Origin: Cladochytrium replicatum | Taxonomy: Eukaryota > Chytridiomycota > Chytridiomycetes > Cladochytriales > Cladochytriaceae | DNA: 64,000 bases | Assembly: GCA_025526935.1 (NCBI GenBank) | Contig: JAHLKD010000092.1 | Coordinates: 1-64,000, forward strand | Direction of reading: 5' to 3' | Part shown: one piece after another, positions 1-64,000 of the stretch | Position numbering within the stretch: the stretch's first letter is position 1 | Layout of the letters: the number at the start of each line of letters is the position of its first letter | Position numbers and translations under genes: made by a program | The notes under the pieces: generated by a model | What the model saw: only the letters and a program-made list of their open reading frames with translations | Databases searched by the model: none | What the model was told of the DNA's origin: nothing

Positions 1-721
1 GCCGGGTTTTCATGGAAAATTTTCGGGTCAGATCCGGGTTGGGTATCGGGTCCAGTAGGAAAACCCTTCTCGGGTCAAAAATCAGACCCGAGTAAAACCC
101 AATGTGATAGGGAAGCTAAAAGAAGCTATTGTTTTTCTGTACACGCGGACTTTCCAAGAAGACGCAATATAAGTTTTGTATGTATCAAACAATTTGCATC
201 ACAACAGACATCGAGGCATGTATTTTCTGTCCACTGGACACTTTCTCAACTCATTGACGGTACTTCAGTGATCTCTATCAAGTAAACTAACCTCTCTATC
301 AATGTTACTAGCATAGGATTCTGGCCACCCGGACACTTTCTCAACTCATTGACAGTACTCGTAATTCCTATCAGGTACAGCTAACTCTCTACAAATACTA
401 CTAGCAAAGATTCTGTCCACCCGGACAGAATCCTCTCTATCAATGTTATAGCCAGTTGCTTCCCTAGCTTATTATTGTTTTCAGATCGGGTAAGAAAACT
501 ATAGTGTCAGGGAACTATTATAGCATACATTCCTGTAACATTCCGGCTAAGAACACTGGGCCTGTATCTTCCCCGACAAACAGTACAACACCATTCCTCG
601 AACTACAAAGAAGCGAGCGTTGAAACAATCCAGACCATCATCTGAAAGAGATCAAGTGCAGAACCGGTGACTGCACCTGAAACATCTCTGGGATCGGCTT
701 CTGAAGTGGAAGAAGCAGAAG
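1..721. other. Non-coding left edge with repeats
   Basis: No convincing gene. The first 100 bases are rich in CGGGT/ACCCG words, including the inverted pair TCGGGTC (70-76) / GACCCGA (85-91). A tandem repeat follows at about 225-460. The stretch may be part of an unrecognised transposable element, but nothing here names it. Confidence 0.5.
225..460. repeat. Degenerate tandem repeat, about 93 bp, 2.5 copies
   Basis: Copies begin with TTCTG(T/G)CCAC at about 225, 319 and 411. The first two share the block GGACACTTTCTCAACTCATT and a Ser-Leu-like tail of CTCTCTA-rich sequence. The third copy is partial. At the third boundary there is a perfect 10-bp hairpin, GATTCTGTCC (409-418), loop ACCC, GGACAGAATC (423-432). 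No coding frame crosses the repeats. Confidence 0.75.
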
Positions 722-1169
722 TTGGCCTTGATGTCAAATCGACAGATGTCAAATCGGACAGCTCCTTCAAAGAACCCGGCGCAACGTGTTACTAAAGGGG
801 ATGCTGACTATTTGCTCATCGACGGACTCTGTCCTGCCTCAGACATACGACTTTGGTATCGAAAATTCAAAGCAAGCGGCCACACCTACGACTCGGAGGA
901 CTTCATCAGCAACTGTCAAACAAATTGTGATAAATGCGGCCCAAGATTTGTTCTTCAAGGGTTGATCGACCGGCTTAACTCTGACAGCAAGCTAGTTCGT
1001 CAAGTTCTGAATGAAATTCACGATGAATGCAGTGGACGAACCGAGTTCATAACAGCAGCAAACGGCCTATCGTATGGAGTGCTTGAAAAGCTCTTCCTTT
1101 CAGAAGGGAAACAACATTTCTGGACTTTTACAGGCAGCAGGGACACAAGTACGGCATTTACAGAGGAAT
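722..1169 (+). pseudogene. Unrecognised ORF cut by a copia LTR
   Basis: An open frame of about 149 codons runs into the left LTR of the family A element at 1170, then ends within 15 codons inside LTR sequence. It has a Cys pair (residues about 67-72, CDKC) and a mixed, soluble composition ending in HFWTFTGSRDTSTAF. I do not recognise it. It could be a gag-like protein of another element or a host gene broken by the insertion. The five bases before the LTR (GGAAT) do not match the five after the right LTR (GTTTC), so the original downstream half of this ORF is not at the other end of the element. Confidence 0.4.
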
Positions 1170-1769
1170 TGTTAAGTATTTCGATTGATGGACTTGGCCA
1201 ATCCAGTCATTGATAGTACAAAACACAAACGCCCGATATACAGAAATGTCACTCTTCACTGAGCAACATTTCTAACTATTGAACTAAAGCATATAGATGA
1301 TGATCTATTACGAGTTTGGATACCTCCGGTTATTTCTTCATGGGTTATATTATTGCAGCCATAGGTATAGTAAACTGTCATTACTTTTCTATCATCCACT
1401 TGTAGAAGTGAAGCCCGGATCAGATCACAGCAAAGGTTTACATATGATTAACGCGTTCGTGGGAATCATGTGTGAGAACAATCCTGTTGAGGAGAGCTAG
1501 ATCTCACGCACAGCTTAGCATGATTATGCTTCGCTACGCCTGTGAGAAGAAGAGGTCAAACCTTATCGCTTCAATCCAGATCTTCCGGAAGGAAGAGCCA
1601 AAACGACAGTACACTTATTTAAGGAGCCTGTGTGCGATACACACAAGGAGCATTCTCTTGCGCTAGTACTTGTGACTCGCAATCTTCTTTATTCATCTCT
1701 TAGAAACATTAACCCGTGAATTAGCAACAACACACAACCTGAGGATCCAGACCACAGCTTTGTTCAACA
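1170..1769 (+). repeat. Family A left LTR
   Basis: Starts TGTTAAGTATTTCG and ends TTTGTTCAACA. Further copies lie at 7133-7731 (+), 8619-9217 (-) and 12210-12787 (-, truncated). Differences from the right LTR include one-base indels near 1209, 1351 and 1552 and several substitutions. Confidence 0.95.
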
Positions 1770-1780
1770 CAATAGTTACG
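1770..1780 (+). other. Candidate primer-binding site
   Basis: CAATAGTTACG follows the left LTR directly. The same nine bases, CAATAGTTA, follow the unrelated LTR of family B (complement of 9536-9544). It does not start with TGG, so ordinary priming from a tRNA 3' CCA end is unlikely. Priming by an internal tRNA fragment, as known for Drosophila copia, is an inference. Confidence 0.45.
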
Positions 1781-1818
1781 AATCGTTGCTTTAACACATT
1801 TCTTCGGACAACAACGAC

Positions 1819-3014
1819 AGATGGGTTCACGATCGAATGACGCCACATCTTCGCGGCCCGAAGCCATTCACCGGTAAAACAGCTGCAGGATTTCGATCTG
1901 TACATGGAACAAGTGCAGAACTTACGCAAACTTACGTGGCGGCGCTGGCACTATGCTTCTCCAAGAACCAATGGCTCTTCCTGATAATCCGAATTACGAG
2001 GCGGAAGGAAATCGCCCACAGCGTCCGATAGTCATCGCCGGAGCTGCTGGCGGAGCTGCTAACGAAGCACGAGCACAATGGGAAGCAGAACTACGTGAAC
2101 ATTTGGCGATCGTCACACACAACAGTCACTTACGTACGCAATATCGTGCTGAGATGCAAGATTACCGTGCACAACAAGCGGACAATAACGTCGCAGTTGG
2201 AATTCTATGCGAATGTTTCCCAAAACGCGACATGAATCGAGTCAGAGCTTATGCGTCAGCAAAAGGCAAAGTCGATGGACTTCGCCGAATTTTCAGTGCT
2301 GGCGGACAAGCTCCGATCGAATCGTCTATGTGGGAGCAACGGCTGGTAGATCTGAAATGTACGAACGGTCAGTCGGCAGAAAGCGTTCAGCAGTTTGTGA
2401 CCGACCTCACTGAGTTATTCGAACTGAACTCTTTACCGGACGAACTCGTAATCAAGGATCTACTAAACCGGTTAGTCGCAAAAATCACGATGCAGACAAT
2501 TGAACTACGGACCCTCGTACCTTTTCTCGGAAAAATGATCACTTCTGCGTATGCCGAATGGGAACCGGCGTTAATACAAGATCCAATTGATGCTGCAAAT
2601 CCGAATGCTCCGCGACCATTCCACCAAAAGCCAACGCATTACTTCGAAACAGTGTCAAATATCTTGACCGACCTCAACCAATTGGTCCAACTCAACGTCA
2701 CCATGGATGCCGGTGGGCCGAATGGGACAAAGAGGCCATGGAAGGCAAAGCGAAGAAAGCGAAGGCGAAGCGAAAGCCAAGGTTGCAAGTCGGAGGATAT
2801 TTGTACCTTGCATCCGAACTCATCTCACACCAATTGCTCCAATGCCGTAAGAGGGTGCCTCGGGTGGCTCAGGCCGGTGCCGGTGGGAGTAGCAGTTCCA
2901 CTCGGACCAGGCAGTCGCAGGACTCCAGGCTCGTCCACATCTTCTTCTGTCAAAGAAGACAGATCTCACATGCAATTTCTGTGGCAAACGAGGACACAAG
3001 CCGTCGGCGTGTAA
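1819..3014 (+). pseudogene. Family A gag, frameshifted
   Basis: The gag coding capacity is spread over three frames near its start. One frame has GPKPFTGKTA, a second has DFDLYMEQVQNL, and the third is open from about 1935 to 3014. These align in order with the family B gag beginning at 9485 (KPRPFAGQT, EFDKYMKIVQNY, GEAGTLLTKLP). The conserved LHPNSSH motif is near residue 285 of the long frame. The CCHC knuckle that normally ends gag is in a different frame (2971 onward), so another shift lies between about 2830 and 2970. The product cannot be made intact from this copy. Confidence 0.8.
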
Positions 3015-5306
3015 ACGCTATCTCACTGCAAAGAGTCTTTGTTTAGACACGGATTTTCGTGCATTCATTGCCAGCCGTGGCGATGCAGGTGATGATTCGT
3101 CGGAGGACGAATCTACCGCCAAACCGGTGTTGACCAAGAAGGTAATCTTTGACCTTACCCAACCTACTTCTGTTGATAAAGATGCTGACACATACATCGG
3201 AAATATGTTTTCGATAGTGAACGCACACTCGGCACAGAAGGTTGTCCGTGTACATGTTCAAGCAAAGGATCGTGTGGGTTTGCTTGATACAGGCGCAACT
3301 GTTTGGATGACACCTAATCGTCATGCCTTTAGTTCGCTGACGTATACGAATGACGAGGACGTGGTGGAACTAGCGGATAGTCATACAATTCCAGTTTGTG
3401 GTTTTGGAGATGTATCTGTAGTTTTACCCAATGGGCGAATTAAGATAATACACAACGCACTTTATGTTCCTGATCTCGAAGACACACTTGCATCAGTGTG
3501 TAGTATCATTGGAGACGGGGACATTGTGAGTTTCACCAAAGACAAGGTTATCCTCACGCATGGGTGATACGGATGAACACGTTATTATTGGGCGACAGGA
3601 AAGAGATTTGTACTATCTCTATGCTGATGTTAGTACCGTCGGAACTCACCAACCGCGGCATGTGATTGCTCAACGAGCTAAAGCAGTAGCGGTATCCGCA
3701 GAAGGTCTCGATCAGTCGATGGACTTTACGTCCGGTGTACGATCTTCTCACGCGATGGGTCTCGATGTAATGTCAGACAACAAGCATTCGTCAAACGAAC
3801 GATGATGAATGTCAACGAGCATCTCAAGATACAGTTGGAGTGAGCACCAACTTATCGCCAGTGACAGTACACGAAACTTGCAAAGTTACACCAGCAGTTT
3901 GGTCAGCATCCACTTACGGACGATCTTTCGAACGGCAGAGAAGCTCAACATCAAAATGCCCAAGGTTGAACCAGATGCATTCAATCTTGTCAACAAATCA
4001 ATTATGCAGAATTGTTTGGTCTGTAGTCGCACGAAGCTGAAGCAGAAGCCGATTTATTCTACAATAAGTCGAGCTCCGAGGAAACTTTTCCGTCTGTTTT
4101 CCGATGTCGTACGTTTAATCTACGACGGACAGAAGAAGAGATATTGGCAGATCATTGTCGACGAACAACCTCGTTTCATCACAATCTACTTCCTGAATCG
4201 AAAGAGTGATGCGGTGGGATAGTATGATTCGACATATCGCTGATGTGGAAAATCGCAATCACCCATTACACGTTGCTGAACTACGTTCCGATTCAGGAGA
4301 ATTGATTACTAAACGGTTGATCCAATGGTGCAATACCAAGATTCCTCGCATCCGCGTCCACCCAGCTCCTCCGTCAGTAAAGGAACTCGATGGTCTATCA
4401 GAGCGGAATATACAATCGATCAAGTATATGTCGGACGCGATGCTGCTACAAGCTGGACTACCACGAACACTTCAATTCGTGCAACTCTCCATCCTATACG
4501 CTGCGGTCGTCAAGAACGCTACTTTCCATTCAGCTGTGAATGCGATTCCGTACTGTGCTTACCTTGACAAGCGGATAGATTTGGCAACTATCCACGCCTT
4601 TGGAACACTCGTTAGTTTGTGGATCTCACACGAACAAAGGTTGGCGCGCAGAATCCGAGACAAGTCTGAACTAGGTCTGTTTCTCGGATACAAGGGTGAA
4701 GACCTGAAGATCGTCATAGCACTCAATTTTCGGACAAACACAATAGGCGAATACTTCCATGTTACGTTCCACGAGGGAGTTTTTGTTGGTTATAATCCTA
4801 CCCGACAGTTACTCGACGATCTTACGGTACAATATCCACTGAAGGCCGGGACATATTTCGATGTTGATCAAATACCAACCGGGGATCAGGGGGTGCAAGA
4901 GACGACTGTTGAGTTTGTCTCAGACAATTTCCCGATTTCTACCGTTGCAGACGAAGAAATCGATGAGGATATAAACGACGACCCCATATATTACCGCTTA
5001 GAAGAAGCCGGTGACATGCATGTTGTTGAACATTTACATGGACTAGACGATGATGACCCAGACGATGCTGATTATGATCCAAATGCTGATTTATCGACTC
5101 CACAATCCATTACTGAAGAATCTCCGAATTTGTCTTCCGTATCTCCTGTAGAGGAATATGATGCACAACTCGAAAGTGATCTTCAATTCATTGGAGAAGA
5201 TGTCGACGAAGCATATGCAGCAAGAAAACGAAAAACGTCAAGCAAGTGCAAATTTGTCGAACGCCAAAAGGAAACAAAATTCCTTGTTTACCCGGTCCGT
5301 TCCTAA
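2971..5306 (+). pseudogene. Family A knuckle-protease-integrase, broken
   Basis: Starts with a textbook CCHC knuckle (C-x2-C-x4-H-x4-C, 2971-3012) and runs open to 3567 through the aspartic-protease motif LLDTGAT (about 3283). A frame change follows. The next frame ends at 3805 with two adjacent TGA codons, then resumes at 3809 with an integrase zinc-binding CLVC motif and the first catalytic Asp region (QIIVDE). Another frame change near 4206 leads into the integrase core with LRSDSGE and LDGLSERN, which match the second Asp and the Glu regions of copia integrases. The last shift, near 5160-5300, moves into the RT frame. At least three frameshifts and two stops separate the domains. Confidence 0.82.
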
Positions 5307-7005
5307 TATCGATTGGACCCTGAAGGCCGATTCCTCATATCCAACACAACCAATTGCGAATGGAAATATACGGACTGCACCAAAGACTCTTCGTGAGGCT
5401 TTATCACGATCCGATGAGGCTCCATTCTGGTTAGCGGCGATGAAGGAGGAAGTTACACAACTAGTCGGCAACAATACTTGGGCCGAAACGTTTTTACCTG
5501 ATGGACGGAATTTATTATCGGGCAAATGGGTTTTCACATATAAGCTTGACGAACATGGCAATATTACTCGATTCAAAGCACGTTGGGTCGTACGAGGATT
5601 TTCACAGATTGAAGGATTGGATTTCGATGAAACCTATTCTCCAGTTACGAAAACGTCCACGATCCGTTTTCTGATTGCATTAGCAGCATTAGTCGGCATG
5701 ATCATATTCCAGTTTGATATCAAGGGTGCATATCTCAATGCGATACTGGAAGAAGAGAACTACGTCGAACTCCCTCATGGTTTCGGACGAGTAGATTTCC
5801 AGAATCGACCCATCGTCTGCAGACTTATCAAAAGTCTGTACGGTCTACACCAGGCAGCTCGAGAATGGTACAAAACTCTTTGGAAACAATATCTCAGTGT
5901 TGGTTTCGTGCGGAATATTGCAGACATCTGTCATTTCTGGCGATACAATCCAACAAATAATACCCGCGAACACACTACCGTTCATGTCGATGATATACTA
6001 CATTTTTCCACAGATCCAAACGCATATCATCGGTTTCAGACCGATTTGGAAACTTCGTTCACAGTAGGCAGTACTTCGAAGGCGAAATGGATTCTGAAAA
6101 TGGAGTTATTGCAGACAACGGAAGGATATTTCCTTAGCAATGCATTGTACGTAAAGAAGATTCTCGAAGAAGCGAATTTATGGGGTACCAACATCAAACC
6201 GACCAAAACACCGATGTCAAAATCATATATCTTTGATGAGACCACACCAACACTGTCCGATGCCGAGGCAACACAATTTCGATCAATGTTAATGAAGATA
6301 TCGTACGTGGCGACTAAGACACGACCGGATATTTCATACGCAGTCAATATTTTGGCACAACATCAGATTGATCCTCGACAGTCAGAATCAAAGGCTCTCT
6401 ATCGATTACAACGATATTTACTCGGTACTTGGGATTACGGTTTACACTATACACGGACTGGTATCACGTCTCCGATGCTAAGACCCGACGGTCTCTACAT
6501 GTTTGATTCGGCTAACAACCCACAAGGTTATGCCGATGCAGACTGGGCGGGCGATGCAGATAGATACTCACGAACCGGTTACGTGGTAATGTTCGCTAAT
6601 GCGGCAATCAGTTGGCAGTCGATTCGACAACAGACTATTGCAGCCTCGTCGCCGGAAGCCGAACTGTATGCGCTGAACGAACTATCGCGTGAGATGAAGT
6701 GGATGAAAAATCTTATGACGGGTATTGGAATTACGTCGTTCAATCCGCTCCGTTTATGGCAAGACAATCAATCCACCGAGTCTATCGCAAACAATCTGTT
6801 CAACAACAAACGGACCAAACACATGGACGTTCGCGAGAGATTTGTGAATCTCCAAGTTGAACAGAAACATCAGGAGTTACACCATATGGATACTTCTGAT
6901 ATGATCGCGGACATCTTAACTAAACCTCTTGGAAGTAAATTATACCTTAAACACAGGGGCTCGTTGGGGCTAGTCAGTCAGTCTTCACTTAATATACTAT
7001 CTTGA
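5158..7005 (+). CDS. Copia reverse transcriptase-RNase H (615 codons open)
   Basis: This is the only intact part of the family A polyprotein. The RT palm motifs are visible: KARWVVRGFSQ, FDIKGAYLNA (first catalytic Asp) and HVDDIL, the copia form of the YxDD box. RNase H begins at GYADADWAGD and contains SSPEAELYAL and the DNQSTESIA block, then ends in the conserved C-terminal TKHMDVR and ADILTKPL motifs. In a live element this would be the C-terminal part of one gag-pol polyprotein, so its apparent ATG at 5158 is probably not a real start. The frame links to the upstream integrase only through a frameshift. Confidence 0.9.
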   Translation: MMHNSKVIFNSLEKMSTKHMQQENEKRQASANLSNAKRKQNSLFTRSVPNIDWTLKADSSYPTQPIANGNIRTAPKTLREALSRSDEAPFWLAAMKEEVTQLVGNNTWAETFLPDGRNLLSGKWVFTYKLDEHGNITRFKARWVVRGFSQIEGLDFDETYSPVTKTSTIRFLIALAALVGMIIFQFDIKGAYLNAILEEENYVELPHGFGRVDFQNRPIVCRLIKSLYGLHQAAREWYKTLWKQYLSVGFVRNIADICHFWRYNPTNNTREHTTVHVDDILHFSTDPNAYHRFQTDLETSFTVGSTSKAKWILKMELLQTTEGYFLSNALYVKKILEEANLWGTNIKPTKTPMSKSYIFDETTPTLSDAEATQFRSMLMKISYVATKTRPDISYAVNILAQHQIDPRQSESKALYRLQRYLLGTWDYGLHYTRTGITSPMLRPDGLYMFDSANNPQGYADADWAGDADRYSRTGYVVMFANAAISWQSIRQQTIAASSPEAELYALNELSREMKWMKNLMTGIGITSFNPLRLWQDNQSTESIANNLFNNKRTKHMDVRERFVNLQVEQKHQELHHMDTSDMIADILTKPLGSKLYLKHRGSLGLVSQSSLNILS

Positions 7006-7123
7006 ACGACCGGCTGGCGATGTCAATACAACTCACCTTTATTTCAATAGAATATCAACTTCAGCATTTACAGAAAGTTATGATCGGTTGAGTGATACTC
7101 TCGGTTGTACCTATCTAATGACT

Positions 7124-7132
7124 GAGGGGGTG
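7124..7132 (+). other. Polypurine tract, family A
   Basis: GAGGGGGTG lies directly upstream of the right LTR, where plus-strand DNA synthesis is primed. Family B has the closely similar GCGGGGGTG at its LTR (complement of 9780-9788). Confidence 0.7.
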
Positions 7133-7731
7133 TGTTAAGTATTTCGATTGATGGACTTGGCCAATCCAGTCATTGATAGTACAAAAACACAAACGCCCGA
7201 TATACAGAAATGTCACTCTTCACTGAGCAACATTTCTAACTATTGAACTAAAGCATATAGATGATGATCTATTACGAGTTTGGATACCTCCAGTTATTTC
7301 TTCATGGGTTATATTTATTGCGGCCATAGGTATAGTAAACTGTCATTACTTTTCTATCATCCACTTGTAGAAGTGAAGCCCGGATCAGATCACAGCAAAG
7401 GTTTACATATGATTAACGCGTTCGTGGGAATCATGTGTGAGAACAATCCTGTTGAGGAGAGCTAGATCTCACGCACAGCTTAGCATGATTATGCTTCGCT
7501 ACGCCTGTGAGAAGAAGAGTCAAACCTTATCGCTTCGATCCAGATCTTCCGGAAGGAAAAGCCAAAACGACAGTACACTTATTTAAGGAGCCTGTGGCGA
7601 TACACACAAGGAGCATTCTCTTGCGCTAGTACTTGTGACTCGCAATCTTCTTTATTCATCTCTTAGAAACATTAACCCGTGAATTAGCAACACACACAAC
7701 CTGAGGATCCAGACCACAGCTTTGTTCAACA
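7133..7731 (+). repeat. Family A right LTR
   Basis: 599 bp, TGTTAAG...TTCAACA. It is followed immediately by family B gag sequence on the opposite strand. By eye it is closer to the solo LTR at 8619-9217 than to its own left LTR. Confidence 0.95.
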
Positions 7732-9485
7732 GTTTCTCAATCAAATATTTGAGTTGTTTACACTCTGCAGAAGAATGAGAAGAGTTGGGATGTAAAACAC
7801 AAACCACATGAGCAGCATGAGCTTTCGGTAGTCTTTTGGCTTTGCTCGCATGGCTTTGCCTTCGATTTGAGGTGAATCTGAAGGAGTGTAATCGCGAGTT
7901 ACGTCGCTCCACATTTCTCTCTCAGCGCATTGGTCTGCCAACTTCCATTCCCGTCTCACCCTTGGCTTCCAGTTGCTTACTGTTCCTGAAAAATGACTCT
8001 GCTGAATGTCCACGAACAGGAGCTTCTATTTGAATGATTTCTCTCATCTCAGCAAGTAAGTTCTGCATTGTTCTCAGGTAATGGTGTTCTGATTGTATCT
8101 TCTGACCAGAATCATCCTCATCATCAAGTAGATCAGGTTCATACTTTGTGAAAGTATCCATTGAGATGTCTCTGAGTAAAATTGAAAAGGATTGTAGATT
8201 GATATCAGGTTCACTTATCTTTGAGCAAACTTGAGTGAGAAGTTCCTGAATAACAGCTTCAGCCGGTTGGGTTGAAAGCTTCTCCTCGGTGAGTTGAATC
8301 AGCTCAGCAATGAATGATTTGACTTCAAGTGCATCTTCACCGTTGGAGCAAGCTAGAGCTTTGAAACGGTCTTCCCAATGGCGGCTCTCAAAAGTCTTCT
8401 GCCGTTTTGCTGCGTAAATTCCGCGTAAAGCAGCAACTCGATCAACGGCATTCTGATGTTTTTGCGCTAAATTGATGTCGACCTCTGGAAAACAATCGGC
8501 AAGACAACTGTTTGCAATGTTGTTGTGTCCTTGAGATCGTTCGTACATCTGTAATTCAGCGCGATATGATTGTAATCGTCGATGATTGTCATTCACAATT
8601 GCGTTGTACTCTTTCAATTGTTGAACAAAGCTGTGGTCTGGATCCTCAGGTTGTGTGTGTTGCTAATTCACGGGTTAATGTTTCTAAGAGATGAATAAAG
8701 AAGATTGCGAGTCACAAGTACTAGCGCAAGAGAATGCTCCTTGTGTGTATCGCCACAGGCTCCTTAAATAAGTGTACTGTCGTTTTGGCTTTTCCTTCCG
8801 GAAGATCTGGATCGAAGCGATAAGGTTTGACTCTTCTTCTCACAGGCGTAGCAAAGCATAATCATGCTAAGCTGTGCGTGAGATCTAGCTCTCCTCAACA
8901 GGATTGTTCTCACACATGATTCCCACGAACGCGTTAATCATATGTAAACCTTTGCTGTGATCTGATCCGGGCTTCACTTCTACAAGTGGATGATAGAAAA
9001 GTAATGACAGTTTACTATACCTATGGCCGCAATAAATATAACCCATGAAGAAATACCCGGAGGTATCCAAACTCGTAATAGATCATCATCTATATGCTTT
9101 AGTTCAATAGTTAGAAATGTTGCTCAGTGAAGAGTGACATTTCTGTATATCGGGCGTTTGTGTTTTTGTACTATCAATGACTGGATTGGCCAAGTCCATC
9201 AATCGAAATACTTAACATCAATGCTCCGTCGTACTCTTTAACGGCATAATCAAAATCATTTGTTGTGTCGTATTCTTCGAGTGCAGATGGTTGTTCAGGC
9301 CGTTCAGGTTCCTCTTCTTTCACAAAGTCTTCCGGCTTTGGGTAGGGCAACTTTGTGAGCAAAGTTCCAGCTTCTCCTTTCGAGTTCGCATAATTCTGAA
9401 CGATCTTCATGTATTTATCGAACTCCCCAAGCGTTTGCCCAGCGAACGGCCTTGGTTTTCCGTCGCAGGTGTCGTTCTTAGGCAT
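7732..9485 (-). pseudogene. Family B copia gag, interrupted by a solo LTR
   Basis: Reads on the minus strand from ATG at 9485 (MPKNDTC) to 9218, is interrupted by the family A LTR 8619-9217, then resumes at 8618. With the LTR and one TCAAT copy left out, the frame is continuous, so gag was open when the LTR landed. It stays open to a stop at 7922, then the frame changes and the LHPNSSHSSAECKQL motif is read in another frame near 7800-7750. The gene is cut at 7732 by the right end of the family A element, before the CCHC knuckle. A related gag end is at 11986-12209. Confidence 0.8.
8619..9217 (-). repeat. Solo family A LTR with 5-bp target duplication
   Basis: A full-length 599-bp LTR, flanked by perfect TCAAT duplications (8614-8618 and 9218-9222), with no internal element sequence attached. 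This is the signature of insertion followed by LTR-LTR recombination. It lies in inverted orientation to the LTR at 7133-7731, with 887 bp between them. Confidence 0.92.
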
Positions 9486-9544
9486 ACTGTAAGCGTTGGA
9501 GATGTGGTGTTGATTGGGGAAGCGCCTTGTGGCAATAACTATTG

Positions 9545-9779
9545 TGTGATTATCATCACATTCTTTCTCAAACGCGTGATCACTCGCAGAACTCTACTAG
9601 ATTCCAATGAGTAAAGGAGGATGTCTTCATGACCAATAGTTAGAAATGCCAGTTCTTTCATGTAATGTATGATTACGCATGAACTTGTCCCAGACGTCTC
9701 TGGTAAGGCTATTTCCCCTCGGTGTCGGTAGCGGATGAAGACTGGAGTAGCTAGTTCCATATATGGGCATGCATCAACA
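9545..9779 (-). repeat. Family B LTR (235 bp)
   Basis: On the minus strand, TGTTGATGC... at 9779 to ...ATCACA at 9545. It is preceded by a polypurine tract and followed by the CAATAGTTA candidate primer site and then the gag ATG at 9485. RNase H of a family B copy ends just upstream and gag of a family B copy starts just downstream, so one LTR is shared between two partial copies. Confidence 0.7.
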
Positions 9780-9790
9780 CACCCCCGCAG
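9780..9790 (-). other. Polypurine tract, family B
   Basis: Minus-strand CTGCGGGGGTG directly abuts the family B LTR start at 9779. It closely matches the family A tract CTGAGGGGGTG. Confidence 0.65.
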
Positions 9791-9959
9791 TCAAAGCTGC
9801 GGTAGACAATAAGGATATTGGTATGAGCGTTGAGTCGCACGTGTGTTTGTTGGTAATGTATGTATTAATCAACAAGGGTAAAATCAGATTGACGTGTAAG
9901 AGCAAGTGCGCGTGTGAACTTTGAAAATAATTAGAATGTTAAGGGTTTTGTGAAAATGT

Positions 9960-10181
9960 CAGCAATTTGGTTCTCAGTATCAATATCTCTGAATTCCTGC
10001 CGCTTCTGCTCAATTTGAAGATTCATAAACTTTTCTCGAACATCAATGTAACTAACCCAAGTTTTTTTGGTTTGCGTTGCACCATATCAGCAATTTGGTT
10101 CTCAGTATCAATATCTCTGAATTCCTGCTGCTTCTGCTCAATTTGAAGATTCACAAACTTTTCGCGAACATCCATGTGTTT
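9960..10181. repeat. 94-bp direct duplication in the RNase H end
   Basis: CAGCAATTTGGTTCTCAGTA... occurs at 9960-10053 and again at 10088-10181 with few differences, 34 bases apart. The duplicated piece encodes the RNase H C-terminal segment (DIDTENQIADM on the minus strand), so this copy has a repeated, frame-disturbed tail. Confidence 0.8.
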
Positions 10182-11426
10182 AGTTCTGTGATCATTAAGC
10201 AGGTCATTGGCAATAGACTGTGTAGAGGTATTATCTTGCCAGAGGATCATGGGCTTACTTTTGCATGAAATACCAATGGTTGCCATGACGTTTTTCATCC
10301 ACTTCATCTCACGTGATAATTCATTCAACGCATATAACTCTGCTTCAGTGGAAGAGCAAGTTATAACCTGTTGCTTTGTAGACTGCCAGCAAACAGCTGC
10401 ATTGGCAAACATTACAACATATCCTGTCCTGGAATAGCGAGCAGGATCATTTGCCCAGACTGCATCAGCATATCCCATAGGGATGTGTTCATTTGATGCA
10501 AACTCATATACAGCATCAGAGTGTACGTTGGGAGTGGGTATGTTATTGCGTGTTTAATGCAAACCATAGTCCCATGTTCCCAATAAGTAACAATGCAGGC
10601 GAGCTAGTGCCTTTTGTTCGCAAACTCGTCGTTCAACCTGATGTTGTGCCAAGACATTGACAGCACAAGATAAATCAGGTCTGGTCTTTGTAGCTAGGTA
10701 CGAGATTTTCATGAGTTCCGAGCGAAAAATAGTTGCATCATTTCTGGATAAAATAGGCAAGCTTGTGTCATGTTTGTAGTGAGAAGAGATAGGTGTTTTG
10801 GCTGGTTTTAAATTGGATTCCCATAATTTCAATCTCTGCAATATTTCCTTTGCATATTGAGCATTGGTTATGAAATAACCGTGAGTAGTTTTGATCAATT
10901 GTATTTTCAGAATCCATTTGGCTGTAGAGTCACTTCCGACCTTGAATGAGGAATTCAAGCCATCCATGAAGTCTTGGTAGCCATTTGGGTCTGGAGAGAA
11001 ATGAAGAATATCATCTACATGAACAGTAGTGTGTTCACGTATTTTCACAGTGGAACTGTGAGTAGATGATTTCATTTGCCAGAAATGACAAGCATTTGAA
11101 AGATCACGGATGTATCCCATGTCTTCATATTTTGCCCAGAGGCATTTGTACCATTCTCTAGCAGCTTGATGTAAACCATATAAGCTTTTGACAAGATTAC
11201 AAACTAATGGATTGCCAGATTCGTCAGTCTCTGTAAATCCATGAGGCATATCAACATAAACATCTTCCTCAAGTGATGCATTGAGATATGCTCCTGTAAT
11301 GTCACATTGATAAATGTGTAATTTGACAATTGCAGAAAGAGCAACTAGCCAATCCAGTTGTCCGACATAATGGTGATGAGATCCATGGACCAGAGACGTC
11401 TTGTAGCTGTATCGCAGGAGCGACAA
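10023..11426 (-). pseudogene. Family B copia RT-RNase H fragment
   Basis: Minus strand. RT motifs include CDITGAYLNA and HVDDILHFSPD. RNase H begins at GYADAVWAND with SSTEAELYAL and DNTSTQSIA. Both parts are in one frame and are separated by a single in-frame TAA at 10556-10554, so a lone nonsense mutation splits them. The N-terminal RT segment, integrase and protease are missing upstream (11427-11985), and the C-terminal end is disturbed by the 94-bp duplication. The fragment is co-oriented with both family B gag pieces. Confidence 0.85.
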
Positions 11427-11985
11427 ACACCCATTGGATCTAACTGTTGATGATAGTACAAATCCTCTTTTGTTTGAATGCAGTAGAGCATAGAGAGTGT
11501 ATTTAAGTGATTGTTAACGGATACAAGTGATTTAGAAGCATTGCGGAATGCTGCTTCACATATACTTGAGAGAACATCTCGTATAGTGAAACAACAAGGT
11601 GAAAGTCCTATTACAGTGTAATTGGCACTATAGCATGCTCTGTGGATACGATCAATGATCGGTATGCTTACTTACACTGTATAAGTGTAAATGACCACTA
11701 TTTGAGAAGGGTTTCTTGGTCTATAGTTATGAAACTGAAATGAGTAACTCATTTCATGAGTACTTAAGCAATATGTTACCAAAACGTGTTCTATAGCAAC
11801 AAATGCCATAACGACAGTAAACCATATTACATGATTGGGAGCCTGTGGCGAGGCAGAGAGACATCAGACAAGTGCCATAACTGTCTAGTTGCACCATTGC
11901 ATTTGGCAACGCAACACAATCACTATATCTCTTCTATTTTGCTTGTATTATCGATTATAGTCACGATACTTCATTGCTTTCGGGG
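11427..11985. other. Unassigned sequence inside the family B copy
   Basis: No reading frame of note. It lies where protease and integrase would be expected between the gag fragment (11986-12209) and the RT fragment (11426 down). Composition is AT-rich with no copia motifs, so either the coding part was deleted and replaced or it has decayed past recognition. Confidence 0.5.
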
Positions 11986-12209
11986 TTAAATCAGCAAGAC
12001 CTCTAGTAATGTATCCCCAACCTCCACTACAGTTGTAACATTTCTTTCAGGTAAAGAAGCATGTTTCTCAATCAAATGTTTAAGCTGTTTCCACTCTGCA
12101 GAAGAATGAGAAGAGTTGGTAAGCAGAAAACAAACCTCATGAGAAGCATAAGCTTTTAGTAGCTTTTTGGTCTTTGCTTGCATGGCTTTCCCTTTGATTT
12201 GAGGTGAAT
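11986..12209 (-). pseudogene. Second family B gag C-terminus
   Basis: Minus strand. It aligns with the gag end at 7732-7870, including the NSSHSSAEWKQLKHLIEK block, and goes further into a degenerate zinc knuckle. CYNC is present, but the expected His and last Cys are replaced by Tyr and Leu. Truncated upstream by the LTR at 12210. A short continuation of the same gag is at about 12896-12965. Confidence 0.7.
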
Positions 12210-12787
12210 TGTTGAATAAAGCTGTGGTCTGGATCCTCAGGTTGTGTGTGTATTAATTCATGGGTTAATGTTGGTAAGAGATGAATAAAGAAGATTGCGA
12301 GTCACAAGTGCTAGTGCAAGAGAATGCTCCTTGTGTGTATCGCCACAGGCTCCTTAAATAAGTGTACTGTCGTTTTGGCTTTTCCTTCCGGAAGATCTGG
12401 ATCGCAGCGATAAGGTTTGACTCTTCTTCTCACAGGCGTAGCAAAGCATAATCATGCTAAGCTGTGCGTGAGATCTAGCTCTCCTCAACAGGATTGTCGT
12501 TGCACATGATTCCCACAAACGCGTTAATCATATGTAAACCTTTGCTCTGATCTGATCCAGGCTTCACTTCTACAAGTGGATGATAGAAAAGTAATGACAG
12601 TTTACTATACCTATGGTCGGAATAAATATAACCCATGAAGAAATAACCGGAGGTGTCCAAACTCGTAATAGATCATCATCTATATGCTTTAGTTCAATAG
12701 TTAGAAATGTTGCTCGGTGAAGAGTGACATTTCTGTATATCGGGCGTTTGTGTTTTGTACTATCAATGACTGGATTGGCCAAGTCCA
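12210..12787 (-). repeat. Truncated family A LTR
   Basis: Minus-strand family A LTR whose outer 20 or so bases are missing: similarity stops after AAGTCCA at 12787. It is more diverged than the other three copies. The outer end is replaced by an AT-rich stretch (12788-12895) of unknown origin. Family B gag resumes near 12896 (GGAGTGTAATCGC, TTTGAATGATTTCT), so the LTR was inserted into that gag. Confidence 0.85.
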
Positions 12788-12965
12788 AATTTACATTGGT
12801 TATTATAAGCATATTAGTTAAATATTACATACTATAAATAGTATAAGGCCATGAAAGTGTTTAACCTATATGTTAAACTATTCTTCGAACAGAATATGTA
12901 GGAGTGTAATCGCTAGTTCCATCTCTTTGAATGATTTCTTTGACCTAAGCAAGGTGGTTTTGCTT

Positions 12966-13538
12966 TCTTAATAGAGTGGACAGTACAGCCGCTCCCAGCA
13001 TGTCCAAAGTCTGTTTCCCAGCATGTCCAAAGTCTGTTTTGAGTTTTAGCTCAATTAGTTCCTCAGCTCTTGAGGCGAAGAATACATAGGTACATTGTGC
13101 AGCAAAAAAGTAACAGTGATTTAGACGAACAGCTTAGACACTCTGTAATTTTGACCTGTAGTGCTGCTAAATTGAACTGATGCATTGCCTTATAGGGATA
13201 GCTACAATAATTGAAATGCAATTCTGGTCTTGCCCATTCTTACTAAAATATTGATGTCTTCTTTTGAAGGCTGCAATTATTCCCATTGGGGCAATACAAT
13301 ATTGGGGCAATACAATACAGCTGTTGCCAGAGCAGGTCACATAACCTCTCGAACTCGCAAAATCTCCGTTTTTTCTCTTCATTTGCCGGGAAATGCGCTT
13401 TGGCAAGATAGCTCTATTTGAAAGCATTGGCAGGAAGTACTACAATACATCTCACATCACGAATGTACGAAACCGAAATATTTGGAACCCAACCAGCCAA
13501 AAAAATGCACTTAATGTCCATACAACAGCATTTGACAT
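12966..13538. other. Intergenic, short tandem duplications
   Basis: No supported gene. Contains a 23-bp tandem pair of CCCAGCATGTCCAAAGTCTG (starting 12994 and 13017) and a 16-bp tandem pair ATTGGGGCAATACAAT (13285, 13301). The right part is the 3' flank of the TRAP-alpha gene. Confidence 0.5.
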
Positions 13539-14588
13539 TCAAGCCTTCCTCCTGCGGCTACCCTGAGGGCTGCTCGCCTGCTTTGAGAGCGCTTCTTGCT
13601 GTTTCTTGACGTGGTCTGGAATCCACTCATCTTGCACAGTTTGAGGAGTGGCAGCCTGGGCGGCGACTTCCTCTTTGGTGGGTTTCGGGGCACGAGCTTT
13701 ACGAGTCTGTGGTGAAAAATATTTAGACGGGACGTAGTGTGTGTCAATATCACACAAATACCTTTTTTCCTCCCAAGATGTAAGTGTTGTAAGAATAGTA
13801 ACCGGCAGCACCAATGCCACCGAGCAACAGAACTACCAAGAACAAGCTGTACGAGCGACAGACATCAGAGCAGTTCAACGGTCGTAGTATAAATTCTGTA
13901 TACCTCTGCAAGTCGAAGAGTGAATCGTTGGATGAAACCTTGATGACACCGCGGTAGCCCAAGCTGCGGACGTTGCTTTCATCTGCGTTGTACCAGTGAA
14001 CGAACACAGAAAGGCCGAGGTCCTGCGGCTCGACATCAAGCTTGAACTTGTAAGTAACATTCAGCGCCTTTCCAGCTGCAATGTTGACATTGACACTGGA
14101 TGACGTAAGCTATAATTGTATGTTAGTAACGAAAGACATTCGAATTCATGATGAAACTTACGTTGCGAAGAACCTTGGAGTGGTCTTTGGGAAGGGTGAG
14201 CTGAGCGGAGAGTGAGTGCACAGTAAGCTTGCTTCCTCCCTTGTTCTTCACACGGAGTTGAACTTCAGTGTTTTCGCCGATGGTCACAACTAGTGATGTG
14301 CGATGAGACACTCTCCATTGAAATACAGCACTTTCATGATCAATATAAATTTACAACCATCCAAAAATCAGGATCTACCCCCCGATAATCTAACCAACAC
14401 CATCTCTCTCTGATCACCGTACTGTTGAATGGATTCTTGTTGAGGCCAGCAACAACTTCGACAACCCCGTCGACGTCCTCGGTAGCAGTGTCAGCAGCGG
14501 CATTGACGAGGCCGAAGATCGCAATCACGGCAATGAGGGTAACGAGAAGATAGCGCCAAACGCCCTTGGGATGAGAGGCACCAGACAT
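13539..14588 (-). CDS. Translocon-associated protein subunit alpha (TRAP-alpha / Irc22 type)
   Basis: A five-exon model gives 250 residues: 14588-14423, 14289-14162, 14109-13904, 13846-13762 and 13706-13539, all with GT..AG introns and consistent phase. The N-terminus MSGASHPKGVWRYLL leads into a hydrophobic signal/anchor. The lumenal domain has the TRAP-alpha hallmarks GENTEVQLRVKNKGG, LTVHSLSAQL and PQDLGLSVFVHWYNAD. A C-terminal membrane span (SLFLVVLLLGGIGAAGYY) is followed by a short basic tail ending GSRRRKA. In animals the TRAP complex sits at the Sec61 channel and helps nascent chains enter the ER. Fungi generally keep only this subunit (Irc22 in yeast). Assignment rests on family resemblance, not on a search. 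Confidence 0.85.
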
Positions 14589-14917
14589 AGCAAGAGTTTT
14601 GGGAACGTTGAAAAGCTGTATGGGTGGCTTTGCACGGCTGGTGGAGCACGTTGATTGGTTCACGGACATGGCGCTGATTCTACATCGCATGTCAGCACAC
14701 CCCCTCAACGCATAGCTCGTTGCTTTCATTGCATTTCAATTCATACACGCTTTTCATCAAACAACTCTGACATAACTGAGTACAAATGGTTGTGCATTCC
14801 ATGCGGCGCAGCACGCGAAATGCTACTTGCGCTTCATAACCACTTACGAGATATGAGATATGTCCGAAGAGATGGAGATCAGAAGGAGAAGGAGGGCTAA
14901 GTCCCAAATTCTTATGT
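14589..14917. promoter_or_regulatory. Upstream region of TRAP-alpha
   Basis: No supported gene. It contains the promoter of the minus-strand TRAP-alpha gene and the 5' flank of the small plus-strand ORF at 14918. No specific element was recognised. Confidence 0.35.
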
Positions 14918-15250
14918 GTGAGCACTCGGGCGATGATCAAATCTAAAATGAACAAAGATTATAATAACAACCTGAGTCGATCCAGCAATGAGGATGATTG
15001 CATCGCTGAAGTTGGCAGTGAAACAACCGGCGATGAAGACGATGAGTACGACGAATCAGACTATTCTGAAAGCTCGGAAGAGAGATCACCGAAGCTCGAG
15101 AAGATCATTAGCAAGAAGCAGTTCCGAGATTCGGGTATTGAAATGGTCCGCTTCAGTAGGCAGGACACAGAGAAACAGAAGGGCCCTCGATCGATACAAA
15201 ACAAAGCATACTTGATTCGACTGAGAAGGAAAACCATTAATCAAGGATGA
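14918..15250 (+). CDS. Small acidic hypothetical protein
   Basis: An open frame of 110 codons. Residues about 25-60 are very acidic and Ser-rich (TTGDEDDEYDESDYSESSEE), and the C-terminal third is basic (YLIRLRRKTINQG). No domain is recognised and no intron is needed. The downstream 2 kb looks like decayed coding sequence on the same strand, so this could be a surviving first exon rather than a complete gene. Confidence 0.3.
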   Translation: MSTRAMIKSKMNKDYNNNLSRSSNEDDCIAEVGSETTGDEDDEYDESDYSESSEERSPKLEKIISKKQFRDSGIEMVRFSRQDTEKQKGPRSIQNKAYLIRLRRKTINQG

Positions 15251-17229
15251 GGAAGGATAAATTTAGAGAAATGAAGCAGTATAGGATGACCTACTCAAAG
15301 GAATGGATTGGAAGCCTTGATGTTGGAATGTTAAACTTAGAAGACTTTCCCGGGCTGAGATTTTCCATTCTTTGGAAGGTGCTAAATCAAGGTATTTCAA
15401 ACCTTTGAAAAGAAAACACATATGATGGCCAGCTAAAGTGAAATGAAGCCTCTTCGATGCTATGCTTGCCGCAGGCTCGGTAGCTCGCAAACTACTTCCC
15501 AAGCTTCAAGAATCTGGATTAGGCTTTTCAGATTTGTTTCTTGACGTTCCAAGTATCGAGTATGTTTGATCTGGAACTCTGTACTCGAAATGCTGACTGT
15601 CTACGATTCAACTGATGAATGCTCAATGCACAATAGCGTTCAGCTTAATGGAAATTAGAAATCCGTATGGACCGCCAAGTAATGCTCGCATCTCGGATAG
15701 TATGTTTGAATGGGACTTTTTGACAAGTCAAGTATAGCGAGCAACGTGCATCACGTTCCTGCCTTCTCTTCCCAAGAGATGATGAAAATAAATGCTTTGC
15801 TTGAACAAGCTTAGATTTAAAGTTATGCCTTCTTTTTGAGTGCTGCTTAGTGGTTGCACGACTTTTCGCAAAACTCGATGAACTTGGCAACATCAAGTGG
15901 TATGAACCAGTTCCAGCTTTATTTTGTCTCAGACATTTGGAATTGTTAAGATATTTTTGAGGTGTGCATTGGATAGAGGATATGCCCACTTGTCACTGCT
16001 GAAGGCGGACCAGTCGAGAATCTGACAAATGAAGTCAAGCTTTCCAGATGTTGTTCCTTTGACAATGGAGGGAAGTCATTGGAGCCCCTGCGAAGAGTGG
16101 TTAGTTTCAGAATTTGTACGTTATGCTCTAAATCCATAAGCAGGCTTTATTCAACAACTGATTACTCGGAGCAGATCACCCAAAGCTGGTAATTGGTTGT
16201 AGATGCTTGGGAAGTCTGTTTGACGCACCCTGAAGTAAGCGTCCTCTGCCACCAAGCCCAAACAACCCAATTTAACTATTCTGATCCCAACAATCAGTGA
16301 ACTTCTGCATAAATATGATCGCTCTCTGGACTCCCAGTTCTTGCATTTCATCGGGAAATTCTTACAAGGATGCTCCTATCCACAAAAAAAGCAGAACCTT
16401 TGGGATCACATTTTGAGCCTGCACTCGCACTATTGCAGCAAATTGCGGAAGAGAGTGATCTAATGGCTCTGTTGGTTGCATTTTGTGATCAAAAGCTGAA
16501 GTCAGCAAAAAGATCAGAAAAGATCTTTCGAACTATCCACACGTCATTCATTCCTGATGCATGTCCACAGAAGTCATTTCAAAAATGAAGAAGGTTGCAG
16601 ATTTGATCTTTTCGGTGTGGCCAATGCTCCCACCTTTGTTCCAGGCGATGAGGAACTTTTTGAGGTGAGTACATAGCGTCAGCAAAGCAACAGTTTGACA
16701 AATCTCTTCGATAGACTCAACAGGCTAACATGATTTTTCAGCGTGACAGATGAAGTTTGTTACATTGATCTTGGGATACTCTCTGATTTGCAGGAGCCTC
16801 TGTGGGTGCTGGAGGCAGCGATGGCCAATGATTCTCAAAGGTTCTTGGCGTTTATTGTTGCACATTGTGTCATTGTCAAGATCGATACAGTCTTGCTCTA
16901 TCACAGTTGGATCTCGCGAATGTATTGATTGTAGATCAAGAACATTTACACAAGGCAGTTCTTTGTGGACGGACACATCTGCCACAAAGTGTAAATTGCA
17001 TTAAAATGAATACAAATGTCCGTGTGATCCGAGGAATTGGATTTGATGCACAACCTATCTGTAATCGGGTCTGGGACAAGCTGCATTATTCAAGTTGTGG
17101 GCAGGTCAATGTCGAAAGTCCTTCCTCCCAACGCCTTTTCCTTTTCCTCAGGTGTGTCCTAGCGATATTTGCTATGTCCCGTGTCTCAAGAAAGCATCAG
17201 GATCGGATTGATTCACACTTACCGGATCT
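15251..17229 (+). pseudogene. Decayed, unassigned coding-like region
   Basis: Plus-strand translation shows protein-like pieces in changing frames, separated by stops. Examples are SLFDAMLAAGSVARKLLPKL near 15450, RNPYGPPSNARISDSMFEWD near 15660, LLHKYDRSLDSQFLHFIGK near 16300 and VANAPTFVPGDEELFE near 16620. The texture suggests an old gene broken by indels. I cannot assign a family. It may be only partly one gene, and the right part adjoins the CFAP52 pseudogene on the other strand. Confidence 0.35.
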
Positions 17230-18970
17230 ACAGATGAGTTGGCGAAGACAAGCTCGGACAGAGGAAAGAACACTGAGGATCGCTTGAATAAGGGCGATTT
17301 CGGAACGAACGCCGGTGCAATCTTTAGTTGCCATGATCAGTGATCCTCGAGCTTGAAAATATTCGCAATTTCAAACTGAATGGGACACTGTGATTCATAG
17401 AAAATTGCATACGTAGACTTGTTCGAGATGAAACGATATTCCGCTGATCAGGCCATAACCTTGTCCGTAGAGCGAGCAACTCCAACAAACACAACATCTC
17501 CTTCCTCGTATCTGAAAACCTTCATCTGACTAAGTAATAGACCAAAGCAATCCATCATTCAGTTGGAGTACTTTGACAAGCTTGTCACTTCTACCAATAA
17601 CAAAGACCTATCCATCTGCCGAAATGTTAAGACCTTTCACAGTGTCTGACTGTGAAGCTTCCAATTCGCAAATGAGCAATCCATCAAAAGCCTCCCAGTT
17701 GGGCAACTGACAGCGTCTCATATGTCGGATATCTTCTAACATCAGTCCATTTGTACACCAACATTACGTCGGTCCCTGAAGTATTAAGCTGGCTTTCATC
17801 TGAATAGTAAAAGACTGCTTTAACAAAGAAGGGGCAAAAGAACTTGGTTCCGAACATAACAAGTAAGATCTCATATGATGCATGACCTGTTGGACGAAGA
17901 AGACGCACACTCCAGATTATTGCGACGAATCTTGATGCAGGTGACAGTTCCTGAATTGAAGCATGTATTGATGTAAGCACCATTATCTGCTGATCGAATT
18001 TTACATTTCGCAACTTTATGCTCTTTCATAGCATCTTCGAGTATCTAGACGTCGCCTTGTACCCTCCATACCTGCACTCCTATCTTCACCCCTGGAAACA
18101 ATGCGGAAATTGCCACAGGAGTTGTATGGATCTGTCACGGTTAGTGCTGTCACTCCTCGCTCATGTGCATCATTGATTGTGTACTGAATGCGTCCTGTTT
18201 GAGGTCCTGTAGCCCTGATAACAATCGTTCCAACCTGGATTTTGGGCTAAGAGCCTTCAGTGTAGAGTTTAAAGTGAGATTTACCGCTTATAAGGCTGAT
18301 CCATCCTCCTTGAAGGTGATGCATTCACATTCCATGTTTGGCACACTTATGCAAAGAACTTTTTGGCGTTCCAGACACGAATGTCTGCATCTGATGCATT
18401 TGCGAATACCTCTGCTGATGTTCTTTCAATTTTGAATTTCAACAATGGGATTTCGTCACATGTTTTTGAACGTACAGAGGAAAGATGTCATTGACGGTCG
18501 AGTAGTGGCATGTCAATTCCAAACTGGAAGCGAAGGAAACCACTTCCAGATGGTACATGTTAGAGCTCGCAGTGCCTGCGAAGAAGTGAGTGGGGCTATC
18601 GTATGTTATCGATGTCACGCTTCCACTGACTTTGGTCAACCTGTGCAAAGTTTATTTATTATTACGTTCACCAACTATGGTAGCAATAATGCATGCTTGA
18701 CAATGTTCATCTTTGGAAGCTAAGGCATTGCAATGATCCCATCACCACATGTGGTTGACCTGACCACTGGTGATACATTTGCCAGATCGCAAAACTGCAA
18801 TGCAGGAAACGATGTCTGTGTGCCCTTGAAGGAACTAATGAGAGTTCTGCTTCCGCGCGTAGCTGATCACGACGGTGGAACCCAGTGGATACACGACATG
18901 AACACCATCAGAATGCTTCAGGAGTCCATTTGGAACGGAATGTTTAATAATATGCTGATCTTAATTAATG
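17230..18970 (-). pseudogene. CFAP52: CFAP52 (WDR16) pseudogene
   Basis: Read on the minus strand, WD40-repeat pieces follow the order of the axonemal protein CFAP52/WDR16. They are HVVYPLGSTVVISYARKQ and FLQGHTDIVSCIAVLRSGK (N-terminus, about 18930-18780), SGSVTSITYDSPTHFFAGT and LELTCHYSTVNDI (18640-18500), DIRVWNAKK, VPNMECECITFKEDG, YTINDAHERGVTALTV, QLNTSGTDVMLVYKW, and SDTVKGLNISADG just before a TAG at 17610-17608, then RSDKLVKV. Frames change repeatedly and several stops occur. A central part, roughly one third of the protein, is missing between the first and second pieces. CFAP52 is a conserved doublet-microtubule inner protein of motile cilia. An intact paralogue may exist elsewhere. 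Confidence 0.75.
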
Positions 18971-19124
18971 ACGCAACCCATTCCATCTAAACCCAATAAT
19001 GCTCTCAAGCGCGAGTTGGAAGTAGGAAGTTGGCAGAAACCTCACGCGACTTGCACGTGTTCCACACACAATTCCAGATTGAGGTATTAATAAAATAAAT
19101 ATCCGAAGTTTTGTAAGATTAGCT

Positions 19125-22100
19125 TCATTGTTGAAGTACTTGTTTGAGAAGAGATTCGGCATCTACACTATTATTCGAAGCATTCGTGCTGTCTGTTTTT
19201 CCTAGAGCATTGATGGAGCCAATTCTATTTCTAGTCCTGTTCTTGTTGTTCTTGAAGGCGTCTCCTGTCTTAAGCTGGGAGATAAGATCGTCCATAACAC
19301 CCTTGCGGTCAGACTGCAAAATATCAGATTGCTGCAATAGTTTGAATGTTAAGAATTAGGAGAATGGAAGTTATAAATGGGCTAACCTTTGTGATCTCTT
19401 TGTCTTTGCCTTTTTCAGCCACCTTTGCTGCTCTTTCTTCAGCTTTCCTCGCTGCTTCAGCATCCTTTTCATTATCCTTCCGTGCTTTCTTTAGAATCAT
19501 ATTAATTATTTGTTGGCAATCGCGAAGATCTTCCCTGCTCTCACCTCCAGATTTTGTGTAAAGTTCCAAAATTGTGAGAAAAAACTTTCGGGCGTTGCAC
19601 TCTTAAGATCATCGCCAAAAAATTCCACTGCACTCTTGAATCCGTTTTCCATCAACTCCCTCATCTCTTTTAACTCAGAGAGTGACTTCTGGGATCTCTC
19701 CAGGAATCTCTTCGTTGTTCATCAGCTGCCGATCACGTTCACTTAGTTGATTCTTACCTTTAATTCTTCATAAAACCGGTCTTCAGGCGGATGTTGCTCG
19801 TGAAGTTTCAGCTCCTCCTCGAGATTCTTCAGCGTATTCATGATGTCATTTACTTCCTGCATTAGCGCTGTTAGGGAAACTGAACCCGCTCTGATTAATA
19901 GTTGGGCTTAGAAAGGAGTGACATTGATTCACCTTTGGCGCCACGCTCAGTGGCAGCGATCTCAGATGGGAGAGATTTAAGTTCGGGGAACTTGCGGTCA
20001 ATAACTGTTGCCAGGTAGTGAAAGAAAGTTCTTCCATTAGAAGACTTTGTATCAGCCAGCTTTGGGAACCGGGTAAGATTGAGTACTGGGGGTGTGTTAG
20101 TAACTGTACCTTTGCAAGTGTGTCAATTGTAAACCCGTATGCACCACCTCTGAAGTTATCAGCATTCAAAAAATTACCGATTGCGAGGATAAGCTGGAGT
20201 GACTGGCGTAAGGCTGCACTAGATTTAACTTGGTTCGCGGCATCAATTATAATTTTCATGTCCTAATGTTCTTAAGTCAGGTATGTACCACCATGGGAGG
20301 AGGGAGGTATACCGGCTGAAGGTCGACCATCCGATCTTGAAACCTCATCATGAAATTTATTGCCTTGAGGCGTTGCTCATAGCGAGTGATCTTCATGATC
20401 TAAGATGCTGTACGTCAGATATTTTGAACAATAGGGAGACCACCACAAAATTTCATACAGCATAAAAGAATTGCTCTGCTTTTCCGAGGTCTTTCAGCTT
20501 TGCATCGACTTCGCTCGCCGTCGCACCTCCCATGTAGTCGCTAATCAACTGAATCTCCTCCTTTGACGGAATGTAGTTCAAGAACTGTTTGATCATCGTC
20601 TCCGAAAGCGCAGCCATGTCCATTCCCAGAATAGCAGCTCGCATATCATCGAACGGCATCTTGATTCTTCCAAGCATGATTGCTTGAATCAAGATGTAGT
20701 TAAATTGAAAAAACCAAAATCAAGGAAACAACACGGAATCTTGACATACCGACATTGTTTGAGCGCTTGGCATCCAGTAAAGTGACAATCTTCTTTTTCG
20801 AATCATCCAAACTAGCTTGATTGTTGTTTGCTTGTGAAGCTCCTGATTTAGCTGACACCGCAGCAAAGAATTGTTCAAGCTCCGAGAGATCGAGCTTATC
20901 TCGCCTAAGTACGTCCTCTGCATCCTGTGGTGTTGTGTCAAGAATTTTGCGCCAAACTGTTGGAGCCAGTTGTGTAGGAGCAACTTTGTTCCACGGTAGC
21001 TGTTTAAGCTTGGTAGATGGCTTCAGCTTTGATTTCGGCGGCAGAGCATTTGCCGCTTTAAGATGGATTTTAGATTTCAATGTGGATTTCCGACCTGTGA
21101 GTAAAATGCATACCAGCACCTGGCGGACCTGGAATCCCTGCACAAATACTGAGTATTTTCAATGGATATCTGATCAAAACTATACCTCCTGCGGGCGGGG
21201 GCGGACAAACTCCTCCTATGTGAATGAAAAGAATTGTTACGGTCGAAAATCTGTTTCTGAAATGCTTTACCAGGGGGTGGTGGAGGCGGTGGTCCTCCAA
21301 AACCTGAACGTTTCGATGTTAAACCGCAAGATATCAAATTTTATCAGGAGCTTATACCTGGAGGCGGAGGGGGAGGTGGTGGTCCTCCTGCCCTGGGTGG
21401 AGGAGGTGGAGGTGGAGGGCCGCCAAATCCTTTAAAGCGTTTTGTCAGAGTCAAATTTTGCAAGGTTGTAGTAGCACAATTAATCACCAGGTGGTGGTGG
21501 TGGCGGTGGAGGAGGTTGGCCACCAAAACCTTTGAAGTAGGTGAGCACCAAAAGCAATTCATCAGGAAATAATTTCCGTACCTGGAGGTGGCGGTGGGGG
21601 AGGTGGTCCGCCGAGTCCTCAAACAGCTGTCAGAGGCCAAAAAGTGATCTCAAACACGTACTCACCAGGAGGTGGTGGTGGTGGTGGGGGACCGCCAAAC
21701 GCTTTAGGAGCGGATCAATATTCAGATAGAAAATTTATGAACATAAAGGTCACCTGGTGGTGGAGGAGGAGGTGGTGGCCCGCCAAACCCTTTGAAGCAA
21801 AATCAGACTGATAAAAGTTATGAATTCAGTTGGACTTACCTGGCGGAGGATGAGGCGGTGGAATCCCTGCACCTTGGATTGATGAGGATTAAAAAAATCC
21901 AAACCATGTAGAATAGTTTAGCTATATACCACCAGGTGGTGGTGGCGGGGGCGGAGGCTGCCCACCGAATCCTACAAAACGAGATCAGTTTGGGCATACC
22001 CTCATGATATCACATTATGGTACCTGGAGGCGGCGGCGGTGGGGAAGGTGGTCCACCGAATGCTGTTTATTGAGGTCAGACTAAATCACAGTATAAGCCG

Positions 22101-24826
22101 ATGGATGATTCTAACCTGGAGGAGGTGGAGGTGGTCCAAGAGCTTCCCACGGTGTGTCAGCTTGCGATCAATACACAAATTCAAGTGTATTTACCAAGAG
22201 GTGGCGGCGGAGGAGTTGGCACCCCTACAATGATATTAAAAAAGTCACGATCGAGAACGGTCTTGAGTCTGATGTATCCTACCATCCATTACCGCCGGTG
22301 GTTGGGGGGGCCGAGACGGATTTGAGAAACCTTGCAATGTCAAGTTTGTCACCGAGAGATTCAAACGTGATGGTAAATGAAATTTCACCTGCTGGCGGTG
22401 GTGGAGGCGGAGGCGGAAGCGGAGGCGTAGGAGGAGGAGGACCACTGATTGCTATTGAAAAAACATGAACGTCAAACGTTAACCGGCAAAGTCGGCAAAC
22501 CTGTCGGTAGCGGGGGAGGGGCCGGCGGTGGAGGCACCCCAAGAGCTGTCGTTTGAATCGTTAAACGCTGTCGGGAAGATGGAGGAACATCATAAGAAAT
22601 ACCAGTTGGAGGAGGAGGTGGAGGCGGCGGGGGTCGCCTGTGAGAATCAGATGGCGCTATAAAGTGTTTCAGTTTTCTTTCACACGACCGAAATTTTTGG
22701 CGTACCTGATGGAACAGGAGGCAGGGAATGTGCTATCGATCAATATCTCAGTACTGGAATAATTTGAATGCTTTGTTTTCAACCTGAAAGGTGCACGGAT
22801 GTCTTACGAGAACCTTGGTTTTTCAATTGAAGCTCTTCAGTGGATCGGCCTGCAACCGATGAACAGTGTAGCCTCTGCCCATTTTGCAGATGGAGTTATA
22901 AGTACCTTGTGACCTCAAGAAAAATGATGTTCTCTTGCTGCTTCGATTATTCAAAGCATCTGAAGAAGATCCCATGGGCGGCACCTTATCGCGTCCCTCA
23001 CGAGACATTACAAGTTCGCGTTTCTCAAGCACGCGAAGACGGTCCTCTTGCGTGACCCCGTCGCACAGACTTTGGGCAACGACGAGCGCAGAAATTGCAG
23101 AGTCCACACCAAGTTGCAGTTTCGCAATGTCTGGGTTCAGTCCATTACGCTGGAGAACAATTTGCCCAACTATCAAGTTGAGAAGGTGCCAAAATTTTGA
23201 GCTAAAGAAAGCGAAATCATTTCAGAACCGCGTTTGAGGAGATAAGCTATAGTTGCTTTTCTCCAAACCTGCGGCCCAAGTCCGTAGGTATCAATGTGAG
23301 CTTTTGAAGAACGAGAGTAAGCCAGTGAGTGGCCTCGGCGCCTCTGACGTTCATCTTCACAACTTTGAACAGAGCATCAACGTCAGTAATGAATTTTGAG
23401 TCAAGGAGCTCATCAAGATTGTTCGTCTCGGAATAATGGAATTCTAATAGGATATGTCATATCAACACCAGTAAAGTCCAAAGACAGCGACAGCTCTTCG
23501 TAGTCCGCTGCGGCCTCTTCTTCAAAGATCATGAGCTGAGTTTGAAGATCTGCATTTGATGTTTCATGCAGCACCTGATAAGAGATGCGGTTTGATGGCG
23601 AACACTTTTGTGAAAGGTTGACGAAAAACACACCGGCATGATTTCAGCTATGCCCAGGAGTAGAAACTCGGATCTTAGAGCCACACGAAAGTCCAGATCG
23701 TCCGGTGAATTCACGGCAGCATTGATGAATGCCATCGCAGCAGTCTTGAATTAACATTCAGCGTAGAGACAATAGGCGCATTGTGTTACCCCACCTGGTA
23801 TTCCAGAAGGGCCGCAGGCTGTATGTCCTCATCACCGCTGGAGAGGTCAACCTTGAGCAGCTCCATAATCCCCTGGAACCTGTATTCCTCGTGCTTCACA
23901 GTTCGGAAGTACTCCATTGCATCAAGAATCAGCCCGTGACCGTTGGGCGGGACGAAACACACTGCTGCAAGAACTTCTAAGGTCATTGTCCTTGTTTTAA
24001 TATGTGAGCATCCAAGTCCTAGAGCGAGAATACGTATTCCAGACGGCGTTTCGAGGATAGTTTGCAATCCGAAGCTGCTGTTGAGTGTCGCTTTGAGAGC
24101 CCTTATAAATTGAGTAAGGCAGTCACGCTCGTCAATTGTTGGGCTTGGGTGTTATTTTAGCTTTTAGTCTTGCGAGCATATTCCCAAGACAGTCAAACTC
24201 GCACCTAGCTTTTGTTCCGAATTGCTTCCCAAGCTGGAGAAGCGTGCCCAAACCTCCAGCGCAAACGAAAAGCTTGACCCACCTTATTTAATAAATTGAG
24301 AAAAGAAGATTCCAAGGTGCGTCATTGCCTCACTGTATTGATTCAGTTCGCAGCGAAACTTCAAGGGACTGAAGCTGTTTTGCTCGATCACGAGAAGCCA
24401 GAACATTTTTAAGCGCAAATGCTGAATTCTTCGGGTCGTTTGTAGTCAGGAGATCAGAAGCGGAAGAATAATGAACCAAACTGTGAGCCGCTGATGATTT
24501 GGTTTTCTGCTGTTCTAAAAGCAGCCATTTTCTCTCCGGCGACATTGCACGCATCTGATCCATCTTCTGAGGTGGTACGCCCAGATCCTCCTTGAATAAG
24601 AACAGTTTGAGGAGATACAATTCCAACCTGGAGTGGGATTACGCACCAAAAATGCTTCGAACTGTTCATTTAGATTTGAAGGCACTGAGACAGGGGATGC
24701 GATCCCCAGTTTCGACAGATCAGTTGGATCTGTGGGTGTCGCTGAGTTTGGCGAGGTGATAGCCACTCCCAGCTCATGTTTCGAGGCCTGTTTCTGAGTA
24801 TTGAGTTTCTTCTTGAGCTGGAACAT
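19125..24826 (-). CDS. Diaphanous-related formin
   Basis: Actin nucleator of the DRF type, minus strand, more than 30 exons. Start MFQLKKKLNTQKQ at 24826. An intron (24656 down, ending before GAG at about 24602) joins FEAFL to EDLGVPPQKMDQM, the GTPase-binding domain. The FH3/DID armadillo region follows (NSPDDLDFRVALRSEFLLLG near 23680, LEVLAAVCFVPPNGHGLILDA near 23950) and then a dimerisation/coiled-coil region near 23100. FH1 is a run of proline micro-exons (21114-22637). FH2 starts in the exon 21094-20750 (TKLKQLPWNKV) and carries LGRIKMPFDD, RYEQRLKAINF, LILAIGNFLNADNFRGGAYGF and LADTKSSNGRTFFHYLA. The last exon has a DAD (GVMDDLISQLKTGDAF) plus a basic tail, implying Rho-relieved autoinhibition. 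One apparent single-base frame break lies near 19588 in late FH2. The splice join just before 22637 is unresolved. Confidence 0.9.
21114..22637 (-). repeat. Array of 17 proline micro-exons (formin FH1)
   Basis: Seventeen consecutive short exons on the minus strand, each with its own acceptor AG and donor GT, interrupt 1.5 kb. The first is 35 nt (22637-22603). The other sixteen are about 24-72 nt, and each begins with two and ends with one codon base (phase 1-1), so every one is a multiple of three. Typical product is (G/A)FGGPPPPPPPP. Examples are the 36-nt units near 21,790-21,750, 21,705-21,665 and 21,625-21,580. The last is 21137-21114 (G-IPGPPGA-G), followed by the FH2-entry exon at 21094. 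Many acceptors end in AAAG. Together they encode the profilin-binding FH1 region. Confidence 0.88.
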
Positions 24827-24983
24827 TATGAGATCAAATGCAGCGCAGCGCTGTGTGGCTGGCCCGCACGCTGCCAGCAAATCAATCAGCCACCGCCACA
24901 ACCACTCACCTCTCCTAGCCGCTCCATAAAACTCGTCGAGGAGCGTTGGAATTGTTGGGTAGAAAAGGGACGGCCAGCACGCA
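24827..24983. promoter_or_regulatory. Shared promoter, formin / PH-domain gene
   Basis: Only 157 bp separate the start codons of two divergently transcribed genes, so both 5' leaders and the control region must lie here or overlap the coding starts. No TATA box or named motif was recognised. Confidence 0.5.
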
Positions 24984-27900
24984 ATGCAGTCTGCCGAACA
25001 GTCGCCGTCGGCATTGCAGCCGCAGCCTGCCGCACTGACTCTGCAGAACCTGCAGCACATACAAATCCCTCCGAGACGCGAAACTCGAAACCTCCCCCTT
25101 AATGCACAGACCACTAGCTCGCCTGTTGGGTCTGTCTCTGGCGCTTCGGACCGCCAGACCGCCATTCAGCTCCCTCGCCCCATGTCTGGCTACTCTTCAC
25201 CACAATCGATTCGAAACCCGATGGCTGGTGTGGACTTGGCAACTCCAGCTCCTTACGCTGGCTCGCAGAACAATGTTCGATTTCGCAATCAGCAAGTTAA
25301 CCTTGCATCTCCTACATTTTCGGTTGCAACACCTCCGCGCTCACCGTCAGTCTCAAGTCTTGCGAGCAGCGATATTCTCCCTGTTTTTCGGCGTCAAAGC
25401 AATCGCCACTCTGGCATATCATCTATCTACATTCCTGCACCACCATCTGATGTTCTATCTGAGCCTAATTCATCGATATACATGCCGAGTCCGGTGGAAG
25501 AGTTTCCCCAATTCACCTTTCCTTCAGAGCAAGAGGAAGACTCTGGTGGTTCAGATGGTGAAACGACACCAACTGCTACCCAGCCAGCAAAGGATGACAC
25601 CTTGCGCCGGCCTCAGACTCAATCTACTCCACCTGCACCCACTGGTCCCCAACCAGTGTCAATTTTGAAAAAGAAACTCTCGACCGAAGCTCTCGCCAAA
25701 ATGAATGCCGCATTGGGCAGTTCTGATCCTAGCAAGGGGATCCTTTCTGGAAGTGAAACTTCCCAGTCGGCTGGAAGCGCAAACGATGGGAGCGACTCTC
25801 GAAAGGTTCGCAGCGACCTTGCTGTGGATGTGAATGCAAAATCGAGTGAGAATGTGAAGCGGCCAGAAAGTCCTACCGCCAAACCTGATTCCAACCCCGA
25901 ACCCCGAAGTTTCTCGCTTTTGTATCGACTCGATGACAATCCCGAAAAGGACTCTGAGCGACCTTCCCGCACCGCTACTCCACCAGCAGGACTCGCTCAG
26001 AAATCAGGCCGAGATCCCAAAGTTCCAACTCCTGCTCCACTGAAAGATGTGATGGCAGAACAAATCGGAGCTCGGGATTACAGTACAAACACCTCACCAC
26101 CTGCCTCACCAACAGACCCAAGAATGAGACAATTAGGTGATTATAATCAGAAGTCTAGGCAACAACAAGAAACATCTTCGGCTTACAAAGCCGTCGCGTC
26201 ACCATCGTTGCGCAGAGCGACCAGTCCAGCTCCGGGTTCCCCTGCGGTACTTTTAAAGGCTTTCCCAAAACCTCCACCGTCGGAGTTAAGTGGTGCCATT
26301 CCCCAAGCGCCAACATTTACGGGATGGCTGTTCAAGTTGGGCACGAAAGGTCGATGGCAATATCGGGTAAGTTCTCAAGTATTAATTTTTGATTCTCGCT
26401 CATATTTTGGTGCGCGTTGCAGTTTTTCAAATGCGATGGGACGAGTTTGACTTGTTTTTCACCGAAGACCGCTACAGCAAGGTTTCTTACCACATCCCAT
26501 AGCCGAGCCAACGACGGCATCGACGTTCTGACTGAGCTGCAGGAGAAATGGAGTATACCTATTTCCGATGTTGCACAGATTGCGTTGCTGAGAAAGGTAC
26601 CTCGCCGGCCGTCACAATTGAATGTTGGTGGACCAGAAGCGAGCATGTACCCAGCACATAACGGAAACGCCCCTACAGGAACCATTGGACGTGCGATGGC
26701 GAAACTGCGAACTATGGTTCAGCATGATGACGGAGATATTGGAAGCCCTTATCCCCCGCCGATGACTGATGGTGTGACAGTGGTGGCTAACGTGAGGACT
26801 CTCGAACGCGACGGCAGTCGAAACGGAAGTATGAATCGCTCGCAAAATTCGTCTTCGAGTATCACGGCCGCAAATCCTTTCGATGGGGAAATCGACATCG
26901 TTTCCAAGTGCTTTGCGATCCGAACGTACGAGGGTCACAATTACATCCTCAGAGCAAAAACGGATGACGATACTGCTCGCTGGGTTTGGCTGTTAGTTAG
27001 ACTGTGGCGGGATTACAATGCGAGCTCGACACCGACATCGTCGCAACAATCGCCAATGTCACCCACCCCGATGATTCAGTACCAACAGCTTATGCAGCAG
27101 CAGCAGCAACAGCAACCTCAGGCACTGTCACAGCGCCAATTACAGCAACAAATCAGTAGTGCTGCAAATACTTCTCAGTCTCCCGAGCAGCAGCCCGGGG
27201 AAAAGGTTTCCTTACCCGGAGACGATGATTTGTTGAATCAGTGGGGATTGCCATCGCTTCGAGGCGGGGAAAAGGCAACTGGTTCCTCCTCGAACCAGAG
27301 TGCTCCTCCTGCGCTTCCCGCGAAAGACGAATCCGTCGCCAGCGGTGTCCTAATGTTGAGTCCGGCAAACTCTCCCAAGCTTGGATTCCGCCCATCTGCC
27401 GCTGTCAAGTCGAAAGACGGACGTGCGATCCCCGTCGGTAAACGAGAGTCAAGCTTGCGAATCATGAGGACGATTCCGAACAACACGTTGGCCGCACCCG
27501 GATATCAATCTCCTGCAATGAGCAGCGCTCAATTGGCAGTTTATTCGGGAAGTGTAACCCGTGGTGGGACCACTGTGTCTCCAGCGTTGCCGACCGCGCA
27601 GCTTGGCACTCCTCCATCCACTGTCGTGTATTCACCTCAGATGACGTACGAAATCGTCGAAGAGGAAGATGACGAAGGGGAGGTTGATGACGTCGGACCG
27701 CAGCGCTGGAGGCTCACGGACCGCGGACAGTTGCCGCCCCAGGTGCCGCCTAAGGACCAAGAAGATGACGATGATGATGAAGAAGGTGGCGCGGACTGGA
27801 TGAGCGACCAGACAGTGACGGACATAATGCAGCGCTCGTCGATCGTGTCGAGTTCGAGGGTCAAGTCGCCCCGAAACGCAACACGTTTGACAGTGTCCAA

Positions 27901-29092
27901 TGAACATGGGAACGCAACGCTTGCGCCTGGTGTGACCCGGTCGTATATGGAAGGCAGTTCGGAAGTTGTGGTTATCGACGACGGGCCCGATGTGGAGGAA
28001 GAAGCGGAAGTTGTGAAGCTTGTCGCTGTGGTGGATGCGCCAGAGACCAGCTTGCGCGCGTGGAGGAAAAGCATGTTGAGCTTGCAGACTTCGGAGCGGT
28101 CGTCGGACGTGGGCGGCCCGAACCGTAGCGAGTCCATGAAAGTGGAGCACGCCAGTATGATGGAAGAGCAGCCGAATAAGCAGCCTGCGGAGATCATGGA
28201 GGTGCTTGATACTCTTGCGACTAGCCAGGAGTGGATGGATCAGATTCCCGAAACAAATGAGCCACCGCAGCAATTGCGACAAGAGGTGCAGCAACCACAA
28301 TCACAAATGGCCTCGCCTACGGGCCAGCCAGTGGTACCCAGACAAGTCAGCTTTGCTGCAGCGAACATCACGGTGCCGAAGCGTGGAACTTCGATGGTAT
28401 TGCTGAACATGAAGCTTGCCGCCCAGAATGCGGCTGCAGCTGGAGAACAGCCTCCGCTTCCCGAGAAACCACTTCCGCCGATCCAGCAGTCCCTGTACCA
28501 TGCGCCAATCGACACCACGCCGGTCGTGCACTGGACCCCTTCCACTGCGGGCTACGTACCTCCAGACACAGGACGCCCTCCACCAAGCAGCTCTGCGATG
28601 GCGCGCGCGACAACGCGCGTGATGCGCTGGCGACAGACTCTAGTCGAACTCCTAGCGGACGATCCTGAAGTCCACGTCGACGTGACGCCGACCAGCCCCA
28701 CAGGATACACCGATGCATCAGGCAACCCGCATAACTCCATCACGACGATCACGACCATCAGCCACACCCACTACGGCACGGAAGCCTCGGACTCGCCCAA
28801 CGTAGCAGCACAGTTTTTGCAGCAGACGCTGAATAGAGACTCGACTGTGAAGAGGATGCTCCCGCCGCCGCCTGTGCGGCCCCCACCGCCGCCGAAAGGT
28901 ACCGGGAGCTGGCAGAGTGGCGCGCTGTCGTTGCAGCAGCAGCTGCAGTTGCAGCAACAACAGCAGCAGATGTTGATGTCTCAGCAGCAGTCGCAGCAGC
29001 AGCAACAAGACCCGGTGGCGAGCAGCAGGCCGTTTAGTTGGTACATGGACATGGTGAAAGCTCAGAGCATGCCGGTTGCGAGAACTGGATAG
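24984..29092 (+). CDS. Large PH-domain protein with disordered flanks
   Basis: Two exons, 24984-26366 and 26423-29092, joined in phase 0 (GTAAGT ... GCAG), give 1,349 residues. The first 430 residues are Ser/Pro/Thr-rich and disordered. A PH domain starts at FTGWLFKLGTKGRWQYR just before the intron and continues with FFKCDGTSLTCF. After a long insertion, the terminal strand and helix follow (KCFAIRTYEGHNYILRAKTDD, ARWVWLLVRLW). The rest has poly-Gln blocks (about residues 690 and 1315), an acidic patch EEEDDEGEVDD, and proline-rich PPPPVRPPPPPKG near the C-terminus, a possible profilin or SH3 ligand. The PH domain suggests phosphoinositide membrane binding, and sharing a promoter with a formin hints at a cortical actin role. 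That is inference, since no specific orthologue is recognised. Confidence 0.8.
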
Positions 29093-29930
29093 AAACTTGG
29101 AATGTTGTTCTGCTTTTGTTGTTTGTGTACGAAAAATGGACCAGAGGTTTTTGAGAACGATTACTTCATAATAAGTTTGCTTTTCTGTGTTTTTTTTGCA
29201 ATGCGCAATTGGTTTGGTGCAATTGGTTTGGTGTTAGATTTATGAGATTTACTCACCCCAGGAGTCTTTTTTTTGTTTCCTCACTTTTCCTCATTGTAGG
29301 TTTCTGTCCTTTTTTGTCTCAGGTTGTCTCAGGTCTCATTCAATTAAAGTACTTTTCTAGCGGTTGAAAGGCGTTTTTGGGGTCTTATGCTGGCCAATTA
29401 TCGGTTGGATCAAGTAACATGAGATTTGCTGAGAGAATCTTTAAAGGAACACCAGCTTTAATCAGCAAATCTTTGAGAGGGCATGCTGCCGGATGATGTT
29501 CAATTCTCCATCCGCTCCACTGCCCGAAATGGCTGCAGAACTGGTGACTGATCGTCCAAATGATAAGGTAACATTGTGGAATCGATAAGTAGTATTATTT
29601 CCTAATCAAAAATTCTTCGATCGCAAAATTTTGTGGGGTAGCCACAACTTGAAAATGAAGCCACCGTTCTTACGTTTCTTACGTCATACGTAGATCTTTC
29701 GTCGGTACAGTGTACGAACGAAGTGCAACTGAAATGCCTTCCTGTATGACAATCGGGTACATTTGAACTTTGATGGCTTTAAGCGGCGGATCAAACATGT
29801 CACATTAATCTGTTATCTTGACTGCACACCTCAGAAAATTTCGAACCAAACAATAAATAGGCGTGTAAAGTAAAAAGCCTTAAAAGCAAGAAAACCAGCC
29901 AGTGATTTTCACCCCAACCAAACCTAAACC
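29093..29930. other. Intergenic
   Basis: 3' flank of the PH-domain gene and 5' flank of the secreted-protein pseudogene. T-rich stretches and a direct repeat of GCGCAATTGGTTTGGTG-like words near 29203-29235. No gene seen. Confidence 0.5.
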
Positions 29931-30742
29931 ATGAAGTTCACTGCGGCTGTTGCACTTGTTTCGCTTGCCCTTGGTGGCTCTGTGTCCACTGGCCGTGTTA
30001 CCACCAACCACACGGGCGCGAACCGAGAAGGCAAATGCGCAAGTTGCACAGCATCTTGCCTCGTTGGGTGCCTCTGTCTCCACTCTTGAAGCTGCCGGAA
30101 TCTGAATTCCAGTTGTTTTCCAGATCATTCGCAAGGGTAAACCCAGAGATCATCTATACTCCGAATCATGCTAACCTGCTCTTCCTAGATACCACCAAGG
30201 CTGGCGGATACATTTCTGATGCGGATCGCAAGACTCAAATTGTCTTGAGCACCGACTACGGGAAGTGCGTCCCAGTTCTACTACCTTCCACAGACCGTCC
30301 GCACGCTGTACTCCAACTGGTTCACCAACTTGTAAGTTTCCATCACAGCGTATTATTGCCAAAGTGCTTAGGGCCCAGACTCCACCCTGCAGAGTATCAT
30401 GAAGTCCAAACTTCGCCAGGGCAAAGCAGCGTGAGTACTTCACGGATTCGACGTGAATACAATTTGCTCATTTGTTATTAGCACCCTCAACTTCTACAAG
30501 ACCACCACTACCTCTGCCGCCACCAAGACTTCCACCAAGACTGCCACCAAAACAACCACCGAGACTACGTGGACCCTGCCCCCACTTGCGCTCACGACAA
30601 GTCTGTCACAGGTGTCTCGTTGTCCGCAGCGTGTGACTCTTGTGTTGCCCAGATTATCGCTGCAGACGCTTTCTGCGGCACCAACTCTTGGGACTCGACT
30701 TGCGTGCGCGAGGTCACTTCCATTTGCGGCTTCAGCTGCTAA
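29931..30742 (+). pseudogene. Secreted Cys-rich module protein, probably decayed
   Basis: A clear signal peptide (MKFTAAVALVSLALGGSVST) opens the gene. Downstream coding pieces are NAQVAQHLASLGASVSTLEA, GGYISDADRKTQIVLST, YYLPQTVRTLYSNWF and STLQSIMKSKLRQGK. A Thr/Lys linker follows, then a C-terminal Cys module with CAHDKSVTG, ACDSCVAQIIAADAFC and SWDSTCVREV, ending CGFSC and TAA at 30740-30742. Several joins fit small introns (for example GTGAGT ... TTAG before 30481), but at least two single-base shifts and one in-frame TGA remain. The Cys module (C-x2-D, CxxCV, WD-xxCV) occurs in secreted proteins of chytrids and some bacteria. Its function is unknown to me. Confidence 0.55.
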
Positions 30743-30789
30743 GCTCCTCCAACTTACTCCATCATTAAGCCCAACCTCATAATCAACTT

Positions 30790-31049
30790 TATTTTAGCCA
30801 TAGAAAATGTATGAAAGTCGCTCAAAGGAACTTGCCAATGCGGAGCGCAGAAAATCATAGACACTGGTTGAAGTACCTGGCAGCACAAAGGCAAAGCAAA
30901 ATGAGAACATGGAATGACGTTGCGACCAACGGCCAAATGTAAAGTTGATTTTGTGCTGCCAGGTACTTCAACCAGTGTCTATGATTTTCTGCGCTCCGCA
31001 TTGGCAAGTTCCTTTGAGCGACTTTCATACATTTTCTATGGCTAAAATA
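30790..31049. repeat. Perfect 100-bp inverted repeat, 60-nt spacer
   Basis: Bases 30790-30889 are the exact reverse complement of 30950-31049. The 60-base spacer is 30890-30949. It lies between the secreted Cys-module pseudogene and its decayed paralogue. A transcript would fold into a 100-bp hairpin. No transposase or TA target duplication was noticed. Confidence 0.95.
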
Positions 31050-31584
31050 CAACATCTCAATCATTCGCAATTACTTCAAAGGTCTTCAAGCTAACAAATC
31101 AAAACTCAGATCGAATACCTAAAAGGATAAAGATAAGTCTGCGTGTCCCTCGCGCTAAACGGCAGGACCTGTCAAAGAAGAATGGATCCTGCTAATCGCA
31201 GTATTTGTTCTTTACACACAGCACTTCAACTTCCAGGGAGGCTGCTCGGGAAGCGGCGACGAGGTTGCGGACACGCCCGCAGAGGCTAGCCCCGCCTCTG
31301 GTTGCCCAACTGGCCGCGATACTTGCCCTGGGGGTGGTCTTGACCCATCCATAACTCCACGTAATCGATCACGTCAGTTGCGCGGGTTTTTTAAATGCTG
31401 ATGACATGGTCAGGGACTACTCTGACGACTCTTGCATGAGGAAATTGACTGCCGGCTAGATCTCTCGGGCTTCTTTGATCTGGGCGACCTACCGCAATGC
31501 TGACTAGTAACGATCCTCCGTCGGGCTGGACGTGAGTTTCCTTCAATGATAATGTTGAAGCTTTATAGTTTTAACATTCATCAG
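31050..31584. other. Intergenic
   Basis: Between the inverted repeat and the second Cys module. Some GC-rich stretches near 31230-31330, but no reading frame I can support. Confidence 0.45.
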
Positions 31585-31860
31585 CACCACCACCGCCGCT
31601 GCCAACTCGGCTGCCACCAAGACGTCAACAACGACCGCCACCGCCAAGTCTACCCCTACTCCAGCCACTGTGCTCACGACAAGTGCGTCACGGGTGTCAA
31701 ATTGTCCTCAGCATGCGACACTTGCGTTGCGCAGATTATCGCTGTGGACTCTTACTGCGCGGCACCAACTCGTGGGACTGGACCTGCGTTAGCGAGCTCT
31801 CCTCCGTTTGCGGCCTGAGCTGCAAAATCCCATCATCGTCCGCCACAGTAACTCAACCTC
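31585..31860 (+). pseudogene. Second copy of the Cys-rich module
   Basis: Starts in a Thr/Ala-rich linker, then CAHDKCVTGVKLSSACDTCV and AQIIAVDSYC, matching the module ending at 30742. A two-base insertion after the TGC near 31760 shifts the frame. The remainder (SWDWTCVSELSSVCGLSC) is readable in the other frame. No start codon, signal peptide or N-terminal domain is nearby, so this is a partial, broken duplicate. Confidence 0.6.
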
Positions 31861-32177
31861 ATAAACACCCATTACAATTTGACGTTGTTGTAGTCAACGT
31901 CACTGCATTGTTTTCATTTTGATGCCTCAGCTTGGTCATTTTCTCAACCTTTCCGAACACACTCTCGTTCTCGCAAGGTTGATCTGTCCCACCAAGATGA
32001 TGTCCTACCTAGGATGACTTAATTCAAATGAGCCAACTCCGATGAAATAGTATTTTTGCGTCACAATTTGTGACAACCACTCGTAAATTACAGGTATCTT
32101 CCGGGATTGGATAACAATGGTATCATGTTCATTTATAACCGGAACCCAAAAGATGCTGGATTTTTGCATGACTTGTA
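31861..32177. other. Intergenic
   Basis: No gene seen. 5' flank of the repeat protein at 32178. Confidence 0.5.
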
Positions 32178-33773
32178 ATGGTGGCGCTTGCAATCTCAAT
32201 CCAAGCCACAAGGATGTTGCCATTCGAAATTGTCGACCGAATTTTGATCACGCTGGGCGAATGGGCTGGTGAACCAAAAGCAGCTTTCAGAGCCGCCGTT
32301 AATTTGCGACGGCGACATGTTCAGGTCGCGCTGGTCAACTACGTCATCTCGATGGACGACGCCAGCGCTCTTGGCCGTGTCGACCTGCTGGACCTCCATG
32401 TCGCAAATTCGAAACGGAGTCCCGAATACACATCTTCTGCACTGACACGTGCCAGCCAAGAGGGACACATTCAGGTGCTCGGCTGGTGGTTGGCGAGCGG
32501 TCTGAAGATCCATTGGCCGTATCTCCACTTCAATATCTACGAAAGCAGAGATGGTAGCAGCAAGTTTGAGACAAAGTGGGAGTCAAGCGGGCTTCAGTCG
32601 AAATGGTCGGGTAAGCGCATGGGTGGTTTCAACATGCTTGCGTGGTGGAGGTTGGAGGGGTTGAGGTTCACCTGGAGTAAAGATCCGTCCATTGCGCCAA
32701 ACCACGACATGATCATCAACGTGCTCAAGTGGTGGGATGCGACCGGGTCGAGGAAAAAATGGTGCGTCCTTGCGCTAGACAAGGCGAGCGAGGTCGGGGA
32801 AATCGACTTTTTGGATTGGTGGAATGTAGGCAGCGAGCTCAGATGGCGGGAGGAGGCGCTTGCGGACGAAAATATGAAAGCGCATTTGGAAGATTTCGAG
32901 AGCTGGAAGTCGTCGGGGACTGAGATGCAGTGGAGCGCTGCTGCAATGGACAAGGCCAGTGCGAATGGATACGTGCACGTTCTACAATGGTGGAAGTCCA
33001 GCGGTCGTGAGATGAGGTGGACCGAACAGGCATTGGATTCTGCCAGCACGAGCGGCCACCTCGCTGTATTGAAGTGGTGGCAATCAAGTGGCCTTGATTT
33101 GAAGTGGAGCACGTCAGCAGTGGATGGCGCGAGTGGAAATGGGCATGTTTACATACTCGACTGGTGGAAAACAAGTGGATTGACGTTGAAGTGGACCGAA
33201 ACGGCAGTGGATGCTGCGAGTGGGGCTGGTCAAGTTGCAGTTCTCGATTGGTGGAGATCCCTCGGGCGGGAATTCCGATGGAGCGAGAGAGCCATCGACC
33301 TTGCGAGCGAGGACGGGCATCTTCATATTCTCGAGTGGTGGGTTGCAAGTGGGCTTCCGCTGAGATATACTGTCAAGGCAATGGACTGGGCGAGCACAAA
33401 CGGTTACGTAAGCGTACTCGATCGGTGGGTCTCCACTGGTTTGGAATTGAAGTGGACCGAAGGTGCGATGGATTGGGCTAGCACGAACGGGTTCGTGGAA
33501 GTGCTGCAGTGGTGGAAATCCAGCGGGCTTGAGATGCGGTGGACAGAGTATGCGATTGATACAGCGACATGTTGGGGACACTTGGATGTACTCGATTGGT
33601 GGAAAGACAGTGGTTTGGAGATGAAATATTCGGATAGGGCATTGGAGCTGGCGGAATCAGAGTATATGGACAAATCACTCGACTGGTGGATCAACAGCGG
33701 CCTTGAAATTCTGTGGAATGACGTTTCCAGGGAGTGGGCACGGTCGCGGGGTCGTTTTGTCGTTGAATCATAA
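32178..33773 (+). CDS. WW-ankyrin-like repeat protein (about 14 repeats)
   Basis: A single exon of 531 codons. A second possible start at 32214 gives MLPFEIVDRILITLGEW, which resembles an F-box-like N-terminus. From about residue 90 it is built of 29-residue repeats of the form A-(M/V/I)D-x-AS-x-x-GH-x-x-VL-x-WW-x-SSGL-x-(L/M)-(K/R)W-T-E. Units 6-13 are the cleanest, for example AMDWASTNGFVEVLQWW. The pattern ASxxGHxxVLxWW is a shortened ankyrin-type helix pair with two conserved tryptophans. I know such repeats from large chytrid gene families, where they are likely protein-binding scaffolds. Neighbouring repeats differ in sequence, so the array is not newly expanded. Partners and function are unknown. 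Confidence 0.85.
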   Translation: MVALAISIQATRMLPFEIVDRILITLGEWAGEPKAAFRAAVNLRRRHVQVALVNYVISMDDASALGRVDLLDLHVANSKRSPEYTSSALTRASQEGHIQVLGWWLASGLKIHWPYLHFNIYESRDGSSKFETKWESSGLQSKWSGKRMGGFNMLAWWRLEGLRFTWSKDPSIAPNHDMIINVLKWWDATGSRKKWCVLALDKASEVGEIDFLDWWNVGSELRWREEALADENMKAHLEDFESWKSSGTEMQWSAAAMDKASANGYVHVLQWWKSSGREMRWTEQALDSASTSGHLAVLKWWQSSGLDLKWSTSAVDGASGNGHVYILDWWKTSGLTLKWTETAVDAASGAGQVAVLDWWRSLGREFRWSERAIDLASEDGHLHILEWWVASGLPLRYTVKAMDWASTNGYVSVLDRWVSTGLELKWTEGAMDWASTNGFVEVLQWWKSSGLEMRWTEYAIDTATCWGHLDVLDWWKDSGLEMKYSDRALELAESEYMDKSLDWWINSGLEILWNDVSREWARSRGRFVVES

Positions 33774-34162
33774 GTGTGCTTTTGGTCTTGGACTGCAATT
33801 CGTACACGGACTGCTGACCCCGATTCCAGAGACACTTTGGACTAAAAAGACTGAAAAAAAGGCCTCGAAACGTAAGTTAGGGTCATTCCTTGTATCGTCG
33901 GAGTAGATAAACACATTCTATGACCGCTCTTTCTGCCATAGCAAGTTCATCCCAGACTAGATAATCAAAAGAACAAAGAAAGGTTTGGGAGATTTGACCA
34001 TTTGCGAAATTTTTTTAAGTTGGACATGTTAAACTGAGTTTTTATATCCAAAAAAACGTAAAAGCACAATCAGAAACAGATTGATAAACCCAAGGGCACC
34101 CTCTTTGCTTTCACTTCTATTCCACTGCAAACATGCCCCCCACACGTTGCGGCATATCGCCT
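33774..34162. other. Intergenic between convergent genes
   Basis: Holds the 3' ends of the repeat protein and the kinase. AT-rich, with no gene seen. Confidence 0.5.
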
Positions 34163-35128
34163 CTATTTCATCTGTTCGAAATGCTTCTTGGTCTCACGGT
34201 ACACTCCGTTAACATCGTTCACGCATGAAACCTTCACCACAGAGTTAAACAGTGGTTCTTCAAAAAAGAAAAACATCAATTTCCGAGAAAGCTCACCGAT
34301 CTAACTTTTCCGCGCTGGGCGTAGTACTCGATAACCGGGTACGAAGTGTCCCTAAACGTCACAAACCGTTTCTTGATTGACTCAATGTTATCATCCACGC
34401 GTCCACTCGTCTCCCCTAGAAAAAAAAGGGCATCAACCAGGGAGAGGTAAAAAAAAAGAGTTACATTTTTCTTGTTAAAGTCGCACTCACCCCTCTTCAA
34501 CAATCTCTTCAGCATCTCCTCTTCCGGACACTCAAAGTACAGCACAAACTTGGACTCGCACACCACCTCCTCGAATTTCAACGCCTGGTCCAGAGCTCTC
34601 GGAAACCCGTCGACCAGGAACCTCGTCCCGCCGTTCTTGCGCATCGCCTCGTGCAGCAACGCGATCGTGATCTCCATGGGCACGATCTTGCCCTCCCGGA
34701 TGTACATGTTGATCAGGTCACCGTAGGGTGATCCCGGCCGGTTGCGCTCCTCGCGGAGGAGGTCGCCTGCGGAGAGGTGCACGAAGCCGTAGTCGCGGAC
34801 CACGTTCGCGCATTGCGTGCCTTTGCCGGCGCCCGGGCCGCCGAGGACGAAGACGACGGTGGGGTTGTTGGAGAGCTTGGGGAGGGCGGAGAGGTTCGTG
34901 GTTGTGGTCGGGTTTTGGGGTTTGGCTAGGGGAGGATTGGTTAGTTGGTGGAAACAGCACAGTTTGGAACGTACGGGATGGGCGGGTTGTCAGGTAGTAG
35001 TACGCGGCGCCTGAGGCTGCGGCAGCACCGAGGAGATAGTACGGCAGGGGTGATCGCCGTGCAGGCTGAGGATTCGCATTTGTTGAAAAGCCGCGGTAGC
35101 GTGCGAGCGATAGAAGTCTGCGGGACAT
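34163..35128 (-). CDS. UMP/CMP-type nucleotide kinase with membrane anchor
   Basis: Adenylate-kinase superfamily, closest in motifs to Ura6-type UMP kinases. Exon 1 (35128-34975) encodes [20 protein letters not shown], a basic presequence, then a short span ([17 protein letters not shown]). That suggests mitochondrial or membrane-tethered placement. Exon 2 (34925-34491) has the P-loop [10 protein letters not shown], the NMP-binding [11 protein letters not shown] and [11 protein letters not shown]. Exon 3 (34415-34297) has ETSGRVDDN and [12 protein letters not shown]. The final part reads [20 protein letters not shown] and ends at 34165-34163, but the exon 3-4 join keeps frame only if one base is gained or lost, so the last acceptor near 34258 is uncertain. 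It would phosphorylate UMP (and CMP/dCMP) with ATP. Confidence 0.82.
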
Positions 35129-35270
35129 GGACCTTTGGGAGGGGCTGGGAGGCGTGAGAACACGGAACACCGAAATGAATGAATATTACTGGAGACTTGT
35201 ACGAATGTTCTTTACAGTAGTACAGGGACAACTATTCTTCCTAGCCATCGTCCAACGTGGTATACGTGTT

Positions 35271-37189
35271 TCAGCGTGAATGAAGCAAATTGAGCGACCG
35301 TAACGGGGGCAACGCCTGCATCCCGTCCTCTCCAAGCCCTTCCTCCCCTTCCCCGTCCTTCAACTCTCCACCAGAAGCAGCCGCAGAGGCAACCGCGGCC
35401 GCAGCTGCAGCAGCTGCATCCGCCGCGGCCGCTGACCCATCGATCGTCTGGATCCCCTGGATGGTATGCATCCCATGCATCCCCTGTATCTGCATCCCTT
35501 GGAGATCATGCAAACCAATCCCAGCCATCCCGTCCATCCCTTGCATCACCTGCATCGCCTGCATTCCGTCCATGGCTTCCATCCCAAGTGGATGTGCGTA
35601 CTCGGTGTGGTTCAGATGAGACGGGGTTGACGGTTGGGGAGTCGAGATGGGTGTCGGGGGGTGGGCGGCGTGGACTGCAGCGGCGGCCGCGGCGGCTGCG
35701 AACGCCATTTGCTGCTGCGGATCGACGCCGGTAACGGCCCAGTGGTTTACTACGTTGGGATCGCCAGCCAGGACGGCAGCAAACTGCGCTTGTGCTACAT
35801 CATGCATCCCATCGGTCATATCAGACGTGGAGGCGATCGCGCTTGCGTCCACACCGCCTGTTGTGGGCACTCTTGTAGAATTGGTTTTCCGACGTTTAGC
35901 TTGAGATCCCGAACCGCCGGCTTGCTCGTTGGATTCCGCACGTTTATTTCGGGATCGGTCGCAGGCAGATGGTGCGCGCGTGCCGCCAGCTACGGCTCGT
36001 TGGGCTGCGTCACGGTCAAGGTGGCGTTTGAGAGCATCGGAGCGGGCAAACGTAAGGTTGCAGTGTGGACACATATATGGGCGGGCTTCCGAGTGGAGTG
36101 ATCGCACATGACGGCGAAGATCGTGTGGACGTGAGAACGATGCGCTGCAAAACTCGCAGATAAAGGGTCGAGAACCTGTCATTGCAGTTAGAACACATGG
36201 GAAAAACAAGTGAAAATAGCTTTTAAGTTACCAAGGTGTTCAGAGATCTCGTGGCTGCTCAGGTTGTATTTTCGGGTGTATTTCTTGTTGCATCCCGGAT
36301 GTGGGCAAACATAAACCTTCTTCTTTCCATCGTCGCTTGGATCGTCAACTGCAGATCCAGACGCTACACTTTCCTGAGATTGTGGAACCAATCCAGCAAA
36401 TGCCGGCGAAGCATACCCCTGACTCAGATCTGCGTTCGGCGAATTGATTCCTTCCTGCGCAACACCCTCCGTGGACAGCTGCTGTTGTTGAGCCTTTGTC
36501 GGTTTTCTTCGATTCGGCTGAACCGATGTATTTGGCGATTGAGTCAAAGCAGCATGGGTCTGGGGCTGGGAAAAATGCTGAGCGCTCACATTAAGTGAGT
36601 CGTACAAAGCAGCCTGCGCAGCTTGCTGCTGTGCGTGCTGTTCGAGCTGCTCCATCTGCTCCAGCTGTTCCAGCTGCTGTTGGGCATCGTGTGAATTCAA
36701 GTGTTGCTGTTGAGCAGCAGCAGCGGCAGCAGCGGCAGCGACGGCGTAAGGGTGAGCATAAGTAACCTGTTGCTGCTGAGCGACAGCGTGATGCTGCAAG
36801 AAGTGATGTTGATAGGCAGCAGCGGCGGCTTGCTGTTGAGCGGCTTGAACATGGGCGGCATGTTGAGCAGCCTGCTGCTGAGCTTGTTCCAGATGCTGCT
36901 GTTGAGACAGGGTCACGTAGTGGGATGGAATCGATACGCTGGCAGCGGCGGCGTAAGCAGCAGCAGCAGCGGCGGCAGCGGCATCTAGCGAAACCGACTG
37001 ATGCGAAGCGAGAGACGAAGACACAGGAGTAGCAGGGGTGGGTGCAGAGACAGCAGCAGCAGCATTATGGTTGAGGGAGGATACATCGACCAGGTTGACG
37101 TTGAGGTGGGACGAGTCCTTTGTGAGATTGAGATTGTGGCAGTTTCTGTCCGTTGAGGAAGTTGAAGTGGGCGGCAGTGCTGAGGACAT
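35271..37189 (-). CDS. C2H2 zinc-finger transcription factor, Ala/Gln-rich
   Basis: Two exons (37189-36232, 36175-35271; G|GT join) give 620 residues. The N-terminal half is low-complexity: Ala runs and QQ/QH runs such as AAAAAAAAAYAAAA and QQQLEQLEQMEQLEQ. Three C2H2 fingers follow in tandem: CPHPGCNKKYTRKYNLSSHEISEH (split just before the intron), CEFCSASFSRPHDLRRHVRSLH, and CPHCNLTFARSDALKRHLDRD. The last has only one proper His and is followed by a basic stretch with KRRK. The C-terminus is Met/Gly-rich (GMQGM-type) with a further Ala run. Likely a nuclear DNA-binding regulator, with spacing and linkers like fungal stress or carbon regulators. I do not name an orthologue. Confidence 0.85.
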
Positions 37190-37749
37190 GAAAGTTAAGA
37201 ATGACGGAGGAGATTTGGGGGTGGGAAGGGTGGCAGGGAGAGAATGGGAGTGGCAGGGTTGTTTGGATGACGCGTTAATTAATGATTAATTAGTCGGAGA
37301 GTTATTGTGATTAACAATTAACTAATAGTAGTAACGAGACTGGGTGTATGAATGAATGAATGATGGATGGTGATGTTGGGGTTACAATGATTTGAGGGGT
37401 AGGGTTGGGTTGGTGAATGACTAGTTGTGGTGTGAATGATTAATTATGTGTGAGTGATTAATAAGATAAATGTTTCATTCATGATTATTACAATCCGCTT
37501 GGGGCCAACCGTGTCCGTTGTAAAGGGGTCCAGTAAATTTTTCATACAAAAATAAAATAATTTAATTGCCCAACCCTGCAACACATCATCAATGTTCTTC
37601 TTCACCATGCTCTCAGCAAGATGCCCTTCAGAACCTTCATTTCGCCTTGGATCGTATTTATTACGTCCAATTTGTTCGGGATAACCAAAGCCCTTTCAAA
37701 GCCTTCTCAAGAAGTGAGATGGTCTCCTTGAGAGTGACAACTGCTCATC
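37190..37749. promoter_or_regulatory. AT-rich upstream region of the zinc-finger gene
   Basis: Contains several TTAATTA/TTAATGATTAAT words at 37273-37325 and 37435-37465. They look like a homeodomain-type or AT-hook-type cluster, but no factor can be named. The right part (37560-37750) shows no gene. Confidence 0.4.
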
Positions 37750-38235
37750 CGTCACTGCTTCAACTTTGTTGTCATCATCACCACCCTCTTCTGCTGTCTC
37801 TTCTCAGACGCTCGTCTCACAAGATCCGCAATTTTGGACATTGCTGACGTCATCTCGGAGTCATCAATGGCCACAATCTCCGCAGCTGTCATCAAGTTGG
37901 CCCATAAAGTGGTTCCAACCCAATCAGATGCTGAGCGACTGCCTCCAAAGCATCCTCTTGCGGAGCTGCACCTGGGGGAGTGGCAGTGGGTAGAATTTGC
38001 ATATGGCACCAGCAGTTCTGAAGTGTGCCTGGCGAAACATTCTCCCAAAGCTTGCGAAAAAAACTGCACAACATCGTATATGTTGATCTTTTTGTGCAGT
38101 TGCTGGCATCGACGCTGTTCGCTCCAGCAGCATTTGCGACCAGTTTGGTGTAAAGCCAGAGCATCATCCCCAACATCAATTTCTTGGAGTGTGACTTGAA
38201 GCACTGAATGATGCTGGCATCGAGGGGTTGCAGTT
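37750..38235 (-). pseudogene. Pogo/Tigger-type DDE transposase C-terminal remnant
   Basis: Minus strand. NQLQPLDASIIQCFKSHSKK (about 38240-38180) is the hallmark around the last catalytic region of DDE_1 transposases (pogo, Tigger, CENP-B type). It is followed in other frames by KINIYDVVQFF and WENVSPGTLQNCWCHMQILP, matching the conserved 'ETI-NCW-HTGI' end of that family. At least two frameshifts separate these pieces. The upstream catalytic domain is gone, replaced by copia RNase H sequence at about 38236. Confidence 0.75.
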
Positions 38236-40600
38236 GATTGCCAGCTAATTGCTGTGATTGTGAACATTACAACGTAACCAGTTTGTGAGTACCTTGATGG
38301 ATTGTTTGCAAAATCTGCATCAGCGTATCCTTGTGTAGAAACTGTTGTTCGTAATTTTCATCTGATGAGTCTACCCATTCATACAGTGGCAGACTTGGTG
38401 TTAGTACCCAATGGCTTTACGGCTTCTAAGATCTTTTGTGCGTAAAGTCCATTGCCCAAGAAGTAACCTTGTGCGTCTCTAATACTTCCATTTTAAGTAT
38501 CCATTTTGCTTTGTGATCACTTCTAACGGTAAATGATCATTTATTTCAAATCATCCTTAAAAATACTACATCGAGATGGATCCGGTGTGAAGAGTAGAAT
38601 ATCATCGACATGAACTGTTGTATGTTCTCTTACTCAGTGTTTACCAGGAATCTTTCACCAAAAAGGACAGACATTTGACAAACTTGTTCAAAATCCATAT
38701 TTGTGTACTTTTCCCATAAAGTGATATACCATTCTCAGGCAGCTTGATGCAAACCATACAAGATCTTGATTAGTTTACAGACAATATCTTGGAGTTGTTC
38801 ATTGAACTCGAACCCATGGGGCATTTCAAGATAGTTTGTTTTGCGAAGTGTTCCATTAAGGAAAGCTCCTTTAACATCATACTGAAGTATGTACAACATT
38901 ACTATCGTTGATATTGTGATAAGCATAAGGATAGAAGTACTCTTGGTTACAGGAGAATAAACTTCATTAAAGTCCTCACCTTCTGTCTGAGAAAACCCTC
39001 TCGCAACCCATCTCGCTTTGAATCGAATAATATTTCTTTGAATCGAATAATATTTCCATTTTCGTCAAGCTTATAATCAAATAGCAACATTTGAATTGCC
39101 GTAAAACTTGCGTTTAGCTTTCTGTCCCCGTCCCCTAAGCATATTCACATTCAGGAAGAATCAAAGGTTGTCCAGCAGGTGGAATGTAAGGCTCAATTGG
39201 AGGTTGTCTAGATCTCCTCTGACATGGCTCCTGTTGAGGAGGGTGGGGTGGTTTGGTGGAGGAATCTCCAGTTGACTGGGCTGATCATCAATGTCCTGTG
39301 GATTGGGCGGATTATGAATGGGTATCACTTGTGCCGTTGGAGCAGTATACTCCAACTGATAGTACGGAACCTATTCCTCTCCAGCGCAATTTGATGGCAT
39401 GAAATTGTCGCCGCTATCCAATACATACACTGGTGTGTCTCTTCCTGTACTGTAGACACACTGCGGAACTGGATATTTCATAGTTAGCATTTCAAGAAGA
39501 TCTGGTTTTGGTCAAGACCGACAAACACTCCTTCATGAAACTTAGCGTGCTTCCATCCCTGTATTTAGTATGTTCTGAAGTTTAGAACAACCTTGATCAT
39601 AAGATCATGTCCAACCTAGGAAAGTACCAAGTTCCGATTGGTCTTCCTTTTCCAACGCAACCTTTCAGATTTGGGTTTGTAGATGGATACCAATATTCCT
39701 AAGATGTGGATAGATGCCATATCCATAATCTTGCCAAAAAAAAAGCAACAAAGGGTATATTTTTAGTTTGTTTGTGAACTACCCTGTTTTTTGACTGTTG
39801 CAGCATAGAGGATTGAAAACTTCCTGAATTGGATGTTGTGAGGTAGTCCAGATTGTAGCAGCATTGCTAAAAAACTCCTTGATTGAACAAAGATTTCGCC
39901 CTGCTAATCCATTCAGTTCCTTCACATGTGCTTGTGAGGGTGGAAGTGCAATGGATGGTACCTCTCCTAGCAATATCTACCAAGCTCTTTGGTGATAGAT
40001 TCTCCAAAGTCCATGCAATGTCCCATGAAAGTGTCACCAGTTGCCTTTTTGATCTTTGTGATATTGTGAATAATGCAATCTGTCGCGTCACACTTCCTCG
40101 AGAGGAAGAAAATAAGATGAAAGATATTATTCATCTATGATAATCATCCAGTACGTCCTGATCTTTCTAAAGGAAAACATCTAAGCAGAGACGGTAATTC
40201 CTCTTTGGAGTACGAAGAATTGTATTTAAGTGCATATGACCAAACAGCCAATGTAGCTCTGCGCATTTGTGTACTATCATACCTGAAGGATTGCTTGAAC
40301 CTTCCTTTGCTGGGATAGAAGAATACAAGTCAATCGTATTCTCTTTGAGTGTTGCTGGAGCCGGACTTACAGTCAAAGGTCCGTACTCCTCATACACATT
40401 AACGTCTGTGTTGTGTGACCCAGAAGCGTCTGTCGTATCTTGTCCGAATTCTACATCCAACGAATTGTTGAGTGAATTCACAATCCCACTGATTCATGAA
40501 GTCTCACCATCTGAAGATACGTTTCTTGCCTTAAGACCGTGTGCAAGTGATTCATCATTGCCGGAGTGCATCTCGTACATGTCTTTGGATGCAAGGCGAT
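38236..40600 (-). mobile_element. Decayed copia element fragment
   Basis: Minus-strand pieces in copia order: integrase zinc region (HWLFGHMHLNTILRTPKR near 40240), integrase core end (ELNGLAGRNLCSIKEF near 39900), RT palm (LQYDVKGAFLNGTL and LEMPHGFEFNEQ near 38870, KILYGLHQAA near 38740), a HVDDIL-like box near 38600, and the start of RNase H (FTITAISWQS) at 38267-38237. Stops and frameshifts are frequent and no LTRs were found. It differs clearly from families A and B, so it is a third, older copia lineage in this window. Confidence 0.75.
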
Positions 40601-41216
40601 AGTAAAAACCCTGACTCGTCGACCAATCGCAACACATTTGGTGTCATCCACACGGATGAGCCCAAATCAAGATTGCACTAAAAGCACAGCTTTTCATCCT
40701 GAATCTGATGGTCAATTTGAAAACAAAAACTAAACCATTGGAAAAATGCTTTGTTTGTTCCTCATGAACATGACAATTGGGCTGACTTGTTACCGTTTGT
40801 TGAGTTTGCAGTTAACAGCTCTACTTACATCAAGTGAAGCTGGAGTAGGCTGGTGTTTTCTATTAACAAGAATAATGGAGTGTGGATTGTAGTTTGACTA
40901 GTAGAGTTGTTTTGATTGCAAACTTGAAAAACAATAATCATTGATCTTCGGCATCTCAACCCAAGCATGCGACCTGTACGAAGAATTGTACTTAAGTGCA
41001 TATGACAAAACATCTACTAAGTGCATATGACAAAACATCTACTCTCTACACCAAATCACTGTCTCTGTCAAGCAAACATTACTCACGTATGCTAAAGACA
41101 TTGCAGAAGTCTTGTTTGTCAGGTAACTCCTTTACCCCTTCCCTTGTGTGTCCTATAGAAGTCCCCAACAATGGTGGCAGTGGAGAGAAGGAACATTAAC
41201 AATTAATTAATTACTA
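40601..41216. other. Copia debris and a 25-bp tandem duplication
   Basis: A second short match to the integrase zinc region (HMHLSTILRT, minus strand) lies near 40985-41010. TAAGTGCATATGACAAAACA is repeated at 40993 and 41018 with a 25-bp period. No intact gene. Confidence 0.55.
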
Positions 41217-44200
41217 TTAGTTAATACAGACAGAGAGAGAAAGTTGAACCGTGTGCTCAACATTGAGTTGGGAATCACAACTGTTGCTAACATGCAAATG
41301 CAGCACATCGCTGTACCACTCGGCGCTTTTGGCGTAGCTTGTCACTGCACACTCCAGCACTCCAAACCCCTCAATCTGTGCTTGGCTCGGAACCACTGCA
41401 AACGCTGCTCCCCTCCCTTCTCTGATTGCTCGATCCGCAATCGCTTGCATCTCACGCTCTCTCTTCATCTTCTGAATGTACCCTTCACCGTTCTTGGATA
41501 CAAATCCAATCGTTGATATCGCTGTCCGTGCCAATATGACATTGTCACTTCCACCACAAGCTTTCTCCATTTGATCCTCTTGTTTGTCAACTGCTGGCTG
41601 CTCATGATCCCTGGCTGGAAATTGGTCGACCCAGGCTTTGAATATCAATGGTGCCCCTGTACAATTTTGTACACTGAATCGCTTAGTTTTGATCTCCAAA
41701 AGCCGGCACCTCCCAAAGTCAATAGTGCCATCATTACCTTCTACAGAATCAGAATGTACAACATCCGACATACTAGTCAGATTGCAAACTGCTTCCCCAA
41801 AAATAAACTTTACTCTTGATGAAATTGCAGTCAAACAAAGGTGATGTCCAAGTATTCCGCGTGATGCTACCATCTCTGCAACTCTGCAACACAAAGTGAT
41901 TGACTCCATTTCAAATTGCTTGAAACAGCATATTTCAACCTCAACATCCATAGTCTTGTGTGGGTGAATGGTGTCTGCGCTTGGATTGAATTTAATTCTG
42001 TAAAGGTCTGTTTGAACATCATCCCATGCAAAATCTGTTGGAAAGCTTGTCAAGTTTTTCATTGATATTGCGGTTTTCACTGACACACCAACAAAGCAAG
42101 TCAAGGATGAGGAAACATTCAACAGTTTCACCAATGGTGTTTGAACTTCACCAAATACTTCAATGGATGTTGAGGTGTATTGATTAAACACAATATCACA
42201 AGAAACTTGTTTAGCAGTGCAATGTAGCTTTCCTCGAATGCTATGATACCAGAATGGAATATATCGGAGAGTAATTACTTTTGCTTCACCTGGTTCAATT
42301 GTTCCAGATACCGGCTCAATTTGGGTAAAATTTTTCTCAGGCAGGATTTTAGATTCTACACCTGATGATCTTTCAATTTCAATATCATTGTATCCATCAG
42401 AGAAGAAATCAAGTTTGAAGGACATTGCCAGTCCTGTTGTGTTGATTAGTTTTGCTTGAGCAACTGCACTAGTTCCAAGTGCAATCATATTGAAGTCAAT
42501 CACTTCAAGGTTGAATTGAAGTGCATCAGGAGGCAAGATGACATCTACTATCAGTAGAACTCTTATGATCTTTCCTGTGCTTAGGTGACATTCTAAATAA
42601 TGGTCTCGGAAACTGCCTGGACACTGAAAACAAAGAGATACTTTAAAATCCTCTGACAAACTTGGCTGAAAGATTCCAGAGTGCGGTTCAACAGTTATGA
42701 ATCCCAACACGCCAAGCTCTGGCAATATCTTCCACGAATATTCAACAGCTGACATGTTTGAGTTGTCAATTGACACAGATGTTGCGGTCACTTGGTCAAC
42801 ATAGATAGGTGAAAATAATCTCAACTCAGGTGTCTTCAATCTGAAGTAATGTGGTATAACTGATGCTGAACACCTCAGATGAATGAGTTCCTGCTCAGCC
42901 TTCTCGATAGAAAACTCATTCTGGATCTGTTTCAGCTGTAATTGTGCCACAAAGTCGTAGGCGCACAATTCCTTTGCGTAAAAGTGAAATGTGAATAGTT
43001 TTTCATCTAAAGGTCCAAAATCATGATTTCTAGGGCTGATTATCAATTCTGATAATTTATGGTCTGATGCTTCTAAAAGTCTCATACCAGAGTTTGCTGC
43101 GCAACTGTAATTGAGAAAGACATCCCATGTGCATATTAGATGCAGCTTTGTTTTGTTTTTCAGTTTGACAGTGTATGTAATTCTGTCATCCAAATTATGC
43201 TGACCAAAAGATATTGCTGGATTACCATTCACAATATTTACCAGAATAGGTTTTTCAGATTGATCATAAATAGACAGAATTTGTATCTCCGGAACCTGCC
43301 CACTGCCTTTGAGTGGAACAGGATTTGTATCTCCTTCATCTGAAATAAGATATGCGAATGCCTCATCAGCTTCCTCATCCTGCACTTCTCCCTTTCCTTC
43401 TGGGCTGTATTTGACATAGATGGTACAGACTTCATTCTCCTTCAGACAGAAGTTTTGAGGGTGTACTTCAAATTGTGAGCATTTCAAGCTCTTGCTAGGA
43501 AGTTTGCAGAAGTTCCTATTGAGCTCTCTTGTTTCTACCACTTCTTTAATCATAGAATCTATACTCTTCAGTTCCCCACCCTGAAACTCAAACATACCAG
43601 GTCCTCCCACATTCTGAATGTCCCAGCATTTGACAATGGATGATCCCAATTTGCAAGGTCCGCAATCGAGAACATGGGCCAAAACAAGCTTAGGTGGATT
43701 TCGTCTTGCAAATACAGGAATGATAACTGATTCTCCAAGATTAGTAGAAACTTTGTAAAAGCACTCAAAATCTGCTAGAACTGGAGGAGAGAACACAACT
43801 GTGTATTCTCTGTACATCCCAGGCGCCACCAAACCGACTTCTGCAGCATTTGAGAATGTTGGGTGAAATTTAAAGCAATGCGATTTTGTCTCTGGAGAAA
43901 TTCTGACCCTGCCAGAAACCGATCCTGTGTTGACAACCAAAAAGGTCTTTCTGTATGTTTCATTCAGCTGAAAGTCTGTAAAGACGATTGTGGGTGGTTG
44001 AACAACAACAACTGACGTGCTGTGAGGTTGTTCCTTCACACGCTTTATGTGAGACTTTTGATGTAAATGGGGGTCAATTTTGGGCAACTTCTTGCGGTGG
44101 TTATATCTGATATGTTTTGTAAGCTGTGTGAGAAACTGATGCTCTTTGGATAATTCAGGAACTGCCTTTTCTATATTTGTCAACTTTGTTGGCTTCTTTG

Positions 44201-45059
44201 GCGTCTCAAGCCAGCCCTGAGGTGTATGCCCATGATCAGTGCGGGGTTTGTTGAGCATTGAGATCCGCAGAGTGTCAGTCTCTGATGTGGGCTTGAGTAG
44301 AGATTCTGGCTTGAGATGGTCTGTTGACGATTTGAAGCTGATCACTTTGCATGGTGCGGTTGCAGAAGGGTTGGTGAACGAGTGTAACTCTAGGAGATGG
44401 CGCAAGTCGGATATGCCAGCTCCGTAGACAGACTTATATTCGCTATAAATGTTGTTGTCGAGATCGAGTGCAGAACGACGAGATTGGATCAAGGAGTCAC
44501 GGTACAGTTGAATATCGGTGAGATTGGTGTTCCGTAGCTGGGCAATGTTCTCAAGGTCGTTTTGGAAGTTTTCGTCTTCAAGGGAAGCGAACAAGGAACG
44601 GAATGGATCAGGTTCAGATAAAAGTGCGCTAGACACCGCATTTTGGGTGTCGGTAGCGATGGTAGCGGCTGCCCATCGGCGAAGTGTGTCTCTGAGTCCA
44701 AGAATTTCTGGAGTGGCGAGCTGGAACTCTCTTTGCTTCAGATCTGGAGTTCCGGCACCCATGTGGCCGACCTTTTCCGAGATCAGCGGTGAACTGAGCA
44801 GCGTCTCTGCAATTTCTTTTCTTGTCTAAAGAAAATGTGACAATGTATTACAGTTCCTTGTGCCTGTGTACTTTGATCAAACCTGTAAGTGAATTTTCAA
44901 AGATCTCCTGCACCAACCCTCCAACCCCTCCGCACGAGCTCTCCCCTCCGCAAGCTTCTCTTCAGCCCACACATTCTCTCCCCCGCCTTCTTCCTCACAT
45001 CCCCGATCCCCTCGTCCGATCTCGATCGTCCCTTCCCGTTTGGGCAATTCCAACTCCAT
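41217..45059 (-). CDS. DLEC1/CFAP81-like axonemal ASH-domain protein
   Basis: The long exon 44825-41217 holds about 1,200 codons. A small first exon, 45059-44883 (MELELPKREGTIEIG), joins in frame, giving about 1,261 residues; if that exon is not used, the start is MGAGTPDL at 44762. The protein is a string of immunoglobulin-like ASH/MSP beta-sandwich domains. Examples are PPTIVFTDFQLNETYRKTF, GLVAPGMYREYTVVFSPP, VLDCGPCKLGSSIVKCWDIQ, and several 'I-P-G-E-A' strands such as GTIEPGEAKVITLRYIP. The 'APGM..E.TV.F.P' and 'LDCG.C..G' patterns are typical of DLEC1, a component of ciliary axonemes and basal bodies. A near-intronless 3.6-kb exon is unusual next to intron-rich neighbours. DLEC1 rather than another ASH protein (CFAP47, CFAP65) is my best but not certain call. 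Confidence 0.75.
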
Positions 45060-45077
45060 GCACACGTGACTACGCGG
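45060..45077. promoter_or_regulatory. Minimal gap between two ciliary genes
   Basis: If the first DLEC1 exon is right, the two divergent start codons (45059 minus, 45078 plus) are only 18 bp apart. The shared promoter must then overlap coding sequence or first introns. If DLEC1 starts at 44762, the gap is about 315 bp. Confidence 0.4.
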
Positions 45078-46810
45078 ATGGCGACGCTCTGCCTTTCGGA
45101 ATGGGAGTCTGGAGCCAACGAGGCATGGAGACACGTCGAGGAAGCGCAGAGGCTCGCGGCTGATGAGTTTGAGATGCTGGAGGAGATGGTGGAGAAGATG
45201 ATGGCGGTACAGGAGTCGGGAGTGGATGCGAGCGGGGATTGTGGATTGGAGAGTTGGTGTGAAGTTGCAGAGGCGTTGAGAAGCGAGAGCAAGAATGTGG
45301 ATACTGCGAAAGAGGTGGAGAGCGAGCTATTTGAGAGGAGTTTGGATGCTTTCGTGGAGGGAACGGGTGCAGGTTTGTTTGTTTACGTAAGAAACGATTT
45401 GCGGACCACATCTGAGATTGAAGTTTTGAAGAAGCTTCACAAGAGCATGACGACTATATTTCTGATTTTGTATCGCGAGTATTTGGATTACGGAAGAGGC
45501 TGAACGGTGAAACTGAGGAAACTGAGGAATCGCCTACGCCCCCCACTCAAACCTTCAAGAAAAGTTCGGTCCCAGAGTCACAACCAGAGCACACAAAACT
45601 CAGTCCGCCAATACGAAACGTTGAGATTCCCTCGCTGTCACCAGAGCGGAGAGCAAAGGAAGAGATTCAGAAGGAGCGTGACAAATTGGATGACGAGAAG
45701 GTTGGCCCATGCATGCTCAAACGAGAATCAAGAGTTGACCCCATTTCACAGAAACGATTCGAGGAATATACAAAGGAGCAAACTCGAAATATTGAACAGT
45801 ACCGGTACGAGCAAGAACGAGCGCTGCGGAAAGAGCGGCTCCTGTGGGAGAAGCAACGACGAGCTGCTGAGATCTTGCCATCAAAACGGTAGAGAGCGCT
45901 GATAACTCCTTACCTTTAAATATTGACGCCATATAGGGAACGGCTTGAGATCGAGCTGAAGAACAAACAGATGGATGAACTCACAGCACAGTTTAAGCAG
46001 AAAGAAGCAAGATATGGATCGACGATCGAGCGATTGCGCGTCACGAATACTGAACTTAAAAGAAGAAACGCTGAGCTCGAGGAAGAAATCCGGATACTTG
46101 AGCGCGAGAGGGCAACCTTCACGACGAGGGTTCCAACAGAGACATCCTTTTCTGAGTTGAGGTTGAAAGACAAGATTGATCCTGGCATTCAGCAAGATCG
46201 GCCCCTCATTAGCGGCCTCTCAGAAGTGTCAGACAGCAGCACGACAACAAAACCGGCGCGACGAAAGCGGCCCACCAGCTCGACGCTGAGTCAATTTGAC
46301 TCGTTATTGTTTATGCCAAACGCACCAGCTCAGATGAATAAGGAGGTTTATCGTCCACTTTCAGTAAATTAGCATCCGTTAACCCGATTGAGATTACAAG
46401 CTCATTTTTGAAATCTAGAAGAAGCACAATTCCATGGTTTCTGACACGACAGATGACGACGGAATGAGGACGATTGTTTACGTTGAAGGCGTAGTCAAGC
46501 AACAGCTTCAGGATGGTCGATGCATTGTGAGGTACCCGAACGGAGACAAGAAACTGGTAAGATGCTCCTTCTGAATGGCATGAGCTCCAATGACCTTTTG
46601 ATATTTCAGATCATTCCGGGTCAGTTGGTGGAATTCTGGTACGCCAACATCAACACTCTGCAGAGGGCGTATGAGGGTGGAGTCAAGGAGTTTATCTTTG
46701 ACAACGGACAGCGTGAACGAAGGTATCCCAGTGGAAGGGTCGAAATTTTCTATCCAGACGGAAAGCAAAGGGTCATAAACCATGATCCTAGGGTCGACGA
46801 CCACAAATGA
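45078..46810 (+). CDS. CPAP/SAS-4-like centriolar protein (TCP10 G-box)
   Basis: Five exons (45078-45386, 45497-45888, 45937-46363, 46419-46556, 46610-46810) with matched phases give 488 residues. The middle is a long coiled coil rich in E/K/R (ERLEIELKNKQMDELTAQF, ELKRRNAELEEEIRILERE). The C-terminus is a run of G-box/TCP10 beta repeats: DGRCIVRYPNGDKKLIIPG, EFIFDNGQRERRYPSGRVEI, YPDGKQRVINHDP. This is the STIL/SAS-5-binding module of CPAP (CENPJ, SAS-4), needed for centriole wall assembly. It is much shorter than human CPAP, and I did not spot a clear tubulin-binding PN2-3 segment. Its presence implies centriolar basal bodies, as in zoospore-forming fungi. Confidence 0.85.
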
Positions 46811-46940
46811 TACTTGACAATAGCCTAGCGAAATAACTTCTTCTTACGCCATCGAATAATACCATTCTTACTACTCCTGCACTCAACCTAAAATTTTGTG
46901 TTCTACATTCTCACACGTGAATCCAACGCAAGCTGAGACA

Positions 46941-48501
<1,561 letters not shown>

Positions 48502-48782
48502 TCGATCGGAGTTCCCTTGTGCTGTAACAGTTGCATTATGTCGAAACAACCTTTGCCGAGAATTCTCTGCTTTCGAACATCGTTTTGATTTCTTGCTTTG
48601 TCGTTGGTTTGTGATTCTTGACCTCTCAATATTTTTAAAAGAGCAATCTGGGTGCAGTATTGTTGAATTTATTAATTGGACGACCATTCCACATCAGAAC
48701 TCTCTAGCACATCAAGCCTCGACAGGTTTGTAAACTGTCCCCTAGATTAAACAAAGTGATGAGAAGACGAGTGGAATCACCA

Positions 48783-49672
48783 TCATTGTTTGCATACGGC
48801 CATCCATTTGTCCTCTGGATTGTTGGGGTCACCACCGAGCTCCACTCGGAGACCATCGAAAGGATAATCCTTGTCCGCCTGTAATAGAAGCGATCTGTAT
48901 CAACGGACATGACAATTTCCGAGTTCACATAGAAACTTACAAACCAACGGTGCTTGTAAGGATCCCACCAGTACACCGCAGCACCAATCAAGCCGATTGT
49001 ACCGAGCACATGGAACGTGGCCAACAAGTACCTCCACGGGTGCGGCTGCGGACCGGAGCTCATAAAATCAACAAAGTTGGCGTGGTCGTACAGCACCTCT
49101 CCGTAGTTTCTCCTGCCCTGTTTATCCCAGTACCCGAAGGGATCTTTCAACTGCGTCCACTGCATCGGGACATCGCGGGGGTAGTCTCCGATCGGTGCGG
49201 TAGCACGGTCATCGAACTCTACGTACCACCACGAGGTCGGCGAGCCGGTGGCCTGGGATGGACCCGGGGTCTGATCGTACACGGGCATATGCATGGGCGG
49301 GTCGATCCGGCCAATTTCGGTCTGCGGTCTTGCGGGAGGGGTGTACATTGGGTGCTGGAGGAGTGTGTCCGACTCGACGGGTTCCGGACCCTGCTCTTTA
49401 GGAGGGGCACCGCGCTGTACGTCGTAGAGCTGAGCGCCGACAAGCGGAAGCGGGTCAGGAGGGAGTCGGTCGATGCCTCCGTACGGAGTGTAGTTCTCGG
49501 TGCTATTGCTGGAATACAAAAATTGAAGAATTAGAGATGCGAAAGATCCGGATCCCAGAGAGCAAACATACATTTTGCGCGATGCATAAGAGCGGGAGAG
49601 AGCCGACAGACCCAGCCTGCCAGGAATCCTGGCAGCGGTCCTTGCGTTTTTGAGCAGCGGACGGAGGAACAT
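48783..49672 (-). CDS. Complex I subunit NDUFB8 (ASHI type)
   Basis: Three exons (49672-49572, 49508-48941, 48878-48783) give 254 residues. The N-terminus MFLRPLLKNARTAARIPGRL is a mitochondrial presequence. Then come a Pro-rich region, the NDUFB8 signature PFGYWDKQGRRNYGEVLYDH, a single membrane span (RYLLATFHVLGTIGLIGAAVY), and the C-terminal RWFVADKDYPFDGLRVELGG, again characteristic of this subunit. It is an accessory subunit of the distal membrane arm of NADH:ubiquinone oxidoreductase in the inner mitochondrial membrane. It converges on the CaMK gene, with about 280 bp between stops. Confidence 0.88.
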
Positions 49673-49813
49673 CCTGACGATGGCTGTGTAGGGGATTTTT
49701 GAAATATTAAACTGTTGGAAAAAATGAATAGTTTGGAGGAAGTTGTGAGTTAAGAAATATGTTTATGTATTATTAGTAATGGAATGTCCCTTTTGACCTG
49801 AAGACCACCTCTT

Positions 49814-51089
49814 CTAAGTCTCTCGTTTCCAATCCCAAGGATAGCCGCTCTTAAATCTGGACACCAGTGTATCTGGGAAGGCGACTGAGCTCTTCCCTCC
49901 AGTGTTAACCTGTGGCATCCACTCCGTCTTATATCCGTTAGAATGAACGTGCCATGAATAGATCGATAAACATGGATTCCGGCTAGTGAGCCCTTGGCGT
50001 TCAAACTCGTGCAGCAAGCGATTCTCGATCCCCCAAGACCCAAGCTCTATTGCAGTTCCGACGCGGGACTTTGACCAGAGACTACGTGGGAGTGGTGGTA
50101 TGAAGATAATGCTGTCCGTCGAACCCATGAATTGATGTATGAAGCACGCATCTTTTGACGTCGCTGGGTGAGGAGATCGGTGCACAGTTGGCTTCGGATC
50201 AGAAGGATCTGGCCATAATGAAGGTGTTGATGATGGTCTTGGAGCATTGATGTTGAATGGTGTGTCCTGGGACTCGTTGCGGTTCAGGTAGATGTCGATT
50301 CCCGGCCTAGTCTCAAAGCGAGAAAGGAAATATGGTGATTTGTAATCAAGATCCGAGTCATGAAGCAACCGGAGTGTGTCATCGAAATAGATGTCGAGGT
50401 TTGTGAGGATCGCAATGTGACCCCGAAGATATGTTGACGCATACGCAAACGCTTCGCTCGCCAGCAATCTCTTCAGTCGCTCTCCTTCTTGAATTTTCCC
50501 GTCCTCCTTTTCAAACATTGTTGATATGTACACTCTTCCTTTTGCACGTAGTGTTGCGACTGGAAAGTTGGGGTCGACGGAAAGAAGCTTTCTGGAGGGT
50601 AACAGCGCGTTGAGCACCACAAAGTTAAAGCGGCTGTCGTTAACTTCGAAGCCATCGGGACCAACAAGCTTTTCAAAGTACGTAGAACCTGGATCAAACG
50701 CTGTTCGATGCTGAACAAAGTGAATTTGGTGGATGTATGGGTTTCTCAGGTTCCTTGCAAGGACGAGAACAAGCTCCAGCATACGTGTCGGATTTTTGTC
50801 CCAGTACCATTCAACTATAAGATGAATGGACTTTCCTTTCTGTTGCAAGATTGTGAGTGTGGGAATGTCATGAATCTCAGACAAACCGCACCGGAGACCA
50901 TAGGTCAGCCTGAGTTTGCTCGCCGTGATCCACGATCATCTGTCCCAGCTGGTATTGCAGCAGTATGGTATTGAGTGCCGCCAGCAGCCCTGCTCCCATC
51001 ATAAACCCGAAGACAAGCACGCGTGTTCGCGTGCCGCTCCGCGACCACATACGCATCAGCCACACTGCGCCAAGCGATGGAATTTGCAT
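49814..51089 (-). CDS. Type II membrane glycosyltransferase-like protein
   Basis: Two exons, 51089-50892 and 50839-49814, give 407 residues. The intron (GTGCGG ... AACAG, 52 bp) restores phase 0 and removes an apparent stop. The N-terminus is short and basic, then a signal anchor (RVLVFGFMMGAGLLAALNTI), as in Golgi transferases. The catalytic part has a DxD-type site in HIAILTNLDIYFDDTLRLL, which is the metal/nucleotide-sugar motif, plus WGIENRLLHEFER and NPCLSIYSWHVH. I cannot place it in a numbered GT family. It is head to head with PIG-F and near another glycosyltransferase, suggesting a glycosylation neighbourhood. Confidence 0.7.
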
Positions 51090-51836
51090 GGAGGTTGGCG
51101 TTGTGGGTGGTTGCTGCGAGTACAGTGCGGAGACACGATGAGGGGTCTCCAGTCGAAATGGTGCGATCTTCAGTGTGGTGGATCGCATGCTTTCATGTCG
51201 TAGCCTTCGGTGCGAGGCAATTCGAAACGAGTGGACATGTGGGGAACTATTCGTTGCAGAACAGACGCTGTAAGCTAATCGTCCCATTAGAAGAAGTTCT
51301 CTGAGGTTTTCAAAAGACTCGGAATTTCTGCATTGATCACAATGATTGCTTCTGTGTTACTGGCAGTAGTTTTTGTATTGTTTGGGCTCACAACATTCAA
51401 GTTTGTATACAAGTATGGATGTCACTGGAGCTTTCTTACTTTCTATTCGTGTATAGCTCGGCTGAGAGTGTCGTTTGGGCCACACTCTATATCTCGTTGA
51501 TCACAGTAACACCTATCGCGTGGCTATCACCACAATCGACAACGTCGCAAGTTATTTTGTACGTGTAACGCCTGGCGCATCTTCGAATCTTATAGGCATT
51601 CATAGCGAGTCGAGATTCTTGCAAACTCTGGCGTGGTCGCTTGTTGGAATTTGGGGTGGTGCATTTTTGCTGCCACTTGATTGGAATCGTACTTGGAAGG
51701 TGAATTGAATTCAGCGTCATTGTACCAAGATCTCACATCTCTCTAGACCTGGCCGCTCCCCTTGGTGTATGGTGCTCTTGGTGGTTCTCTGTGTGGTGTT
51801 GGTGTGGCACACGTTGGTCACATGAACACGCGATGA
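51077..51836 (+). CDS. PIG-F/GPI11-like GPI-anchor biosynthesis protein
   Basis: A multi-pass membrane protein. Exon pieces: about 51077-51220 (MEFAWRLALWVV and VWWIACFHVVAF; end uncertain), then one starting near 51291 (KRLGISALITMIASVLLAV), one from 51457 (SAESVVWATLYISLITVTP), and one from about 51621 with LVGIWGGAFLLPLDWNRTWK. The last exon, 51747-51836, is TWPLPLVYGALGGSLCGVG, ending in TGA. 'GAxxxPLDWxRxWxxWPxP..YGA' is the PIG-F signature. PIG-F supports ethanolamine-phosphate transfer to GPI precursors in the ER. The first intron is not resolved: a phase-0 join after GGACAT works, but other choices exist. Its stop overlaps the start of the next gene. Confidence 0.75.
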
Positions 51837-54634
51837 GGTTCACATGTAGGTTGAAGCGGGTGGTGCCCGCTCTGCTGGCGTATCTGGCCGTGTCTTCAGG
51901 TGTGCTGTATCTGTTCTTCTGGTCTGAGCTGGAGGAAATAAGGAAAGGTTCCCGATGGCTCCGTTCCGTGTCTATGAAACGGCGAAATGCAGATCACCGT
52001 AGAATCGTGTTCCCAGAGATCCCGCAAGCACTTCCACCGTCTGATCGACGTATCTCTTCCGTATCCTGTTCCTTTTCATCTCGAACATGTTTTGTGCAAA
52101 ACCTGTACTTCTTTAACGGGGAGTTTCACGCCTACGTTGGCGAGAAGGCAAAGGTTGATGAGATACGAAATTTTAAAGCGTACACTGGAATCGGGTTTGG
52201 AACGTCCTTCGTGGAGGTAAAAGTCGTTGACAGCTCAAAGGACGTTAACATTGTCAATGCCTCTGGGAAAAGTACGGGAGCAAGTTCGGCTGGAAACCTG
52301 ACAGCGCAAGTCGCATCGGCGTCGAACTCACTCCCACGGCACAGCGGGATGACCATACCTCTGTACGTCCACCCGAAAATGCCACCAGAAGCAGATCAGC
52401 TTCCTCCAGATCTCGGGCATCACTTTGAACCAGTTGCTTTCTTTTCGGTCCTTTGGAAGAACCTCTTTAGGACAATATACGCGGGTATCGGGTCGTGGCT
52501 GACGATGATTGAGTACAAGGTGTTCTTCCCGGACCACCATCGGTTGACCTTGATCGACAAGAATCCCAAACCATCCGACTTTGTTCATACCCTGGAAGCA
52601 GTGTCACCGTACCCCGTACGGTGGCTCGAAGACCTTTCTCCCGGACTGTACAAGGCTGCAGTGTTTGGGATTTCGAGGAACGTTCTGGTAGCCGAACTTG
52701 ATTTGGAACTGAAGAGTGAGGGACGGTTTGAGAAGCGAGCGTTAGCGTTTCGGGCTTTTTGCGACAAGTTGAAGAACAACTTATTACAGAAGAAGGCATT
52801 GAAGGAGTACAAGTCGTCTCAGCTCCCGCAGGCGGGGCGATCCCAACGTTCCAGCACTCGTCCTCGCGTCACTTTGGTGCTGAGAACCGGGAAGACCCGG
52901 AGAGTGCTAAATGAGAAGGACATTATCGCCGCATTGAAGACGCTTCCAATTGATCTCGCCGTGCACCAGTTTGACGGTCTGGCGTTGGAGGAGCAGCTTG
53001 CGATCATCGACGAAACGGACGTGCTGGTTTCAATGCACGGAGCTGCATTGACTCACCTCCTGTTCCTAAGACCTGAAACCTATCTCGTCGAACTGTTTCC
53101 GTATGCGTTTCGGAAAATCATTTATCAGAACTTGGCCAAGATTATGAAGGTCAAGTATGCATGCTGGCAGAACACCAAGGAGATCGACACGGTGTTCAAT
53201 TGGGCATCTGTGGAAGCAAACCGATACACGGATGTATCGAAAGGGTTCATCACTAGACAGTTCATCGACTGGCGCAACATGTAAGACTCAACCTCTTACT
53301 CATTCGAATGATTTTAGCTGACATTAGTGGGTTTCAGGGACTCGAAGAACTATTGGAGAAATCAGGACACGTACGTTGACTCCACTGAGTTCGGTCATGT
53401 TATATCGAGCGTTCTTGCGGATATGAAAGGGCCAGCTCACAACAAGTTTTTGATCTACCAACCGTGGGAGCAGTTCAATAATCAGGTCCTCGGATTGAAG
53501 TCGGCCTGTGCGACTGCGAAGATCCTGAACCGCACCCTTGTTCTTCCTAGGGTTGGATACAGGTACGAAGTCCTGGACGACATTGAGGAGTACCCCGTAG
53601 CCGGGTACATGTGGAAACCTTTCGAGCGCTACTTTGACCTGGCTTCTGCACTACGCTACCCCTGCTCAACCATCACATTCGACAATTTCCTTTCCCTCCG
53701 TGCCGGAAGGTCAATCGGGACACTCCGGTACCATCACCTCGGCAATCAAACCTCACAGAAGCAGTTTATTGCGTATTATAAGCAGGAGGTGCGGATACCG
53801 TTCGACACGGTCGTGTGGGATAAAGTGTACTACCAGCTATCGAAGCGGGATATATTGAGAGTACATGGAGGCGACAGTAGCGAGGTGCTGGCATTGGGTA
53901 CCATGTTCTGGTACCATGATTTTGGGATGAAGCAGACGTATCCTCTCGACCATTTCTACAACTTCATGAAAGATCCAATCTACAGAGGCATAACTGCAGC
54001 GCTGGACGTACACCAACGGTACATCCGCATGGCGGATTATTTAATGGAGACACGGATACGGAATGGAACGCATCGATTCGTTGCGAGCATCCACTGGCGG
54101 AGGGGGGACTATTTCCAAAAGTGCGAAGGAGTCAAGAGGGACTGGGAGCAGAAGTTGGGGCGGGAAGTGCAGTGGACGGATCGGGAGGTGCAGAGATGCT
54201 GGCAGAATCCGTCCACGATCATCAATGCACTTAATAAGCTAGTTCCCAACGTCAAAAAGCGGGATGTGATCTTTGTTGCGACAAACTCAAACAGCTGGCA
54301 GGATTGGAATGAGCTTGTGAAGCTTGCCACTCGAGCCGGTTGGAAAACTGTTGTCAGTCAGCAGCAACTTGTTCCTTGGTCAGGCGGCAACAAGAACGTT
54401 TCGACCCTGGAGATCATGCTTGACGAGAAGCGAAGGGCACGGAAGGTGGTGCCGAAGGAGTGGAGAATTGGGTTGGACGAAGTGCAGAGTCAGATGGACC
54501 CGATCGATCTGTTGATTTTGGATCAGCAGCTGTGCATGAAGGCGGACATCTTTGTCGGAAACTTGTACTCGTCGGCGTCTCGGCGGATCATCGAGGGACG
54601 AATTTTGGCTGGAAAGTCATGGAATGTTTTTTAA
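51833..54634 (+). CDS. GT61-type glycosyltransferase fused to an O-fucosyltransferase
   Basis: Two exons, 51833-53280 and 53338-54634 (AACAT|GTAAGA ... TTTCAG|GGAC), give one frame of 914 residues. After a signal anchor (RVVPALLAYLAVSSGVLYLFF) comes a GT61/DUF563 domain: SCSFSSRTCFVQNLYFFNGE at its start and SMHGAALTHLLFLRP...YLVELFP at its end, the family's acceptor/nucleotide-sugar site. The second half is a GDP-fucose protein O-fucosyltransferase fold: FNNQVLGLKSACATAKILNR (with TLVLP after it), ASIHWRRGDYF (the HxRRGD motif) and the C-terminal KADIFVGNLYSSASRRIIEG. Each half is full length for its family, so this is a bifunctional Golgi/ER enzyme candidate. Substrates are unknown. Two separate genes would require a start near 53327 with no ATG, which is why I prefer the fusion. 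Confidence 0.85.
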
Positions 54635-54786
54635 TTCAGAGAATACGGTTGGATTTGCTTTCAGCAATTCTGGAAATGTTTTTGCAGTTCTAAACAGATT
54701 TCTGTATTCAATTTTTTTAGAAAATAGTTGCCTTCATTCCCCAGCCACCACGCGGATCTCTACCTCGACAACGTTCCCAAACAAAC

Positions 54787-55110
54787 ATGGCAGAGGGGCT
54801 AGTCATCAGCATCGTGTTCATTGCATTCGTCGCTGCAGGCATCGCAGGGTTTATCTTCTCGCCAAAGGGTCAAGATCAAGTGTGAGCAAATGGCGTTTTA
54901 TAGTTTGTGAATTATTAATTATTCTGCAACAGTGTCTGGAGAACCATTATTATCATGACGCTGGTCTGTACATGGACGATGTGAGTGCTTTATTGATCCT
55001 TTCAACGAGGCCTTCCTGACAGGTGAATTGATTAATCTAGGTGGGCAGTCACATACCTGGCCCAGGCAAACCCACTCATTCGCCCGGAAAAGCCATTGAG
55101 GCACACATAG
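54787..55110 (+). CDS. VMA9: V-ATPase subunit e (Vma9)
   Basis: Three exons (54787-54881, 54933-54980, 55041-55110) give 70 residues, the family's usual size. Two membrane spans (LVISIVFIAFVAAGIAGFIF and IIIMTLVCTWTMWAVTYLA) flank the conserved PKGQDQVVWRT linker. The tail QANPLIRPEKPLRHT matches the AQxxPLIxP ending of subunit e. It is a small subunit of the membrane-embedded Vo proton channel. Confidence 0.9.
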
Positions 55111-55229
55111 GTTGGCTCAAAGTATTAAGAACAAGGTATGTAGTTCCAGCATCTATATTTCAATGCTTCATGAACTGAATCTGCTGCACACAGAACTATT
55201 CGTCAATCTCTCTTTCGACATTTTTCGGC

Positions 55230-56242
<1,013 letters not shown>

Positions 56243-56255
56243 TGTGCACGTGACC

Positions 56256-57573
56256 ATGGCTTTCAAAGTCGCGATTTTCCCCGGAAAATTCAGAAAATTC
56301 ACAACGGCGAAGGCGGTGGCGGAGAGATCACCGCAGGCACCTGTGACGGCTGCAGCGTTCCTGGCTGCATCGAATTCACAGGATTTCTACTCTCGTGTTC
56401 CGCGAAGGAGTTTAGTGGAGGTCGAAGGGCAGGACGCCGTCAAATTCTTGCAAGGACTCTGTACCAACCACATGCCCAAGATTGAAAGAGGAGGTGACGG
56501 GATGTACTCTGCATTCCTGACAGCTCAGGTGAGCCCAAACCACCGACTCCAAAGTCAACCTAAAGTAATTCCTGCGAAAACCAGGGGAGGATTCTGTATG
56601 ATTCGTTCATATACCCCAAAAACAAAGGCACAGAGTTCCCGCATCCTTCTTTCGTGGTCGAGGTGGACTCTGGTGCGGTTAATTCGTTTGTGAGCCATTT
56701 GAAGCGTTTCGTGCTGCGGAACAAGGTCACTGTTCGTCGCAAAGATGAGTGTGGGGTGTTTCAGGTGTGGGGTCCGAACGCGGCACAACTATGGGAGACG
56801 TACGTGGAACCGGTAGCCGCGTCGAAGATGCCTGCGGGAAGTGTTGTGCCGAAGCGATTCTGGGACGTGGGAACGAGAGATTCGCGGCATCCGGAACTTG
56901 GGTTGAGAATGGTCGTCAAGAATGACGTAAAGTGTACGCATGCAATTATGCTGATGATAATCTTTAACTGACGCTGCCATGGTTTAGTCCCAGTTCCTCC
57001 GCAATTCTCCGATGCTGGCGAAGAAACCTACGTTCTTCGAAGACTGCTCTATGGTATTCCAGAAGGAGAGCAAGATTTTTTTTCAGGATTATCTTTGCCT
57101 CTGGAGTCAAATCTCGATTGTATGAACGGAGGTTGGTACCTTTTGTGAATTTTGTGAACAAATCCGTTGGGCACGACCTCATTGCCATTTCGTCAGTGGA
57201 CTTCAGGAAGGGATGCTACCTCGGGCAAGAGCTCACCATACGTACATACCACACTGGCGTAACACGGAAGCGGATCGTTCCAGTCCAACTGTTTCGTGAA
57301 GGCGATCCAGTGCCAGATGTATGCACTTGGGACCCAACTTTTAAAGACCCACTTCCTCCATCGCAAAGCGAGATCCGTATATCGGGAGCGCCGACGACGG
57401 GCGGTCGTCGAAGTAATGAAGCTGGAAAGTTTTGTTCGGGCATCAACAATGTGGGACTTGCGCTGATGAGACTGGATCAGCTTGATTCGGGAAGTTTGGT
57501 GTGTGAAGGAGGGTTGAGAGCCAAACCTTTTGTTCCCAGTTGGTGGCCACACCCAGTTCCTGCTTCGTCTTGA
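56256..57573 (+). CDS. IBA57: IBA57/CAF17 mitochondrial Fe-S assembly protein
   Basis: Start MAFKVAIFPGKFRKFTTAK, a mitochondrial presequence. Exon 1, 56256-56528, has RSLVEVEGQDAVKFLQGLCT and MYSAFLTAQ. Exon 2, 56585-56926, starts GRILYDSFIYPKN. A third exon near 56988 reads YVLRRLLYGIPEGEQDFF and LPLESNLDCMNG. The last exon, from about 57188, carries VDFRKGCYLGQELTIRTYHT, the K-GCYxGQE signature of the family, and ends at 57573. The protein belongs to the folate-binding GcvT-like family and works with ISCA proteins in 4Fe-4S cluster assembly. The exon 2-3 join does not keep frame with the obvious splice sites (one base off), so the model needs an indel or an overlooked site. Confidence 0.85.
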
Positions 57574-59664
57574 AAAATATCAATAATACCAGATGGGCAG
57601 ATCATAACAATGTCTGGCGCTGATGGTATGGTATTGATGTTGGTTCGAATAGCTCATTGAAACTTGAAGGATCAAGAAACGAGCTTTGGAACAATCACAG
57701 CGTATGAAATTGGTCGGCATCATGCTGCCCATCCCTAGAGAAACTGAGATCAATCTCGAGCTGCTATTGAGATCAGAAACCTGAATTTCCCTCCACGATG
57801 ATTGTATTTACGAATTTGTGACAACTCTTAACAGAAAACATCAAAACCAAAGCCAAGATCTGGCCTTGGGGTCACAATAAGCATAGCATTGGTTTGCCAT
57901 GCACAGGCAGGAGAATCGCTCCATTGGCAGCATTCGCCATTCATCTACCGCTTGCCGAATCATGAATGCTGTGCACTCAAGTATGGCGGCCGCAATTGCT
58001 GCCGATCTGCTCCGTCAATCGTGATCGTGTGGTTGCTGCCAATACGAATTCGATACAAGTCGGTAAGTCGCGACAATCCGACAAACATAGTTCGCTTCGC
58101 ACTAAAGCTCAATTCACCAATGCCAGCGTTACTGCTACCGAAAAGGTGAACGAGCACAATGTCAATTACTTCCACTCAAAGCGGCGTTAAACGCGACTTT
58201 CTAATGGTATTTTCAAAAGTTATACTGCATTAATTACAAGCTAAAGCTTAACGTCCATCCCCACGCTCAATGATAAGGATCCAGGGATCGAGGGATTGTT
58301 GCACGAACAACGAATCGAACCACGCTACGAGGCCAACGCCGACGAAGAGCTTCTAAGGCCGCAGCTCGGGACAATTGTGATCATTATTACGCATAGGAGC
58401 CGTACATAAACCGCCTTCGAATTTCGAATCATGGACGGACCGAACTCTCCAGGACGATCCCCACTTCCCATAAGATTTATCTTGCATTGCCTTGTTCTTG
58501 GCTGTTATCCCTGCACGTGCCAATTTCAAATGTTTTTGTTGCGGTTTTGCTCGCCCTTTGCCTGGGACTCTCTATTGTTGTTCCCTGCCTTTTCCTGGTG
58601 TCTTCTGCCGCTGATTCCACTTCCCCCGCTCATATCTCTGCAGATCGCTCAGCTCTTGCTCATTCCACTTCCGCTCCTCCTGTGGAACTTCCCAAGTTTT
58701 GACAAGCCAAAATAAATGATGAATGTTGTGGTGAATCGATGTATTGGGAGTAGGGAAAACTCCGTGGCACAGGTTGAAGGTTGACTGATTTTGCTGTTTG
58801 CTCTGGTGTGAAACGTGCTTTTGTTCTGTGATGTTACCACATATGGTGATATTACATGTATTATGCATCACTTCAATCCAAGTGTATTCTTTGCTCGCAT
58901 TTAGGAACAAAGAATCCATTGTCTTATTGAAGCACTATTCAGTAATCAGAGTGGGATCGGTAGTTTAGTAATCAAACTGTATCTGTATAAAAGGTACGCT
59001 CGATAGTTGAATGGCGCGTATGAGCCTCAGGATCGACTCTACTTAACCACGACAGTAACCCCCTCCATATCAATCGCTTGTGTCTGAAAAACAGTGTTGG
59101 TAATGGTCCCATACAAAAGGAAAAGTCTTACTAACCCTTTCACTGGTTTGCTCCATGTGGACATTCAGAAACCCTGCATCCAACCAACGGGTAGAAGTAT
59201 GATAACATCGCCCAAACTGACCATCGTAGAGGAGTGCGGACACCACCGCTGGAATTGCAGCTGCCAATTTTACTGCTGATTGAGGTCTGATCTCTCTGGG
59301 GATCGAATTTTTTGTGTCAATATTACATCACCAGATCTGCTCTCAGATCACTTAAACCTCAAAAGGGCCAGGGAGTTGTACTTAGCTGGATTGGAACCTT
59401 CCTGCACGCGGTGTGGCGTTCTTTAAATCTCGTCTGGGCTGCGAGACTCAGCAACCTTGTGAGTTGAGAGGCAAAGCAAACTGCAGTCACTACAATTTGC
59501 GGCAGGAAGGGAAGTCTAGGCAATCTTGGAAATAATTTGGAGTATTGACTTATAATCACGAGATGAGCAGGAAACTGCGGATGCAACGCGCAGAGATATC
59601 ACTCGGAAAGTGGTTCTACAAGACCCAGCGAAACACAGGGTCAGCCTAAAGTGGAATTGAGACG
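57574..59664. other. Gene-poor region
   Basis: No supported gene. The best candidate is a 71-codon frame at 58487-58702 with one hydrophobic span (VFVAVLLALCLGLSIVVPCL) and a Ser/Thr/Ala/Pro tail, too short and isolated to claim. Confidence 0.45.
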
Positions 59665-60590
59665 GTGGAGTATGATTCAGAAGGCGAGGAAGAGCTGGTG
59701 GGAGATGGAGTTCTGATGGGCCACGTAATCTCAGTGTCAGCAGAGTTCTGTGGAATTACCAAAAAAAGTAGCATCTCGGCGGAGAGGATAGCTACCAAAG
59801 CAGCTCTTGATCTTGCTCATTGTGCAGGGGTTTGTTTGATACTGCCACCGCGTCTCACTGGCTCTTGTGACTCTCCAGAGCAGTTCCTAGTCGCTACTGA
59901 GCAAGAAAATGGGGCCATCTTCAGAGCGGCCAGCATTCCCCTGTCGTACAACAGAGGGCACGGTGCAGCACTGGAGATGCACACTGTTGACTGAGCAAGA
60001 GTGTTGATTGCGCATGGTGTCCCGTTGGACGTTACAGCTCCTGATCTTGAGCAATTTTTGACCGCTGCTTGGGCTGCGCGCACAGTTACACGCAGAGTAG
60101 CCACAGTGAGTGTAGGACCATTTTCACAGAGTACGGATGTCAATCCTGAGTCAGAAGCACCTGCGCTGAAAATAACTCTCTTGCGTGTGATACGATACAG
60201 GCGGCCGGACTATAGTCATGCAGTTGTGGAGTTCCAGGATCCAGCCATCCCTTCAAGATTTTTGCAGGAACTTCCATTTTTTCTGTATGGGAGATTTGGG
60301 TGATCATACAGGCATGTAAGGATCGCCTGCTTCAGGAAATAGCTACAGGCACACATGAACAGCTCCTGTTCAGAGTGGGAACAGAGGAGCAAGCAGCCAA
60401 TTATGAGGCGGAGAGAATCACACGTGGAGCAATATCAGTGTAAGTACCGCGCTCAGCCAGAAGTGGGTAGGAAGGAACAATGACTTTGCACCAAATGTCT
60501 GGGGTGATCCAAATGATGTGTGGTGCTCAAAATGCTGGGATGTTGGACACTTTAGAGATGGATGCACTGTAACAGGTGGCTCTCTCCCTC
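59665..60590 (+). pseudogene. Decayed ORF ending in a CCHC zinc knuckle
   Basis: Plus strand. Protein-like text runs through three segments separated by stops: EYDSEGEEELVGDGVLMGHV and on to 59994, RVLIAHGVPLDVTAPDLEQF to 60303, then CKDRLLQEIATGTHEQLLFR. After another break it continues with APNVWGDPNDVWCSKCWDVG and a perfect C-x2-C-x4-H-x4-C knuckle (about 60525-60570). A globular part followed by a CCHC knuckle is the layout of retroelement ORF1/gag proteins. I see no RT nearby, so the element type is open. Confidence 0.5.
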
Positions 60591-61041
60591 CTGTCAGTCA
60601 CAGAAACGGGACACAGCATTTTGGGGGTGCAGATTAGCGGAGTGATCCAGCCGATACATGGACATTGAGGACAGAGGAGTCATGTGACATAGGCTGGGGT
60701 TGCAAGAGGGAAGAGGTGCGACAGAGATGGACGTGTAGAGTCAGGTAGCCTGCAACATCAAGTAGTGAAGATGGCTGCAATGGCACTAGAGACGACAACA
60801 CGATGTGCTGGTGAATTGGAGAAGCTCGGTGTTGAATTATAGTTTTCTTCATAAAAGTTTTGTTAGCAAAAAAAGAACTTGCACCGACTGCGAGGTTCGA
60901 TCTATAACCGTTTCAGTGGTTAGGCAGTGGTGAAACCTCTGCATTAAGTTTGTTCTGATCACTGAACTTCTATTTGTCTAGTTTATTGGCTATTTCAGAC
61001 AAACTTTAGTTTAAGGAAACGTGATGGAAACTTGATGGAAT
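60591..61041. other. Unassigned
   Basis: No gene seen. Possibly 3' debris of the CCHC ORF. Confidence 0.4.
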
Positions 61042-61383
61042 GTGCAGGATTTTACGTTGGGGAATATTCTAGCACTAAAAGCGGAGCTCATGCTGCTCAA
61101 TATACTTGAAGATCTTCCACCCAATCCTCCTCTTTTCCAAAACCCAACACTCCGGGCACAGATCACTGAGCAGGAAGCAACAGTTCAAGGACTTCACACA
61201 GAGCTTGCCACTCTGAGAGGCCATGCAAATGAAGTGTTTGCTGCAATTCACCCGGAAATAGAGGCGGTCAGAAATGGAATAGCAGATGCAGTTGCAACTG
61301 CGGTACAGTCGGAAACCCAAAAGATCTTGGAAGACGCAAGGAATGGAAGGGAAGAACAAGAAAGGTACCTGAACGAGGTATGA
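61042..61383 (+). CDS. Hypothetical coiled-coil ORF
   Basis: 113 codons, a heptad-like composition with TEQEATVQGLHTELATLRGH and AVQSETQKILEDARNGREEQ. No domain is recognised. It lies between the CCHC ORF and further broken frames, so it may be another piece of the same mobile element. Confidence 0.3.
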   Translation: MQDFTLGNILALKAELMLLNILEDLPPNPPLFQNPTLRAQITEQEATVQGLHTELATLRGHANEVFAAIHPEIEAVRNGIADAVATAVQSETQKILEDARNGREEQERYLNEV

Positions 61384-63510
61384 GAGGCCTACGTGACCAG
61401 ATCCAACCCGCCATGTATCAGGATTGGGTCCATTTCCTGTAGGTTTGGAGGACACAGACTCAGTTCAGCAAATTCTCAATCTTCCAGCTAGCCAATCTCG
61501 CTGCTGCAGATGGTAGACGCAGGAGTTGCGCGGGCAGTCCAGAGGACCATTGCCAAGAATTGTCAGCTGGAAAACGTCAAAGGAGAGAGTCATCTCGCGA
61601 CCAGGGAGGTCCTCGCATTCAGCGTGTTTACAATGAAGCCCGAAAGTGGGCACCAAACCCTCAGGATAAAAGAGTGGGAGCTTTGAGGGTGCATGAAATG
61701 GGGAATTTTCAGCGGTGGAGAGCAGTTGGGAACAGTGTTGGTGAACAGAATTGTCAAGGAAGGACTCAGTACTGTGGAGTATGGCCTCAGAAAGGGATAC
61801 CTTGTCTCGAGTGAGAATCTGGAATCAGAGATGTGACAAAGTGGTGACTTGGGAGCAAGAGAAAGGCATCACACCTTTACTAAAGCGAACAAAGCCTAGG
61901 AAGGAGTGGCAGAAAAATGGCCTGGTGCAAAGACATTAAGACAACGCAGGACCAAACAGTATCAATGTTTTGATTGCAATTGACAACATTCTATAGGAGT
62001 ATAGGAGGTGAATGTCCAGTTGACGCAAAAGAATGGTTTGATGCAAAGATGGTGTGGGTAAGGTTTATATTGGAATCAAGAGCCGGAAGCTGGTGGCTGG
62101 GAGGAGCGGACACCAAAGAGTTGGTGGAAGGGGGTCAGGCAGCTATCAGAGTCTGTAAAGGCAGTTATAGAGTCACTCTTCCCAGAACAGGGCATAGTGG
62201 GGGCAGTTATAGATTCACTCTTCCCAGAACAGGGCATAGTGGGGAATGGTTAAGTGGAAGCCTAAGGGGGGTGGTGTGTTGGAATTTTCCTTTTATAGTT
62301 GGAGGCAGGCTACCTTTGGGGTTTCACATGATGGGACTTCTGTGGAAGTGGGATTGTTCGAGGCTAACCCTGGTTGGGTATGGGATCCATATCATTGACC
62401 ACTATCTTGTATTCATTATGTTACTAGAACACCAACTCACTGGGGCACTATAAAAACAACATTATGGAACACATGTAGGTACACGTTCTCACCATCATAA
62501 ATACATATTAGTCTTCCAAGTGAACATTGTTAATAGCTTAACAATTATAACCAACAGATCTCTCCGCGAAGCAGTCTTGGCGTCGCCTTAAGGAATAATG
62601 TTGAAACAAGTTCCCTGCTGTCCAGCGAAACTGGAGTTTGGGAGATCCTCAGCCGTGGCGGATGAAGGAATGGAGCAATCGACATCAACAGAGCCAGTTC
62701 GACCGTTCGAAGCATCCAAAGCATTTGCAACATTCTGCGAAAGGATTGGATGATGGTGTCATTGAAGTCGGTGGGGCGGGTCAACGATCTGCTTCAAGCA
62801 GCGGATCCAGCCTCGCAGAAGGCATGTATGTTGGTTGTGCTGAGGTTTGAGAGAATTTCGCGAAGTTTTGGGCCAATACCGGTTTGCGGGAGACATTGTA
62901 GATACAGTCCCCATCAGATTTTGAGCGGAGTTCAAATGTAGCATCGGTATGCATGGGATGTGTTTGTGAAATCTAAGGCACCCTTAAAGCTGAGACACAC
63001 CAACTTTATTCAATTGATCAATGTCTCCCTAATCAACGGCCCATTTCACCAAGCGAGGCATGTTTTCCACCGCCAAGAAAAGAATGTGGTGAGAAGAAGT
63101 GTTTTTTATTGTTCAGCAATCATGATTGCGATGATGTCGTGGTGTGCGCCGCGAGTAAGCCATAGAGAAGGATTTGGCGAAAGAGTTTGGTGAATGGGGT
63201 CTGATTTTTAATTCTTTACAGAAAGTTAAGTTATTTTGATTATTCGATGTGTATTAATGGATTAGAAATACAGAAGACCATAGCGCCGTGTCAATAGCAC
63301 ACAAAATCATCCCAGACAGAACTACTGAGAGACCTGAAGCTGTTTTCAGAAGCAGTAGTTTGGTTCCGCCTGCTCCTAGTTTTACTGTGGAAGCAAGGAT
63401 CGTTTCTTGGAGGTTAATACACTTTCAGGAGACATGTAGTTACGCTCTTGGGTACAAGATCTGATGCAAATTAAGCGTTAGCTGAGAAAACTGGAGCTCT
63501 AGATGGAACT
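61384..63510. other. Gene-poor, likely decayed element sequence
   Basis: Short broken frames on the plus strand. One (about 61974-62450) reads CPVDAKEWFDAKMVWVRFIL and RAGSWWLGGADTKELVEGG and then enters a tandem repeat. No family assigned. The rest shows no gene. Confidence 0.4.
62161..62244. repeat. 42-bp tandem duplication
   Basis: GCAGTTATAGA(G/T)TCACTCTTCC... occurs at 62161 and 62203 with one difference. 42 is a multiple of three, so the frame through it is kept (SYR(V/F)TLPRTGHSGG twice). Confidence 0.85.
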
Positions 63511-63992
63511 TCAAACCTGAAACTCGTCCCAAGTAACATAATCAATGCCATAGACTCCAGGGTACTGCTTAAATACAGCCTTTGCCTCTTCCGTCATGCC
63601 CTCCTTCTGATATACGTGGGACCAGGGTTGCGGAACGAGATCCGATCGGTTCACATTGGCTGAGATATATATAGAGTGGCGGAACCTTCGACATAGGATT
63701 TGATGCGTTCGAATAGCTTTGGTTAGGATCCTCATTCGCACCTTTTAAAAGGAGAAATAGGATTGGTTAGGTCCAAAACAGAGTTAATGCAACTCAGTCC
63801 TACCGGTCGGTCGATTTTGACTCCATCCGCTCCTGGCCACCACTTCCTAGCAAAAAGTGTCTTTGTCGGCTTCCGTCGACGCCATCCACTTAACAAAAGC
63901 CCTCTCTGCATGTCAGTATCCTCAGTCGAACGGTCTTCGTCCCACTCTAAGTCGCTTCGCATAGACTCAAAGTCCTCATCTTCCGCGTTCAC
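63511..63992 (-). CDS. 3' end of an unrecognised gene
   Basis: Two minus-strand exons join at GACCGACCG|GTAGGA ... AAAAG|GTGCGA, giving KIDRPVRMRILTKAIRTHQI across the splice (about 63805 and 63741). The upstream part is acidic (EDEDFESMRSDLEWDEDRST), then basic-aromatic (GWRRRKPTKTLFARKWWPGA). The C-terminus reads SDLVPQPWSHVYQKEGMTEE and ends PGVYGIDYVTWDEFQV with the stop at 63511. The gene probably runs past the window edge at 64000. Not recognised. Confidence 0.5.
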
Positions 63993-64000
63993 AACTCTGA

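Follow-up and report, generated by a model that had tools for sequence, protein, structure and literature searches.

A diaphanous/DAAM-like formin gene of Cladochytrium replicatum with an FH1 region predicted in 17 short exons of one phase

A formin gene of the chytrid Cladochytrium replicatum appears to encode its FH1 region in a series of 17 short exons, all of phase 1 at both ends, preceded by a small leader exon (E0), with about 18 introns to be spliced out. The protein would otherwise be a diaphanous/DAAM-like formin. We put the probability of this reading at roughly 0.8. The gene lies within a stretch of 64,000 nucleotides, the whole of which we call the window. An earlier, first-pass annotation had described the array. 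As an observation it is confirmed, and the array is slightly larger than first described; the interpretation is half supported, the modular, frame-neutral FH1 being real. The ingredients are known, namely a formin and a symmetric exon repeat of the titin PEVK type, while their combination was not found in our literature searches. The features on which the argument rests are as follows.

19125..24826, minus strand: formin gene, from the ATG at 24826 to the stop at 19125; splice model of 36 exons and 1252 aa; the gene of public protein P0001
22906..24826, minus strand: exons 1-8, GTPase-binding domain and FH3 (Pfam)
22784..22849, minus strand: 66-nt phase-1/phase-1 exon upstream of FH1 (RSTEELQLKNQGSRKTSVHLS); ab initio model, also in P0001
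22706..22732, minus strand: E0, 27 nt, phase 1/1, HSLPPVPS; ab initio model, also in P0001
22603..22656, minus strand: E1, 54 nt, acceptor TTATAG; ab initio model, also in P0001
22501..22545, minus strand: E2, 45 nt; exon table, spliced in P0001
22389..22451, minus strand: E3, 63 nt; exon table, ab initio model, P0001
22283..22330, minus strand: E4, 48 nt; exon table, ab initio model, P0001
22195..22224, minus strand: E5, 30 nt; exon table, ab initio model, P0001
22116..22142, minus strand: E6, 27 nt, weak acceptor GGGAAG; exon table, ab initio model, P0001
22024..22062, minus strand: E7, 39 nt, FGG unit; exon table, ab initio model, P0001
21930..21971, minus strand: E8, 42 nt, donor GTATAT, picked by ab initio model and P0001
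21840..21872, minus strand: E9, 33 nt, donor GTAAGT, weak acceptor; exon table, ab initio model, P0001
21754..21789, minus strand: E10, 36 nt, FGG-P8; exon table, ab initio model, not in P0001
21666..21701, minus strand: E11, 36 nt, FGG-P8; exon table, ab initio model, not in P0001
21582..21617, minus strand: E12, 36 nt, LGG-P8, non-consensus GAG acceptor; exon table, ab initio model, not in P0001
21488..21529, minus strand: E13, 42 nt, FGGQ-P9; exon table, ab initio model, not in P0001
21358..21429, minus strand: E14, 72 nt, double unit FGG-P8-RAGG-P8; exon table, ab initio model, P0001
21271..21303, minus strand: E15, 33 nt, FGG-P7; exon table, ab initio model, P0001
21186..21215, minus strand: E16, 30 nt; exon table, ab initio model, P0001
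21114..21137, minus strand: E17, 24 nt; exon table, ab initio model, P0001
21056..21113, minus strand: last FH1 intron, 58 nt, GTATGC...AAAG; exon table, ab initio model, P0001
19125..21055, minus strand: FH2 and DAD-like tail (VMDDLISQLKTGDAF...KNRTRNR); Pfam FH2 2.2e-86, PDB alignment

The model comes from a splice-aware gene finder trained on the window together with 9.5-kb stretches round eight other formin loci of the genome (140 kb in total), from which the target gene was excluded. Training converged on a control set of 128 predicted introns, with a median length of 56 nt, 69, 37 and 22 of them in phases 0, 1 and 2, and with CAG at 64 acceptors, TAG at 39, AAG at 25 and GAG at 0. These controls are themselves predicted and, since many come from pairs of formins with common introns, not independent. 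Run on the target strand, the finder recovers the micro-exon array. Its own gene start, 25446, runs into the neighbour gene, and the ATG at 24826, which is also that of P0001, was adopted. A Pfam search of the model returned Drf_GBD (PF06371, residues 50-235, 111.3 bits), Drf_FH3 (PF06367, residues 242-435, 135 bits) and FH2 (PF02181, residues 774-1149, 290.8 bits), the last with its W-x-K motif at about residue 787. The first eight exons (22906..24826) have mixed intron phases. FH1 occupies residues 546-756 of the translation, about 211 residues directly upstream of FH2, and contains 16 tracts of at least four prolines (P4+) and 12 of at least six (P6+). The top PDB sequence match of the FH2 is DAAM1 (2j1d, 6.3e-64), chains of diaphanous homolog 1 also match, and three chytrid homologues carry the name DAAM2 from their sources. 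Judged by its sequence, this is a conventional diaphanous/DAAM-like formin of the order GBD-FH3-FH1-FH2. It probably ends in a DAD: the VMDDLISQLKTGDAF tail can be aligned to a comparable segment of diaphanous homolog 1, and the Pfam search gave no match to a DAD model.

Three-frame translation and tabulation of exons give 17 proline-rich exons of 24-72 nt at 21114-22637 on the minus strand of the window. That FH1 is built of 17 tandem exons of this size was the central claim of the first-pass annotation and it is borne out, the ab initio model recovering the series and P0001 containing 13 of the 17 with identical boundaries. Some details had to be changed. E1 starts at 22656 and not at 22637, according to both the model and P0001, in which the extra residues PSDSHR are found; with the TTATAG acceptor at this start the symmetry noted for 16 exons extends to 17 of 17. 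The introns, put earlier at some 30-100 nt, are all 48-58 nt long and all GT-AG (19 introns, from 22783 to 21056). They resemble ordinary introns of the genome, and the branch-point motif CTRAY does not set them apart (7 of 19 at 8-40 nt, 34% in the controls). A form of the last FH1 intron of 19 nt, with an internal CACAG as acceptor, was considered and rejected, since the model and P0001 both use the AAAG that makes it 58 nt. For E8 there is an alternative of 39 nt ending at 21933 with donor GTGGTA; the strongest donor of the array is the GTAAGT of E9. Each exon had been said to code for an (F)GG-poly-Pro unit. This is so for eight of the 17, if [F/L]GG-poly-Pro is counted (E7, E8 and E10-E15): seven of these have one clear unit and E14 has two. 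The other nine are looser proline stretches, among which E4 and E17 are barely poly-Pro. Most exons consist of one proline stretch and a glycine linker to the next. The 27-nt exon E0 (22706-22732) was missing from the earlier exon list.

The protein search found P0001, an NCBI entry of 1210 aa from Cladochytrium replicatum (Chytridiomycota, Cladochytriales) named formin homology 2 domain-containing protein. Aligned with the 1252-residue model it is identical save for five differences of exon choice or boundary, hence both represent one gene and, to the extent that a single protein can tell, one species. It comprises E0, E1-E9 and E14-E17, splicing E9 onto E14 without E10-E13 (50 residues), so that its FH1 has 12 P4+ and 8 P6+ tracts. 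It also splices the 57-nt intron between E1 and E2, which the ab initio model reads through; this intron keeps the frame, has no stop and would be translatable if retained. The remaining three differences lie beyond FH1, near residues 361-366 and in two short stretches of FH2, and there P0001 looks better than the ab initio model. Its shorter FH1 is either a hint of alternative splicing or an annotation miss.

How far does the exon series depend on the gene finder? Shuffling 21100-22660 in 2-base blocks, which wipes out frames and splice sites together, took the score of the top gene model down from 150.1 to 45.8 +/- 3.0 (maximum 51.6, 30 shuffles), and blanking the 17 exons singly cost between 5.0 and 16.0 each. 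When introns of up to 600 nt were allowed, the model retained all units and split the exon at 24143-23795, which is whole in P0001. When proline codons were made neutral, E12-E15 were lost, only 2 nt of E5 remained, E3 and E4 were joined with altered limits, and those of E6 and E17 shifted as well; the exon calls therefore rest in part on proline content, and the training loci contain the proline-rich FH1s of other formins.

Another kind of evidence is in the codons. In the first ten whole codons of E7, E8, E10-E13, the first half of E14, and E15, the eight core units are 95% identical at codon positions 1 and 2, and their proline third positions agree in 36% of comparisons against 34% expected from usage. 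With the first two positions kept and the third at chance, the units are coding, selected as protein (E10-E13 included) and old. It might be objected that the plus strand over the array consists of G-rich low-complexity blocks, and that the array is a GGT/GGA repeat without coding function, belongs to a dead gene or was wrongly assembled. We regard such an artefact as highly improbable, given that GBD, FH3 and FH2 are intact, that a public protein and protein-level constraint exist, and that the introns have diverged further than a duplication recently made in assembly would allow. A pseudogene or non-coding repeat was accordingly rejected on the Pfam domains, P0001 and the codon constraint.

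The array is also regular in phase. From 22905 to 20683 there are 20 consecutive phase-1 introns in the ab initio model, or 21 counting the E1-E2 intron. As 37 of 128 control introns have phase 1, a run of 20 has p ~ 2e-11 under independence; in 16 control predictions no more than 4 introns of one phase follow each other. The interruption always falls within a codon for Gly or Ala that lies between two proline stretches: the last base of every exon from E0 to E17 is G, and in each exon, starting with E0 and including the first of FH2, the first two bases complete the Gly/Ala codon. It follows that any array donor may be joined to any later acceptor in frame, with Gly or Ala at the joint. The suggestion that any subset of exons could be left out with the frame intact thus follows from the all-phase-1 structure. 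Retention is another matter. Fifteen of the 19 introns would bring an in-frame stop, and of the four stop-free ones two also keep the frame, that between E1 and E2 and the 48-nt intron between E16 and E17. Hence unit number is free to vary by skipping, while retention is mostly destructive.

If the model is correct, splicing of about 18 short introns would yield an FH1 some 210 residues long, in which there are 12 tracts of at least six prolines, each of them a potential dock that hands profilin-actin to the FH2 ring; E10-E13 would be present in at least some transcripts. A skipped unit would cost one or two docks and leave the rest in frame, so that the array should tolerate loss, gain and skipping of units, and the number of docks could change through splicing or over evolutionary time. 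Formin speed is influenced by the number of FH1 tracts, and elongation by yeast Bni1 is slower after two N-terminal tracts are replaced (both PMC11773026).

Do cells make use of this freedom? It is possible, if rather unlikely in our estimation, that the micro-exons, chiefly E10-E13, are alternatively included and that dock number varies by life stage. Every junction is frame-neutral, P0001 is already 50 residues shorter with 8 instead of 12 P6+ tracts, and several sites of E10-E13 are weak. Weak splice sites are common in cassette exons. Array donors as a whole equal those of the controls in strength (p = 0.75) and array acceptors are weaker (Mann-Whitney p = 0.015). The acceptors of E6 and E12 score lower than all 128 controls, the GAG of E12, a triplet found in 0 of 128 controls, being the weakest site of the array. 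Within E10-E13, the acceptors of E13 and E11 stand at the 6th and 13th percentile of the controls and the E10 donor at the 13th. But weak sites also occur at exons that P0001 includes, namely the acceptors of E6, E9 (2nd percentile), E15 (4th) and E4 (9th) and the donor of E7 (12th). P0001 itself may be the product of a gene caller. In titin PEVK, annotation often misses short repetitive exons (PMC6469411), and the omission of four exons from P0001 is by itself no evidence that they are skipped.

The opposite reading is that all units are constitutive and unregulated, and that they share phase 1 simply because the introns lie in the same Gly/Ala codon of each repeat. We give such a fixed FH1 an even chance. 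Intron length and donor strength match those of predicted introns elsewhere. Short introns fit recognition by intron definition, a mode in which very small exons can do without extra aid. Against constitutive use stand the weak sites of E10-E13 and their absence from P0001. This absence, together with the GAG acceptor of E12, could also be taken to mean that E10-E13 have recently fallen into disuse, the true FH1 having 13 units with E9 and E14 joined over a 410-nt intron. That seems improbable to us: all four exons are open, multiples of three, of phase 1 and made of regular FGG- or LGG-P8/P9 units, and the protein-level constraint covers them. Moreover, long introns are rare (2 of 119 controls exceed 300 nt), and the model with a single 410-nt intron scores 131.66 against 150.08 with E10-E13 included, which is 18.4 nats worse. 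The boldest proposal, that in this unicellular fungus FH1 acts as a rheostat of actin elongation whose dock number is set by life-stage splicing in a gene designed like that of the titin spring, is doubtful, a shade more so than alternative inclusion itself.

As to the origin of the 17-exon series, the first-pass annotation had proposed tandem exon duplication, and from sequence comparison such growth is plausible. The exon bodies form families of direct repeats; a family has as many as 13 members, which share 60-88% of positions with its reference copy and often lie 84-100 nt apart. The argument from acceptors is weak and too slight to establish common descent: AAAG occurs in 5 of 19 array introns and 11 of 128 controls (Fisher p = 0.036, post hoc) and any AAG in 8 of 19 against 25 of 128 (p = 0.039, post hoc). 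Nor do the introns look alike. Their mean local alignment score is 14.27 within the array (171 pairs), 14.12 between array and controls (2432 pairs) and 14.06 among controls; adjacent array pairs average 14.9. The best pairs score 29, 28 and 90 respectively, the last because the controls include paralogous formins. In this comparison array introns resemble one another no more than unrelated introns do, and a comparison of their 3' ends gave no sign of duplication either. Pattern AGSNYTYGGNGGNCCNCCNCC had six matches, five in the array and one in the C1 formin (reversed control 2). Pattern AGGNNNYGGNSMNCCNCCNCCNCC, which was poorly designed, had one match in the genome and none in the array (reversed control 4) and is uninformative. 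Unequal crossing-over as a present-day process, also suggested earlier, is unlikely, as Tandem Repeats Finder reported only one weak 6-nt array in the region; ongoing repeat instability was rejected on the same result.

Could the introns instead have been gained in parallel? A continuous (GFGG-P8)n FH1, as in the paralogues, would then have been cut at recurring CCAG/G (CCAG|G) sites. The absence of a common sequence in the array introns beyond that in controls would fit, as would the absence of a second match to the 1.6-kb array in the 50.5-Mb genome (by a search in which simple repeats and very frequent words are passed over). Furthermore, the paralogues L009 and L010 each have, by eye, a single intron in FH1, which interrupts the final Gly codon of a GFGG motif, in the same unit as in the array and at a different codon; introns do enter the GFGG motif independently. 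Nevertheless, about 15 separate gains at one codon would be needed, against one intron if exon and intron were duplicated together, and parallel gain does not readily account for exon bodies that form repeat families at fairly even spacing. With saturation at the third positions of the proline codons, a duplication would be too ancient to leave a visible trace, and duplicated introns would be equally unrecognisable; the intron test therefore cannot choose between the two origins. To duplicate exon and intron together in tandem remains the more economical history, with parallel gain as its rival at somewhat less than an even chance. Introners share sequence; introner-type gain would resemble the array in placing many introns at similar sites and differ from it in that the introns share sequence. 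It was rejected, since the array introns align with each other and with the controls no better than controls do among themselves, and since the array matched only itself in the genome search that passes over simple repeats and very frequent words.

The number of FH1 tracts is usually regarded as fixed by the protein, and here the docks lie mostly on frame-neutral exons of their own, which provides a natural series for relating dock number to elongation and makes the array a test case for splicing as a means of tuning an actin assembler. There is also a warning in the four exons that the sequence supports and P0001 lacks: where fungal genomes are rich in introns, micro-exons may be missing from the gene models of repetitive or proline-rich proteins, and the FH1 lengths of chytrid homologues may be underestimated in the same way. 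The earlier remark that no described formin of such build was known agrees with our searches of titles and abstract openings in the open-licence PMC literature, which yielded no FH1 coded by a micro-exon array; the main text of PMC5628938 makes no mention of exon or intron.

The array can be compared with other genes. Diaphanous-related and DAAM formins share with it the domain order GBD-FH3-FH1-FH2 and the FH2 itself; it is in having FH1 in 17 micro-exons that the Cladochytrium replicatum gene differs from conventional formins. The introns of Dictyostelium formins are for the most part located upstream of FH1 (PMC555941). At the other formin loci found in the genome, eight in number, poly-proline FH1 matches lie in one reading frame at six and in two at two, the predicted FH1 thus being in one or two exons. 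Chytrid homologues, for example P0002-P0004, have G-x-G-G-poly-Pro repeats like those of the array, and P0002-P0006 have 5-9 P4+ and 3-5 P6+ tracts, counts taken from models that may also miss micro-exons.

Outside the formins, runs of short symmetric exons are known in collagen and in the micro-exon genes of schistosomes, the latter coding mainly for secreted variable proteins; the proteins of both are unrelated to formin. The exons of titin PEVK have a common phase. As described in PMC6469411, titin PEVK is likewise a long series of short repetitive exons for proline-rich units, with many alternatively spliced isoforms. It differs in being a spring of vertebrate muscle with more than 100 short exons, whereas the formin array would be an actin-delivery arm, with introns of 48-58 nt and splice variants that are putative.

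Besides the formin of the window, eight formin loci (L009 to L016) were found in the C. replicatum genome. They group as four pairs, given here with the protein identity of the best aligned stretch:

L009 and L010, contigs C1 and C58, 87%
L011 and L012, contigs C54 and C29, 86%
L013 and L016, contigs C12 and C57, 90%; intron-phase string in common
L014 and L015, contigs C22 and C105, 67-68%

None of these loci is a close partner of the window formin. Since the eight pair up and the window formin stands alone, the sequences hint at large-scale duplication or a hybrid origin of this genome.

Two introns between FH1 micro-exons of the window formin (E1, E2, E16 and E17, numbered in coding order) keep the frame and contain no stop codon:

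22602-22546, minus strand, E1-E2 intron, 57 nt
21185-21138, minus strand, E16-E17 intron, 48 nt

Retention of either would therefore extend the protein, not terminate it.

Other features of the window come from gene-finder predictions and domain matches:

4224-7005, plus strand, Copia-type reverse transcriptase (RVT_2) belonging to a retrotransposon
24984-29092, plus strand, predicted gene, 1350 aa
41217-45059, minus strand, predicted protein with HYDIN/CFAP74-like Ig domains
51974-55284, plus strand, prediction matching glycosyltransferase 61 and O-fucosyltransferase

The second lies head-to-head with the formin, the two starts being 157 bases apart; for the first 660 residues of its product, the PH-domain match is marginal, scoring 24.6 bits where the cut-off is 25.1. 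The fourth may be two genes fused by the gene finder. A 42-nt unit is tandemly repeated at 62160-62244 in two nearly identical copies (97% matches). Judging from its Ig domains, found in a search covering the first 547 residues, the 41217-45059 product is probably ciliary, which agrees with the zoosporic lifestyle of the fungus.
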